From Lathyrus oleraceus (taxonomy: Eukaryota > Streptophyta > Magnoliopsida > Fabales > Fabaceae): 64,000 nucleotides of DNA. A program made the translations under genes and the position numbers. Location: NCBI RefSeq assembly GCF_024323335.1, contig NC_066581.1, positions 226,750,539 through 226,814,538 on the forward strand. The letters run 5' to 3'. Below the pieces are notes generated by a model that saw only the letters and a list, made by a program, of their open reading frames with translations, was not told where the DNA came from and did no database searches. Shown here piece by piece: positions 1-64,000 of this stretch (positions are counted from its first letter, which is position 1; each line of letters opens with the position of its first letter).

Positions 1-10
1 ACGGTAAACA
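1..10 (+). repeat. Last 10 bp of the Tat 5' LTR
   Basis: The string ggtaaaca at 3-10 also closes the 3' LTR at 40945-40952, and both end in CA. The primer-site-like TGG starts four bases later. The rest of this LTR lies outside the window. Confidence 0.7.
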
Positions 11-13
11 AAT

Positions 14-31
14 TGGCACACCCGGTGAGAC
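14..31 (+). other. Primer binding site of the Tat element
   Basis: A TGG-initiated sequence lies 3 nt after the LTR end, where a tRNA-primed PBS is expected. The matching tRNA was not identified by eye. A search of legume tRNA 3' ends would decide it. Confidence 0.55.
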
Positions 32-102
32 CAGCGCTATTGTTAAAATATTTTGAAATATTTAAAAGTTGTTTATTTTTACAGTGTCTCTAACTTCGTT
101 GC

Positions 103-2200
103 ATGAGATTAAGAAGTGGTAAAATAGCCACAAATAACGAAGTCATACCAAAAAGAAGATACGTAAGGAGAATGACGAATCTAAATCTGCCAAATAACAC
201 TGGAGAACAACCCCATTCATCGACTAGGGGAACTACAGTTGCAACGTCTGCGTCTGAAGTAGTCCCATCCATAGCGAGTACGACGACCATACCGTCAAAT
301 ACTCATAGTGGACCGATTATATCATCTGTTAGGACGCATGGTCAGCCATTGCCCCCCCCCCATCCAGTAGGAAATAATGTGTTCAGGCCTTATACGCTTG
401 GATTTTAAATGCCTTTGAGTGGTTGTGAACAACCATACGACATGCCAACTTCAATGATGGCAAGTTTGCATAATACAACGTCGACATTTATAGAACCATT
501 GATGAATGCGTCTTCACCTTTACAAGGGTCTGGATCGACTGTTCATAATTTGGGTCGAATTAGCCGACCTTTAGGAGTGGGGTTTCCCACCCAATAAATG
601 CTCAATCTTACTACAAACTCTGCAGCAGTTTTGAGGCAACAAATGGAAGAAAACAACCATGAAATGGTCCATATGCTTGCCCAAAAAATGAGCACGATAT
701 TCAATCCTTTGATTCAAAACACCATCCAAACAAACCAACAAGTGGCAGCGCAGATGACGCGAATTGAAAATTTCTTTAGAGTTCCGCAAGCACCTCGACA
801 ACTTCAAAGGGAATAATTATTAGAAAACTAAGGAGCAGTCCTTGAAGAGGACCCTACTATTAACCAAGCCCATCTAAATGAACCCCAAATGGACATGGAA
901 AATCAGGGGGTTAAAGTCGTACCCCCCAGGTTTGAACAACCAGTACCAAGGGAGAGGGAACCAATGGTGTTGATGGTGAATAGGAATCAAGACGCCGGTG
1001 AAGTCACACGTCAAGTTCGACGTGATGATATGGCAGCGGATAACAATTTCACAGTCGTGGTCGAAAGGATTATGGCACAAAACAGGGTAAATGTTGGCCT
1101 CCATATGCTAAACTATACATCACCATTATCTGAGTATATTCTGCAGTGAGAGTTACCCCTTAGATGGAAATTTCCAAAATTTACAAAATTCTCTAGGGAT
1201 ACTAGTGAATCCACTGTCGAACATGTGGCAAGGTATCTAATTGAGGCAGGGGACATTGCAAATAATGAGAATCTGAAAGTAAAATGCTTCCCCAGTTCCC
1301 TCACTAAGAATGCCTTTACACGGTTCACGATGCTCCGAGCAAGTTCGATTTATGATTGGATTCATCTGGAAAGACTGTTCCATGAACAATTTTACATGGT
1401 TGAAGATTAGTCTGAAGGATTTGGCTAGCATTAAGCGTAAACTCACTGAGCCAATAGACAAATATATTAATAGGTTCCGTTTGCTAAAGGAAATGTATTT
1501 TACACAAGTGTCTGAACACGAGTTAGTCGAAACGGCCGCTAGTGGTTTAGATTATTCCATCAGAAAGAAATTGGACACCCAATACTTGAGGGATATGTCC
1601 CAATTGGCTGATAGAGTTAGACAGGTAGAGCCCCTAAAGGCTGAAAAAGCCAGGGCGAATAAAAATAACAGGAGAGAAAGGGTAGCATATGTCGAATTAG
1701 ATGGAGATGATCAAGAGACATATAGTGACCCTTTAGATTTTGACAAAAGAGAAATTGACCTTACTGAATTAAAACAAGGACTACCTTATTCTTGCAAGCT
1801 CCTTTCACCTTCAAGTGGGAAAAATCTCGTCGAACCTGAAAAGAATGATAAGTTCCCTAAGAAAACATATACCTTCGACGTCACTAAGTGTGACAATTTT
1901 TTTGATTTACTAGTCAAAGATGGTCAAATGATAGTTCCTCCTGGCGCTAAAATACCTCCTTTAGAACAACGAAAGAAGAGAGGTTTTTGTAAATATCATA
2001 ATTGTTTGGGCCATAAAACCTCACAATGTTTTCTTTTCAGGGATCTTGTGCAAAACACAATCAAGGACGAGAGTTTGAAGTTCGGAGACAAGACGAACTC
2101 ACAAATGAAGATTGACTCAGACCTCTTGCAGGTGGAAGATACCCACTATACTGTGCCATCTGTTGTCAACATGGTGAAGCCTGTGACAAAAATTCCATGA
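103..2200 (+). pseudogene. gag: Tat gag polyprotein, degraded
   Basis: The reading frame starts at ATG 103 and stays in frame 1 to about 1405, but is cut by stops near 406, 595, 814, 829 and 1147. It then continues in another frame (1310-2200) after a frameshift near 1408. The N-terminal third is Ser/Thr/Pro rich. The core (about 1150-1700) has the helical look of a retrotransposon gag, with FPKFTKFSRDTSESTVEH and a basic region rich in RQVE/KAEKARANK. A C-x2-H-x3-GH-x4-C zinc-knuckle-like motif (CKYHNCLGHKTSQC) sits near 1990-2030. The product would be the particle protein. With several stops it cannot be made. Start chosen because it is the first ATG after the PBS and opens the long frame. 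Confidence 0.8.
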
Positions 2201-2579
2201 TGGTCAAAACCACTGAGGGATATGCAATATTTTGACAAGCACTTGGCAAACATAGCTCCATGTGCTCTTGCAGGATTCGATTTTATGCATACTAATAATG
2301 CATTTTGTTCCCTTTACTTGCATCCAACCCATGGTTTTCAGTGGGATAAGGAGGTCGTAGGAGAAGAAAACCTTGGATTTGAAGGAACATCAGGCATCCA
2401 ACTAACTGACTGGGGGGACAAATACAATGATTATTTATGAGTCCAAGATACTGGAAAAGATTTCGGCTTACATAGCCGAAAAGAAACTAAAAGTGGCCTT
2501 AGAGGCCGAAGTTAAATACATGGCTATTGAAGCCAACAAGACTGAAGTGCACCTGGAGGGGCCTGGGAAATATTTCTAA
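2201..2579 (+). pseudogene. Gag-pol junction, no recognisable protease active site
   Basis: A 72-codon open stretch (2222-2440) and downstream in-frame remnants (KILEKISAYIAEKK) run into the RT frame. I do not see a D-T/S-G protease motif, so the protease was either lost by deletion or lies in a part too altered to recognise. This is a remnant of the Tat polyprotein, not an independent gene. Confidence 0.5.
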
Positions 2580-3729
2580 ATGGATCCACCTGATAAGAGT
2601 CATGATGAAGTGAGAGGCCAGAGGCTCGACGCCATCTATGATGACAAGCCTTTGGGATTCGAAAAAGACCCACTGACACCTGATAGAAAAATGATAGTGC
2701 AGGATCCTATAGAAGAAATCGACTTGGGGGAAGGAACAATCAAGAGGCCAACATATATAAGTGAAAACCTTGGCCCAGAACTCAAAGTTGAAGTCATCCA
2801 ATTACCCAAGGAGTACAAAGACTGCTTTGCTTGGGATTACGACAAGATGCGTGGATTGAGTAGAGAATTGGTCGAACTAAAGCTGTCCATCAAGTCTGGA
2901 AGGAAGCCAATCAAACAAACTTCAAGGAGATTTTCACCAGAAATCTTGTCAAAGATCAAGGAAGAAGTCGAAAGGCTCCTCAAATGCAAATTCATCCGCA
3001 CAACAAGGTATGTCGAATGGATTGCTAACATAGTCCCCATCATTAAGAAGAATAAGACTTTGAGGGTTTGCATTGACTTCAGAGACTTGAATGCTGCAAC
3101 CCCAAAGGATGAGTATCCAATGTCTGTGGCAAAAATGCTTGTTGATCCGCCCGTAGGCTATGAGTATCTTAGTATACTCAACGGATATTCCGGATATAAT
3201 CAAATATTCATTGTTGAGGAAGATGTGCCAAAAACGACATTTTGATACCCTGGAGCCATAGGCACCTATGGATGGGTGGTGATGCCTTTTGGTTTGAAAA
3301 ATGAGAGGCAACTTATCAAAAAGAAATAAATTCCATTTTCCATGAATTTATTAAAACATTCATGCAAATTTACATTGATGATATAGTTGTCAAGTATGTT
3401 TTAGGAAAAAGTCACATAGATCATCTTTGACAATCATTCGAAAGGATGAGGAAGCATGGTCTAAAGATGAATCCTCTAAAATGTGCATTCTGTGTGCAGG
3501 CTGGAGATTTTTTAGGCTTTGTGGTCCACAAAAAGGGAATCAAAATCAACCAAAATAAGACTAAGGCCATTATGGAAGCCATCAACAAATAAGTAACTGC
3601 AGTCTTTGCTAGGAAAGATCAACTTCTTAAGGAGGTTCATCTCAAATTTAAGTGGCAAGACTCAAGCCTTATCTTCTCTACTTCGACTAAAGAAGGAAGG
3701 TTTCGAATGGGGGCAAAAATAGATATAGC
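2580..3729 (+). pseudogene. pol (RT): Tat reverse transcriptase, degraded
   Basis: The open part (2580-3242) shows ordered RT motifs: the pre-RT CFAWDYDKM, then WIANIVPIIKKN, CIDFRDLNAATPKDEYP and NGYSGYNQI. A TGA at 3243-3245 interrupts it; the next codons in frame read YPGAIGTYGWVVMPFGLKN. A frameshift then follows, and the catalytic YIDDIV is visible near 3370-3390 in a different frame. Near 3700-3730 the text jumps from the RT connection region to the RNase H region faster than in Ogre pol, suggesting an internal deletion of roughly 200 bp (inference). Non-functional. Confidence 0.85.
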
Positions 3730-4620
3730 ATGATCAAAAAGTTGTGTCTATGTCTGTATTTCTCTTGTACAAAGTTGGAGCATTATATAAAACCTTTTGA
3801 TGTGTATGTTTCATCTCATTTTGATATTCTTAAACACATGATATCTAAGCCAATTCTGCATATTCGAATTGGAATCTGGGCACTTACTTTAACTGAATAC
3901 TCCCTAACTTATATGCCTTTAAAGGCTATAAAGGGGCAGGTGGTTGCAGACTTTATAGTCAACCACTCTATAGTCAAAAACTCCCAAAACTATCTAGAGC
4001 TTGAGCCTTGGAAATTATATTTCGGTGGTTCTAGTCATAGAGATGGAACGTGTACTGGAGTGTTGATTATTTCTCCTAATAAAATTCCAACAAAATTCAA
4101 GTACAAGATCGAAGGTCTTTGCTCGAACAATGAGGCTGAATACGAGGCTTTGATAGCCAAACTTGAAATCTTGTTGGAATTGGGGGGAACTAGAGTCAAA
4201 ATAATGGGTGACTCTGAGTTTGTTATAAAGCAGATAACAAAGTAATACAAATGTGTCAAAGAGAACCTAATAATATACTTTGTAATAGCAAATAGACTAT
4301 TACGAAGGTTCGAAATCGTGAGTATTAGACACATTCCTCGAATTAAGAACCAAGAGGAAAATGACTTGGCTCAAATTTCTTATGGGAACAACATTTCAAA
4401 AGAAAAATTGGAAGATGCAATCAAAGTTCGAGGGAGAGTTATGTCGACCAGATTGTCTCCGACAAATTTGGAAGCAACGAAGTTAGGCTATACAAATGAA
4501 GAGAACTTCGAGATATTAGCCATAGACAGTTTGACAGATGAAGATTGGAGAAAATCAATAGTAGAGTACTTAGAAATCCAACAACATTTGCAGAGTGAAA
4601 GGCCAGGTATCATTCTCTGA
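3730..4620 (+). pseudogene. pol (RNH): Tat RNase H region (second, archaeal-like RNase H), catalytic Asp lost
   Basis: 3730-4245 reads KLCLCLYFSC.. then PLKAIKGQVVADFIV and LEPWKLYFGGSSHRDG. The last motif should carry the first catalytic Asp of RNase H (compare FDGAV in the Ogre copies in this window), but here it is Gly (ggt). The other acidic motifs, SNNEAEYEAL and MGDSEFV, are still present. A stop at 4243-4245 breaks the frame, which resumes at 4318-4620 with RHIPRIKNQEENDLAQ. Tat elements are known for two RNase H domains in tandem; the layout fits that. Confidence 0.75.
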
Positions 4621-4631
4621 GTTATACCCTT

Positions 4632-5815
4632 TTGGGGAATGAATTATTCAAAAAGACACATGAAGGAGTCTTACTCAAATGCCTTAGTGAGTCTGAGGCA
4701 TACTTAGCTCTTTCTAATGTCCATAGTGGGGCATATGGAGCACATCAAGTAGGCCAAAAGATGAAATGGATTTTGTTCCATCAAGAGATATACTGGCCTA
4801 TTATGCTGAAAGATTGTATTGAATTCGCTAAAGGGTGCTAGGAATGCCAGATACAAGTAGGTATATAACATGTTCCTGCAAGAGAGTTGCACTATATTAT
4901 GAAGCCTTGGCCTTTCAGAGGTTAGGCGTTGAATCTAGTTTGAGAGATTCGACCATCATATTCTAAAAGTCAAAGATACATCCTAGTGGGCATTGATTAC
5001 TTTACTAAGTGGATTGAGGCCATACCTTTGGTTAATGTTGATCAAGAAGCAGTGATTGAGTTTATCCAAAGGAACATAATTTATAGGTTTGGGATCCCAG
5101 AGACCATCACAACTGATCAAGGGTCATTTTTTACTAGTCGAAAGGTCCAAGACTTTGCTAAGGAAGTAGGATTCAAGCTATTAACATCTACGCATTATTA
5201 TGCTCAAACAAATGGTCAAGTCAAAGCAGCAAATAAGGTAGTAATTGGATTGATAAAGAAACATGTGGGAAAAAAGCCAAGGAATTGGCACAAGACATTG
5301 GACCAGATTTTGTGGGCCTGTCGAACCTCCCATAAAGAGGCAAAAAATGCTACACCTTTTCGATTGACTTATGGGTATGATACGGTGCTACCAGTAGAAA
5401 TCTATCTCCAATCAACTAGAACTCAAAGGCAAAATGAAATCCCACCCGAATCCTATTGGAATATGATGTTGGACGAACTAGTTGATTTAGACGAAGAAAG
5501 GTTGAATGGCTTAGAATTATGGAAAAGAGAAAAGAAAAAAAGGATAGAAAAATCATACAATAAAAGGTTAAGGTCAAATCATTTTCGACTAGAGACTTAA
5601 TGTGTAAAGTAATTCTACCTATGGATCGAAAAGATGAGGCCTTGGGTAAATGGTCCCCAAAGTGGGAAGGCCCTTTCCAAATTATCCAAGTTTTTTCTAA
5701 TGGAGCATATGAAACCGAGGAGTTAGCTGAGGATCGAAGAATCCTGAGAGTAAACGGAAAATATTTGAAAAAATATAGGCTTGCGCTTCAGGAGGTTAAA
5801 ATATTAACAGAATAA
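4632..5815 (+). pseudogene. pol (INT): Tat integrase, two of three catalytic residues replaced
   Basis: The N-terminal zinc-binding part (HSGAYGAHQ .. C-stop-ECQ) has an in-frame TAG between the cysteines near 4840. The core starts with ALNLV, where a D is expected, preceded and followed by stops (about 4920-4950). TTDQGSF keeps the second Asp. QTNGQVKAANK has Lys where the third catalytic residue, Glu, is expected. A stop at 5598-5600 separates the C-terminal part (5600-5815), which has a GPF-type segment (KWEGPFQIIQVF). The N-D-K triad plus stops means no integrase activity. Confidence 0.85.
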
Positions 5816-7257
5816 AAAATTATATGTAAAATCAAAGCCAAAATGGTAATTGAGATAAAATGCCAAATGGGATAAAGTCATTACATAATGCTAAAAATGG
5901 CTAGAGTCACTACATAATAAATTCAACAGTCAAAGTAAAAAGTGCAAACAATTACAACAATGTAGCTAGAAGGGAAGAGCAACTTTAATGCGCTTATACT
6001 TCGACTTCGAAATCCCTAAGCGACGTTCGAACAAAGACTTGTTGGAGGCCAGAGTGTTAATCTCTTTCTCCAGAGTTTGGGCCTGTCCGATGTGATGCAT
6101 CCCCACTTGGATTTCCTTGTTAAGATCCTCACGGCCAACCTTTAGAATCTCCTCTTTACGCTCTTTGGCCTTTTTGATGTTGGTTTGAAGGTCCTTGATC
6201 TATTGTTCCCAGGCGGATATGTTCATATCGTAGGTTTTGACTTCCTTCTTATCTTGTTCAGAACCTTTTTCCAATTAAGCAACTCCGGTGGTGGATTCAT
6301 TGCCAGCCTCCCATTCAGCTGCTTTTGTTTCTATTTTATTCTGAATTTTAGTCGAAGCGTCCTTGATGCGTTGGAGGTCTGCAATGATTTGATCAATCAA
6401 TAGCCCAAGTTCCATGATGACATCTGTGACTTCTAGAGAGTTGGTTAGGATGTCAACTTGCTTCAGAAGGTTCTTGATCCCAAAACAGGCAGAAGGATCG
6501 TTCTCTAAGACTTGAAGCAGATCAACATCGAAAGCCTTCTCTTTGATCTTTTTGAGTAGATCATCAGCAGACTCGCTCACATAGCGGCCACCAGACACAA
6601 TTGAGGAGCTGGAGCATTTATCGTTCGAACCACCTCTGGCGCTTATGATTGCCTTCAGGTATTCTGCTGGCTTACCCCTTTTCAATGCTTCCAATTCTTC
6701 TGGAGAGAAAGCAATAGTGTTACTAGTTGAAGGTGCCTTCAATTCTTTGGAAACATTAGAATTTTGGATAGCCTTAGGGATTTCACCTGAGTTTTCCTCA
6801 TCACTTATATTGTTCTCTTTATCATCTTCTTCCTGTTCGTTTTGATCATCAACTGGAGGGATGTCGAACATAGAGCGATCTTCATCTTGTTCTTCCTCAT
6901 CATCTGAGACATCTTCAGCTTGGTCAAGAATGTCTGGCAAATCATCATTTAATTTGTCTTGGACATCTACCTTCTCCTCTTGCATATGCATGTCTTCCAG
7001 GACTTTGATGGTGGGATTTTCTTCTTCTTCATCCCTATCAGAATCACTTGTTTGAGAATGTTAGGTGGTAGTTTTTGGTGGTGAAACTTCTCGTTGTTCT
7101 TCAGAAGGTTTACTAACTTACCCCATAGATCCTTTTGTTGAATCTTTAGTGGACGTAGGATGATATGAATGAGTGCTGGTGGGATGGTATGAGGGTTACT
7201 GCTACTTACATGAATAGTTTGTTTGACACTTGATTGCCCAATACCTCTCGCACCACC

Positions 7258-7340
7258 CTACAAAGGAAATTAAGCCACGATGAGTAGTCGAAAGGAAAAG
7301 GAATAAAATAACTTAGAAAAATAAGGTGAGATTCTTTTAC
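7258..7340 (-). other. Candidate intron in the antisense ORF
   Basis: On the minus strand CCTAAG|GTAAAAG at 7340 looks like a donor, and the pyrimidine-rich TTTCCTTTGTAG|GG ending at 7258 looks like an acceptor, giving an 83-nt intron. A similar donor/acceptor pair lies near 37443-37371 (minus strand). Read by eye; RNA evidence is needed. Confidence 0.4.
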
Positions 7341-7344
7341 CTTA

Positions 7345-7349
7345 GGACC
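7345..7349. repeat. Target-site duplication GGACC, left copy (solo LTR)
   Basis: GGACC here and at 37076-37080 flank a TG...CA sequence, as expected for Ty3/gypsy integration (5 bp). Confidence 0.8.
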
Positions 7350-8959
7350 TGTTGTACCCCTAAATTTGCCTCCCCATTTTTTCCATATCTCCATCCAACC
7401 ACTTGACTAGGGTTCAGTTGCATACATTAATAACTCATGCATAAGCACCATTCATTCCCTCAAGGGATTACCATGGATTCCAAATGCTTGGCATGTGGAG
7501 CTAGGGTTTGCTTGTGTATTAACTTGAAAGGTGTGACTTGGACTTGCACCAAGGCTCAAGGGCCTCCAAAACCCTAATCTCTTGATGATGGAGGTATGGG
7601 TTCAATAGAGAAATAGCCAGGCAATCCTCAAAGCTCTCTAACCCTAATGCTTAAAGATTTGGTCATGAAGCTTTGGGTTTGCTTGTGAAGCATCTTGATT
7701 AATTCAAAGATCCTGACATGCCTCAGGTAACCCCAACCAAGGAGCATTTGGTTTAAAGGTATCTTATAACTTGATTCTTCATCTAGATGGTCTCCAAACC
7801 CTAGTTCCACCTAATTCATCATCCATTGTGTGCTTAGTCATTGCCCATCATAACTCCTTGTATCTGGTTCATTCATGTTGAGGCCATCTAAGTCTATTTC
7901 ATGGCATCTCAATACCTAGTGTTGGGTTCATGGGTCTTTGGTCTTGGGTTTATCCTAGTCATTCATGTTCACCCAAAGTCATATGCTTAGTTCATTTCAA
8001 TCATGACCATTCAAGATTAAGTCACATTCATTCAAGACCACTTCCTAACCAATTTTAATCCATTATATTCAAGATTCAATTCCATACAAAATCCATTTCA
8101 TCCAAAATATCAATCACATTCATTTGTTTAATCATATAATTGTTCATTACACACAAAAAATGCAAATAATAAACTTTGACCAAATGTTGACTTTGGTTAA
8201 TAGTTGACTTTTTGGTCAACTTTGACCAAAGTCAACCCAAATTCTTTTTCACCCTAAAGCACTAAGTGTCCACCCTAGTTTTTATGTGAACTTTTCATGC
8301 CTCCATTGTCACTCGTAACTTCATTTGCAAGCAAGTCATGATAATATCCTTAAATCACCACCTTGATCTTCGTGTGGTTTCATGCCATCTTGTGGTCATA
8401 TGTCAAGCGTGAGCTAGCCCTGTTAACATGTTTCCATTGCATCCATAAATAAATTCAAAGAGATAAGGCCATCATGATCTATAGACAATCCAAGAGGTTA
8501 AATAACTCATACTAAGTATGCCAAATAAGGTTCATGCATCTAGTTGTTCAACATACTCACATGGCCACAATTCTATAGAATTTAGAGCATTGTATACCTT
8601 ATCCAAATAGGACTTAACTTGGAATCAACATAACAATAACATCAATAACATGAAAGCATGAGTAGCAGTGCACAATCACATTCATACCTGCTGTAATGCC
8701 AACCCAAAATCAGAAACAAACCATGTACCAAATAATCCATGAGCAGAACCTGCAATGAAATTAAAACATGAGCCATTACCAATCAAACTTGCAGCAAACA
8801 TGAGATCAAGTGTAGACCTACAATTCATACAGTAACCATTGCAACTCATAAGCCTTACCTGCTTCAAACTCAGTCCTGAACCATAACCAAACACACATGC
8901 AGAACCATGTCAGAGGTGCAATGAAACATGAATAAATACCTGCAATCTTGCAACAATAC
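7350..8959 (+). repeat. Solo LTR, 5' part (U3-like)
   Basis: AT-rich, no coding capacity. It contains stretches of ttcatt/catgc-rich words and several 'cctgc..aa' and 'catgaa' near-repeats toward 8680-8950. These continue at 31507-32700 on the other side of Ogre1, which supports these being one original sequence. Confidence 0.7.
8955..8959. repeat. Target-site duplication AATAC, left copy (Ogre1)
   Basis: AATAC immediately before TGTAGCACC; the second copy is at 31502-31506 after ..GCGACA. Confidence 0.9.
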
Positions 8960-11900
8960 TGTAGCACCTCAAATTTGCACCTATCATTGTACATACATTT
9001 TCATATTAGGTCATAGCATATCATGGTCCACTGCATAGCATTGCATTGTCCCAGTTGCCTCAAGTGCAAGCCAATCAAGAGAATTAGGTCAAACTGGTCA
9101 GGAGATCAGTCAGTCAAGCAAGCAAGCATAATTCTCAAGGAGCCAAGGCCTCAGGGTTGGTCCAACATGTTCACATGACTTGGGGATCCATTTGAAGTGT
9201 TTTGGTCAAGGATTGGATGTTCAGAAGTCATCAGTCAATGCACAATCAGTCAGAAACCCTAAAAGTCAACTGTTGGTCAACTGTCCATTTAATCAGTGAT
9301 TTGATGATGGGATTTGGTTTGAGAGAGCTTATTCATGTCCATATAGGCCTCATATATCATGTCAAACACCATCATGGAAGAATTTGAAGCCAGATCAGAA
9401 ATTTCCAAAAATGGAAACTGGACCTGTAACTGAAACTTACCAAAAATGGAAAGTCTTGATCCTCAAACTTACATCATGATACAAGCTTCAAATGAATTTT
9501 TGCCCAACATGAAAGTTGAAGATCTTGTTCTCCCATTTCCAAAAAGTCCAAGAACTCTCAATTCCCATGTATGGTTGGCAAGTTATGATCAAATCATTTT
9601 CAGAAATTCTTGAACTTCAAAAGGCCATATCTCCCAAACCATTTGGCCAATTTTGGTGGGGTTTTTTCCTACAAGTCACATTTGATCCCCTCTTTCCAAA
9701 AATGTAACTTTCATGTGCCAAAACTTCACCATGCAAAATGGCCTTTTTGAACTTGCCTTAATTAATTTCAAGTGAGTTGAATTTTGACTTTTCAAAATAA
9801 TCATTTTTAAACCATTTGGCCAATTGAAATAGTTCAGAAATGTGGTTTATGACTTGTTGCAAGCCCATTTTTATGCAGTACACATAGCCATCACCTAGTT
9901 GCTTGAAAATTGGAAAGAAAGTACACTTTTCACCCACTCTACTCCATATTTTCATGAACCATGATTAGCATTCCACAAGCAACATCAAAACAACAGATAT
10001 ATTCATGATTTTCTGTCACTTAGAAACCCTAGCAGCTGCCTCCAAACTCAAAAACCTCACTCATTTTCTCAAACTTCATTTTTTGCATTTTTTCAAAATC
10101 TGCCAAAAAGCTCCAAAGAACTCGACCTGGTCATTGTTATTTCATCATCCAAACAACATTTTGGACTCATTGCAACTTCATTTCCACAACTGTAAGAAGC
10201 TTATACCCGACTGTTCTTTCCAAGCATCATCCATGGCAAAGTTTGGTTAAAGCTATTTCAAGCGTTTTCAAGGCGAACCATCTTCATCATTCATCATCTG
10301 GAGGGTTATAGGTCATCTGTTTCGAGCTTGCATCATCAAACAACAACTGTTTCTCCACTTTCTTCAAAACTTGGTAAGAATTCGAACTCAACCTTTGATG
10401 AAATTACATGATGCATCTTGTAGATCTTTTCACTGTGAGTGTCATGAACTTTAAACCGATTGAAACCGTGCCAAGATGAGAGAGAACGAGGGTTTTGAAA
10501 TTTCATGTGCTTGGCAAGATTCAATCGATTCTTTATTTTATTGTTGTTTTGAGATGAATTACTTGTGGATTCATGTTAAGTTTTGTTAGATCTTCATAAA
10601 TATGTGCTTGAATGATGCTTCTGGGCTGTTTGGTTTTTTCTGGGAATTTCACGCGTGAAGATCATGAGGATCTTCATGCTGTTCATGAAACGCTGCACAT
10701 TACCTGCGGATTCACGTGCGGCCTTCATAGCTGGCTACGGATTTTCCTGCGGATTTCTGGGCTAGGGTTTTTTTTATGAATTTGTTACTGTTGCATTAAG
10801 CCTGGCCAATCAGCTTATTTCGTTTCCCTGGCCCAAAACGGCGCGTTTTGATTAGTGGCGTGGGTAATTTCAAAAATGCCACTGGCCGTGCCCCCATGTC
10901 CCATTAAATCATGTTGTTTTTTCCATTTTTATTTCATTTGATACATCATCTTACAAAAATCATATCTCATCCATTTTAATTCCAAATCTCATGGGAATTT
11001 TTGCATTGTGTTCATTTGGATCTCTACTTTTTTATCATGATTTTTGCTGATTTTTTGGATGAGTAAATTTTAATTGGTATTAGGGTTTGTGACATGTGCT
11101 CATATTTTGTACCTTTTGCCAAAACATTTGTGAAATGGTGATACTTTATCCAATGGCTCCCAAATTTTTTGTGCTTAAACTAGACACATTCATGGTGATT
11201 TTGGTGTAGAGTTTGTGAATTTATCATTGCTGGTTTGTGAGATATGATTTTTTGAATTAGGGTGTGACAATTTGTGTCACACCATTGATGTCCAACTTCA
11301 TGATTTTCATTACCATGCTTCTTGAACTCAAATTGGTTTGAACTTTTGCATGAATGTACTCTTGGATGTCTAGTTTACATGTGAATTTTCTTGGAATTAT
11401 TTGTGGCATTTCCTAATTGTTTGAGATTTTCTCCCCTGTTTAGTCATATGTTGACTTTTTATGACACATGTTCCCATTTCATTTGTGAAATTCTCATACT
11501 TTATTAGATGGACATGAAATTTTACATGAGATAACTAGACATCCTCATCTTTGCCATGGTTTTAGTCCCATTCATTTATCATACACCATCTCTGATTTAT
11601 GATTTTTCTAAGTTGATGCATGTTTGGTTGACTTCATTGAGCATGTTCAAAATTACTTTGACTTTCTGATTTTCATTGACTACCTTCCACTTGTCCAAAT
11701 GAGATGAAATTTGACATGCTTACCATGTTGTGGGTTGTGATTGACCATGATTTATTTGGTGATTTTTGGAAATGTTTAAGATTGCTTTTGAGTTAAGTCT
11801 TGTTGTTGACTTCTATGAGTTTCTGTTTGCAACACTTTGACCTAAATTGTTCATGAAATGATGATGATGATTGATATGAATGTGAACCCAATTGGTTTAG

Positions 11901-12279
11901 TTTCTTGATTGTTTGAACATGATTTTGGATGCTTGCCCTTTGCTGTTTTGACTTTTTCATTCCTTTTTGACCCTAGGCTTGTCCTAGTGGTCCTGTTACT
12001 CACTTCTGAGTTCATGTTTTCAGGTTAAGCTACAAATGCTTCAAAGAGATCATTACAATTTGATTGAGTTCATTTGATTATCATGAGCTAACCTCTTTGT
12101 TTTGTAGGTGGCTTGGCCCACATGCCTTAAGCCTTATGCCTTGCACATTCATTTGCTTCTGATTAACTGTTAATGTCTGTTTCCTTTTGCTTTGATTTGA
12201 GTTGCATACTAACATCTGCTTGACTATTTCAGGTGCTTTTAGTTGCTTAGTTCCTTGTGAACTTTTGCTTTGCTTTGCT

Positions 12280-12287
12280 TATATAAG
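12280..12287 (+). promoter_or_regulatory. Candidate TATA box of Ogre1 LTR
   Basis: TATATAAG, preceded by a TTTGC repeat and located about 1.6 kb before the LTR end, at the border between bland AT-rich U3 and the repeat-rich segment. The same sequence is at 29893-29900 in the 3' LTR. The homologous site in Ogre2 reads catatcac, without a good TATA. The transcription start is not shown by sequence. Confidence 0.45.
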
Positions 12288-12333
12288 CAATTTGCATTGA
12301 GGTATATTTCTAATCTTCATGTAGTCTGGAAGA

Positions 12334-12355
12334 CCTGGCCTGTTACTTGGCCAGG
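12334..12355 (+). other. Conserved LTR hairpin (CCTGGCC/GGCCAGG)
   Basis: A seven-base-pair stem with loop TGTTACTT. In Ogre2 (43326-43347 and its right-LTR counterpart) the sense sequence reads CCTGTCA..TGGCAGG: the innermost C-G pair has become A-U and one G-C has become U-G, keeping the stem. Confidence 0.55.
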
Positions 12356-12848
12356 CAACTGTCTGAAGCCCTCCTTAAGAGGCAATGTCTGTGGATGTTT
12401 AATTTTGTCCTTGCATGGAGTCAAAGACCTCCTAAGTGAAGAGGCAATTGGCAGAACCCAAGGGATATGCAATCTATCCCCTGCTATTCTGTGTGTCATC
12501 TGCTTTGCTCACACCACTGTGTTGATGCATTGTAGATACAAACCCAAGATCTTGTACAATCGTACAGTTGAGTCAGTATCAAATGTGTAGAAGGGTTCCC
12601 ACTTTCTGAACCCACACATTCTTGTCTTAAGCTCTCCCAGGCCAGGGATAAGAGCTGTGAAGTCTTATCTTCACTCACCTTTCATCTGCTTCACCTTAGC
12701 CCCTCAATGGCAAGGTTAAGAGCACATTCACCCAGTTCCAGAGGTTTGTTTGTTGAGGTTGATATGACCCCTCGACTAAAACCTAACCCTTGTTTGAGCC
12801 ACTTGCTTGTGTATAGTGTGTGCTATCTGTGCTTGTATGTTTGTTTGA

Positions 12849-12996
12849 CTTGCTTCCTGTGCAAGTTAGGGTTAGTTTAGACTTGCTTCCTGTGCAAGTT
12901 AGGTTTTGCTTGGCTTGCTTCCTGTGCAAGTTAAGTGTGTGTGTGGCTTGCTTCCTGTGCAAGTCATGATTAGGATAGGCTGGCTCCCTGTGCCAG
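12849..12996 (+). repeat. Five 33-bp tandem hairpin repeats with UUCCUGU loop
   Basis: Stems at 12849-12867, 12882-12900, 12915-12931, 12948-12964 and 12981-12996 each pair CTTGC with GCAAG around loop TTCCTGT. The last unit pairs CTGGC with GCCAG around TCCCTGT, a compensatory U-A to G-C change. Spacers are unrelated in sequence. The 3' LTR has the same array at about 30462-30609. Ogre2 LTRs show only one clear unit (sense CTTGC..GCGAG, near 42805). Confidence 0.7.
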
Positions 12997-13117
12997 TTAG
13001 CTAGAAACCTTAACTTAGGGATGATTTGCATGATAACATCTAGGCTCGAGTCATAGTCTCCCTAGTTGTGTCTCCCTCTGTTATCTGGTTAGGCTAGTCC
13101 TGTATCCCTGCGTAGGG

Positions 13118-13187
13118 GAACTACGTCGCCCTGATCCTCATACCAGATGAGGTACGTAGGCAGGAGATGAGCAGATCTCTCCGGGCG
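13118..13187 (+). other. Three-way-junction/pseudoknot module, copy 1 (Ogre1 5' LTR)
   Basis: P1 CGCCC (13127-13131) pairs GGGCG (13183-13187). Linker TGAT. P2 CCTCAT (13136-13141) pairs ATGAGG (13147-13152). Linker TACGTAGGCA (13153-13162). P3 GGAGA (13163-13167) pairs TCTCC (13178-13182). The 5' flank GAACTACG can pair its CTACG with CGTAG in the linker, making a pseudoknot. Confidence 0.65.
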
Positions 13188-13270
13188 CCTGTGTCTTTGT
13201 TTTGTCTTGTTGTGTGCTTGGAAGCTGATGTAAGTCCATCGAGTGGCAGTTAGGTTCCAGTGTGCGTGTG

Positions 13271-13400
13271 TTTGGTTCGGATGCTGATGTAAGTCCAGTG
13301 ATTGGCATTCAGGCTCCACGTTTGCCTCTTTGTGTGTGTTTTGGTTCGGATGCTGATGTAAGTCCAGTGATTGGCATTCAGGCTCCACGTTTACCTTTGC
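13271..13400 (+). repeat. Tandem repeat of about 68 bp in Ogre1 LTR
   Basis: The string ggttcggatgctgatgtaag, followed by a ccagtgattggcattcaggc segment, occurs twice in a row. A diverged third unit lies just upstream at about 13211-13262 (gaagctgatgtaagtccatc). Ogre2 LTRs have two to three diverged units (sense ctgacgtaagtccagcgatt). Confidence 0.75.
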
Positions 13401-13427
13401 CAGTGTTTGTTTGTGTGCGTGTCAGCC

Positions 13428-13500
13428 GAGCTACGAATGCTCTGATTCTTCTTCGTCTGAGAAGATACGTATGCATAGGATGCGATATCCTAGCGAGCAT
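13428..13500 (+). other. Three-way-junction/pseudoknot module, copy 2 (Ogre1 5' LTR)
   Basis: P1 ATGCTC (13437-13442) pairs GAGCAT (13495-13500). Linker TGAT. P2 TCTTC (13447-13451) pairs GAAGA (13461-13465). Linker TACGTATGCA (13466-13475). P3 TAGGAT (13476-13481) pairs ATCCTA (13487-13492). Flank GAGCTACGA: only TACG/CGTA of the pseudoknot is kept. Confidence 0.65.
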
Positions 13501-13518
13501 GTGTCGTTTCCCCAGTCC

Positions 13519-13588
13519 GAACTACTTCGACTCTGATGTCTATGCCTGATAGACTAAGTAGGCCCAGGATGCGATATCCTGCCGAGTC
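13519..13588 (+). other. Three-way-junction/pseudoknot module, copy 3 (Ogre1 5' LTR)
   Basis: P1 GACTC (13529-13533) pairs GAGTC (13584-13588). Linker TGAT. P2 GTCTAT (13538-13543) pairs ATAGAC (13549-13554). Linker TAAGTAGGCC (13555-13564). P3 CAGGAT (13565-13570) pairs ATCCTG (13576-13581). Flank CTACTT pairs AAGTAG of the linker: both halves of the pseudoknot differ from copy 1 in a matched way. Confidence 0.7.
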
Positions 13589-13890
13589 AGTTTCGGTCTT
13601 GTTTGTTTTCTTGTGTCTCTTTCAGCCAGTGTGTGTGAGTTTGAACAGCATTTTAGCAACCATTTTCCTTTCTATTGTGCGTGGATCCCGTCGAGTACGA
13701 CGGATGCGTAGGGGTGCTAATACCTTCCCTTCGCATAACCGACTCCCGAACCCATTCTCTTTGGTCGCGAGACCATGTCTTTTTCCAGGTTTACTCTGAG
13801 CGTTTCCTTTCCCTCTTTTGGGATAAATAACGCACGGTGGCGGCTCTGTTGTTCTTGTTTTCCCGCCGGTTTTTCGCGTGATGCGACAGC

Positions 13891-13908
13891 TGGCGACTCT
13901 GCTGGGGA
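13891..13908 (+). other. Ogre1 primer binding site (tRNA-Arg type)
   Basis: TGGCGACTCTGCTGGGGA begins 2 nt after the LTR end. It is the complement of a tRNA 3' end reading TCCCCAGCAGAGTCGCCA; Ogre elements are known to use tRNA-Arg. Ogre2 has the identical 18 nt at 59237-59254 on the other strand. Confidence 0.9.
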
Positions 13909-14715
13909 ATATAGAGAAGTTGACCTGTGCTGGTCCGTCTTCCCTAAGCGAGTCTCTCCTAGCGCTCTCTAGGTTAGGGCTTTGGTTGCTTTGTGCTGTT
14001 ATTATTTGCATTCATTTGTATATATTTGCATTTACTATTTGCATTTATTGTTTGCATTAATGTTTGCATTTATTCATCTGTTCATCTGGCTGGTTGTCTG
14101 TTTCTCTCTGTTGGGGTGGGAGTTACATGAGGTAAAAGGCCCAATACCCAGGCCATGAGTGAAATCTAGGATACTTAGGAATAGAGTGATTCATGGGAAG
14201 CGGGTGGTATTGCGCCACTTAGCGGAACATTGATATCACGAGCAGTTCAGACCCTGGTGGGATATTATCGTTACATACTTCGGGTGTGTATATGATGATA
14301 TTCTGCGAAAGGTTATTTATGCTGCGTTTCTCTCGACCTTACCCTGGCCTAGATGACACCCGTGAGTGGGGCGGGGATGATCATTATTACAGGTACAGTT
14401 GGTGACTTGTTGGTGACTTGTTGGTGACTTGTGATCCTGTTGGTGACTATTGGTTCAGAATTTTGGGGTCTCAGACGACTTTGGGTTTCAGATGAATTTG
14501 TGGTTCCGAGTTCAAGCCGAAGCTTTGATCCTGTGTTCCGAGAGACACAGCCAACCAGTCGAGTCTGCATCATTTGCATCATAGCATATTTATTTTTCAA
14601 AAGAAACGCAATAAAAAAAAAGATACAAAAAAAAAAAAAAGAAAAGAAAAAAAAAACTAATCCCTGCATGCATATCATTTCTCAGGTACATTCCAGAGCT
14701 TGTTCACTGATAGAG
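13909..14715 (+). other. Ogre1 5' leader: conserved block, TTGGTGAC repeats and A-rich tract
   Basis: No gene. Three parts are visible: (a) a block at about 14120-14350 (tggtattgcgccacttagcgg, atatcacgagcagttcag) closely matched in the Ogre2 leader (58800-59050); (b) at 14400-14450 five copies of ttggtgac spaced about 11 nt, matched by gtcacc-aa repeats in Ogre2 (58672-58770); (c) an A-rich tract at 14607-14657 just before ORF1, matched by a T-rich tract at 58464-58525. Conservation of all three in order suggests a leader function such as packaging or translation (inference). Confidence 0.7.
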
Positions 14716-16356
14716 ATGGCAACAGTCCCAGAGTTGAAGCGGAAGACTTGTTCCTACAGCTTTCACCGTGAACCTTTGACGTCTCTGATTGAGTTGAGCA
14801 ACCTTATGACCAGTGGTAACCAGAAGGGGTTTGTTGACCAGTATGGAGATGTTCTGACACTGTTGAAGATGGTAGTCGATCCGGTGCCGTTGCAGACTCT
14901 TCTACAGTTCTACGACCCAGAGCTTCATTGTTTCACCTTTCAAGATTATCAGTTGGCGCCTACTCTTGAGGAGTACTCCATTCTGCTGAGTGTCCCGGTC
15001 CGGTATCAGGTTCCTTTCTTGGATGTGCCCAAGGAGGTTGATTTCAGAGTTGTTGCCAGAGCTCTCCATTTGGGTATCAAGGAAGTCAGTGATAGTTGGA
15101 AGTCCAGTGGGGATGTTGTAGGATTGCCTTTGAAGTTTCTGTTGAGGGTAGCTAGAGAAGAAGCAGAGAAGGGAAGTTGGGAAGCCTTTCATGCTCAGTT
15201 GGCCGTCATGATCTATGGGATCGTCCTGTTTCCAAGTATGCCAAATTTTGTTGACTATGCTGCAGTCAGTATTTTCATTGGAGGAAATCCAGTTCCTACT
15301 CTATTAGCTGACACTTACTATGCTATTCACAGTAGGCATGGTAAGGGTGGGGCTATCAGGTGTTGTCTCCCGCTTTTGCTCAGATGGTTCTTGTCTCTTC
15401 TGCCAGTCAGTGGACCTTTTGTGGATGCTCAGAGCACGCATAAGTGGACTCAGAGGGTTATGTCTCTTACCTCCTATGATATCAGATGGCAATCTTACCG
15501 GATGGATGTGCGTAATGTCATTATGAGCTGTGGAGGATTCCGTAATGTGCCACTCGTAGGGACTAGGGGTTGCATCAATTACAACCCGGTTCTTTCTCTT
15601 CGCCAGTTGGGGTTTGTGATGAAGGGAAGACCACTTGAGGCTGAGGTAGCTGAAAGTGTGTATTTTGAGAAGCAGAGTGACCCGGCCAGATTGGAGCAGA
15701 TAGGAAGAGCTTGGAGGTCTATTGGTGTGAAGGATGGATCTGTCTTAGGGAAGAAGTTTGCCGTTGCTATGCCCGATTACACTGATTGGGTCAAGGAAAG
15801 AGTAGAAACTTTGTTGTTACCCTACGATAGGATGGAGCCGTTGCAGGAGCAACCACCTTTGATCCTTGCTGAGAGTGTGCCTGCGGAGCACTACAAGCAA
15901 GCCCTAATGGAGAATCGCCGTTTGAGAGAGAAGGAGCAAGATACCCAGATGGAGTTGTACAAAGCCAAAGCTGATAGGTTGAACTTGGTTCATCAACTCA
16001 GAGGAGTGCGAGAAGAAGATGCTAGCAGACTGAGAAGCAAGAAGAGATCCTACGAGGAGGTGGAGAGCATGTTAGATGCAGAACACCGGGAGTGCTTGAG
16101 GTTGCAGAGAGTTGAGGCCAGCTATCAGAAGAAGATCAGAGACTTGGAGAAGCAACTCAGAGATAAAGACATCCAGTTGAAGAAGGAAGTAGACTTGAGA
16201 CAGGCATCAGAGAACCACCTTGGAGGAGAAGTGGTAGAGCTTAGACGACAACTGAAGGAGAAGATCACTCTTTTGCCAGAATGTTCAGAATGTGACCTGT
16301 TGATAGACCAGTGTCAGTACTTGAAGACTCTCATTCCGGGAGGCCGTTTGTCTTAG
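14716..16356 (+). CDS. ORF1: Ogre ORF1 protein (DUF7745 / plant-mobile-domain-like, C-terminal coiled coil), 546 aa
   Basis: The ATG at 14716 opens MATVPELKRKTCSYSF, and the Ogre2 copy starts at the equivalent place, so I prefer it over the in-frame upstream ATG at 14431, which would translate the A-rich leader. Residues about 1-370 form a mostly helical globular region with LLQFYDPELHCFTFQDYQL and APTLEEYSILL. I recognise this as the plant-specific region called DUF7745, resembling the plant mobile domain. Residues about 390-525 are heptad-rich, charged coiled coil (RRLREKEQDTQMELYKAKAD, KKIRDLEKQLRDKDIQLKKE), followed by a Cys pair (CSEC). ORF1 upstream of gag is typical of Ogre. Its role in the element is not known. 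The frame is intact. Confidence 0.85.
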   Translation: MATVPELKRKTCSYSFHREPLTSLIELSNLMTSGNQKGFVDQYGDVLTLLKMVVDPVPLQTLLQFYDPELHCFTFQDYQLAPTLEEYSILLSVPVRYQVPFLDVPKEVDFRVVARALHLGIKEVSDSWKSSGDVVGLPLKFLLRVAREEAEKGSWEAFHAQLAVMIYGIVLFPSMPNFVDYAAVSIFIGGNPVPTLLADTYYAIHSRHGKGGAIRCCLPLLLRWFLSLLPVSGPFVDAQSTHKWTQRVMSLTSYDIRWQSYRMDVRNVIMSCGGFRNVPLVGTRGCINYNPVLSLRQLGFVMKGRPLEAEVAESVYFEKQSDPARLEQIGRAWRSIGVKDGSVLGKKFAVAMPDYTDWVKERVETLLLPYDRMEPLQEQPPLILAESVPAEHYKQALMENRRLREKEQDTQMELYKAKADRLNLVHQLRGVREEDASRLRSKKRSYEEVESMLDAEHRECLRLQRVEASYQKKIRDLEKQLRDKDIQLKKEVDLRQASENHLGGEVVELRRQLKEKITLLPECSECDLLIDQCQYLKTLIPGGRLS

Positions 16357-16766
16357 CTTGTATCTTTGATATGTATGTTGAGAATCACCTCCAGGCTTGT
16401 TGGATGGGATTCATTGTTGTACTCCGATTGTTTGGATTTTCTTTGTCGACTTTGTTGTATGATCCTGTTACTCATATAGATGAGGTTGTTGGTTTCACCT
16501 TGTACTCATCACTCTTGTGTATGTTGTTTCTGTGCTTCTATGTTGTTCTTGCTGCAGGTTGCCATCTTTTGAGGATGACTCAGGCTCTTTGAATGCCTGA
16601 GGAATGAACATATCATGTGCATCATACGCATCATTAGCACCATACTCATATCATTTTGCATAACAGGTGTTCTTGGTCGTGACTTCTCACTCTTGGTTCC
16701 TGTTCAGGCAGGATAGCTGATCAACGTCCGCACCGCTACTCAACAAGACTGAATCAACAGAGAGGT
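16357..16766 (+). other. Ogre1 spacer between ORF1 and gag
   Basis: About 410 bp without a supported gene. It includes a catcat/atcata-rich stretch (16608-16655) that is also present in Ogre2 (56465-56520). No separate promoter is obvious. How gag is translated downstream of ORF1 cannot be read from the sequence. Confidence 0.6.
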
Positions 16767-19700
16767 ATGGATCAAGTTCAAGCTGAGTTGGCTGAGATGA
16801 AGGCTAACATGGCCCAGTTTATGAATATGATGCAAGGGGTTGCATAAGGTCAAGAAGAGCTTCGAGCCATGGTTCAGAGACAAGAGGCTGCAGTTCCACC
16901 GGTCAACCATGCTCCGCCAGAGGGAGGCCCGGTCAATGATAATAATGTTGTTGCTGCTATACCCATCAACAACTATGCTGTGGGTGATGAGTTGGGGGGT
17001 ATTCGAATCAACGGTCAACCTATTGCGCCAGATGCCGCTAATGCCAGAGCAGTCCGTGCCCCGGCCCGTAATCCTGCTCCGATTGTTGACAGACAAGAGG
17101 ATATGTTCACTCTGCTCAGTGAAGACGAAGACGTTCTGGGAAGGGTTGATGAGAGGGATCGTAAAGTTGATGCCCTTGCTGAGAAAATTAGAGCTATGGA
17201 ATGTCAGAATTCTCTCGGTTTTGATGTTACCAATATGGGGTTGGTGGAAGGTTTGAGAATCCCTTACAAGTTCAAAGCACCGTCCTTCGATAAATACAAC
17301 GGTACTTCTTGCCCTCGCACCCATGTGCAGGCTTATTATCGAAAAATCTCTGCGTATACCGATGATGAAAAGATGTGGATGTATTTTTTCCAAGATAGTC
17401 TATCTGGGGCTTCTTTGGACTGGTACATGGAATTAAAGAGAGATTCGATCCGATGCTGGAGGGATCTGGGTGAGGCCTTCTTGAGGCAATATAAACATAA
17501 CATGGACATGGCGCCTAGCCGGACTCAGCTGCAGAGTCTATGTCAGAAATCCGGAGAGAGCTTCAAGGAGTACGCCCAGAGGTGGCGTGAACTGGCTGCT
17601 AGAGTTCAACCCCCTATGCTGGAGAGGGAGTTGACAGATATGTTTATCGGTACTCTTCAGGGTGTGTTTATGGACCGGATGGGGAGCTGCCCATTCGGTA
17701 GTTTTTCTGATGTTGTCATTTGTGGAGAGAGGACTGAGAGCTTGATTAAAACTGGGAAGATCCAAGATGCTGGTTCCTCTTCTTCTAAGAAGCCATTTGC
17801 TGGGGCACCTCGTCGAAGAGAGGGTGAAACTAATGCTGTTCAACACCGCAGAGATCAGAACAGAATTGAATACCGTCAAGCTGCTGTAGTAACCATTCCG
17901 GCACCTCAACCTCGTCAACAACAACAAAGAGTTCAACAACCGCAACAACAACAACAGCAACGTCCGTATCAGCCCAGACAAAGGATGCCTGATCGACGTT
18001 TTGATTCGCTACCCATGTCGTACGCCGAACTGCTGCCCGAACTACTCAGGTTGGGGATGGTTGAGTTGCGTACAATGGCTCCGCCTACAGTATTGCCTCC
18101 TGGGTACGACGCCAACGTCCGTTGTGACTTTCACTCTGCGGCACCAGGGCATCATACTGAGAAGTGTCGGGCTCTCCAGCACAAGGTCCAAGATTTGATC
18201 GATGCCAAAGCGATCAACTTCGCTCCAGTGCCTAACGTCGTAAACAACCCTATGCCTCAGCATGGTGGGCATAGAGTGAACAATATTGAGGGGAAGGAAG
18301 CTGAAGATCTGGTTGTTAATGTTGATGATGTTCAGACTTCTCTGCTAGTTGTGAAGGGCCGTCTGCTGAATGGGGGTGTCTACTCGGGCTGTGATGAGGA
18401 TTGTTTGGGCTGTGCAGAATCTGAGAATGGTTGCGACCAGTTAAGGGCCGGTATCCAGGGTATGATGGATGAGGGTTGTTTGCAATTCAGTAGGGCTGTA
18501 AAAGATCGTGGAACAGTGTCAACTATCACCATTTACTTTAAACCGTCTGAAGGACGTGGACAAAGGGTCGTTAGTGCACCTGCAACAAATGGTACCCCAG
18601 TTACCATTTCCGTGCCTGTAACCATCAGTGCTCCAACTACTATCGTTGCGTCTGGAAGAAGGGCTGTTGAGAATAGTAGAGCCGTGCCGTGGAAGTATGA
18701 TAATGCTTACCGCAGTAACAGAAGGGCTGAAAGTCAGACGAGACCAGTGAATCAAACTCCAGTGACAATTGGTTTACCGAATAGAGTTCCTGCAACTGTT
18801 GGTCCGGCTGTGGATAATGTAGGGGGTCCAGGAGGTTTTACCAGAAGCGGTCGTCTGTTCGCACCGCAGCCTTTGAGGGACAATAATGCTGAGGCTCTCG
18901 CCAAAGCAAAGGGTAAGCAAGCTGTGGTTGAGGAAGAACCTGTCCAGAAGGAAGCGCCCGAGGGGTCATTTGAGAAGGACGTGGAGGAGTTTATGAAGAT
19001 AATCAAGAAGAGTGACTACAAGATTGTAGATCAGTTGAATCAAACTCCGTCCAAGATTTCTATACTTTCACTGTTGTTGTGCTCTGAGGCACACCGTAAT
19101 GCCTTGCTGAAGATGTTGAATCTGGCTTACGTGCCTCAGGAGATTTCTGTCAATCAACTGGAGGGTGTGATGGCCAATGTGAGCACCAGGCATGGTGTAG
19201 GATTCACCAACCTGGACTTACCGCCTGAAGGGCGAAACCATAACAAAGCCTTGCACATCACCATGGAGTGCAAGGGGGCAGTGTTGTCTCACGTATTGGT
19301 AGACACCGGGTCGTCGCTGAATGTGCTGCCTAAGCAGATTCTGAAGAAGATTGATGTGGAAGGGTTTGTGCTTACTCCCAGTGACCTGATCGTTCGTGCT
19401 TTCGACGGATCCAAACGTTCTGTGTGTGGGGAAGTTACCTTGCCTGTGAAGATAGGTCCTGAGGTATTCGATATCATCTTCTATGTTATGGACATCCAGC
19501 CCGCCTATAGTTGTTTATTGGGGCGTCCATGGATTCATGCAGCAGGGGCAGTCTCGTCGACTCTCCATCAAAAGCTCAAGTATGTCTGGAACGGTCAGAT
19601 TGTGACTGTGTGCGGTGAAGAAGAGATTCTGGTGAGTCATCTATCCTCGTTCAAATATGTTGAGGTGGATGGCGAGATCCACGAAACCTTATGCCAGGCG

Positions 19701-20081
19701 TTTGAGACTGTGGCTCTTGAGAAAGTGGCGTACGCTGAGCAGAGGAAGCCAGGTGCTTCAATTACTTCTTACAAGCAGGCTAAGGAGGTTGTTGATTCTG
19801 GCAAAGCTGAAGGCTGGGGCAAGATGGTGGACTTGCCTGTTAAAGAAGACAAATTTGGCGTTGGTTATGAGCCTCTCCAAGCAGAGCAGAATGGTCAAGC
19901 GGGTCCGAGTACCTTTACCAGCGCTGGGCTGATGAATCATGGCGACGTCTCTGCAACCGGTAGTGAAGACTGTGACAGTGATTGTGATTTGGACAACTGG
20001 GTTCGCCCGTGTGCACCAGGGGGGTCTATCAACAACTGGACGGCTGAAGAAGTGGTTCAAGTTACTCTTCTGACAGAGTAA
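16767..20081 (+). pseudogene. gag-pro: Ogre1 gag-protease, open except for a stop at codon 27
   Basis: The start MDQVQAELAEMKANMAQF at 16767 matches the Ogre2 start. TAA at 16845-16847 replaces the Gln codon present in Ogre2. A downstream in-frame Met (16869) leaves 1070 codons open. Numbering from 16767: gag core from about residue 165 (YKFKAPSFDKYNG, SLDWYMELKRD, CWRDLGEAFLRQYKHNMDMA), Gln-rich segment about 375-400, and a C-x2-H..GHH-x3-C finger-like motif near 452 (CDFHSAAPGHHTEKC). The aspartic protease has its active-site DTGSS near residue 846 (19298-19315) followed by LGRPWIH. The frame ends at TAA 20079-20081, but a donor site overlaps that stop, so splicing joins it to RT. The stop may be read around by use of 16869 (inference). 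Confidence 0.9.
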
Positions 20082-20328
20082 TTTTCTGTTGTTTTGTCAT
20101 TTTGCATGAAAATCCTACGATCTGCCCAAGGCGTAGTGATTCATTGTAGGGCCTCATCATGTTTTAATGATTATCATTAATGAAGGACATTTTTTGAAAT
20201 CAAACTTTGTGATCCCTGTCTTTCTATTTTTTTGTTTTCATCCTTTTTCAAAAACAATAAAAATGGCAATGTTGTTTTTTGTGACTTTATTGAACTCTTT
20301 TTTCTAAAACAAAGCATTAAACATGCAG
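20078..20328 (+). other. Ogre1 intron between pro and RT (251 nt)
   Basis: Donor ACAGA|GTAATTTT at 20078 and acceptor ACATGCAG|AAGCGATC ending at 20328. The donor overlaps the gag-pro stop. Joining GA with A gives a Glu codon and continues S-D-L-M-A into the RT frame with no stop, so removal makes one gag-pro-pol frame. Ogre2 has the same pair (53043-52802, 242 nt) with the same phase. An intron at this point is an established Ogre trait. The unspliced RNA makes gag-pro only, which could set the ratio of products. Confidence 0.8.
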
Positions 20329-23300
20329 AAGCGATCTTATGGCATTCACTATGAACATTTCTGTTATGGCTCAGTATGATTTCGACAATCCCATCTACCA
20401 AGCTGAAGAGGAGAGTGAGGAAGACTGTGAACTCCCTGCAGAATTGGTCAGATTGCTGAAGCAGGAGGAAAGGGTCATCCAACCTCATCAGGAGGAGTTG
20501 GAGGTTGTTAATTTGGGTACTGAGGACGCCAAAAGAGAAATCAAGATTGGGGCTGCTTTAGAGGACTCTGTCAAGAGGAGGCTGATTGAGATGCTGAGAG
20601 AATATGTGGAGATATTCGCCTGGTCATATCAAGATATGCCTGGGTTGGATACAGACATTGTGGTGCATCGATTACCTCTTAGAGAAGGATGTCCTTCGGT
20701 CAAGCAGAAGCTTCGTAGAACGAGTCCTGATATGGCAACTAAGATCAAGGAAGAGGTTCAGAAGCAGTGGGATGCAGGTTTTTTGGCTGTTACAAGTTAT
20801 CCCCCATGGGTGGCCAACATCGTTCCTGTGCCGAAGAAGGATGGTAAAGTCAGAATGTGTGTCGATTACCGGGATTTGAATAGAGCGAGTCCGAAAGATG
20901 ATTTCCCATTACCTCACATTGATGTATTGGTTGATAATACGGCTCAATCCTCGGTATTCTCTTTCATGGATGGTTTCTCTGGATATAATCAGATCAAGAT
21001 GGCGCCAGAGGACATGGAAAAGACGACATTCATTACACCTTGGGGCACGTTCTGCTATAAGGTGATGCCATTTGGGCTAAAGAATGCTGGTGCTACCTAT
21101 CAGAGGGCAATGACGACTCTTTTTCATGACATGATGCACAAAGAAATTGAAGTGTACGTAGATGATATGATCGCGAAGTCGCAGACAGAAGAGGAGCACC
21201 TGGTTAATTTGCAGAAGCTGTTTGACCGGTTGAGAAAGTTCAAGCTGAGGTTGAATCCGAACAAGTGTACGTTTGGGGTGAGATCAGGGAAGCTTTTAGG
21301 CTTCATTGTCAGTGAGAAAGGGATTGAGGTTGATCCAGCGAAAGTCAAAGCTATTCAAGAGATGCCTGAACCAAAAACGGAAAAGCAAGTCCGTGGGTTT
21401 TTAGGGAGGTTGAACTACATTGCAAGGTTCATATCTCACCTAACTGCCACGTGTGAACCAATTTTCAAACTGCTCAGAAAGAATCAGGCGATCAAGTGGA
21501 ATGATGATTGTCAGAAAGCTTTTGACAAGATTAAAGAGTATTTACAGAAACCTCCAATCCTTATACCTCCAGTTCCAGGGAGACCTCTGATAATGTACCT
21601 GTCAGTGACTGAGAACTCGATGGGGTGTGTATTGGGACAGCATGACGAGTCTGGTCGAAAAGAGCATGCCATATACTACCTTAGCAAAAAGTTTACCGAC
21701 TGTGAAACAAGATATTCACTGCTCGAGAAAACTTGCTGTGCTTTGGCCTGGGCTGCTCGCCGACTGAGGCAGTATATGTTGAACCATACTACCTTGTTGA
21801 TTTCTAAGATGGATCCAGTGAAGTACATCTTTGAGAAACCAGCTCTCACCGGACGTGTTGCTCGTTGGCAGATGATTCTAACAGAATATGATATTCAGTA
21901 CACGTCACAAAAGGCCATCAAAGGTAGTATTCTGTCAGACTACCTCGCCGAGCAACCGATTGAAGATTATCAGCCTATGATGTTTGAATTCCCTGATGAA
22001 GACATCATGTATCTTAAGATGAAAGATTGCGAAGAGCCTCTTGTCGAGGAAGGACCGGATCCGGATGACAAATGGACACTGATGTTTGATGGGGCTGTGA
22101 ATATGAACGGTAACGGTGTGGGGCAGTATTGATCAATCCTAAAGGTGCTCATATACCTTTTTCTGCCAGATTGACGTTTGACGTCACCAACAACGAAGCT
22201 GAGTATGAGGCTTGTATCATGGGGATAGAAGAAGCCATTGATCTGAGGATCAAAACTCTTGATATATTTGGAGATTCCGCTCTAGTGGTCAATCAAGTCA
22301 ATGGAGATTGGAATACGAATCAGCCGCATTTGATTCCGTATAGAGATTACACCAGAAGAATACTGACGTTCTTCAAGAAGGTGAAGTTGTATCATGTCCC
22401 CCGGGATGAGAATCAGATGGCTGATGCTTTGGCAACTTTGTCGTCTATGATCAAAGTTCATTGGTGGAATCATGTGCCACATGTTGCGGTGAATCGACTC
22501 GAGAGGCCTGCGTATGTGTTTGCAGCCGAGTCTGTTGTGATTGATGAGAAGCCGTGGTATTATGACATCAAGAACTTCCTCAAGACTCAGGAGTATCCTG
22601 AAGGTGCGTCGAAGAATGACAAGAAAACCCTGAGGAGGCTAGCTGGAAGCTTCTATTTGAATCAGGATGATGTGCTGTATAAGAGAAACTTTGACATGGT
22701 CTTGCTCAGATGCGTGGACAGACCCGAGGCGGACATGTTAATGCAGGAAGTTCATGAAGGTTCCTTCGGTACTCATGCCGGCGGACATGCAATGGCTAAG
22801 AAATTGTTGAGAGCGGGTTATTACTGGATGACTATGGAATCCGATTGTTTCAAGTATGCTCGGAAGTGCCATAAGTGTCAAATTTATGCTGATAAGGTGC
22901 ATGTACCACCAAGCCCTCTGAATGTCATGAATTCGCCTTGGCCGTTTGCCATGTGGGGCATTGATATGATTGGGAAGATTGAGCCTACTGCTTCGAATGG
23001 ACATCGCTTCATTTTGGTAGCGATTGACTATTTCACCAAATGGGTGGAAGCAGCTTCCTATGCTAACGTTACCAAACAAGTGGTTACCCGGTTCATCAAG
23101 AAAGAAATCATATGTCGTTATGGAGTTCCTGAGAGAATCATCACTGACAATGGTTCGAATCTCAACAACAAGATGATGAAAGAGCTTTGTAAAGATTTCA
23201 AGATTGAACATCACAATTCTTCTCCTTACAGACCGAAGATGAATGGTGCTGTAGAAGCGGCAAACAAGAATATCAAGAAGATTGTGCAGAAGATGGTCGT

Positions 23301-23804
23301 TACGTACAAGGATTGGCATGAGATGCTGCCTTTCGCTTTGCATGGGTACCGTACCTCAGTACGTACGTCGACCGGGGCAACCCTTACTCCCTTGTGTATG
23401 GTATGGAAGCTGTCCTACCTGTTGAAGTGGAGATTCCTTCTCTGAGAGTTTTATTGGATGTCAAGCTGGACGAAGCCGAGTGGATTCGAACAAGGTTTAA
23501 CGAGTTGAGCCTTATCGAGGAGAGACGGCTAGCAGCTGTATGCCATGGACAGTTGTATCAGAGAAGGATGAAGCGAGCCTTTGATCAGAAAGTGCGTCCT
23601 CGAAGCTATCAGATCGGTGATCTAGTTTTGAAGAGGATCCTCCCTCCCGGTGCAGATAACAGGGGCAAGTGGACTCCTAATTATGAAGGTCCGTATGTTG
23701 TGAAAAAGGTATTCTCCGGTGGAGCCTTGATGCTTACAACTATGGATGGTGAAGACTTTCCGTCTCCTGTTAACTCAGATGTAGTCAAAAAATACTTCGC
23801 ATAA
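20329..23804 (+). pseudogene. pol: Ogre1 RT-RNaseH-aRNaseH-integrase, two frameshifts
   Basis: RT: CVDYRDLNRASPKDDFPLP, DGFSGYNQI and the catalytic YVDDM at 21155-21169. First RNase H: AIYYLSKKFTDCETRYSLLEK. Second, archaeal-like RNase H: TLMFDGAV, TNNEAEYEAC, YHVPRDENQMADALA. Integrase: zinc motif HEGSFGTHAGGH..CHKCQ; catalytic Asp at 22962 (GIDMIG), Asp in TDNGSN (about 23146), Glu at 23254 (GAVEAAN). C-terminal GPY-type segment KWTPNYEGPYVVKKVFSGG, no chromodomain. Compared with Ogre2, single-base deletions near 22123 (GGC to GG before GCAGTA) and near 23380 (acccctt to accctt) shift the frame 2 to 1 to 3. The frame ends at TAA 23802-23804. The active-site residues themselves are intact, so these are recent hits. 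Confidence 0.92.
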
Positions 23805-23814
23805 ATTGACCCGC

Positions 23815-24016
23815 TGGACAAAAAGAAAAAAAAGAGTCCAGGCAAAAAAAGGGCATCCCGGCGAACCAAAAAACAGAAAGAAAAGGTTCGGGCAAAAATT
23901 AGGGATAAAATGAAAAGAATTTGTACACCCGGTAAGTCGAAAACCCGCAAGGGCGGCTTAGGCAAAAATGGGTATCCCGGTGGATTGAAAACCCGAAAGG
24001 GCGATCCAGGCAAAAG
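23815..24016 (+). other. Four tandem hairpins after the integrase stop, each followed by GGCAAAA
   Basis: Stems: TGGAC 23815-23819 with GTCCA 23836-23840; CGAACC 23862-23867 with GGTTCG 23885-23890; TAAGTC 23933-23938 with GGCTTA 23955-23960 (one G-U); TGGATT 23981-23986 with GATCCA 24003-24008 (one G-U). The last two enclose CCC-GCAA-GGG and CCC-GAAA-GGG, i.e. GNRA tetraloops. Each unit ends in GGCAAAA and the last three begin after CCCGG or CACCCGG. Ogre2 has the same four at about 49135-49320. Confidence 0.65.
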
Positions 24017-24539
24017 AGGGATTAAAGCGAAGACTACAGTCTGAGTTGTCTGTACTTCATCGAGCTTTGTCATCTGCCATCTCGAAAGATGTGATCCGTC
24101 CGGTCATTCTTCTCAGAAAGCAAGGAGTTGGGAGGAAAACTGATGATCTGTGAGTAATAACAGAATTGGGAAATAGTGGATGCCGTGTTCACGTTGCCAT
24201 TAGGATAGATCTTTCCTTTTGTGCGCAATTACCTCTTTCTAGGAATTGCCTCCCAATGTATTTGCCTTTTCAGGCGCATTTTCAATCAATAAAAGTCGTT
24301 ATTCAGATAAATGGCTCTTTTGTTTTTATTTTTACTGTTTTGTTTGCAAAAATGTCCGAATTTTTTGATAAGCATCACATATAAAAACATGAAGGCTAAA
24401 CAATGACGTGCAAAAAGATAAAACATTTGAAAATCATTTTGAATGTTGAGGACACTTGAGCGTATCTTGTCCATGTATCCCCTGGGGGCATTTTGTTGTG
24501 CTGTTTTTCAGGATTGGCATCTGTGAGGACGTTTCCTCA

Positions 24540-25170
24540 GCAGATATTTTCCCCAAGCAAGTATGGAAGCTATCAGAGCTATGTTCCCCTGCGGAGATGT
24601 CGGTGGATATTGCCTTCTATTCCCCAACAGATCTAAGGATTGCCTATCCCCAGCAGGCCTGTATTTGCCGATTTCCTCCTCGAGTGAGGCATGTTCATTG
24701 AAATTTATCTCCAGCATTTATCCTATCTGTGGACTGAAGGATATTCCCAGCGGAGGTTACCTTTCCCCAGCAGCAGTGCTATTCTCCAACATGAGTGAGA
24801 AGTCGTTGCTCTCCTTGCAGAGTCTCCCCGCAGAGTTGGAGTACCCGGTCAGTTTTGGCTCCCCAGCCGGAGTTTTTCATCATTTTTGCATTTTTGCATT
24901 TTAGTGATCATTGCATCCTCAAATTGCGTAGCATTCCCATTCAATATGGAGCATTACGCCATAGAAAAATTCAAACATATGCATTCATGTGTTAACCTCA
25001 CCAGACCGTATCCCCGGCAGAGGCGGATCATTTCATTCAACATTAGCACAGCAAGTCTGCTACAGTTGCTCTTGACAGCATTCAGGATTGATATCCCCAC
25101 AAAAGTTTATTACCTCACCCGTTGGTGACAGAAAGTTTGTTTCTCCCCAGTGAGACCCCCAGCAAGTGGT
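24540..25170 (+). repeat. TCCCCAGC-type motif field in Ogre1 3' UTR
   Basis: About twelve TCCCC-(A/G/C)G(C) motifs are spread at irregular spacing (e.g. 24549, 24652, 24761, 24861, 25011, 25144). They match the acceptor end of the primer tRNA and so are complementary to the PBS 3' half. The best extended match is 25011-25025 (13 of 15 identical to TCCCCAGCAGAGTCG). Confidence 0.6.
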
Positions 25171-25253
25171 CAACCTTGCCTTGACATATCTAAAAAGTCG
25201 TTATTGTGATACCGGTAAGTGTCATACTAGCACCCACGTGTGTTTCGTTGTTT

Positions 25254-26439
25254 GGTGTCGGTAAACACCATTGTTTCGGTGTCTGTAAACATCGAGTTTT
25301 CTCTCCAGTCATCAGTAAATGTCTGGTCATCATTTTTGGTGTCAGTAAACACCATTGTTTCGGTGTCTGTAAACATCGGGTATTCTCTCCAGTCATCAGT
25401 AAATGTCTGGTCATTATTGTTGGTGTCTGTAAACACCATTGTTTCGGTGTCTGTAAACATCGGGTCTTTTCTGCAGTCATCAGTAAATGTCTGGTCATCA
25501 TTGTTTCGGTGTCTGTAAACATCGGGTTTTCTCCCCAGTCATCGGTAAATGTCTGGTCATTTTTTGGTGTCGGTAAACATCATCTTTCGATGTCGGTAAA
25601 CATCGAGTCTTTTCTGCAGTCATCAGTAAATGTCTGATAATCCCCAGCTAGAGATCCCCAGTAGAGTCATCGGTAAATGTCCTATCTGTTTTCCAGTTGC
25701 AAATATTTGTTTTTTTTCCTTTAGTGAAGTGTTCCCAGTCATCGGTAAATGTCTGGTCGTTTTTGGATGTCGGTAAACATCATCTTTCGATGTCGGTAAA
25801 CATCGAGTCTCATCCCAGTCATCGGTAAATGTCTGGTCGTTTTTGGGTGTCGGTAAACATTATCTTTCGATGTCGGTAAACGTCGAGTCTCATCCCAGTC
25901 ATCGGTAAATGTCTGGTTATGCTTTGTTTCCTTGTTGATAAAATCAAGATCCCCAGAAGTCGTCGGTAAACGTCTTGTCTGATTACACCACAAAGATTTT
26001 GTTCCACCCCAAGTGGAGACGCCATCGGTAAATGGCCCCGTTTGCTTCGATATCGGTAAATATTGAATGCCCAGTTTTATCCGCCATCGGTAAATGGCCC
26101 CGTTTGCTTCGATATCGGTAAATATTGAATGCCCAGTTTTATCCGCCATCGGTAAATGGCCCCGTTTTCTTCGATATCGGTAAATATCGGATCCCCAGTT
26201 GCAGTAGCCATCGGTAAATGGTCGAGTTGAAGTTGATATCGGTAAATGTCAAATTTCTCCGAAGCCACCATCGGTAAATGGTCTTGCTTCCTTTTACATC
26301 AGAGTTGTTTCCCAGCAGCCATCGGTAAAGGGTTTTGCTGAAGTTGATATCGGTAAATATCAAGTTACCAGTTTCTAACCATCGGTAAATGGTTTCGCTT
26401 TTCTGAAGATGTCAATTGCAGGCGTCATCAGTAAATGAC
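25254..26439 (+). repeat. Ogre1 3' UTR minisatellite built of CGGTAA-loop hairpins
   Basis: Three tandem sub-blocks: about 87 bp units (25250-25620), about 82 bp units (25735-25915) and 62 bp units (26020-26170), then single diverged units. Nearly every unit holds NNNNT-C(G/A/T)GTAA-ANNNN with complementary arms: GGTGT/ACACC (25254-25269), GCCAT/ATGGC (26083-26098), CGATAT/ATATCG (26172-26189), AACCAT/ATGGTT (26377-26394), GTCAT/ATGAC (26424-26439). Tandem repeats in this hypervariable region are known in Ogre and can seed satellites. The stem covariation is my reading. Confidence 0.8.
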
Positions 26440-26560
26440 TTGGTTCTTCTTGTATCATATCCGGCAGAGTGCAAATTTCTACGGTCCTTTGGTATTCAAT
26501 CCCTGTTTACCCTGAAAGTCTGACAGCCGTCGCTATCATCCGTTCGGGTTCCCAGCTGAT

Positions 26561-26574
26561 TGAATAGGGGCAGC
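26561..26574 (+). other. Ogre1 polypurine tract
   Basis: tgaataggggcagc directly before the 3' LTR TGTAGC. The same sequence precedes the Ogre2 3' LTR (46249-46262, minus strand). AATAGGGG is the likely RNase H-resistant primer. Confidence 0.7.
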
Positions 26575-29500
26575 TGTAGCACCTCAAATTTGCACCTATC
26601 ATTGTACATACATTTTCATATTAGGTCATAGCATATCATGGTCCACTGCATAGCATTGCATTGTCCCAGTTGCCTCAAGTGCAAGCCAATCAAGAGAATT
26701 AGGTCAAACTGGTCAGGAGATCAGTCAGTCAAGCAAGCAAGCATAATTCTCAAGGAGCCAAGGCCTCAGGGTTGGTCCAACATGTTCACATGACTTGGGG
26801 ATCCATTTGAAGTGTTTTGGTCAAGGATTGGATGTTCAGAAGTCATCAGTCAATGCACAATCAGTCAGAAACCCTAAAAGTCAACTGTTGGTCAACTGTC
26901 CATTTAATCAGTGATTTGATGATGGGATTTGGTTTGAGAGAGCTTATTCATGTCCATATAGGCCTCATATATCATGTCAAACACCATCATGGAAGAATTT
27001 GAAGCCAGATCAGAAATTTCCAAAAATGGAAACTGGACCTGTAACTGAAACTTACCAAAAATGGAAAGTCTTGATCCTCAAACTTACATCATGATACAAG
27101 CTTCAAATGAATTTTTGCCCAACATTAAAGTTGAAGATCTTGTTCTCCCATTTCCAAAAAGTCCAAGAACTCTCAATTCCCATGTATGGTTGGCAAGTTA
27201 TGATCAAATCATTTTCAGAAATTCTTGAACTTCAAAAGGCCATATCTCCCAAACCATTTGGCCAATTTTGGTGGGGTTTTTTCCTACAAGTCACATTTGA
27301 CCCCCTCTTTCCAAAAATGTAACTTTCATGTGCCAAAACTTCACCATGCAAAATGGCCTTTTTGAACTTGCCTTAATTAATTTCAAGTGAGTTGAATTTT
27401 GACTTTTCAAAATAATCATTTTTAAACCATTTGGCCAATTGAAATAGTTCAGAAATATGGTTTATGACTTGTTGCAAGCCCATTTTTATGCAGTACACAT
27501 AGCCATCACCTAGTTGCTTGAAAATTGGAAAGAAAGTACACTTTTCACCCACTCTACTCCATATTTTCATGAACCATGATTAGCATTCCACAAGCAACAT
27601 CAAAACAGCAGATATATTCATGATTTTCTGTCACTTAGAAACCCTAGCAGCTGCCTCCAAACTCAAAAACCTCACTCATTTTCTCAAACTTCATTTTTTA
27701 AATTTTTTTAAAATCTGCCAAAAAGCTCCAAAGAACTCGACCTGGTCATTGTTATTTCATCATCCAAACAACATTTTGGACTCATTGCAACTTCATTTCC
27801 ACAACTGTAAGAAGCTTATACCCGACTGTTCTTTCCAAGCATCATCCATGGCAAAGTTTGGTTAAAGCTATTTCAAGCATTTTCAAGGCGAACCATCTTC
27901 ATCATTCATCATCTGGAGGGTTATAGGTCATCTGTTTCGAGCTTGCATCATCAAACAACAACTGTTTCTCCACTTTCTTCAAAACTTGGTAAGAATTCGA
28001 ACTCAACCTTTGATGAAATTACATGATGCATCTTGTAGATCTTTTCACTGTGAGTGTCATGAACTTTAAACCGATTGAAACCGTGCCAAGATGAGAGAGA
28101 ACGAGGGTTTTGAAATTTCATGTGCTTGGCAAGATTCAATCGATTCTTTATTTTATTGTTGTTTTGAGATGAATTACTTGTGGATTCATGTTAAGTTTTG
28201 TTAGATCTTCATAAATATGTGCTTGAATGATGCTTCTGGGCTGTTTGGTTTTTTCTGGGAATTTCACGCGTGAAGATCATGAGGATCTTCATGCTGTTCA
28301 TGAAACGCTGCACATTACCTGCGGATTCACGTGCGGCCTTCATAGCTGGCTACGGATTTTCCTGCGGATTTCTGGGCTAGGGTTTTTTTTATGAATTTGT
28401 TACTGTTGCATTAAGCCTGGCCAATCAGCTTATTTCGTTTCCCTGGCCCAAAACGGCGCGTTTTGATTAGTGGCGTGGGTAATTTCAAAAATGCCACTGG
28501 CCGTGCCCCATGTCCCATTAAATCATGTTGTTTTTTCCATTTTTATTTCATTTGATACATCATCTTACAAAAATCATATCTCATCCATTTTAATTCCAAA
28601 TCTCATGGGAATTTTTGCATTGTGTTCATTTGGATCTCTACTTTTTTATCATGATTTTTGCTGATTTTTTGGATGAGTGAATTTTAATTGGTATTAGGGT
28701 TTGTGACATGTGCTCATATTTTGTACCTTTTGCCAAAACATTTGTGAAATGGTGATACTTTATCCAATGGCTCCCAAATTTTTTGTGCTTAAACTAGACA
28801 CATTCATGGTGATTTTGGTGTAGAGTTTGTGAATTTATCATTGCTGGTTTGTGAGATATGATTTTTTGAATTAGGGTGTGACAATTTGTGTCACACCATT
28901 GATGTCCAACTTCATGATTTTCATTACCATGCTTCTTGAACTCAAATTGGTTTGAACTTTTGCATGAATGTACTCTTGGATGTCTAGTTTACATGTGAAT
29001 TTTCTTGGAATTATTTGTGGCATTTCCTAATTGTTTGAGATTTTCTCCCCTGTTTAGTCATATGTTGACTTTTTATGACACATGTTCCCATTTCATTTGT
29101 GAAATTCTCATACTTTATTAGATGGACATGAAATTTACATGAGATAACTAGACATCCTCATCTTTGCCATGGTTTTAGTCCCATTCATTTATCATACACC
29201 ATCTCTGATTTATGATTTTTCTAAGTTGATGCATGTTTGGTTGACTTCATTGAGCATGTTCAAAATTACTTTGACTTTCTGATTTTCATTGACTACCTTC
29301 CACTTGTCCAAATGAGATGAAATTTGACATGCTTACCATGTTGTGGGTTGTGATTGACCATGATTTATTTGGTGATTTTTGGAAATGTTTAAGATTGCTT
29401 TTGAGTTAAGTCTTGCTGTTGACTTCTATGAGTTTCTGTTTGCAACACTTTGACCTAAATTGTTCATGAAATGATGATGATGATTGATATGAATGTGAAC

Positions 29501-30730
29501 CCAATTGGTTTAGTTTCTTGATTGTTTGAAAATGATTTTGGATGCTTGCCCTTTGCTGTTTTGACTTTTTCATTCCTTTTTGACCCTAGGCTTGTCCTAG
29601 TGGTCCTGTTACTCACTTCTGAGTTCATGTTTTCAGGTTAAGCTACAAATGCTTCAAAGAGATCATTACAATTTGATTGAGTTCATTTGATTATCATGAG
29701 CTAACCTCTTTGTTTTGTAGGTGGCTTGGCCCACATGCCTTAAGCCTTATGCCTTGCACATTCATTTGCTTCTGATTAACTGTTAATGTCTGTTTCCTTT
29801 TGCTTTGATTTGAGTTGCATACTAACATCTGCTTGACTATTTCAGGTGCTTTTAGTTGCTTAGTTCCTTGTGAACTTTTGCTTTGCTTTGCTTATATAAG
29901 CAATTTGCATTGAGGTATATTTCTAATCTTCATGTAGTCTGGAAGACCTGGCCTGTTACTTGGCCAGGCAACTGTCTGAAGCCCTCCTTAAGAGGCAATG
30001 TCTGTGGATGTTTAATTTTGTCCTTGCATGGAGTCAAAGACCTCCTAAGTGAAGAGGCAATTGGCAGAACCCAAGGGATATGCAATCTATCCCCTGCTAT
30101 TCTGTGTGTCATCTGCTTTGCTCACACCACTGTGTTGATGCATTGTAGATACAAACCCAAGATCTTGTACAATCGTACAGTTGAGTCAGTATCAAATGTG
30201 TAGAAGGGTTCCCACTTTCTGAACCCACACATTCTTGTCTTAAGCTCTCCCAGGCCAGGGATAAGAGCTGTGAAGTCTTATCTTCACTCACCTTTCATCT
30301 GCTTCACCTTAGCCCCTCAATGGCAAGGTTAAGAGCACATTCACCCAGTTCCAGAGGTTTGTTTGTTGAGGTTGATATGACCCCTCGACTAAAACCTAAC
30401 CCTTGTTTGAGCCACTTGCTTGTGTATAGTGTGTGCTATCTGTGCTTGTATGTTTGTTTGACTTGCTTCCTGTGCAAGTTAGGGTTAGTTTAGACTTGCT
30501 TCCTGTGCAAGTTAGGTTTTGCTTGGCTTGCTTCCTGTGCAAGTTAAGTGTGTGTGTGGCTTGCTTCCTGTGCAAGTCATGATTAGGATAGGCTGGCTCC
30601 CTGTGCCAGTTAGCTAGAAACCTTAACTTAGGGATGATTTGCATGATAACATCTAGGCTCGAGTCGTAGTCTCCCTAGTTGTGTCTCCCTCTGTTATCTG
30701 GTTAGGCTAGTCCTATATCCCTGCGTAGGG

Positions 30731-31201
30731 GAACTACGTCGCCCTGATCCTCATACCAGATGAGGTACGTAGGCAGGAGATGAGCAGATCTCTCCGGGCG
30801 CCTGTGTCTTTGTTTTGTCTTGTTGTGTGCTTGGAAGCTGATGTAAGTCCATCGAGTGGCAGTTAGGTTCCAGTGTGCGTGTGTTTGGTTCGGATGCTGA
30901 TGTAAGTCCAGTGATTGGCATTCAGGCTCCACGTTTGCCTCTTTGTGTGTGTTTTGGTTCGGATGCTGATGTAAGTCCAGTGATTGGCATTCAGGCTCCA
31001 CGTTTACCTTTGCCAGTGTTTGTTTGTGTGCGTGTCAGCCGAGCTACGAATGCTCTGATTCTTCTTCGTCCGAGAAGATACGTATGCATAGGATGCGATA
31101 TCCTAGCGAGCATGTGTCGTTTCCCCAGTCCGAACTACTTCGACTCTGATGTCTATGCCTGATAGACTAAGTAGGCCCAGGATGCGATATCCTGCCGAGT
31201 C
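30731..31201 (+). other. Three junction/pseudoknot modules in Ogre1 3' LTR
   Basis: Copies at 30731-30800, 31041-31113 and 31132-31201 repeat those of the 5' LTR. The only change noticed is T to C in the P2 loop of copy 2 (cgtctga to cgtccga), which does not touch a stem. Confidence 0.65.
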
Positions 31202-31450
31202 AGTTTCGGTCTTGTTTGTTTTCTTGTGTCTCTTTCAGCCAGTGTGTGTGAGTTTGAACAACGTTTTAGCAACCATTTTCCTTTCTATTGTGCGTGGATC
31301 CCGTCGAGTACGACGGATGCGTAGGGGTGCTAATACCTTCCCTTCGCATAACCGACTCCCGAACCCATTCTCTTTGGTCGCGAGACCATGTTCTTTTCCA
31401 GGTTTACTCTGAGCGTTTCCTTTCCCTCTTTTGGGATAAATAACGCACGG

Positions 31451-31464
31451 TGGCGACTCTGTTG
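31451..31464 (+). other. PBS-like sequence inside U5 of Ogre1 3' LTR
   Basis: TGGCGACTCTGTTG matches the first 14 nt of the PBS except one base. The 5' LTR copy (13838-13851) has one more change (GCGGCT). Ogre2 LTRs carry TGGCGGCTCTGTG and the solo LTR GTCGACTCTGTTG (near 37017). Confidence 0.6.
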
Positions 31465-31501
31465 TTCTTGTTTTCCCGCCGGTTTTTCGCGTGATGCGAC
31501 A

Positions 31502-31506
31502 AATAC
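31502..31506. repeat. Target-site duplication AATAC, right copy (Ogre1)
   Basis: Directly follows the 3' LTR end GCGACA; identical to 8955-8959. Confidence 0.9.
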
Positions 31507-34500
31507 CAAACTGACCAAAACCTGCAAGCAGAATATTCCATGTGCCAAGCCACAATTTTGTTGCACCATGAGCCAATGCATGCTTGCGATGGGCCATACC
31601 TGCCTAGCATCCCACCTGCAGCATACAAAACTCGGCAACATTAACATAAACATGATTGCATGACAACCAAAACAAATCAAACATGTACCTGCAGGACTTG
31701 CATAAAACACTCAAACCAAGTTACAAATGCATCAAGCCATACACACTAGTCATTGACCTACAATACCAAACATATCATGAGCTAACCTACCATGTTCTAC
31801 AAACCATTATGCACACCACACAAACTCTGCATCCAGCTTGACATTGTCAGACATGAATACAAGGCTGACAAGCTATAGTAAGGCAAACATCAAACAAACC
31901 ACAACAAATCTGCAGCAGGCAAGTTGGAAATGCACTACACAATGCTGCAAGTCAATACTGCAACAACCTAATGCTGCAACATCCCAAAAAACTACAACAA
32001 TCAAAGACAACCGAGCAATGAACACAAACTTAATAGGAGCATAACAATCCAACTCACCATCTCCAGTTCAACAACTCTGTAGCATAAGGGAAGCAATCCA
32101 TCTTGATCAATCAACCAGCTTGCCCTGTTTTGCTTCCATTTGAATGCCAAGCTGGAATTGTCAAGCATCATGCATCAACCAAAACTGGTAACCTGCATCA
32201 CCATTTGAACATCTATGCTGAAGCAGTACAGCAAACCTGCAGTGGAACACATCACAATACAAGCTAATCAACAAATCAGACAAGGCCAGGGCATATTAAA
32301 AGCAAGCATGAAAATGATAAAACTAAAATTATTCACAGTAAAGCATGAAACCTAATTGCAGAAGAGGCTAAGCATCATTACTTACAGCAAGGCATAACAA
32401 CACTAACCCTAAGATAACTAACAAGTTCAATTGGTGACTTGAAGTGAACCTGTTTAGCAGGTCATCACTCAATATTCAAACCTGAATCCACTTAAGTTCT
32501 AACCAGTGTCACATACTAAAATGCCACCTGCAACAGTTTTAGCAGGTGACCAACCTAATTTCATGTAATGGCAGTTCAATACAACCCTGCATAAACTAGC
32601 TCATTAATCACTGAGAGAAAAAACCTGCTCAGCAGGTCATCAATCATATTAAGTTCAACTCCACTTAAACCAACCTGTGATGACTAGTAAGAGGAAAACA
32701 AATTCAAGTCATTAATAACTCCTAACTAACTGAGTCAAACATAACTAACTGAGTTAACTACTAACTCAATGAGTCAATATTAACTAACTCCAAGCCTTCC
32801 CCAACTGAATCCAATCCTAATTCCAAACCTATCTCAATCCAAACTTAATGCCTATTTAATCACATTCATCATCATCATTTGAGAACCCTTGGCCATTTAT
32901 ACGAATTGAATCTCTCTGCAATCTATTCCCTCACCCTCACTAGAGCTCTATTCTCTTCCAAAAGCATTTGAAGCTTCATATTAAAGCTCCAACTTTTCTT
33001 GAGCTAAGCCACACCATTCATCACTTCCATTATTTTGAGCCAGAGAAAGGAGAAGAAGACAAAAGAAGAAGAAGACAAAAGGAATTAAATTCAGGGAACT
33101 TACCTGCGAATTCTCCGATCATCTTCTCTGGTATGTCATTTTCCATTTCGTGTCTTTTTCTTGCTCTGAGCACGCCAAGGTGTAGCATCCATGTTAGGTA
33201 GTAGAAGCCCCATGGTACTAAGGTTTGATTCACACCATAAGCTATTTAATTAAACTGGTAGATAGCTAGGGTTCTTCCCTTTATCTGTTCGATTCGACCA
33301 CCACAAAGACCATCTCCCAATCCTATCCCCATATCCGTGTTTAGCTCATCTTAGGGCATCCATTGGTGGTAACATCTTAGGGTTAGGTCATTACCGGCAC
33401 CGACGACGGACGTCGGCGCGGTGCTTTGCAGCGAACGAACGGCGAGGCCAAGGGAGAGATTAGCGCGCATTTGGAAATTCATTTTGAATCTGTTGACCTA
33501 GACAAGTCAACAGAAGAAAGAAGTTGGGCTTAAGTGTTAGGACCCATGATAAATTGCTGTCCACGCCCCAAACGTTCTTAATACACCCCTTGTTCTTTTT
33601 AAAAAAAGAATTGAAAACGAGCTTCATCAGGCCCATTGGTGTTTTCACTGATTCACCTACCTTTCACCACTACACCCCCAGTGTCTGTGAGAAAGAAGGA
33701 ATTGGCATTGGGTCCAGACGCGACCCATGCTCGTTTTTGTTCCTTATGCTATTTTTTGGAACTTTACTCCTTGCGCCAAAAACAACCTTGGGCTCAAGCT
33801 GAGGCCCATTAATCCAATTCTGATTACACTCCCAATTTCAATTAATACCCCATTTTTAATTACCTTTTCTTTGGTTTTCTTAATTGACTTTTTAGGATAA
33901 CCTTAGACTAATTAGATTAATTTTGACCATGGGACATTAAATCTTGATTGTAGAATTTGGTTAGCACAATATTGGATTAGTTCCATTAGAATTAATTAGT
34001 TCTTTCATTAGAAGTTACTTAGGAATTTTAATTAGATTAAAATTAGGCTTTACTTGGCTTTAGAATTTAATTAATTCCTAAACATTAGGTTAGCATAGAT
34101 TTTAGAACTCAATCAATTTTTAGGTTTTAATTAGAAATAAATCTTTTAGACCATGAATAAAGTTAGACATATTTTAGGAAATAACCATTTTGCCCCTCAT
34201 GGACTTATTTTGATATTTTATGTTGAAATTTGCATGCTCCCCCTAGCATTAGAATTTTAATCATTTCCCGATAATTGTAGGATTTAACATAGAATTTTAA
34301 TCATGATTTTGATCAACTTTGACACGCTCCCTTAGGATTTCTAATCTAACTTAGAACATTCAATCACTTTCTAATGCATGATCCCTTAAGATAGTTTCTA
34401 ACAAGTACTAACTTCAATTAAATCCTAACCTAGTTCCCCACAAAACTAAAACAAACCCCCCGATTAAATTGATCAAAAGCGATTTTGATTAATTAAATCC

Positions 34501-34733
34501 TGTGAACTTGTATAATCCCCCAGTCTAGATTGAGTGACCAAAAGACCCTTGGTCACTTAATAAGACTTTTCTTCCAAGTTGTGGAGCTCAAGGCCTCAAC
34601 TCAAGATCTTCAATCAAGGCCTCCTCAGTCATGCCAAGCCGCGGATTATTCAAGCACATCAAAGGTGGCGTCTTCAACTTATTCAAGCACATCAAAGGTG
34701 GCATCTTCAACACTTGTTAAATCAAAGTTAGAA

Positions 34734-35130
34734 TAGTGTGACACGAGCCTTAAGCAATAGAGAAGGAATGAGACTGAAGTATTCCTACCCCCATTCTGAG
34801 TATCTTTGGGTATGGGACGCATGACCCAACGCTCATCGTATTCACCTCTATTCATAGACTTTAGAACAATTCTAACCATGCGATTGACAAGTCTATCTTC
34901 ACAAAGCAAATACAACAAAAGCAAGGACAACGTCAACAACTTATCAATCATGAATCAAGTTGTGCGATACGAGCCTTAAGTAATGGAGAAGGAGTGGGAC
35001 TGGAGTATTCCTACCCCCATTCTGAGTATCTTTGGGTATGGGACGTATGACCCAGCGCTCATCGTATTCACCTCCATTCATAGACTTTAGTACGATTTGA
35101 ATCGAACCATTGATAAAGTCTTCATCTTCC
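34734..35130 (+). repeat. Tandem duplication of about 230 bp in the solo LTR
   Basis: The segment beginning gacacgagccttaag (34740) recurs as gatacgagccttaag (34966), followed by the shared cctacccccattctgagtat and catagactttag. The copies differ at scattered sites, so this is an old duplication. Each holds TACCC..GGGTA and CCCCAT..ATGGG inverted pairs. Confidence 0.8.
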
Positions 35131-35320
35131 ATGCAAGAAATAACTACAAAGACTCTTCTCTCTCCACTTGAAAGTTAGTGTGATCCTCATCATCTAGTAA
35201 CTAGCAAGTCTATCCATTCTTCATTCTATTCATTTCTCAATCCTTCCATTCAAATCATTTCAATCTCAATCATCCATTTCCTCTTGCCTCCAATCAATTT
35301 CTTTTCAGTCCTAGTGGGTT

Positions 35321-35394
35321 GAATTACGAAGCTCTGATTTCCTTATTGCACTATAAGGGTACGTAGGCAGGAGAACCCAGTTTCTTCGCGAGCT
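35321..35394 (+). other. Three-way-junction/pseudoknot module, solo LTR copy 1
   Basis: P1 AGCTC (35330-35334) with GAGCT (35390-35394). P2 CCTTAT (35341-35346) with ATAAGG (35353-35358). Linker TACGTAGGCA (35360-35369). P3 is weak (GGAGAA..TTTCTT with bulges). Flank GAATTACGA pairs the linker with one U-G. Confidence 0.6.
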
Positions 35395-35547
35395 ATCTTA
35401 TTTATCAACTTATCTTTTCTATCCAATCAATCATTCTCCATTCATGCAATCTATACCATTCTTTTGAGATCAATCATACTTCTCCTTGGACTCCTTGTCC
35501 ATCCTTTTAGGACGTCCTGATGACAGTCTATCTCTTCAATCGAGAGT

Positions 35548-35690
35548 TGTTTGGCTCTCATCCCAAACACTCACTTCATCCTTATTTGGATCTCATCCCA
35601 AACACTCACTTCATTCTTGTTTGGCTCTCATCCCAAACATTCAATTCATTCTTGTTTGGCTCTCATCCCAAACATTCAATTCATTCTTCT
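35548..35690 (+). repeat. 35-bp tandem repeats in the solo LTR
   Basis: Four near-identical units of tttggctctcatcccaaac plus a cattcaattcattcttg-type tail. A lone diverged unit is at 36119-36150. Confidence 0.85.
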
Positions 35691-35852
35691 TCGGCTAACA
35701 CGCCACTTTGATCTTCGATTAAGAGTCCATCCTTCTCTTGGATCCAAGCTACTATCCTGATTTAATCTCGAATTGCCGATTCCCTAGCAAGTGATGCACT
35801 ACTCCTCACATTCCAGTACTACAAATCTCTCTCTTTCCATTCTCGTAGTTCT

Positions 35853-35927
35853 GAACTACGATTGCTCTGACTTTCTCATTTCACAATGAGAATACGTAGG
35901 CACGAGGATACGAATCCTTGGAGAGCA
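35853..35927 (+). other. Three-way-junction/pseudoknot module, solo LTR copy 2
   Basis: P1 TGCTC (35863-35867) with GAGCA (35923-35927). P2 TTCTCAT (35873-35879) with ATGAGAA (35886-35892). Linker TACGTAGGCA (35893-35902). P3 CGAGGAT (35903-35909) with ATCCTTG (35914-35920, one G-U). Flank GAACTACGA. Confidence 0.7.
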
Positions 35928-36722
35928 TACTTCTAATTATTTCTCCTTCGCCTTAGGGAACTACTCATATCTTCCATAATCCATTACCTACCTCCGATCA
36001 TCAATCGTTCACCCAATGACATATCTGTCTCTTTGACATCGAAATACACTTTCCTTGGAATTCCATACATACCCTTTTAGGACGCCTAACAAACAGTCCA
36101 CATTTCATACCTAGAGTTGTTTGGCTCTCATCCCAAACATTTAATTCCTTCTTTTTTTAGCCAAAACCTACAGTGGCGGCCTGCTAGTCCACGTATCGGT
36201 TAATGTTGTTTCCCTCTATGGTAGAAACCCCATTTCTCTTATGGATTCCAATACACTTTCACTTTTCAATTTCAAACAATACTTCTTCAGTCACTTGTCA
36301 CCAAATATTCAAATTCTGTGACTTTGGTCACTTCACTCCATTCATTTCCATGATACCTTCATACTCTACCTTCACTCACTTCATGTGATATATCAGTTAT
36401 CTTTGAGTCAAATACACTATACCTTTGTGCTCCATCTTAAACCCCTTTTTTGTGAACCAAGAGCCGATTTTTTTGTCTTGTCAGACCCTGTAGCTTAGAC
36501 AAACATCTCCTTACTTACTTTGTAGCCGTGCTTAGGCAATCCTTTCTTTTCGGTTATTCCAATACAGTGATACAAGGGATGTACACCCTCACTTGTTGGT
36601 TCACACCAGTTTTACTCTTGGGTTCACATTTTCACCCCTTGTTGGAGTTCAAACAACACTATTTTTTGGCTCAAATCATACCTTCTATCACACTTCTTTC
36701 TACCTCATGCCTCTAGTTCCTT

Positions 36723-36795
36723 GAACTACGAAGCTCTGAATTCCTCATTGCACTATGAGGATACGTAGGCATGAGGGACCTAATCCTCACCGAGC
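36723..36795 (+). other. Three-way-junction/pseudoknot module, solo LTR copy 3
   Basis: P1 GCTC (36733-36736) with GAGC (36792-36795). P2 CCTCAT (36743-36748) with ATGAGG (36755-36760). Linker TACGTAGGCA (36762-36771). P3 TGAGG (36772-36776) with CCTCA (36785-36789). Flank GAACTACGA. Confidence 0.7.
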
Positions 36796-37075
36796 ACTCT
36801 ATCTATTTCCTTTCCTTTTCCCATTCTTTTGCGAGTAATCTTTAGTTATCACACCTATTCGAGCGATAACAATCAAAACGGTTCCCATGGAGTACCATGG
36901 ATGTTTGGGGTGCTAATACCTTCCCCTTGCACAACCGACTTCCTTACCCAGTATATCTCTTTACCCCGGGTTTTATCGATGTTTTCCCTTTCCTCTGGGG
37001 ATAAATAAAGTTCGATGTCGACTCTGTTGTATATTCGAGCATGCAATACGTTCGGGTATATTTTCGCTAGCTTCA

Positions 37076-37080
37076 GGACC
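37076..37080. repeat. Target-site duplication GGACC, right copy (solo LTR)
   Basis: Identical to 7345-7349. The antisense coding region of the Tat element resumes here. Confidence 0.8.
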
Positions 37081-39785
37081 TTCAGCTCCGTGGCTGGAGT
37101 TATCGCTCTCGAGTTGTTCAAGAGTAGTCTTAGCAGCAGGCTTAGGATCAACCTCGAGCACCTTTCGAATAAAAGGTTTTTTGGTTTGAACCTTGGTGAC
37201 AACAGCTTTTGGTTGAGAAGTGGCATCAGAGGTCTTCGCTTGCTTCTTTTTCTTCTTGGATTGTTTTGACGTATCTGGCGAGAGATTAAAATCATCTGAT
37301 GCGACTACTTGAACCTGGGGTTCCTTGAGTTTTCGTTTCTTTGGTGTTGGTGGTGGCTTTCAACTTTCCTGAAAAGAAATATCTCAAATATTAAAATACG
37401 AAGATAATACATCAAGAGAAATAATAACAATATACGAAGTATACCTTTGTTGTTCATGTTTTTGTGGGTGCTTCTTCTTCTTTTTCAACTGCATCTTTGG
37501 TTGCGATGGCTTTCTTTGCAGGACCTTTTGGTGTTGGTTTCCTTTCGACAGCTGAACGGAAAAAATAAGCCAAAACAATTATCATAAGTAAAAAGGGGAG
37601 TCGAGAAATTGTTGGGAGAACAAGCAAATAAAAAAACCTCACATTCCACACCTTCATATACTGGAGACTATATGCGAACACCCTTTATGCCAATATGAAG
37701 ATGTCCTTTGAAACTGTCCAAAGTATGCTTAGTTGGAACCACCCATTTCGTAAGCTTTTGAGAATCTTGTCGAAGATTTTTCACAGAATTCCCACAGATG
37801 AACCAGTTTGGAAACGAAGGGCTGAAGGCCACACCTAAATCAGCAGATGGTAGTCGATGGAATTTTGGTTTGTGAAGATTGAAAGCCAACTCATACCCGT
37901 GTTCTAGTTTAACATATTAAGGCAATTTTAAATTAGGGAGTTTCTTCATAAATTTCTCTCTCAAAGTAACTGCTGCTTCGCAGATGGTTCAACTAAGATC
38001 ATCAGGTTTGTAGGCAGTTTCAAAGTATTTTTGGAATGCTTGGATTTTATTGATATGATTTGAAGTACCTTTCTTGGTCTTTTCCTGTTCGGAAGCAAAC
38101 ATATTTGTTAGATATTGAGTAAAAGATGCCACATCAAACATCTATGTGGAGTAGTAATTCTTCCACTAGGTATCATATTCTCGAGTACAAAAGAAGGATG
38201 GATTAATGGGGACAAGGGTAAATTATGTGATGCCGGGATATCTTTCCATTTCCTCGATGCATTCAGCTTCAGTATGGACCATGTTGTAGAGGATGACAAC
38301 ATTTTTCTTGGTGAAAAGTGGTTTGGGTAGGATCTGATTAAGACCAAACTGTAGAGAGACATGATTTGGTTGATAACTGAGAAGAACAAACTGGTTCTTT
38401 GACGGTTTGAGTCTTGTGGTGATCATCTTGGGTGTGAGGAACATATCCCATATGGCTAGAGATTATGCCTCTTGATCCTTCGTAGGAGGGGGAAATTTTC
38501 TAGTGAACAACTTTGGACCTTGAATCCTGTTGGCGAATGGGGCCATAGAAGAGGTGAAGTTGTAGCGCTTGGCATACATCATCATGTATCTAGTGAAGGT
38601 TTTCTGCAAGCTAATTCCTTCGTCATTGGGATTCAGTTGGGTGAGGCGTGTTCCTTCAACCCTCTTGTTCTTAATTTCAACAACTTCTTCATTAATGGGG
38701 TTGCACATTGGCAACAACGCTTTAAAAGTGGCATTGAGCCACAGTTGAAGTAACCAGTATGGGCCAGAGAGTAGCAGATTTGACCCAGGTTGAAATCTCT
38801 TGAGGGTGTCGACGCCTTCTTTGAAGGATTCATAAAGACAATCCATGATCATCTGGCTAAGGCAAAGTTTGCGCCCAACATGTAACTGGTTCTCCATGGG
38901 CAGATATTTCTTTGCTACTTGAAGAGACTTCAAGCAGAAAACACACCGGGATAGCCAAAGTGCAAGGAATGCAATATGATCTATGTTAAAAACTTCTCCA
39001 GTGTTCTTCTTATGGTAGTCTACGATGTAGTCGGGGAAATTCGATTGATTGCCATCAAAGCCAATAGTGTCTTCAGCCATGAAGTTGGGGTCGTAGGTTT
39101 CTCATATTGGTCAAAGACCGGTAATTGCGGCTATGTTGAAGAGGGTTGAGGTCATCATCCCACAAGGGAGCTGAAAGGTGTTGTGATTACTATTCTAAAA
39201 ATACAGGGAAGCTATTAACATAGCTTGGCTATATCCAGGCCTAATCTTCGATAGTTGAATCATGTCGAAGATTCCCATATCCTTCCAGACTTAGGTTTTC
39301 CTTTTCTCTACTTTGGTTAGCCAGGCTAGGTAATATTTGGGATCTTTGAACAAAGGGAAAGAGGGAAATACCCTAAAATTATTCATATAGTCTAAGTTTA
39401 TGGGATTCTCTATAGGCTCAGTCGAAGACTTAGCCTAGTTATCAGCTGGGGCATTTGACTTAGCAATAGTAACCTCAGTATTATCCTTAGGCTTCTTCCT
39501 ACCTGCTATGGGTTTGTTACATCGATATGTTTGGAAAAATTCCTTAAGTTTTGCAGGATTAACATTTACATCTGGTAAAGGACCTAGAATTGCATGTTTC
39601 AAACCAGAGATAGAGATGGGGATTAATACCTGGGATTGATAAATACAGTCTTTCTCCTCTTCAAGAGGAGGTTCTGGGATGTATTGTTGATTTCCCGTTA
39701 TCGTTGGACCAAGAATTCTGTGAACTGGAGCAAGGGTTGATTGTTTCTTGGAGTCTTTTGAGCTTTTTGTTGTTGTTGACGCCAT
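37081..39785 (-). pseudogene. Antisense ORF of the Tat element, N-terminal part (plant mobile domain protein)
   Basis: It starts at ATG 39785 (MASTTTKSSKDSKKQ) on the minus strand and is open to 39435. Stops lie near 39435, 39290 and 39200, then 39080-38463 is open (AEDTIGFDGNQSNFPDYIVD, HIAFLALWLSRCVFC, NLLLSGPYWLLQLWLNATF, YMMMYAKRYNF). 38444-38223 and 37889-37668 follow in other frames, then Lys-rich and Pro-rich exons to 37081. The central part is a plant mobile domain, the aminotransferase-like domain spread by Tat and other transposons. Possible introns sit near 37371-37443 and 37556-37640. Because of stops, frameshifts and the 30-kb insertion the gene is dead. Its role in live relatives is unknown. 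Confidence 0.75.
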
Positions 39786-40208
39786 TGATGGAGATTTGTT
39801 GAAGAAAATCTGGGCTTGGAATGAGAGAAATGAAGATTTTTTCTTGTTTGATAGTGTGAGAAATTCCAAAGAGTGAAAAAGTGGAAAATAAGTTGAAAAA
39901 GGTTATTTGTAGTGGAGTAAAGAGGGAACATTTCACTTCAAGCATTAATGGTTGATGATGATCGTGGGATACATGTTCGATTAGAGGATGATTGAGTGGA
40001 CAGTGGTAATTGGTGTGGCCCACGATCTCCTAGGAAATAAGAGTGTGATGATTAAAGTGGATTTTACGCAGGTCTTGATAAGACATTTGAGAAAAGGTGG
40101 TCATGATGACCATGACGTCATAGCAGTAAAAGATGTTGTTGTGTCGAAATGTTCTCAAAAATGCCTTTTTCTTCATTTAGTCGAAAACGGTATTTTTTGG
40201 GGGCAATT
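39786..40208 (-). other. Region upstream of the antisense ORF, including the Tat PPT
   Basis: No gene. It should hold the 5' UTR and promoter of the antisense ORF. On the + strand it ends with ttttttgggggcaatt (about 40193-40208), the likely polypurine tract next to the 3' LTR. Confidence 0.5.
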
Positions 40209-40952
40209 TGTTAGCTGGAATTTCGACACTAAGGAAATGGTTGAGATGAAATAGAAAAATCTAAAGGAAGTAATACATGAATATGATTCTTTCGATATAA
40301 AGAGTTTTTAGTCGAAGAACCTCCCTTGCATAGAGGACAATGTTGGTTTGGGACTTAGAAATATTTTTAGTTTCAAACTGCAATTCAACAGAGGCATTTC
40401 GTTGGAGTTGTGTTCGACGGAGTGTAAATTCAAATAAGGCTTATAACTGCTTTTTGGCCTTATATATTTCTTTGGAAGAACATGTGGAAAACTATGGATA
40501 GCGAAGTGCACGTAGACGAAAACATGTCATCTTTTGGAGAAGAGACCGTTTGTTATAGTTATTTCGAATGAGTATAAATAGGAGTCTTAGTGTTTAGGAT
40601 TCAGGGTGTTCCATCTTGTACAAAACTCACAAATTTACTATAAGTATCTGTGTATTGAGAAAGAAATTGTTGAGAGAATGTACATGTGATCACCATAATT
40701 TTACATTTTTATGAAATCATTTACATTTTCGCCATTTATATTCATTTGCATTGTCTCTTTATATTTTTACATTTACTCTTAAACTTTGAATATTATTTTC
40801 AAACCGAGAGCATTTTAGAAATGTTCATCATTTACAAAACCTAAATTGACAAAAGCATGTATCCTAGGATCAATCTAGTCGATCCTGTGAGTAATCAAAT
40901 TATTTTTGAATTTAGAAGACTAGCGCTTGTTTACCAATTTTGATGGTAAACA
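40209..40952 (+). repeat. Tat 3' LTR (744 bp)
   Basis: Starts TGTTAGCTGG after the G-rich tract and ends GGTAAACA, the same end as position 10. It has a TATA box at 40573-40580 and AT-rich flanks. The next five bases (ctatt, 40953-40957) should be its target-site duplication, whose partner lies before the window. Confidence 0.75.
40573..40580 (+). promoter_or_regulatory. TATA box of the Tat LTR
   Basis: TATAAATA about 370 bp into the LTR, followed by a purine-start region (ttaggattcaggg) about 30 nt downstream; good spacing for a plant RNA polymerase II promoter. Confidence 0.6.
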
Positions 40953-41640
40953 CTATTACAGTATCATCTGACATTGAGGATGAAGTTTTACCTGACCCAA
41001 ACTTCCTCAAAACCCAAGTCACCCTCAACGTACCTAAACCAAGTGAATTAGTGTTACAATTTGAGGCTGAAGCAACTAATAGTCTATGCTTTCTCACGCA
41101 AGCTTGCACAAATTGTGTCAACCCTGCTGAGAGTGATGCTATTTTGAATGATTTTAGAAGATGGATCGTTTCTCGTTCAAGGCAGTTGAGAAAAATTTCT
41201 TATGAATCTGCTTAAAAAAAATTTCATGAAAAACTTTGTGCTATCATTGAGCTCTTTTTGGAACTGATCAACCCAAAATTTCTTATTGCATCAGAAGCTG
41301 ATATGACCATGGTTGTTTCTGAAAAAGAGGCTAAGACTGAACAAGCTAATATGACCTTGGTTGCTCCTAAAGTTACTTATGTTTCTGAAGTTACTTATAT
41401 TCCTGAATAACAAGTTATTTCTCAATCTGAGATTGGAGCAACCTCTGGAACAAAACCTTCTGAATCTGAATCCGTTCCTCTAGTGTTGGAGTCTTTGGAA
41501 TAAATGAAGCAAGAAAATGGAGTTTTTAGGTCTCGTTTGGACAAACAAGATGACATGTTCAAGGAACAAGCTCAGACTAACACCAAGATTGAAAGCATGC
41601 TTCAAGTGATTCTTTCAAGACTGCCACCCCAACCTAAAAC
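40953..41640 (+). pseudogene. C-terminal part of an unassigned coding region (env-like ORF of a copia element?)
   Basis: From 40956 one frame reads TVSSDIEDEVLPDPNF, NDFRRWIVSRSRQLRK, then after stops (41213, about 41408, about 41502) EVTYIPE, GTKPSESESVPLV and a coiled-coil-like end (DKQDDMFKEQAQTNTKIES) to about 41643. It is followed by an AT-rich stretch and a caaagggggagaag tract. Env-like ORFs with a C-terminal coiled coil followed by G-rich tracts are known in SIRE/Maximus Ty1/copia elements. That assignment is an inference. The start is lost because the Tat element sits directly upstream. Confidence 0.4.
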
Positions 41641-41993
41641 CTAAAACCTTTTATATTTTCTATTTATGTATTAGTTTTTTTTCCGTGTGCTTCTCTGTAT
41701 CTTTATCTTTTTATATCAATGGTATTTCCTTTTATCTTTTCTATTTTATTTTCTTTATCTTTTTTATCGATGACAAAGGGGGAGAAGAGTAGATATGATT
41801 TTGATATACTTATTTTCATTTCTAATCCCAAACATCTAACTCTGACATTTCTTTTTGACATATGACTTTGATAATACTGAATGATCTGGGAACTTTGAAA
41901 AAGTTCACCAATGTTACTAAGAATTTTAAGTTAACTCGGCTATCCAAAATTTAGTTTCAGAAAGAAGAAACGTAGATATGGCTACAAACCAAG
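41641..41993 (+). other. G-rich PPT-like tract and AT-rich remnant before Ogre2
   Basis: gatgacaaagggggagaaga at about 41770-41789 resembles the PPT of Ty1/copia elements. What follows (41790-41993) would then be the LTR start or the multi-PPT spacer. It ends in CCAAG (41989-41993), the target-site copy of Ogre2. Confidence 0.4.
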
Positions 41994-44900
41994 TGTCGCA
42001 TTACGCGAAAAACCGGCGGGAAAAGACACAGAGCCGCCACCGTGCGTTATTTATCCCAAAAGAGGGAAAGGAAACGCTCGAAGTAAACCTGGAAAGGAAT
42101 GGTCTCGCAACCAGAGATTGATAGGATCGGGAGTCGGTTATGCGAAGGGAAGGTATTAGCACCCCTACGCATCCGTCGTACTCGACGGGATCCACGCTCA
42201 GAAAGAATAGAAGAAAGCTTGCTAAAGATACTGCTCAAAGAATGCACAAAACTGGACTGAAACGCAGATGAAAGACGGAAGAAGGTGACTCGGCCGGATG
42301 TCACATCCTGGGCCTACGTAGTTTGTCAAACACAAACATCAGAGTCGACGTAGTTCGGGGAAATGGGAAACGTGCTCGCTAGGATATCGCATCCTATGCA
42401 TACGTATCTTCTCTAACTAGAGAAAGAATCAAAGCACTCGTAGCTCGGCTAACGCACGCCAAACAAGACGCTAAACAGAGACGCTAAGACGTCAAAGCAA
42501 ACTGGAAATGGAATGCCAATCGCTGGTCTTACACCCAACTCCACACAAAACAAACACACGGGAGACCGACTGCCAATCGCTGGACTTACGTCAGACTCCG
42601 AACAAGCAAACACCCACAGGAAACCGACTGCTACGTACCTCATCTGGTATGAGGATCAGGGCGACATAGTTCCCCTTAAAAGGGAAAAAACTTCTATCCT
42701 AATCAGAGACTAGGGAGATAACAAGCTACTAGGGAGACTACGACTCGAGCCTAGAAGTTGTCATGCATACGATCCCTATGTTGAGGTCTCTAATCAGCAC
42801 CTCACTCGCACAGGAAGCAAGCTAGCCTAAACATCAATCAAGTAAGCAAACACAAGCACAAGAGAGCAAGCACACACACTATATGCAAACAAGTGGCTCA
42901 TACAAGGCTGGGCTTTAGTCAAGGGGTCATATCAATCTCGACAAACAAGCCAACTGTTATGGGTGTTTTGAGCTCTTAACCCTAACATTGAGAGTTAGGG
43001 TGAAGCAGATGAAATGGGAAATGAGGATCAGACCTCATAGCTCTTATCCCTGGCCTTGGAGAGCTTCAATCAATGAAAGGAAGGGAGTCCAGAATGAGGA
43101 ACTCTACTCCACATGACTGACTCTAAATACAATGATCTTGGGTGTTTATTCAAAATGCATCAGCACGTAGTGCGAGCAAGATGAATGACACAACTGAATA
43201 GCAGGGGATGGATTGCACATCCCTCCTATCTGCCAATGCCTCTTCACTTAGGAGGTCTTTGAAGTACATGGCACAAAGATAAACAAGCACAACCATTGCC
43301 TCTTAAGGAGGGCTTCAGACAGGTGCCTGCCAAAATAACATGACAGGTCTTCCAGATTACATGGAGTTAGAGGTCATTACCTAGGTGATATGCCAACCAC
43401 AAGCAAAGCAACCCAAACAATGAGTTAAAGCGGCTAAAGTACCTGTGTAAACAACCAAACTATCAGTATAGTGTTCAAACAAACTATCAATCAGACAAAC
43501 AACAGTGGTTCCCAATATACACAACAAGCAAGCTTTATGTGCAAGCATTCAAATTGTTTCATCATCTCAAATGGCCTACAAACAGCAAGGGTTAGTGGAC
43601 AAAAGCATTTTGCATCTCAATTTATGATATCAACATCAACCATCAAGGCTAGAAGCTTGAACCTGAAATGCACAACTCAAAAGATGAGTACAAACCACTA
43701 GCGCCAAGGCTAGGGTCAAAGGTAAGGCAAAAAGTCAAAACAGCAACTAAAACTCAACATGAATCACATTTAACCAAGTAAGAACAAATCCTAAAAAGGA
43801 CAAATTCAAAAGCATTAAGCAAGGTCATCATTCAACCAAGAGAAGGCAAGGCAAGCAAAAGGTGTATACAATTGACCATCAAGAATCAAAATTCCATATT
43901 AAAACAGAAATGACTCAAACAATTCTAGAAATTTTCATGAGCATACAACATGTCCATCATAATCATCATGTCAAAAATCATAAACAGAGGAGCTCAATTG
44001 GCTAGGCAATGAAAATGGAGAAGATCAATATCAAATTGTGTGACACATATTGTCACACCATATTAGCATGTGCCTAAAACAGAAATGACAAAGGCTAAAA
44101 ATGCACAACCAAGCCTCAAAAATCACACAACATGTTGAGAATCAGCACACAAAATTTCATGGCAATTGGATCATTATTGAGCATTTCACAATAGTTTGAA
44201 TGAGGCATGGTCCAAATGTATACATGTTCAATCAATCCAACACAATTTATTTTCCAGAAATGATAAAATCCTAAAATCAACACCATAAAATTCTAGACAT
44301 TCCAAGGATCATGCTGCAAAAAACCTGGAATTATTTGGATCATGATACTATTTTTGGTGATTTTTTGAAGATCATGGAAAAAATGAAATAAACATTGAAA
44401 TATCATGAAAATAATAAAAAGAAATGAACAAAATGGAAATGTCTGAAGCCGGATTCGAAGTGTGTACGCGCTTATGCCAAAACTACGTCGTTTTGGCCAG
44501 GAATTTGAATGGAGAAGCGCGCGCTAGCGAAACGACGTCGTTTCGCCCTAGGGTTTACAGGCGGCGGCTGGTACTGTAGCTCGCGGAGGAAACCACCGTC
44601 TTCCTCATGAAGACGGTGGTGGTGAGTAGTGAAATTCACGAATTTTTTTTGCAGAATCACGAAAATTTTATATCATTTTAAAGCTTGTGACATGTAGGTT
44701 CCTAATCTACCATTATTTTACTCTAATTCATCATGATCACAGCAAATCGAAGAGAAATCAACATGAACATTCAAACTTTAATCTCATGTATCTTCCTCAA
44801 TATTGCGCCATTTTTCATGTTCTTTATATCAGTGGAATCAGCAAGCAAAACTCTGCAACTCTATGTGCATAAAAAAGAGAATTAAGAGGTGCGAAATTCT

Positions 44901-46248
44901 GAGCTCATGGAGCTTCAACAATGGCAGTGGTAGATTCAAGGCTTGGCAAGCATCCAAATCCACTCCTGTATCACTGTTATGAAGCCTGAAGTTGAAATTG
45001 AGGCTTGGCACAACCTAGATCTAGCTCAAATAACCATTTCCATCTTCATGTTCTTCTTTGGATTATGCATGAATTCTGGCCAAAATCAATGATCCAAGGC
45101 TTGATCTATACCAAATCAATATCACAGAACAAGAATATGGAAGAAAATCAAAGGCTTATGTGGAAGAAAATTGAATTTGGATTGGGAGAAATTTTGGAGG
45201 GAAATTTTCAATCTAGATCTAGAATTGTGAATAATGAGAAATTCTGTTATGATTAGCTATTTATATGACATGTTAATCCATTTCCTAATCATGCTTAGGC
45301 TTGGCTAATTAAATTTTAATGAGAAAAGAGGTGTTATGCAAAATTTGTTTTTTTCACCCCATGCATGCAATCCCACGTGAACAGTAACAATAGCCATGCA
45401 ATTTCACTTAAAATCCTCTTATAAACATGTTGGAATGGTTAAAAAGTCCATATGATGCACCAATTTTGAATTCATGATTTTCCCTCCAAAAATCATATGA
45501 ATAAGCAAATGATTATATGACAAAATTTCATGCAATTTGATGAATGATTTGGAAACTACATGTCAAGAGAAGAAATATGCAAAAAGAGGCACTCAATTTG
45601 GAGTTCTAGATCAAAAGTTATAGCCTTTTGAAGTTCCATGCACACTTGACAATGATTTGATCATATCTTCTCAACCATTCATCAGATGCTCATGCACTTG
45701 GACTTTTTGGAAATGGGAGAGAAAGATATTCAACATTCATGTTGAACAAATTTCATTTGAAGCTTATTTGATGTTGGAAAGTCAAGTTGAAGTTGGTCCA
45801 AAAACTTGCCATTTTTGGAAACTTGAAATTACAGGTCACTTCCCATTTTTGGAAACTTTTGGTCTGGCTTCAAAATCTTCAATGTATATGCTTGACATGA
45901 TGAATAAACCTCTTTTGGACATGAATGAAGTGTCTTAAACCATTTCTCCATCTCCTAGCCCTCAGTTGACTTGCAGTTGACTTTTATGGGCCCCAGATGA
46001 CCTGAAACTGCACTGTGGACTTTGAGCCTCTAGCACCTGGTCAAGTTGCTTCAAAATGAACCTTGGGTTCACATAAGCTCTCTAGAACAACCATAGGGCC
46101 TTTTTCTCATGGAAATGCTTTGCTACTTTGCACAGATGAATTCTCCTGATACTAGTCTTGACTGATGAAATGCAAGGTACTATGCAATGTTAATGACCTA
46201 AAAATGAAATGAATGTACAAATGGGGGGTGAAAATTTGAGGTGCTACA
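41994..46248 (-). repeat. Ogre2 3' LTR (4255 bp)
   Basis: Relative to the right LTR it has lost 87 bp (corresponding to 59881-59967) at about 42630 and carries a 13-bp tandem duplication near 42475 (acgctaaacagag). The 87-bp loss removes half of junction module 1. Otherwise it is AT-rich with no gene; short ORFs are incidental. Confidence 0.92.
42287..42446 (-). other. Two junction/pseudoknot modules, Ogre2 3' LTR
   Basis: In element sense. Module 3 (42356-42287): flank CTACGT with linker ACGTAG, P1 GACTC/GAGTC, P2 GTTTGT/ACAAAC, P3 starts CAGGAT with ATCCGG (partly mismatched). Module 2 (42446-42372): P1 GTGCT/AGCAC, P2 TTCTCT/AGAGAA around AGTT, linker TACGTATGCA, P3 TAGGAT/ATCCTA. Module 1 is truncated here (42632-42682). 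Confidence 0.65.
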
Positions 46249-46262
46249 GCTGCCCCTATTCA
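46249..46262 (-). other. Ogre2 polypurine tract
   Basis: In sense tgaataggggcagc just before TGTAGC of the 3' LTR; identical to the Ogre1 PPT. Confidence 0.7.
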
Positions 46263-46434
46263 ATCAGCTGGGAACCTGAACGGATGAGAGCAACGGCTGT
46301 CAGACTTTCAAGGTGCACAGGGATTGAATACCAAAGAAACGTAGAAATTTGCACTCTGCGGGGGATGATCAAAGAAAAGAATGTTCACCAATGGCAACTT
46401 CCACTGGGTATTCGATATTTATCACTGGACCAGA

Positions 46435-47420
46435 CAAGACGTTTACCGACGACTCTACTGGGATTTTGATATTTATCAGAGACAGAAACCACGACCAGAC
46501 ATCACCAGATGACTGGGAATAAGGAAGCCACGACCAGACGCCAACGAACGAATGGGAAATACTCGACCAGACATCAACGGATGAATGGGAGAAAGGAACC
46601 ACGACCAAACATCGAAAGACGATGAGTGGGAAGAGAAATCACGACTAGACGTCGATGAACAAATAGGAATAAAGAAACCACGACTAAACGTCAACGGACG
46701 AATAGGAATAAAGAAACCACGACTAAATGTCAACGGACGAATAGGAATAAAGAAACCACGACTAGACGTCAACGGACGAATAAGAGAAAGAGAAACCACG
46801 ACTAGACGTCAAAGGACGACTAGGAAAGGCTCGACCAGACATCAACGGATGAATAGGAATAAGAGAAACCACGACCAGATATCGAAAGACGATGAATGGG
46901 AAGAGAAACCACGACTAGACGTCAACAGACGAATAGGAAAGACTCAACCAGACATCAACGGATGAATGGGAGAAAGAAACCACGACTAGACGTCGACGGA
47001 CGAATAGGAATAACTCAACCAGACATCAACGGTTGAATGGGAGAAAGGGACCACGACCAGACATCGAGAGACGATGGATGGGAAGAGAAACCACAACTAG
47101 ACGTCAACGGACGAATAGGAATAAAGAAACCACGACTAGACGTCAACGGACGAATAGGAGAAAGAGAAACCACGACTAGACGTCAAAGGACGACTAGGAA
47201 AGGCTCGACCAGACATCAACGGATGAATGGGAAAAAGAAACCACGACCAATCATCGAAAGACGATGAATGGGAAGAGAAACCACGACTAGACGCCAAAGG
47301 ACGACTAGGAAAGACTCGACCAGACATCAACGGATGAATGGGAGAGAGAAGCCACGACCAGACATCGAAAGACGATGAATGGGAGGAACTCGATGTTACG
47401 GGCATCGAAAGATGATGTCT
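46435..47420 (-). repeat. Ogre2 3' UTR minisatellite of short covarying hairpins
   Basis: Written on the + strand, units of about 40-50 bp alternate gaccagacatcaacggatg and gactagacgtcaacggacg with ggaaagaaaccac spacers. Arms pair around 4-5 nt loops: CGTC/GACG (47102-47113), CATC/GATG (46953-46964), CATCG/CGATG (47252-47266). The array is not alignable to the Ogre1 array except for a tctggtc word and the short hairpin plan. Confidence 0.75.
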
Positions 47421-47516
47421 ACAGACACCAAAAGACAGGACCCACACGGGGATCAACACGACACTCACGAGTATCATAAGGACGACATCTACATATGTCA
47501 AGACAAGGCCACACAT

Positions 47517-48520
47517 TTGCCGGGGACTACGCTGGGGAGTCAAGCCTTCCTTTCACCAGCGGGTGAGGAAATAAACCTCTCTGGGGATTACCAATCCTGA
47601 ATGCTGTCAGGAACCACCGCTGCAAATATGCCATACGGATTGTTGAACAATGATCCGCCTCTGCTGAGGATATGGTCCAATTAGGTTTAGCACATGTATG
47701 CATATGTTTGAATTTCTATGGCATAATGCTCCATATTGAATGGAAATGCTACGCGATTTGAGGATGCAATGATCACTACGTCCAAGATGCAAATGAAGAA
47801 AGACTCCTGCTAGGGAGAACTGGTCACTCTGCTGAGCACATAATTCTGATTTGATCTTCCAACTCTATGTGGAGACGCACTACTGGGGGTGCTTTGCTGA
47901 TCTGATATTCTGGGGACGGCAGAGAAATCAACTCAATTGGGGGGTCTCTGTCTGGGGAACACACCCTTCTCAAACGTGCTAGGGAATAACACCGCTGCTG
48001 GAGAAAGGATAAATCCTACCGGGGATAACTTTCACTGAATCCAATCCACTTGGGGATTCCGCTAGGGGAAACAACACCAATGCTTATCTCCACTGGGGAC
48101 AACTACCAACCCACGGACAGGATAAACCTTACTGGGGATAATTTTCACCAAACCTGATCCGCTTGGGGACTTCGCTGGGGAAAACCATCAACACAAACCT
48201 CCGTTGGGAAGACCACCCACTTCAAAATTGCTGGGGAAAACAATCACAACCCTGCTGGGGAAAGGCATTCCCGACCCTGCTGAGGATTACAGTACTTCAT
48301 ACCCGACTGCTGAGGAACAAACTACCCACAGACACCTCCGCTGGGGATATAGCAACCTTCAGGCTCAGTGGGGAACTAACAGTCTTCAGACTAGCTGGGG
48401 ATAGGGTAGCCTTTGAACCTGCTGGGGAATACAAATGTCTTCAACCCGCTGGGGATTGCAAACGTCTTCAGGCATGACTGCTGAGGCGACACTGATCCTG
48501 GACTCGCTGGGGAGACCAGT
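47517..48520 (-). repeat. GCTGGGGA motif field in Ogre2 3' UTR
   Basis: On the + strand gctgggga or gctgagga occurs more than twenty times at 20-45 nt spacing. In element sense these read TCCCCAGC, matching the primer tRNA acceptor end. Confidence 0.65.
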
Positions 48521-49326
48521 TCTGAACTTGTCTTGGACAACCCAACTTCTCACATTACTGGACGGTGTTGAAACACCTTTGAACAAACTGTGGCTTATCT
48601 GCTCTAGCCAGCAGTCAAAGATAATAACCTGCAAAACAGCGAGACATACATGCCCCAAGGGATTGTGTGGACAAGATACACCCAAGCATACTCAACATTC
48701 AAAATGATTTTCAAATGTTTTATCTTTCCGCACGTTATTGTCTAGCCTTCATGTTTTTAGATGCAATGTTTATCAAAAATTCGGACGTTTTTGCAAACAA
48801 AACAGTAAAATAAAAACAAGAGAGCAATTTAACTGAATAACGACTTTTATTGATTGAAAATGGGCCTGAAAAGGCGAATACATCGGGAAGCAATTCCTAG
48901 GAAGAGGTAATTGCGCACAAAAGGAAAAATCTATCCTATTGGCAATGTGAACACGACATCCACTATTTTCCAATTCTATTATGACTCACAGATCCTCAAT
49001 TCCCCCCACATTCCTTGCCTTCTGAGAAGAATGATTGGACTGGTCATATCCTTCGAGATGGTAGACGATGAAGCGCGATGAAGTACAGATAACTCAGACT
49101 GTAGTGTCCGCTTTAATCCCTCTTTTGCCTGGATCGCCCTTTCAGGTTTTCAATCCACCGGGATACCCATTTTTTCCTAAGCCGCCCTTGTGGGTTTTCG
49201 ACTTACCGGGTGTACACATTCTTTTTATTCTTTATCCTTAACTTTTGCCCGAACCTTTTTTTTTTGGTTCGCTGGGATGCCCTTTTTTACCTGGACTCTT
49301 CTATTCTTTTTGTCCAGCGGGTCAAT

Positions 49327-52300
49327 TTACGCGAAGTATTTTTTGACTACATCTGAGTTCACAGGGGACGGAAAGTCTTCACCATCCATAGTTGTAAGCA
49401 TCAAGGCTCCACCGGAGAAGACCTTCTTAACAACATATGGACCTTTGTAATTCGGAGTCCACTTGCCCCTGTTATCTGTACCGGGAGGAAGGATCCTCTT
49501 CAAAACCAAATCCCTTGTCTGATAGCTTCGAGGACGCACTTTCTGATCAAAGGCTTTCTTCATCCTTCTCTGATACAGTTGCCCATGGCACACGGCTGCT
49601 AACCGCCTCTCTTCGATAAGGCTCAACTCATTAAACCTCGTTCGAATCCACTCAGCTTCGTCTAGCTTGACATCCAGCAAGACTCTCAGAGAAGGAATCT
49701 CCACTTCAACAGGTAGGACCGCTTCCATACCATACACAAGGGAGTAAGGGGTTGCCCTAGTTGACGTACGTACTGAGGTACGGTACCCATGCAAAGAGAA
49801 AGGCAACATCTCATGCCAATCCTTGTACGTCACAACCATCTTCTGCACAATCTTCTTAATGTTCTTGTTTGCCGCCTCTACAGCACCATTCATCTTCGGT
49901 CTGTAAGGAGAAGAATTGTGATGTTCAATCTTAAAATCTTTGCAAAGCTCTTTCATCATCTTGTTATTGAGATTCGAACCATTATCAGTAAGGATTCTCT
50001 CAGGAACCCCATAACGACAGATAATCTCATTCTTGATGAATCGGGCGACCACTTGCTTGGTAACGTTAGCATAGGAGGCTGCTTCCACCCACTTGGTGAA
50101 GTAATCAATTGCTACCAGGATGAAGCGCTGTCCATTAGAAGCAGTAGGCTCAATCTTCCCAATCATATCGATGCCCCACATTGCGAATGGCCAAGGCGAA
50201 TTCATGACATTCAGAGGGCTTTGTGGTACATGCACCTTATCTGCATAGATCTGACATTTATGGCACTTCCGAGCGTACTTGAAACAATCAGATTCCATAG
50301 TCATCCAGTAATAACCGGCTCTCAACAATTTCTTGGACATTGCATGACCACCAGTATGAGTACCAAAAGATCCCTCATGTACTTCTTGCATTAACATGTC
50401 TGCTTCGTGTCTATCCACACATCTGAGCAGAACCAGGTCGAAGTTCCTCTTATACAGCACATCATCCTGATTCAAGTAAAAGCTTCCAGCTAGCCTTCTC
50501 AGGGTTTTCTTGTCATTCTTTGACGCTCCTTCAGGATACTCCTGGCTTTTGAGGAAATTCTTGATATCATAGTACCACGGCTTCTCATCAACAACAGACT
50601 CGGCTGCAAACACATACGCAGGCCTCTCGAGTCGATTCACAGCAACATGTGGCACATGATTATGCCAATGGACTTTGATCATAGAAGACAAAGTAGCCAA
50701 GGCATCAGCCATTTGATTTTCATCTCGGGGGACATGATACAACTTCACTGTCTTGAAGAAAGTCAGGATCCTTCTGGTGTAATCTCTGTAAGGAATCAAA
50801 TGCGGCTGATGAGTATTCCAATCTCCATTGACTTGGTTAATCACTAGAGCGGAATCTCCATAGATGTCCAGAGTTTTGATCCTTAGATCGATGGCTTCTT
50901 CAATCCCCATGATACAAGCCTCATACTCAGCTTCGTTGTTGGTTACGTCAAAAGTCAATCTTGCAGAAAAAGGTATATGCGCACCTTTAGGATTGAGAAG
51001 TACTGCGCCAACATCGTTACCATTCACATTCACAGCCCCATCAAACATCAATGTCCACTTGTCATCAGGATCTGGTCCTTCCTCGACAAGAGGATCTTCA
51101 TAATCTTTCATCTTTAGATACATGATGTCTTCATCAGGGAATTCAAACATCATCGGCTGATAGTCATCAATCGGTTGCTCGGCAAGGTAATCAGACAGAA
51201 TACTACCTTTGATGGCCTTCTGCAACGTATATTGGATATCATACTCTGTTAAAATCATCTGCCAACGAGCAACACGCCCTGTAAGAGCCGGATTTTCAAA
51301 GATGTACTTCACTGGATCCATCTTAGAAATCAATAAGGTAGTATGGTTCAACATATACTGTCTCAGTCGACGAGCAGCCCAGGCCAAAGCACAACAAGTT
51401 TTCTCGAGCTGCGAATATCTTATTTCACAGTCGGTAAACTTTTTGCTAAGGTAGTATATAGCATGCTCTTTTCGACCAGACTCGTCATGCTGTCCCAATA
51501 CACACCCCATCGAATTCTCAGTCACTGAAAGGTACATTATCAGAGGCCTCCCAGGAACTGGAGGTATAAGGATTGGAGGTTTCTGCAAATACTCTTTTAT
51601 CTTATCAAAAGCTTTTTGACAGTCATTGTTCCACCTGATTGCTTGATCTTTTCTTAGCAATTTGAAAATCGGTTCACACGTGGAAGTTAGGTGAGATACA
51701 AACCGTGAAATGTAGTTCAATCTCCCTAAAAACCCACGAACCTGCTTTTCAGTTCTCGGTTCAGGCATTTCTTGAATAGCTTTTACTTTCGCTGGATCAA
51801 CCTCAATCCCTTTCTCACTGACAATGAAGCCTAACAGCTTACCGAATCTCACTCCAAACGTACACTTGTTTGGATTCAGCCTCAGTTTGAATTTTCTCAG
51901 CCTTTCAAACAACTTCTGTAGATTTACCAGGTGCTCCTCTTCTGTCTGCGACTTCGCAATCATGTCATCCACGTACACTTCAATCTCCTTGTGCATCATG
52001 TCATGAAAGAGAGTCGTCATAGCCCTCTGATAGGTAGCACCGGCATTCTTCAGCCCAAATGGCATCACCTTATAGTAGAACGTGCCCCAAGGTGTAATGA
52101 ATGTCGTCTTTTCCATGTCTTTTGGCGCCATCTTGATCTGATTATAGCCAGAGAAACCATCCATGAAAGAGAAAACTGAGGATTGAGCAGTGTTGTCAAC
52201 CAATACATCAATGTGAGGTAATGGGAAGTCATCTTTCGGACTGGCTCTGTTTAAATCCCGGTAATCGACACACATCCTGACTTTACCGTCCTTCTTCGGC

Positions 52301-52801
52301 ACGGGTACGATGTTGGCCACCCACGGGGGATAGTTGGTAACTGCCAGAAAACCCGCATCCAACTGCTTCTGAACTTCCTCTTTGATCTTGACAGCCATAT
52401 CAGGACTAGTTCTGCGAAGCTTCTGCTTTACCGAAGGACAATCTTCTCTGAGAGGTAGCCTGTGCACCACAATATCTGTATCTAACCCAGGCATATCTTG
52501 ATACGACCAGGCGAATATCTCCACATATTCTCTCAGCATTTCGATCAGCCCTCTCTTGACATTTTCCTTCAAAGCAGCCCCGATCTTGATCTCTCTCTTG
52601 GCGTCATCAGTACCAAGGTTAATAATTTCCAACTCTTCCTGATGAGGTTGGATGACCCTTTCCTCCTGCTTCAATAACCTAACCAATTCTTTGGGGAGTT
52701 CACAGTCTTCCTCACTCTCCTCTTCAGCTTGGTAAATGGGATTATCAAAATCATACTGAGCCATAACAGAACTGTTTTTAATGGAGTCCGCGAGATCGAT
52801 T
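49327..52801 (-). CDS. pol: Ogre2 RT-RNaseH-aRNaseH-integrase, open (1145 aa from Met 52764)
   Basis: The frame is open from the acceptor site (52801) through Met 52764 to TAA 49329-49327. Domains in order: RT (CVDYRDLNRASPKDDFPLP; catalytic YVDDM near residue 264), first RNase H (AIYYLSKKFTDCEIRYSQLEK), archaeal-like RNase H (TLMFDGAVNVNGN, TNNEAEYEAC, DGDW-type loop, YHVPRDENQMADALA), integrase zinc domain (HEGSFGTHTGGH..CHKCQ), DDE core (GIDMIGK, LTDNGSN, GAVEAAN) and C-terminal GPY-type domain. All catalytic residues I can identify are present. It would be made as part of gag-pro-pol after splicing, yet upstream gag is broken in this copy. It shows the undamaged reading that Ogre1 has lost at two points. 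Confidence 0.92.
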
Positions 52802-53043
52802 CTGCATGTTTAATGCTTTATTTTAGAAAAGGAGTCCAAGAAAGTCACAAAAACAAAAAACATTGCCATTTTTATTGTTTTGAAAAATGAAACTAAAAAC
52901 AGAAAGACAGTGAGCATAAATTTGATTGCAAAACGTCCTTTATTAATGATATCATTGAAAACATGATGTGGCCCTACAATGAACCACTACGCCCCGGGCA
53001 GAACGTAGGGTTTCGTGCAAAATGAAAAACAAAAGAAAATTAC
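52802..53043 (-). other. Ogre2 intron between pro and RT (242 nt)
   Basis: Sense donor ACAGA|GTAATTTT at 53043 and acceptor ACATGCAG|AATCGATC ending at 52802. GA plus A makes Glu, then I-D-L-A-D-S-I-K-N-S-S-V-M-A-Q in the RT frame without a stop. Same phase and sites as Ogre1. Confidence 0.8.
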
Positions 53044-56000
53044 TCTGTTTGAAGAGTAACTTGGACTATTTCTTTGGTTGTCCAATTATTCACCATCTCC
53101 CCTGGAGCACACGGTCGCACCCAGTTGTCCAGATCACGATCGTTGTCACCATCTTCGCTACCGGCTGCAAAGACGTCTCCATGATTCATCAACCCAACGC
53201 TGGTGAAGGAACCCGACCCTTTCTGAACACCCTGCTCTGCCTGAAGAGGCTGATAACCGATGCCGAATTTATCTTCTTTGACGGGCAGATCAACCATCCT
53301 GCCCCAGCCTTCTGCATTGCCTGAGCTGACAACCTCCAAAGCTTGCTTGTAGGATGCAATTGAGACACCTGGCTTCTTCTGCCCGACGAAAGCCACCTTC
53401 TCAATAGCAATGGTCTCGAAAGCTTGGCACAGAGTTTCATGAATCTCGCCATCCATCTCCACATACTTGAAGGAAGATAGATGACTCACAAGAATGTCCT
53501 CCTCGCCGCACACAGTCACAACCTGACCATTCCAAACATACTTCAGCTTCTGATGGAGAGTTGACGACACTGCTCCAGCCCCATGTATCCAGGGACGCCC
53601 CAATAAACAACTATATGCTGGTTGGATATCCATCACATAGAAGATAATGTCAAATACCTCCGGGCCTATCTTCACTGGCAACGTGACTTCTCCAAATACT
53701 GATCGCTTGGACCCATCGAAAGCACGAACGATGAGATCACTCGGAGTGAGGACAGCCCCTTCAACATCAATCTTGCTCAAAATCTTCTTGGGCAACACAT
53801 TCAACGAAGAGCCAGTATCCATCAACACATGCGACAACACTGCACCCTTGCATTCCATGGTGATGTGTAGAGCTCTGTTATGATTACGACCCTCAGGCGT
53901 CAAATCCAAGTCTGTGAACCCCAAACCATGCCGTGTACTGACATTAGCAATAACACCCTCAAGTTGATTGACAGAAATTTCCTGAGGCACGTAAGCCAGA
54001 TTCAACATTTTCAGCAAGGCGTTACGGTGTGCCTCAGAACATAATAACAATGAGAGGATAGAGATTTTGGACGAAGTTAGGTTCAGCTGGTCCACAATCT
54101 TATAATCACTTTTCTTAATGATCTTCATGAACTCCTCCACATCCTTCTCAAATGAACCCTCAGGCACCTCCTTCTGCACAGGTCCTTCTTCAACCACAAC
54201 TTGCTTACCTTTTGCTTTGGCAAGAGCCTCAACATTGTTATCCCTCAAAGTCTGTGGCGCAAACAGACGACCGCTTCTAATAAATCCTCCAGGTCCTCCC
54301 ACATTGTCCACAGCCGGACCAACAGTTACTGGAGTTCTGTTTGGCACACCAATTATCACTGGAGCCTGATTCACTGGCCTGATCTGACTTTCTGACCTTC
54401 TGTTGTTACGGTAAGCATCATCATACTTCCAAGGAACAACCCTACTGTTCTCAACAGGTCTTCTATCAGAAGCCACAATAGTAGTAGGAGCACCAACAGT
54501 TACTGGAGCAGATATGGTTACAAGGGTACCAACAGTTACGGGTGCACTAATGGTTCTTGGGGCACGTCCAGGACCCTCAGACGGTTTGAAGTAAATGGTG
54601 ACAGTTGACACCACCCCACGATCTCTCACAGCCCGAGAAAACTGTAGGCAACCATCATCAATCAAACCCTGGATACCTCTCCTCAGCTTTCCACAACCAT
54701 TCTCATGTTCAGCACAGTCTGAACAACCATCATCACAGCCCGGGAACACTCCCCCTTTCAACAGACGTTCCTTTATCACCAACAGCGAAGTCTGAACCTC
54801 ATCAACACTGACTACCAAGTCCACAACGTCCTCACCTTCCACATTGTTCACCCTGGGCCCTCCATGTTGAGGCATAGGGTTGTTCACAACATTCGGCACA
54901 GGAGCAAAGTTGATTGTTTTAGCATCAATCAAATCCTGGACCTTATGATGAAAAGCCCAAAAGTTCTCAATATGGTGCCCCGGTGCACCGGAATGAAAAT
55001 CACAATGAGCATTGGCATCATACCCAGCAGGAATTCTTGTCAACGGAGCCATGGTGCGAAGCTCAATAAATTTCAACCTGAGCAGTTCATGAAGCAATTC
55101 AGCATACGTCATTGGTAGCAGATTAAAATGATGCTCGGGCATTCTCTGCCTTGGTTGAAACGGGAGTTGCTGTTGTTGCTGATGTTGTTGTGGAGCTCTT
55201 TGTTGTTGTTGCTGAGGTTGAGTTGGGATGGTCACAGCGGCAACCTGACGGTACTGTCCTCTGTTTGTATTCCTTCTGTGTTGCACAACTTAGTCTCACC
55301 CTCCCTCCTTCGGGGTGCCCCAGAAAATGGCTTCTTAGAACTGGAAGATGAAGAACCAGCATCTTGAATCTTCCCTGCTTTAATAAGGCTCTCAGTCCTC
55401 TCTCCATAGATAACCACATCGGAAAAGCTACCGAACGGGAAACTCCCCATACGGTCCATAAACACCCCCTGTAGGGTCCCAATAAACATGTCAGTCAGCT
55501 CTCTCTCCAACATAGGAGGTTTCACTCTTGCAGCTAACTCACGCCACCTCTGGGCGTACTCCTTGAAACTTTCACCAGATTTCTGACACAGACTCTACAG
55601 TTGGGTTCTGCTCGGAGCCATATCCATGTTGTGCTTATACTGCCTCAAGAAGGCTTCCCCCAAATCTTTCCAGCTTCTAACAGACTCTCTTTTCAGGTCC
55701 ATATACCAGTCCAAGGACGCTCTAGACAAGCTGTCCTGGAAAAAGTATATCCACATCTTCTCATTATCTGTGTATGCAGAGATTTTTCTGTAATAAGCCT
55801 GCACATGGGTGCGAGGACAAGAAGTGCCATTATATTTGTCAAAGGATGGCGCCTTGAATTTGTAAGGAATTCTCAGCCCATCAACCAAGCCCATGTTGGT
55901 TACATCAAAACCCAAAGAGTTCTGACACTCCATGGCTCTGATCTTCTCAGCTAGGGCGTCAACCTTCCTATCCTTCTCTTCAATTCTTTCAACTTCATCA

Positions 56001-56356
56001 TCATCGCTAAGGGGAGTGAACATATCCTCCTGCCTATCAACCAATGGAGCAGGATGACGAACTGGAGCACGGGTTGCTCTAACATTAGCAGTCTCTGCAG
56101 CAAAAGGTTGTCTGTTGATTCTGATACCCCTCAACTCATCACCCACAACATAGTTGTTGACGGGAATAGTAGCAGCAACAACTTCATTAACAGGGACCCC
56201 CTCTGGTGAAGCACGGTTGACCGGTGGAATCACAGCTTCCTGTCTTTGGGCTAAGGCACGCAACTCCTCTTGCCCTTGCACGACCCCTTGCATCATGGTC
56301 ATAAACTGAGCCATGTTAGCCCTCATTTCTGCCAACTCAGCTTGAACTTGATCCAT
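53040..56356 (-). pseudogene. gag-pro: Ogre2 gag-protease, one stop and one frameshift
   Basis: Starts MDQVQAELAEMRANMAQF at 56356 and has the intact Gln codon where Ogre1 has its stop (GVVQGQ). A TAG at 55597-55595 replaces a Gln codon (ctgCAGagt in Ogre1). A one-base deletion near 55290 moves the frame before the Gln-rich region. The remaining 748 codons (55286-53040) include the finger-like CDFHSGAPGHH and the protease DTGSSLNVLPKKIL with LGRPWIH. Ends at TAA overlapping the intron donor. The gag core repeats YKFKAPSFDKYNG and WKDLGEAFLRQYKHNMDMA. Confidence 0.9.
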
Positions 56357-56763
56357 ACTTCTCTGTTGATTCAGTCTTGTAGCGTAGCGGTGCGGACGAT
56401 GATCAGCAATCCTGCCTAAAACAGGAACTAGAGTGAGAAACCTTGTTCAAGAACACCTGTAATGCAAGAATGATATGTGTATGATGCTTATGATGCGTAT
56501 GATGCATATGATATGTTCATTTCTCAGGCATTCAAGAGTCTTATCCATCTTTTGAAAAATGGCAACCTGCAATATGAAAAACAAAGAAGCAACCTTCACA
56601 GGATGATGAGCACAAGGTGAAACATCAACAATCTCATCTATAGCCATGAGCAACAAGGATCATACAACAGAGTTCAGGAAAAGATTCAAATCATCAGAGC
56701 AGAAACAAGGAATCCCATCCAATAATTCTGGAGGTGATCCTCAACATAAACAACAGATACAAT
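56357..56763 (-). other. Ogre2 spacer between ORF1 and gag
   Basis: About 400 bp, no gene. Contains the gcatatgat/atgatgc-rich stretch (56465-56520) also seen in Ogre1. Confidence 0.6.
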
Positions 56764-58403
56764 CTAACAAAGTCGTCCTCCAGGAATGAGAGTCTTCAGA
56801 TACTGACACTGGTCTATCAACAGGTCACACTCTGAACACTCAGGCAAAGGAGTGAGCTTCTCCTTCAGTTGCTCCCTGAGTTCTCTCACTTCTTCTCTTA
56901 GCTGGCTCTCTGATGCATGTCTTAAGTCCATCTCTTTCTTCAACTGAACATCTTTGTCTCTAAGCTGCTTTTCCAAGTCTCGTATCTTCTTTTGGTAATT
57001 AGCTTCCGCTTTTTGCAATCTTAAGCGCTCATGGTATTCTTTATTCAGCATTGTCTCTATCTCCTCATAAGACCTCTTCTTGCTCTTCAATCTGCTGGCA
57101 TCTTCACCCTGTACTCCTTTGAGTTTATGAGCCAAGTTCAACTTATCAGCTTTGGCTTTGTAAAGCTCCATCTGAGTATCTTGTTCCTTCTCTTTCAACC
57201 GTCGATTCTCCATCAAGGCTCGTTTGTAGTACTCAACAGGCACATTCTCAGAATGTATCAAAGGTGGTTGCTCTTGCAATGGCTCCATCCTATCATAGGG
57301 TAACAACAAAGCTCCAACTCTATCCTTGACCCACTCAATGTAGGCAGGCATAGCAATGGCGAACTTCTTCCCCAAAACAGATCCATCCTTGACACCAATA
57401 CTCTCCCAAGCTTTTCCCACTTGTTCCAATCTAGATGGGTCACTCCACTTCTTAAAGTACACACTCTCAGCTATCTCAGCATCTACTGGCCTTTCATTCA
57501 TGACAAAACCCAACTGACGGAGAGAAAGAACCGGGTTGTAGTTGATGCAACCCTTAGTCCCTATGAGTGGAACATTACGAAACCCTCCACAACTCATAAT
57601 GACATTGCGCACATTCATCCTATAAGCTTGCCACCTGATATCGTAGGCTGTGAGAGACATGATCCTCTGAGTCCACTTACGAGTGCTCTGAGTAGCCACA
57701 AAAGGTCCACTGGTTGGAAGAAAGGACAAGAACCACTTGAGTAGCAATGGGAGACAACACCTGATAGCTCCACCCTTACCATGCCTGCTGTGTATAGCAT
57801 AATAAGTGTCAGCTAACAAGGTAGGAACTGGGTTTCTCCAATGAAAATAGTGATAGCAGCAAGATCCACAAAATTAGGCATGCTAGGGAACAACACAACT
57901 CCATAGACCATGACAGCTAACTGAGCATTGAAAGCTTCCCAATTTCTTTTCTTTGCTTCTTCCCTAGCCATTCTCACCAAGTACTTCAAAGGCAAACCCA
58001 CAACATCACCACTTGATTTCCAATTATCACTCACTTCTTTGATACTCAAATAAAGAGCCTTAGCAACAACCCTGAAATCAACCTCCATTGGCACATCCAG
58101 AAAGGGTATCTGATATCTGATCGGGACATTCATCAGAATGGAACACTCTTCAAGAGTGAGAGCTAACTGATAATCCTGAAAGGTGAAGCAACGGAGCTCC
58201 GGATCATAGAACTGTAGGAGAGTCTGCAGAGGTACTGGATCTACCACCATCTTCAACAGTGTCAAGATATCCCCATACTGATCATCAAACACCTTCTGAT
58301 TACCGCCGGTCACCAGACTGCTCATCTCTACCAAAGATGTCAATGGCTCCCGGTGAAAACTGTAGGTACAAGTCTTCCTCTTCAACTCTAGAATGGCTGT
58401 CAT
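56764..58403 (-). pseudogene. ORF1: Ogre2 ORF1 (DUF7745 / plant-mobile-domain-like), one frameshift
   Basis: MTAILELKRKTCTYSF at 58403 opens the frame, with LLQFYDPELRCFTFQDYQL and LTLEECSILM as in Ogre1. A single-base loss near 57835 ends the first part as IFIGETQFLPC; the rest (57819-56764) continues in the next frame with the conserved C-terminal coiled coil (RRLKEKEQDTQMELYKAKAD, KKIRDLEKQLRDKDVQLKKE) and CSEC. The break is recent: both halves are otherwise well preserved. Confidence 0.85.
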
Positions 58404-59236
58404 CTCTCACAGTGAATAGACTCCTGAATGAACCTGAGAAATGATATGCATGAGCAAATTAGATTTTTTTTCTTTTTTGCATTTTTTCTCTTTTTCATCA
58501 TTTTTTTATTGCATTATTTTTTTGAAAATAAACATGCTATGATGCAAATGATGCAAACATGACTGGATGGTTGTGCATCACAAGGCACAGACTTCGGCGT
58601 CGGAACCGGATACCACAAACCAAGGTCATCTGGAACCCCAAAGTCATATGGAACCCATACTTCAGAACCAAGTCACCAACAAGACCAAGAGTCACCAACA
58701 GGAACCAAGAGTCACCAATAGGATACGGTCACCAACAAAATACGGTCACGAACAGATCAAGTCACCAATTGTACCTGTAATGATTCATTCCCTCCCCACT
58801 CACGGGTGTCATCTAGGCCAGGGTAAGGTCAAGAGAAACGCAGGATAAACAACCCTTTCAAGAATATCATCATATACACACCAGATGTATGCAACGATAA
58901 TACCCCATCAAAATCTGAACTGCTCGTGATATCATGTTCCGCTAAGTGGCGCCATACCACCCGCTTCCCATGAATCACTCTATTCCTAGGTGTCCTAAAG
59001 TTCACTCATAGCCTGGGTATTGGGCCTTTTACCTCTTGTAACTCCCACCCATAGAGCAACAGATACACAGCCAGCATAATGATAATATGATGCATGCAAA
59101 CACATAATGCACATATATACAATCACATCATAAATGCAATAAATAAAGCAGTAAAAGCAACCAACACTATCCTAAAGAGCGCTAGGATTGACTCGCTTAG
59201 GGAAGATGGACCAGCAAGAGGTCAACTTCTCGGTAG
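58404..59236 (-). other. Ogre2 5' leader with T-rich tract, GTCACCAA repeats and conserved block
   Basis: No gene. The T-rich tract (58464-58525), gtcaccaa repeats (58672-58770) and conserved block (58800-59050) mirror the Ogre1 leader in order and spacing. Confidence 0.7.
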
Positions 59237-59254
59237 TCCCCAGCAGAGTCGCCA
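59237..59254 (-). other. Ogre2 primer binding site (tRNA-Arg type)
   Basis: In sense TGGCGACTCTGCTGGGGA, 2 nt from the 5' LTR end; identical to Ogre1. Confidence 0.9.
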
Positions 59255-59256
59255 GC

Positions 59257-62200
59257 TGTCGCATTACGCGAAAAACCGGCGGGAAAAGACACAGAGCCGC
59301 CACCGTGCGTTATTTATCCCAAAAGAGGGAAAGGAAACGCTCGAAGTAAACCTGGAAAGGAATGGTCTCGCGACCAGAGATTGATAGGATCGGGAGTCGG
59401 TTATGCAAAGGGAAGGTATTAGCACCCCTACGCATCCGTCGTACTCGACGGGATCCACGCTCAGAAAGAATAGAAGAAAGGTTGCTAAAGATACTGCTCA
59501 AAGAATGCACAAAACTGAACTGAAACACAGATGAAAGACGGAAGAAGGTGACTCGGCAGGATGTCGCATCCTGGGCCTACATAGTTTGTCAGACACAAAC
59601 ATCAGAGTCGATGTAGTTCGGGGAAATGGGAAACGTGCTCGCTAGGATATCACATCCTATGCATACGTATCTTCTCTAACCAGAGAAAGAATCAGAGCAC
59701 TCGTAGCTCGGCTAACGCACGCCAAACAAGACGCTAAGACGTCAAAGCAAACTGGAAATGGAATGCCAATCGCTGGTCTTACATCCAACTCCATACAAAA
59801 CAAACACACGGGAGACCGACTGCCAATCGCTGGACTTACGTCAGACTCCGAACAAGCAAACACCCATAGGAAACCGACTGCCAATCGCTGGACTTACGTC
59901 AGACTCCACACACACACAAGGGTTGAAAAAGAAAAAGGGCGCCCGGAGAGATCAGCTCATCTCCTACCTACGTACCTCATCTGGTATGAGGATCAGGGCG
60001 ACGTAGTTCCCCTTAACAGGGAAAAAACTTCTATCCTAACCAGAGACTAGGGAGATAACAAGCTACTAGGGAGACTACGACTCGAGCCTAGAAGTTGTCA
60101 TGCATACGATCCCTATGTTGAGGTCTCTAATCAACACCTAACTCGCACAGGAAGCAAGCTAGCCTAAACATCAATTAAGTAAGCAAACACAAGCACAAGA
60201 GAGCAAGCACACACACTATATGCAAACAAGTGGCTCATACAAGGCTGGGCTTTAGTCAAGGGGTCATATCAACCTCGACAAACAAGCCAACTGTTATGGG
60301 TATTTTGAGCTCTTAACCCTAACATTGAGAGTTAGGGTGAAGCAGATGAAATGGGAAATGAGGATCAGACCTCATAGCTCTTATCCCTGGCCTGAGAGAG
60401 CTTCAATCAATGAAAGGGTGGGAGTCCAGAATGAGGAACTCTACTCCACATGACTGACTCTAAATACAATGATCTTGGGTGTTTATTCAAAATGCATCAG
60501 CACGTAGTGCGAGCAAGATGAATGACACAACTGAATAGCAGGGGATGGATTGCACATCCCTCATATCTGCCAATGCCTCTTCACTTAGGAGGTCTTTGAA
60601 GTACATGGCACAAAGATAAACAAGCACAAACATTGCCTCTTAAGGAGGGCTTCAGACAGGTGCCTGCCAAAATAACATGACAGGTCTTCCAGACTACATG
60701 GAGTTAGAGGTCATTACCTAGGTGATATGCCAACCACAAGCAAAGCAACTCAAACAATGAGTTAAAGTGGCTAAAGTACCTGTGTAAACAACCAAACAAT
60801 CAGTATAGTGTTCAGACAAACTATCAATCAGACAAACAACAGTGGTTCCCAATATACACAACAAGCAAGCTTTATGTGCAAGCATTCAAATTGTTTCATC
60901 ATCTCAAATGGCCTACAAACAGCAAGGGTTAGTGGAAAAAAGCATTTTGCATCTCAATTTATGATATCAACATCAACCATCAAGGCTAGAAGCTTGAACC
61001 TGAAATGCACAACTCAAAAGATGAGTACAAACCACTAGCACCAAAGCTAGGGTCAAAGGTAAGGCAAAAAGTCAAAACAGCAACTAAAACTCAACATGAA
61101 TCACATTTAACCAAGTAAGAACAAATCCTAAAAAGGACCAAATCAAAAGCATTAAGCAAGGTCATCATTCAACCAAGAGAAGGCAAGGCAAGCAAAAGGT
61201 GCATACAATTGACCATCAAGAATCAAAATTCCATATTAAAACAGAAATGACTCAAACAATTCTGGAAATTTTCATGAGCATACAACATGTCCAACATAAT
61301 CATCATGTCAAAAATCATAAACAGAGGAGCTGAATTGGCTAGGCAATGAAAATGGAGAAGATCAATATCAAATTGTGTGACACACATTGTCACACCATAT
61401 TAGCATGTGCCTAAAACAAAAATGACAAAGGCTAAAAATGCACAACCAAGCCTCAAAAATCACACAACATGTTGAGAATCAGCACACACAATTTCATGGC
61501 AATTGGATCATTATTGAGCATTTCACAATAGTTTGAATCAGGCATGGTTCAAATGTATACATTTTCAATCAATCCAACACAATTTATTTTCCAGAAATGA
61601 TAAAATCCTAAAATCAACACCATAAAATTCTAGACATTCCAAGGATCATGCTGCAAAAAACCTGGAATTATTTGGATCATTATACTATTTTTGGTGATTT
61701 TTTGAAAATTATGGAAAAAATGAAATAAACATTGAAATATCATGAAAATAATAAAAAGAAATGAACAAAATGGAAATGTCTGAAGCCGGATTCGAAGTGT
61801 GTACGCGCTTATGCCAAAACTACGTAGTTTTGGCCAGAAATTTGAATGGAGAAGGGCGCGCTAGCGAAACGACGTCGTTTCGCCCTAGGGTTTACAGGCG
61901 GCGGCTGGTACTGTAGCTCGCGGAGGAAACCACCGTCTTCCTCATGAAGACGGTGGTGGTGAACAGTGACATTCACGATTTTTTTTGCAGAATCACGAAA
62001 ATTTTATATCATTTTAAAGCTTGTGACATGTAGGTTCCGAATCTACCATTAGTTTACTCTAATTCATCATGATCACAGCAAATCGAAGAGAAATCAGCAT
62101 GAACATTCAAACTTTAATCTCACGTATCTTCCTCAATATTGCGCCATTTTTCATGTTCTTTATATCAGTGGAATCAGCAAGCAAAACTCTACAACTCTAT

Positions 62201-63576
62201 GTGCATAAAAAAGAGAATTAAGAGGTGCGAAATTCTGATCTCTTGGAGCTTCAACAATGGCAGTGGTAGATTCAAGGCTTGGCAAGCATCCAAATCCACT
62301 CCTGTATCACTGTTATGAAGCCTGAAGTTGAAATTGAGGCTTGGCACAACCTAGATCTAGCTCAAATAACCATTTCCATCTTCATGTTCTTCTTTGGATT
62401 ATGCATGAATTCTAGCCAAAATCAATGATCCAAGGCTTGATCTATACCAAATCAATATCACAGAACAAAAATATGGAAGAAAATCAAAGGCTTATGTGGA
62501 AGAAAATTGAATTTGGATTGGGAGAAATTTTGGAGGGAAATTTTCAATCTAGATCTAGAATTGTGAATAATGAGAAATTCTGTTATGATTAGCTATTTAT
62601 ATGACATGTTAATCCATTTCCTAATCATGCTTAGGCTTGGCTAATTAAATTTTAATGAGAAAAGAGGTGTTGTGCAAAATTTGTTTTTTTCACCCCATGC
62701 ATGCAATCCCACGTGAACAGTAACAATAGCCATGCAATTTCACTTAAAATCCTCTTATAAACATGTTGGAATGGTTAAAAAGTCCATATGATGCACCAAT
62801 TTTGAATTCATGATTTTCCCTCCAAAAATCACATGAATAAGCAAATGATTATATGACAAAATTTCATGCAATTTGATGAATTATTTGGAAACTACATGTC
62901 ATGAGAAGAAATATGCAAAAAGAGGCACTCATTTTGGAGTTCTAGATCAAAAGTTATGGCCTTTTGAAGTTCCATGCACACTTGACAATGATTTGATCAT
63001 ATCTTCTCAACCATTCATCAGATGCTCATGATCTTTGACTTTTTGGAAATGGAAGAGAAAGATCTTCAACTTTTATGTTGGACAAAATTTCAATTGAATC
63101 TTCTTTGATGTTGGTCCAAAAACTTGCCATTTTTGGAAACTTGAAATTACAGGTCACTTTCTATTTTTGGAAACTTTTGGTCTGACTTCAAAATCTTCAA
63201 TGTAGATGCTTGACATGATGAATAAACCTCTTTTGGACATGAATGAAGTGTCTCAAACCATTTCTCCATCTCCTAGCCCTCAGTTGACTTGCAGTTGACT
63301 TTTATGGGCCCCAGATGACCTGAAACTACACTGTGGACTTTGAGCCTCTAGCACCTGGCCAAGTTGCTTCAAAATGAACCTTGGGTTCACATAAGCTCTC
63401 TAGAACAACCATATGGCCTTTTCTCATGGAAATTCTTTGCTCCTTTGCACAGATGAATTCTCCTGATACCAGTCTTGATTGATGAAATGCAAGGTACTAT
63501 GCAATGTTAATGCAATGTTAATGACCTAAAAATGAAATGAATGTACAAATGGGGGATGCAAATTTGAGGTGCTACA
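59257..63576 (-). repeat. Ogre2 5' LTR (4320 bp)
   Basis: In sense from TGTAGCACC (63576) to GCGACA (59257). It retains all three junction modules. AT-rich U3 toward 63576 contains ttgccatttttggaaac motifs also seen in Ogre1 U3. ORFs inside are incidental. Confidence 0.92.
59550..60009 (-). other. Three junction/pseudoknot modules, Ogre2 5' LTR
   Basis: In sense. Module 1 (60009-59940): CTACG with CGTAG, P1 CGCCC/GGGCG, P2 CCTCAT/ATGAGG, linker TACGTAGGTA. Module 2 (59709-59635): P2 TTCTCT..AGAGAA-type stem, linker TACGTATGCA, P3 TAGGAT with ATCCTA (sense gtgatatccta). Module 3 (59619-59550): flank CTACAT with linker ATGTAG, P1 GACTC/GAGTC, P2 GTTTGT/ACAAAC, P3 CAGGAT/ATCCTG. Confidence 0.65.
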
Positions 63577-63581
63577 CCAAG
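63577..63581. repeat. Target-site duplication CCAAG, right copy (Ogre2)
   Basis: CCAAG here and at 41989-41993 flank Ogre2. Confidence 0.9.
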
Positions 63582-64000
63582 CTCTGATACAAGCCAAATT
63601 CTGATAAGGAATCAAGAATTTCATAACCGGGTTATATTATGCTTCACCATGCTCTGATTAAACCAAGCTTAAAAGCTAAACCAGACTCTGATACAAGACA
63701 TACAAGACAGATTCCTGATAATTATACTTTTTGATACAAACAAGATTTTGAACCAAAGAGTCAAGAAATTTGAATAAGAATCTCGTACATGAAAGTTCTT
63801 ACTTTCATGCTGATTGAAATGTTTTATGTATTAAAATTATTTCGAGTCTTAAACTCAGGGGGAGCTTGCAAACCTCACTCTGAATATTTAAGTTGAGAAA
63901 TATATTTGATAGTATAAAACTTAGGGGAAGCTTACAAGCCCCACTCTGATATATATTTATGTGATTAAACCAAGTAAAAATTGTTCATCAAAATATATGG
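63582..64000 (+). other. Continuation of the host (copia-like?) fragment with repeated G-rich tracts
   Basis: No gene. It shows degenerate repeats of (a)ctctgata(c)aa (63584, 63648, 63685) and two near-repeats aaactcagggggagcttgca (63852) and aaacttaggggaagcttaca (63917), each followed by a ccccactctga- or cctcactctga-type sequence. Multiple PPT-like tracts next to the 3' LTR are reported for SIRE-type elements; the assignment is tentative. Confidence 0.45.

What the first reader, a model, noticed from the sequence alone, without database searches (positions are those of the whole stretch)
13118..13588. Three covarying three-way-junction/pseudoknot RNA modules in the Ogre1 LTR
Three 70-73 nt modules share one plan: GAA-CTACG-A, P1 5' arm, TGAT, hairpin P2, TA-CGTAG-GCA, hairpin P3, P1 3' arm. 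Linkers stay nearly constant while stems change completely yet remain paired: P1 CGCCC/GGGCG, ATGCTC/GAGCAT, GACTC/GAGTC; P2 CCTCAT/ATGAGG, TCTTC/GAAGA, GTCTAT/ATAGAC; P3 GGAGA/TCTCC, TAGGAT/ATCCTA, CAGGAT/ATCCTG. The 5' flank can also pair with the second linker (CTACG/CGTAG), and in copy 3 both sides change together (CTACTT/AAGTAG). Constant junction plus changing helices is the signature of a selected RNA fold such as a ribozyme, ligand-binding or protein-binding RNA. I know of no described family with this layout. Function is unknown.
Basis: partly seen in the sequence, partly recalled or inferred. Interest (0 to 1): 0.92.

Follow-up and report, generated by a model that had tools for sequence, protein, structure and literature searches.

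The report
Conserved pseudoknotted RNA in plant retrotransposons
A roughly 70-letter stretch repeated in the ends of a giant plant jumping gene folds, as RNA, into one conserved knotted shape that tens of thousands of copies in this genome seem to keep, and its job is not yet known.

Summary
The three modules (13118-13187, 13428-13500, 13519-13588) share one fold: a three-way junction (P1, P2, P3) in which the 5' flank CUACG pairs with the P2-P3 linker CGUAG, an H-type pseudoknot around two hairpins. The window holds 15 copies (one broken) in three kinds of LTR. The 12-mer GATACGTAGGCA occurs 76,252 times in the genome against 782 for the reversed word, and the first 30 places are all modules. 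Two contigs filed as bacterial also carry it: a Tat-like LTR and, once, the stretch just behind a plant hAT transposase ORF. In a home-made, tree-aware covariation test the seven strongest of 1653 column pairs are pairs of this structure, and each helix has pairs that pass if only the 22 proposed pairs are corrected for. G-U exceeds A-C 114 to 35 (not in P1), which points to the element's sense RNA. Rfam 15 has no match. I read it as a cis-acting RNA element of Tat/Ogre transcripts, most likely a docking site for a host factor (export or stability). Rivals: exonuclease roadblock, packaging signal, translation element, ribozyme. The fold is well supported; the mechanism is inference.

The parts
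13118..13187 (+). Module 1: GAA, PK 5' arm 13121-13125, P1 13127-13131/13183-13187, TGAT 13132-13135, P2 13136-13141/13147-13152, TA, PK 3' arm 13155-13159, GCA 13160-13162, P3 13163-13168/13175-13180, CC
   Evidence: sequence; CM R1 83.1 bits (in the model's training set)
13428..13500 (+). Module 2 (GAG start, linker TACGTATGCA, PK 4 of 5 pairs)
   Evidence: sequence; CM 79.3 bits over 13428-13499 (training set)
13519..13588 (+). Module 3 (PK CTACT/AGTAG, linker TAAGTAGGCC)
   Evidence: sequence; CM 79.8 bits (training set)
8959..13888 (+). 5' LTR of the Ogre-like element that holds the three modules
   Evidence: self-BLAST, 99.57% to the 3' LTR; PBS-like stretch follows
26574..31501 (+). 3' LTR; carries the same modules at 30731-30800, 31041-31112, 31132-31201
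12280..12286 (+). Only TATAWA match in this LTR; would place the modules about 0.8-1.3 kb downstream of a start (weak inference; the second Ogre's TATA-like sites lie elsewhere and the third LTR has none)
35321..35394 (+). Module in a third, different Tat-like LTR
   Evidence: CM 64.4 bits (training set)
35853..35927 (+). Module in the same third LTR
   Evidence: CM 68.5 bits (training set)
36723..36796 (+). Module in the same third LTR
   Evidence: CM 67.0 bits (training set)
59940..60009 (-). Module 1 homologue in second Ogre-like element
   Evidence: CM 79.4 bits (training set)
59636..59709 (-). Module 2 homologue in second Ogre-like element
   Evidence: CM 71.6 bits (training set)
59550..59619 (-). 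Module 3 homologue; PK pair is A-T (CTACA/TGTAG)
   Evidence: CM 80.8 bits (training set)
42373..42446 (-). Module 2 homologue, other LTR of the second element
   Evidence: CM 66.9 bits (not in the training set, but close to a member)
42287..42356 (-). Module 3 homologue, other LTR; PK pair is G-C
   Evidence: CM 78.3 bits (training set)
42611..42672 (-). Module 1 homologue, broken (P3 and P1 3' arm lost)
   Evidence: CM 42.2 bits

Best explanation
A cis-acting RNA element of Tat/Ogre-lineage LTR retrotransposons. SHOWN by computation: on the sense RNA a 70-75 nt unit folds as P1 closing a junction with hairpins P2 and P3, with the 5' flank CUACG paired to the P2-P3 linker (pseudoknot), constant single-stranded bases GAA, UGAU, UA, GCA and NC, usually in several units upstream of the LTR's 3' tail block. 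INFERRED: the fold is read in the transcript (in the leader, in the 3' UTR, or both, depending on where transcription starts and stops), and the constant joint bases together with the knot make a surface for a host factor that carries the unspliced genomic RNA out of the nucleus or shields it from decay; several units give avidity. This is how the RNA transport elements of mouse IAP and musD and the ENEs of plant transposons are thought to serve their elements. I put about 0.95 on a selected RNA fold, 0.85 on the pseudoknot and 0.35-0.4 on this mechanism.
For: Covariation in all four helices and swap control; G-U 114 against A-C 35 over 97 rows, 37 against 9 over 18 cluster representatives, so sense RNA rather than a DNA element; out-of-sample hits at E 1.5e-8 to 4.6e-8 in a random stretch of this genome (L057), in a contaminant contig (L031) and behind a hAT ORF (L035); 76,252 exact 12-mers against 782, with the first 30 places confirmed; 28 of those 30 lie in Tat-type LTR ends. 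The carrier has an RT, two RNase H-type domains, integrase and an upstream ORF with DUF7745. Precedents: PMC12786077 (passages) names RTE and MTE, MTE with pseudoknot and kissing loops, and says that export of LTR-element RNA in plants has not been studied directly; PMC12501189 (start of abstract in a listing; one Discussion passage) reports that an ENE helps Evade RNA stability and mobility. The hAT case, if real, argues for a host rather than a Gag partner.
Against: No RNA or protein data. 0 of 16 pea stretches behind hAT ORFs about 30% identical hold the module, so the hAT link rests on one contig, itself chimeric. In P1 alone G-U and A-C are equal (10 and 10). Transcript ends are unknown: TATA positions differ between the families. 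No candidate partner. Nothing here separates export from stability, translation or packaging.
Confidence: 0.4

Rival explanations
1. Exonuclease roadblock (xrRNA-like): the 5' strand is trapped by the knot at the junction, so a 5'-3' exonuclease stops there and the RNA behind it survives; tandem units act as back-ups.
For: Same general plan as flavivirus xrRNAs as described in PMC5760640 (passages): a three-way junction whose nucleotides pair with the RNA's 5' end. Several units per LTR.
Against: No Rfam xrRNA hit. The passages describe two pairs there, plus a loop-to-downstream pseudoknot and a base triple; here it is five pairs and the P3 loop is not conserved. xrRNA motifs can block scanning ribosomes (PMC10520033, abstract passage), awkward in a leader.
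Confidence: 0.2
2. Packaging, dimerisation or strand-transfer signal recognised by Gag or RT.
For: Found in Tat LTR ends at 28 of 30 sampled places; several units suit multivalent Gag binding.
Against: A hAT transposon has no Gag or RT, and one carries a perfect module 52 nt behind its ORF; but that is a single case, and 0 of 16 pea hAT stretches have it.
Confidence: 0.15
3. Cap-independent or shunt-type translation element for a long leader.
For: If the 12280 TATA is real, the leader within the LTR is about 1.6 kb and the modules sit inside it.
Against: TATA positions are inconsistent; a place behind the hAT ORF would then need a 3' enhancer role.
Confidence: 0.1
4. Self-cleaving ribozyme, with the HDV-like order pseudoknot stem, closing stem, hairpin, pseudoknot stem, hairpin, closing stem, and a conserved C in the last joint.
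For: Same helix order as I recall for HDV; NC joint in 91 of 97 rows.
Against: No ribozyme family among the 4 Rfam matches at E<=10. As recalled, HDV has no four-base and two-base linkers around its P3, and its P3 is short with a conserved loop; here loops vary. Cutting each LTR transcript several times would harm the element.
Confidence: 0.07
5. Not an RNA fold: conserved DNA motifs (promoter or integration sites) with chance palindromes.
For: Core words are strongly conserved; TEs carry many regulatory motifs.
Against: Arms change while pairing is kept, and G-U is about three times as frequent as A-C overall, which a DNA site or DNA hairpin does not predict.
Confidence: 0.03

Closest known systems
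ENE / dENE triple-helix elements of plant transposon RNAs (Evade ENE, PMC12501189; work of Tycowski and others, cited there)
   Same: Conserved structured RNA carried by plant transposable elements, thought to stabilise their RNA
   Different: ENEs are stems with U-rich internal loops that clamp the poly(A) tail (recalled); this module has no such loop and is a pseudoknotted three-way junction
RNA transport elements RTE (IAP) and MTE (musD) of mouse LTR elements (PMC12786077, passages)
   Same: cis RNA structure in an LTR element; MTE also holds a pseudoknot
   Different: Animal, NXF1 pathway; no sequence or layout match was tested beyond Rfam
Flavivirus xrRNA (PMC5760640, passages)
   Different: Two pairs there, an extra loop pseudoknot and a base triple; viral 3' UTR; no Rfam match here
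HDV-like ribozymes
   Same: Helix order and crossing of the first two stems; C in the last joint
   Different: Extra linkers, P2 with free loop, no Rfam match; catalysis untested (HDV details recalled)

Membership tests
Any Rfam 15 family | Covariance-model match at gathering score | tested here: not met
   Window: 0 matches; 12300-14000 at E<=10: 4 chance-level matches, none overlapping a module; L031, L035, L057, L060: only snoR71, away from the modules
xrRNA (flavivirus class 1) | 5' nucleotides pair into a three-way junction | tested here: met
   By covariation only: PK pair 8-43 is GC 73, TA 15, AT 6, GT 2, AC 1 of 97 rows; rank 5 of 1653 column pairs, E 0.14 over all pairs
xrRNA (flavivirus class 1) | Match to the Rfam library, which I take to hold xrRNA models (recalled) | tested here: not met
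xrRNA (flavivirus class 1) | Stops Xrn1 | not testable with these tools
   needs enzyme assay
HDV-like ribozyme | Nested double pseudoknot order of helices | tested here: inconclusive
   Order of stems fits, but TGAT and TA linkers interrupt it; HDV details recalled
HDV-like ribozyme | Self-cleavage | not testable with these tools
   needs in vitro transcription
ENE | Two U-rich stretches facing each other in an internal loop of a stem (recalled) | tested here: not met
   Looked for by eye in the cluster representatives printed (19, one of them a false hit); a U-rich stretch follows the module in L035 but is outside it and was not tested
Retroviral-type packaging signal | Bound by Gag and needed for packaging | not testable with these tools
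   no data
Tat/Ogre LTR retrotransposon (the carrier) | Ty3-type RT, second RNase H, ORF1 before gag-pol | tested here: met
   RVT_1, RT_RNaseH, RVT_3, rve, and DUF7745 in the first ORF; that these mark Tat/Ogre is recalled

The most novel reading that the evidence does not exclude
A so far undescribed RNA class, present in about 10^5 copies in one plant genome and shared by class I (Tat LTR) and class II (hAT) transposons of several plants, whose pseudoknotted junction captures one host RNA-handling factor (or stalls one nuclease). It would be a common cis-acting passport of plant transposon RNA.
Probability: 0.3. Interest if true: 0.92.

Novelty: new variant of a known kind. Interest (0 to 1): 0.74.

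Why it matters
Tat/Ogre elements make up a large part of legume genomes (recalled), yet how plant LTR-element RNA is exported, protected or packaged is little known: PMC12786077 says export has not been studied directly (passage). A compact, strongly conserved RNA fold with tens of thousands of natural variants gives a direct handle: it can be probed, used as bait for host proteins, and serve as a search model for other plants.

Tried and rejected
Prokaryote scan with the exact core: 3 hits. L033 was dropped as chance: the model finds nothing in it and it looks coding by eye. L031 and L032/L035 look like plant DNA in bacterial assemblies. Viral contigs: exact core 0; relaxed core 18 contigs, none with a P1 partner by eye; 10 of the 18 were put to the model, best E 0.85, away from the core word: used as a negative control. 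hAT protein against viral contigs: 2 pattern matches, none a relative. Module behind pea hATs: 0 of 16 stretches, taken from 67 listed matches; some of the 16 are of one family (L092/L096, L094/L103, L101/L104 look alike), and only some 500-700 nt behind the ORF were seen. Literature by sequence words (listing of 40 of 1881): the one listed paper with TACGTAGGCA has it in an actin primer. RNAfold of 8 single modules: z -1.2 to -2.9; the optimum is the proposed nested fold in 2 of 8 (13519, 35853), uses the pseudoknot stem in place of P1 in 3 of 8 (13118, L035, L031) and has other pairings in 3 of 8 (13428, 36723, L057). So single-sequence energy alone would not have shown the fold.

Controls that were not in favour: the number of pairs with changes on both sides was not unusual (68 of 500 shuffles as high), the number of pair types was not (106 of 500); G-U equals A-C in P1 (10 and 10).

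Planned and not done: a pseudoknot test on copies with TATGTAGGCA across the genome (did not complete). R-scape itself was not available; one search is my own imitation (96 rows, 150 null alignments, parsimony substitutions re-dealt on a FastTree tree).

Rows dropped before counts:: 190 hits -> 99 distinct -> 98 of at least 60 nt -> 97 without the false hit L062:1699; one search also without the broken copy at 42611 (96). One search used its own regular expression (108 distinct, 17 clusters) and left out L032-L034 and L036-L053. L066/L067 and L070-L072 overlap, so the 30 loci are 27 separate stretches; they are the first 30 places on C1, not a random draw.

Full report
WHERE IT IS. The window lies in an unnamed 3.8 Gb genome whose contigs C1-C7 are 464-653 Mb long. 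Seven large chromosomes, that size and Ogre elements suggest pea (inference, recalled). An Ogre-like element spans 8959-31501 with LTRs 8959-13888 and 26574-31501, 99.57% identical, a PBS-like stretch after the 5' LTR, an ORF with DUF7745 first, then RT, RNase H-type and integrase domains. A second Ogre-like element lies on the minus strand (LTRs 41994-46248 and 59257-63576), and a third, different Tat-like LTR end lies near 35-37 kb; its tail resembles that of the first.

THE OBSERVATION. The plan is GAA, CTACG, 1-3 bases, P1, TGAT, P2, TA, CGTAG, GCA, P3, NC, P1'. The same plan recurs three times in the 3' LTR, three times in each LTR of the second element (one copy broken) and three times in the third LTR: 15 copies in the window. 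On 11 distinct modules 95.5% of cells pair, against 36.5-45.0% when partners are slid by one to three columns.

OUT OF SAMPLE. A covariance model from those 11 (10 of the window, one of L060) was run over the window, 7 regularly chosen 10-kb stretches of the genome and other loci. Two of the 7 stretches hold modules: one in L057 and three in L060 (one of these three is in the model). L057, L031 and L035, not in the model, score E 1.5e-8, 2.1e-8 and 4.6e-8; a further diverged copy in L020 scores 52.9 bits. Ten phage-like contigs that hold the bare core words gave nothing better than E 0.85. The word GATACGTAGGCA stands 38,225 + 38,027 times in the genome and its reversed control 401 + 381 times. 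The first 30 places were fetched; in 30 of 30 the model hits the word, weakest 29.7 bits in L082. In 28 of 30 (not L082, L090) the LTR tail block GGTGGCGACTCT (up to 2 mismatches) follows within 1.6 kb, the last module with the scanned linker words 240-376 nt before it. One to four modules are seen per LTR end in these 3-kb stretches, which may cut a set. Four modules in 70 kb would mean roughly 2 x 10^5 in the genome, a very rough figure.

IS IT A SELECTED RNA FOLD. (a) On 53 distinct rows, 93.8% of cells pair against 29.8-48.0% slid (this alignment was fitted to the model, which favours it, and the count of pairs with double changes was not unusual, 68 of 500 shuffles). (b) Without any model: in 17 mutually dissimilar modules found by core words only, arms at fixed places pair 5/5 in P2 for 88%, against 11% when arms are swapped between modules (0 of 5000), and P1 (partner sought downstream) 53% against 21% (1 of 5000). 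(c) My imitation of R-scape: of 1653 column pairs the seven strongest are all pairs of the proposed structure. Three of 22 reach E<=0.05 corrected for all pairs. If only the 22 proposed pairs are corrected for (my arithmetic, E x 22/1653), ten pass: P2_5, P3_1, P3_3, P2_1, PK5, P3_6, P1_2, P1_1, P1_4, P2_3, that is, some in every helix. Twelve of 22 do not pass; several of these hardly vary. The structure was in part drawn from the same sequences. (d) G-U 114 against A-C 35 over 97 rows points to the sense RNA; by helix it is PK 7 and 1, P1 10 and 10, P2 35 and 18, P3 62 and 6.

THE PSEUDOKNOT. Four of its five pairs hardly vary together, which says nothing for or against. The fifth changes together: GC 73, TA 15, AT 6, GT 2, AC 1 of 97 rows, E 0.14 for all pairs or 0.002 among the 22. 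Caveat: G8 and C43 are both in CpG, so AT could come from two decays; but double changes of this kind (6) exceed single ones (3), and the TA type (copy 3 of the window, probably one event) is a double transversion. Rows are related, so these are not independent counts. In the copy-2 lineage C4 faces T47 (mismatch) and A3 has become G at the same time (GAA2 with PK1b is the strongest non-structure coupling, E 0.62); a shifted pairing G3-C49, C4-G48 would explain it (inference).

BEYOND THIS GENOME. L031, a 35% GC contig in a Solirubrobacter assembly, carries a module followed by Tat-like tail words, so is probably plant contamination. L032/L035, a roe-deer gut MAG contig, is a join of bacterial genes and a plant hAT transposase ORF of 656 aa (Dimer_Tnp_hAT 1.9e-21); 52 nt behind its stop stands a module with perfect core, P1 GGCCTT/AAGGCC and long P2 and P3. 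No Tat tail is visible, but only some 130 nt follow before the bacterial part. Sixteen pea stretches behind hAT ORFs about 30% identical (16 of 67 listed) have none, so this is one case and could be an inserted LTR piece.

MECHANISM. The constant parts are the joints and the knot, while stems and loops change: the mark of a surface or pocket. Both ends of an LTR element's RNA come from the LTR, so the modules may lie in the leader, the 3' UTR or both; a lone TATA at 12280 would put them 0.8-1.3 kb into the leader, but the second Ogre's TATA-like words lie elsewhere and the third LTR has none, so I do not lean on it. I favour docking of a host RNA-handling factor, because animal LTR elements and plant TEs are known to use such RNAs (PMC12786077, passages; PMC12501189, start of abstract and a Discussion passage), because Ogre is named there as intron-containing, so that its unspliced genomic RNA needs a way out (my inference), and because a hAT, if truly a carrier, shares only the host with Tat. 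A nuclease roadblock is the best rival for its likeness to flavivirus xrRNA (PMC5760640, passages). None of this is tested.

NOVELTY. No Rfam 15 family matches. Ten full-text searches of the open library listed no title or abstract start that describes such a fold in plant LTRs; I looked into five papers by passages only. Subscription papers are mostly not held; one Ogre splicing paper that I tried was not, and I did not look up the original Ogre papers. I recall having seen the core words in other plant LTRs but no account of the structure. It is a new RNA family of a known kind, cis-acting RNA of mobile elements.

Noticed in passing
window 13220-13258, 13279-13317, 13348-13386 (3' LTR copies from 30833 on; second Ogre minus strand near 59902, 59844, 59787, 42594): A second repeated hairpin of 39 nt, GGA..CTGA-TGTAAGT-CCA..TGG-CA-TCAG..TCC, with CTGA/TTAG, CTGA/TCAG, CTGA/TCGG and TGGA/TCCA; its loop holds GTAAGT, like a 5' splice donor. 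Five distinct rows: 98.2% paired and covariation score reached by 8 of 500 shuffles, but pairs with double changes by 56 of 500; small sample.
   Followed up: partly
window 12848-12996 (3' LTR 30461-30609): Five small hairpins, CTTGC-TTCCTGT-GCAAG four times and CTGGC-TCCCTGT-GCCAG once: one compensated pair change, near-constant loop. The 3' third of this LTR looks like a string of RNA structures.
   Followed up: partly
L032/L035 (JAFUBK010000065.1): A deposited bacterial MAG contig joins bacterial genes (mreB-, spoIID- and ssb-like, named by eye) to a plant hAT transposon (Pfam hit); a chimeric assembly.
   Followed up: partly
L031 (NZ_QPKJ02000028.1): A 4.2 kb 35% GC scaffold in a Solirubrobacter assembly looks like plant Tat LTR DNA.
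   Followed up: partly
L060:5020-5126 minus: Plant snoRNA snoR71 match, 48.8 bits, in a 10-kb stretch of C7.
   Followed up: no
window 46479-47385 and 25245-26400: Diverged tandem repeats beside an LTR of the second element and just before the 3' LTR of the first.
   Followed up: no
window 42287-42356 and 59550-59619 minus: The two LTRs of one element differ at the pseudoknot pair by a matched double change (G-C and A-T), although LTRs start identical; both changes are at CpG.
   Followed up: no
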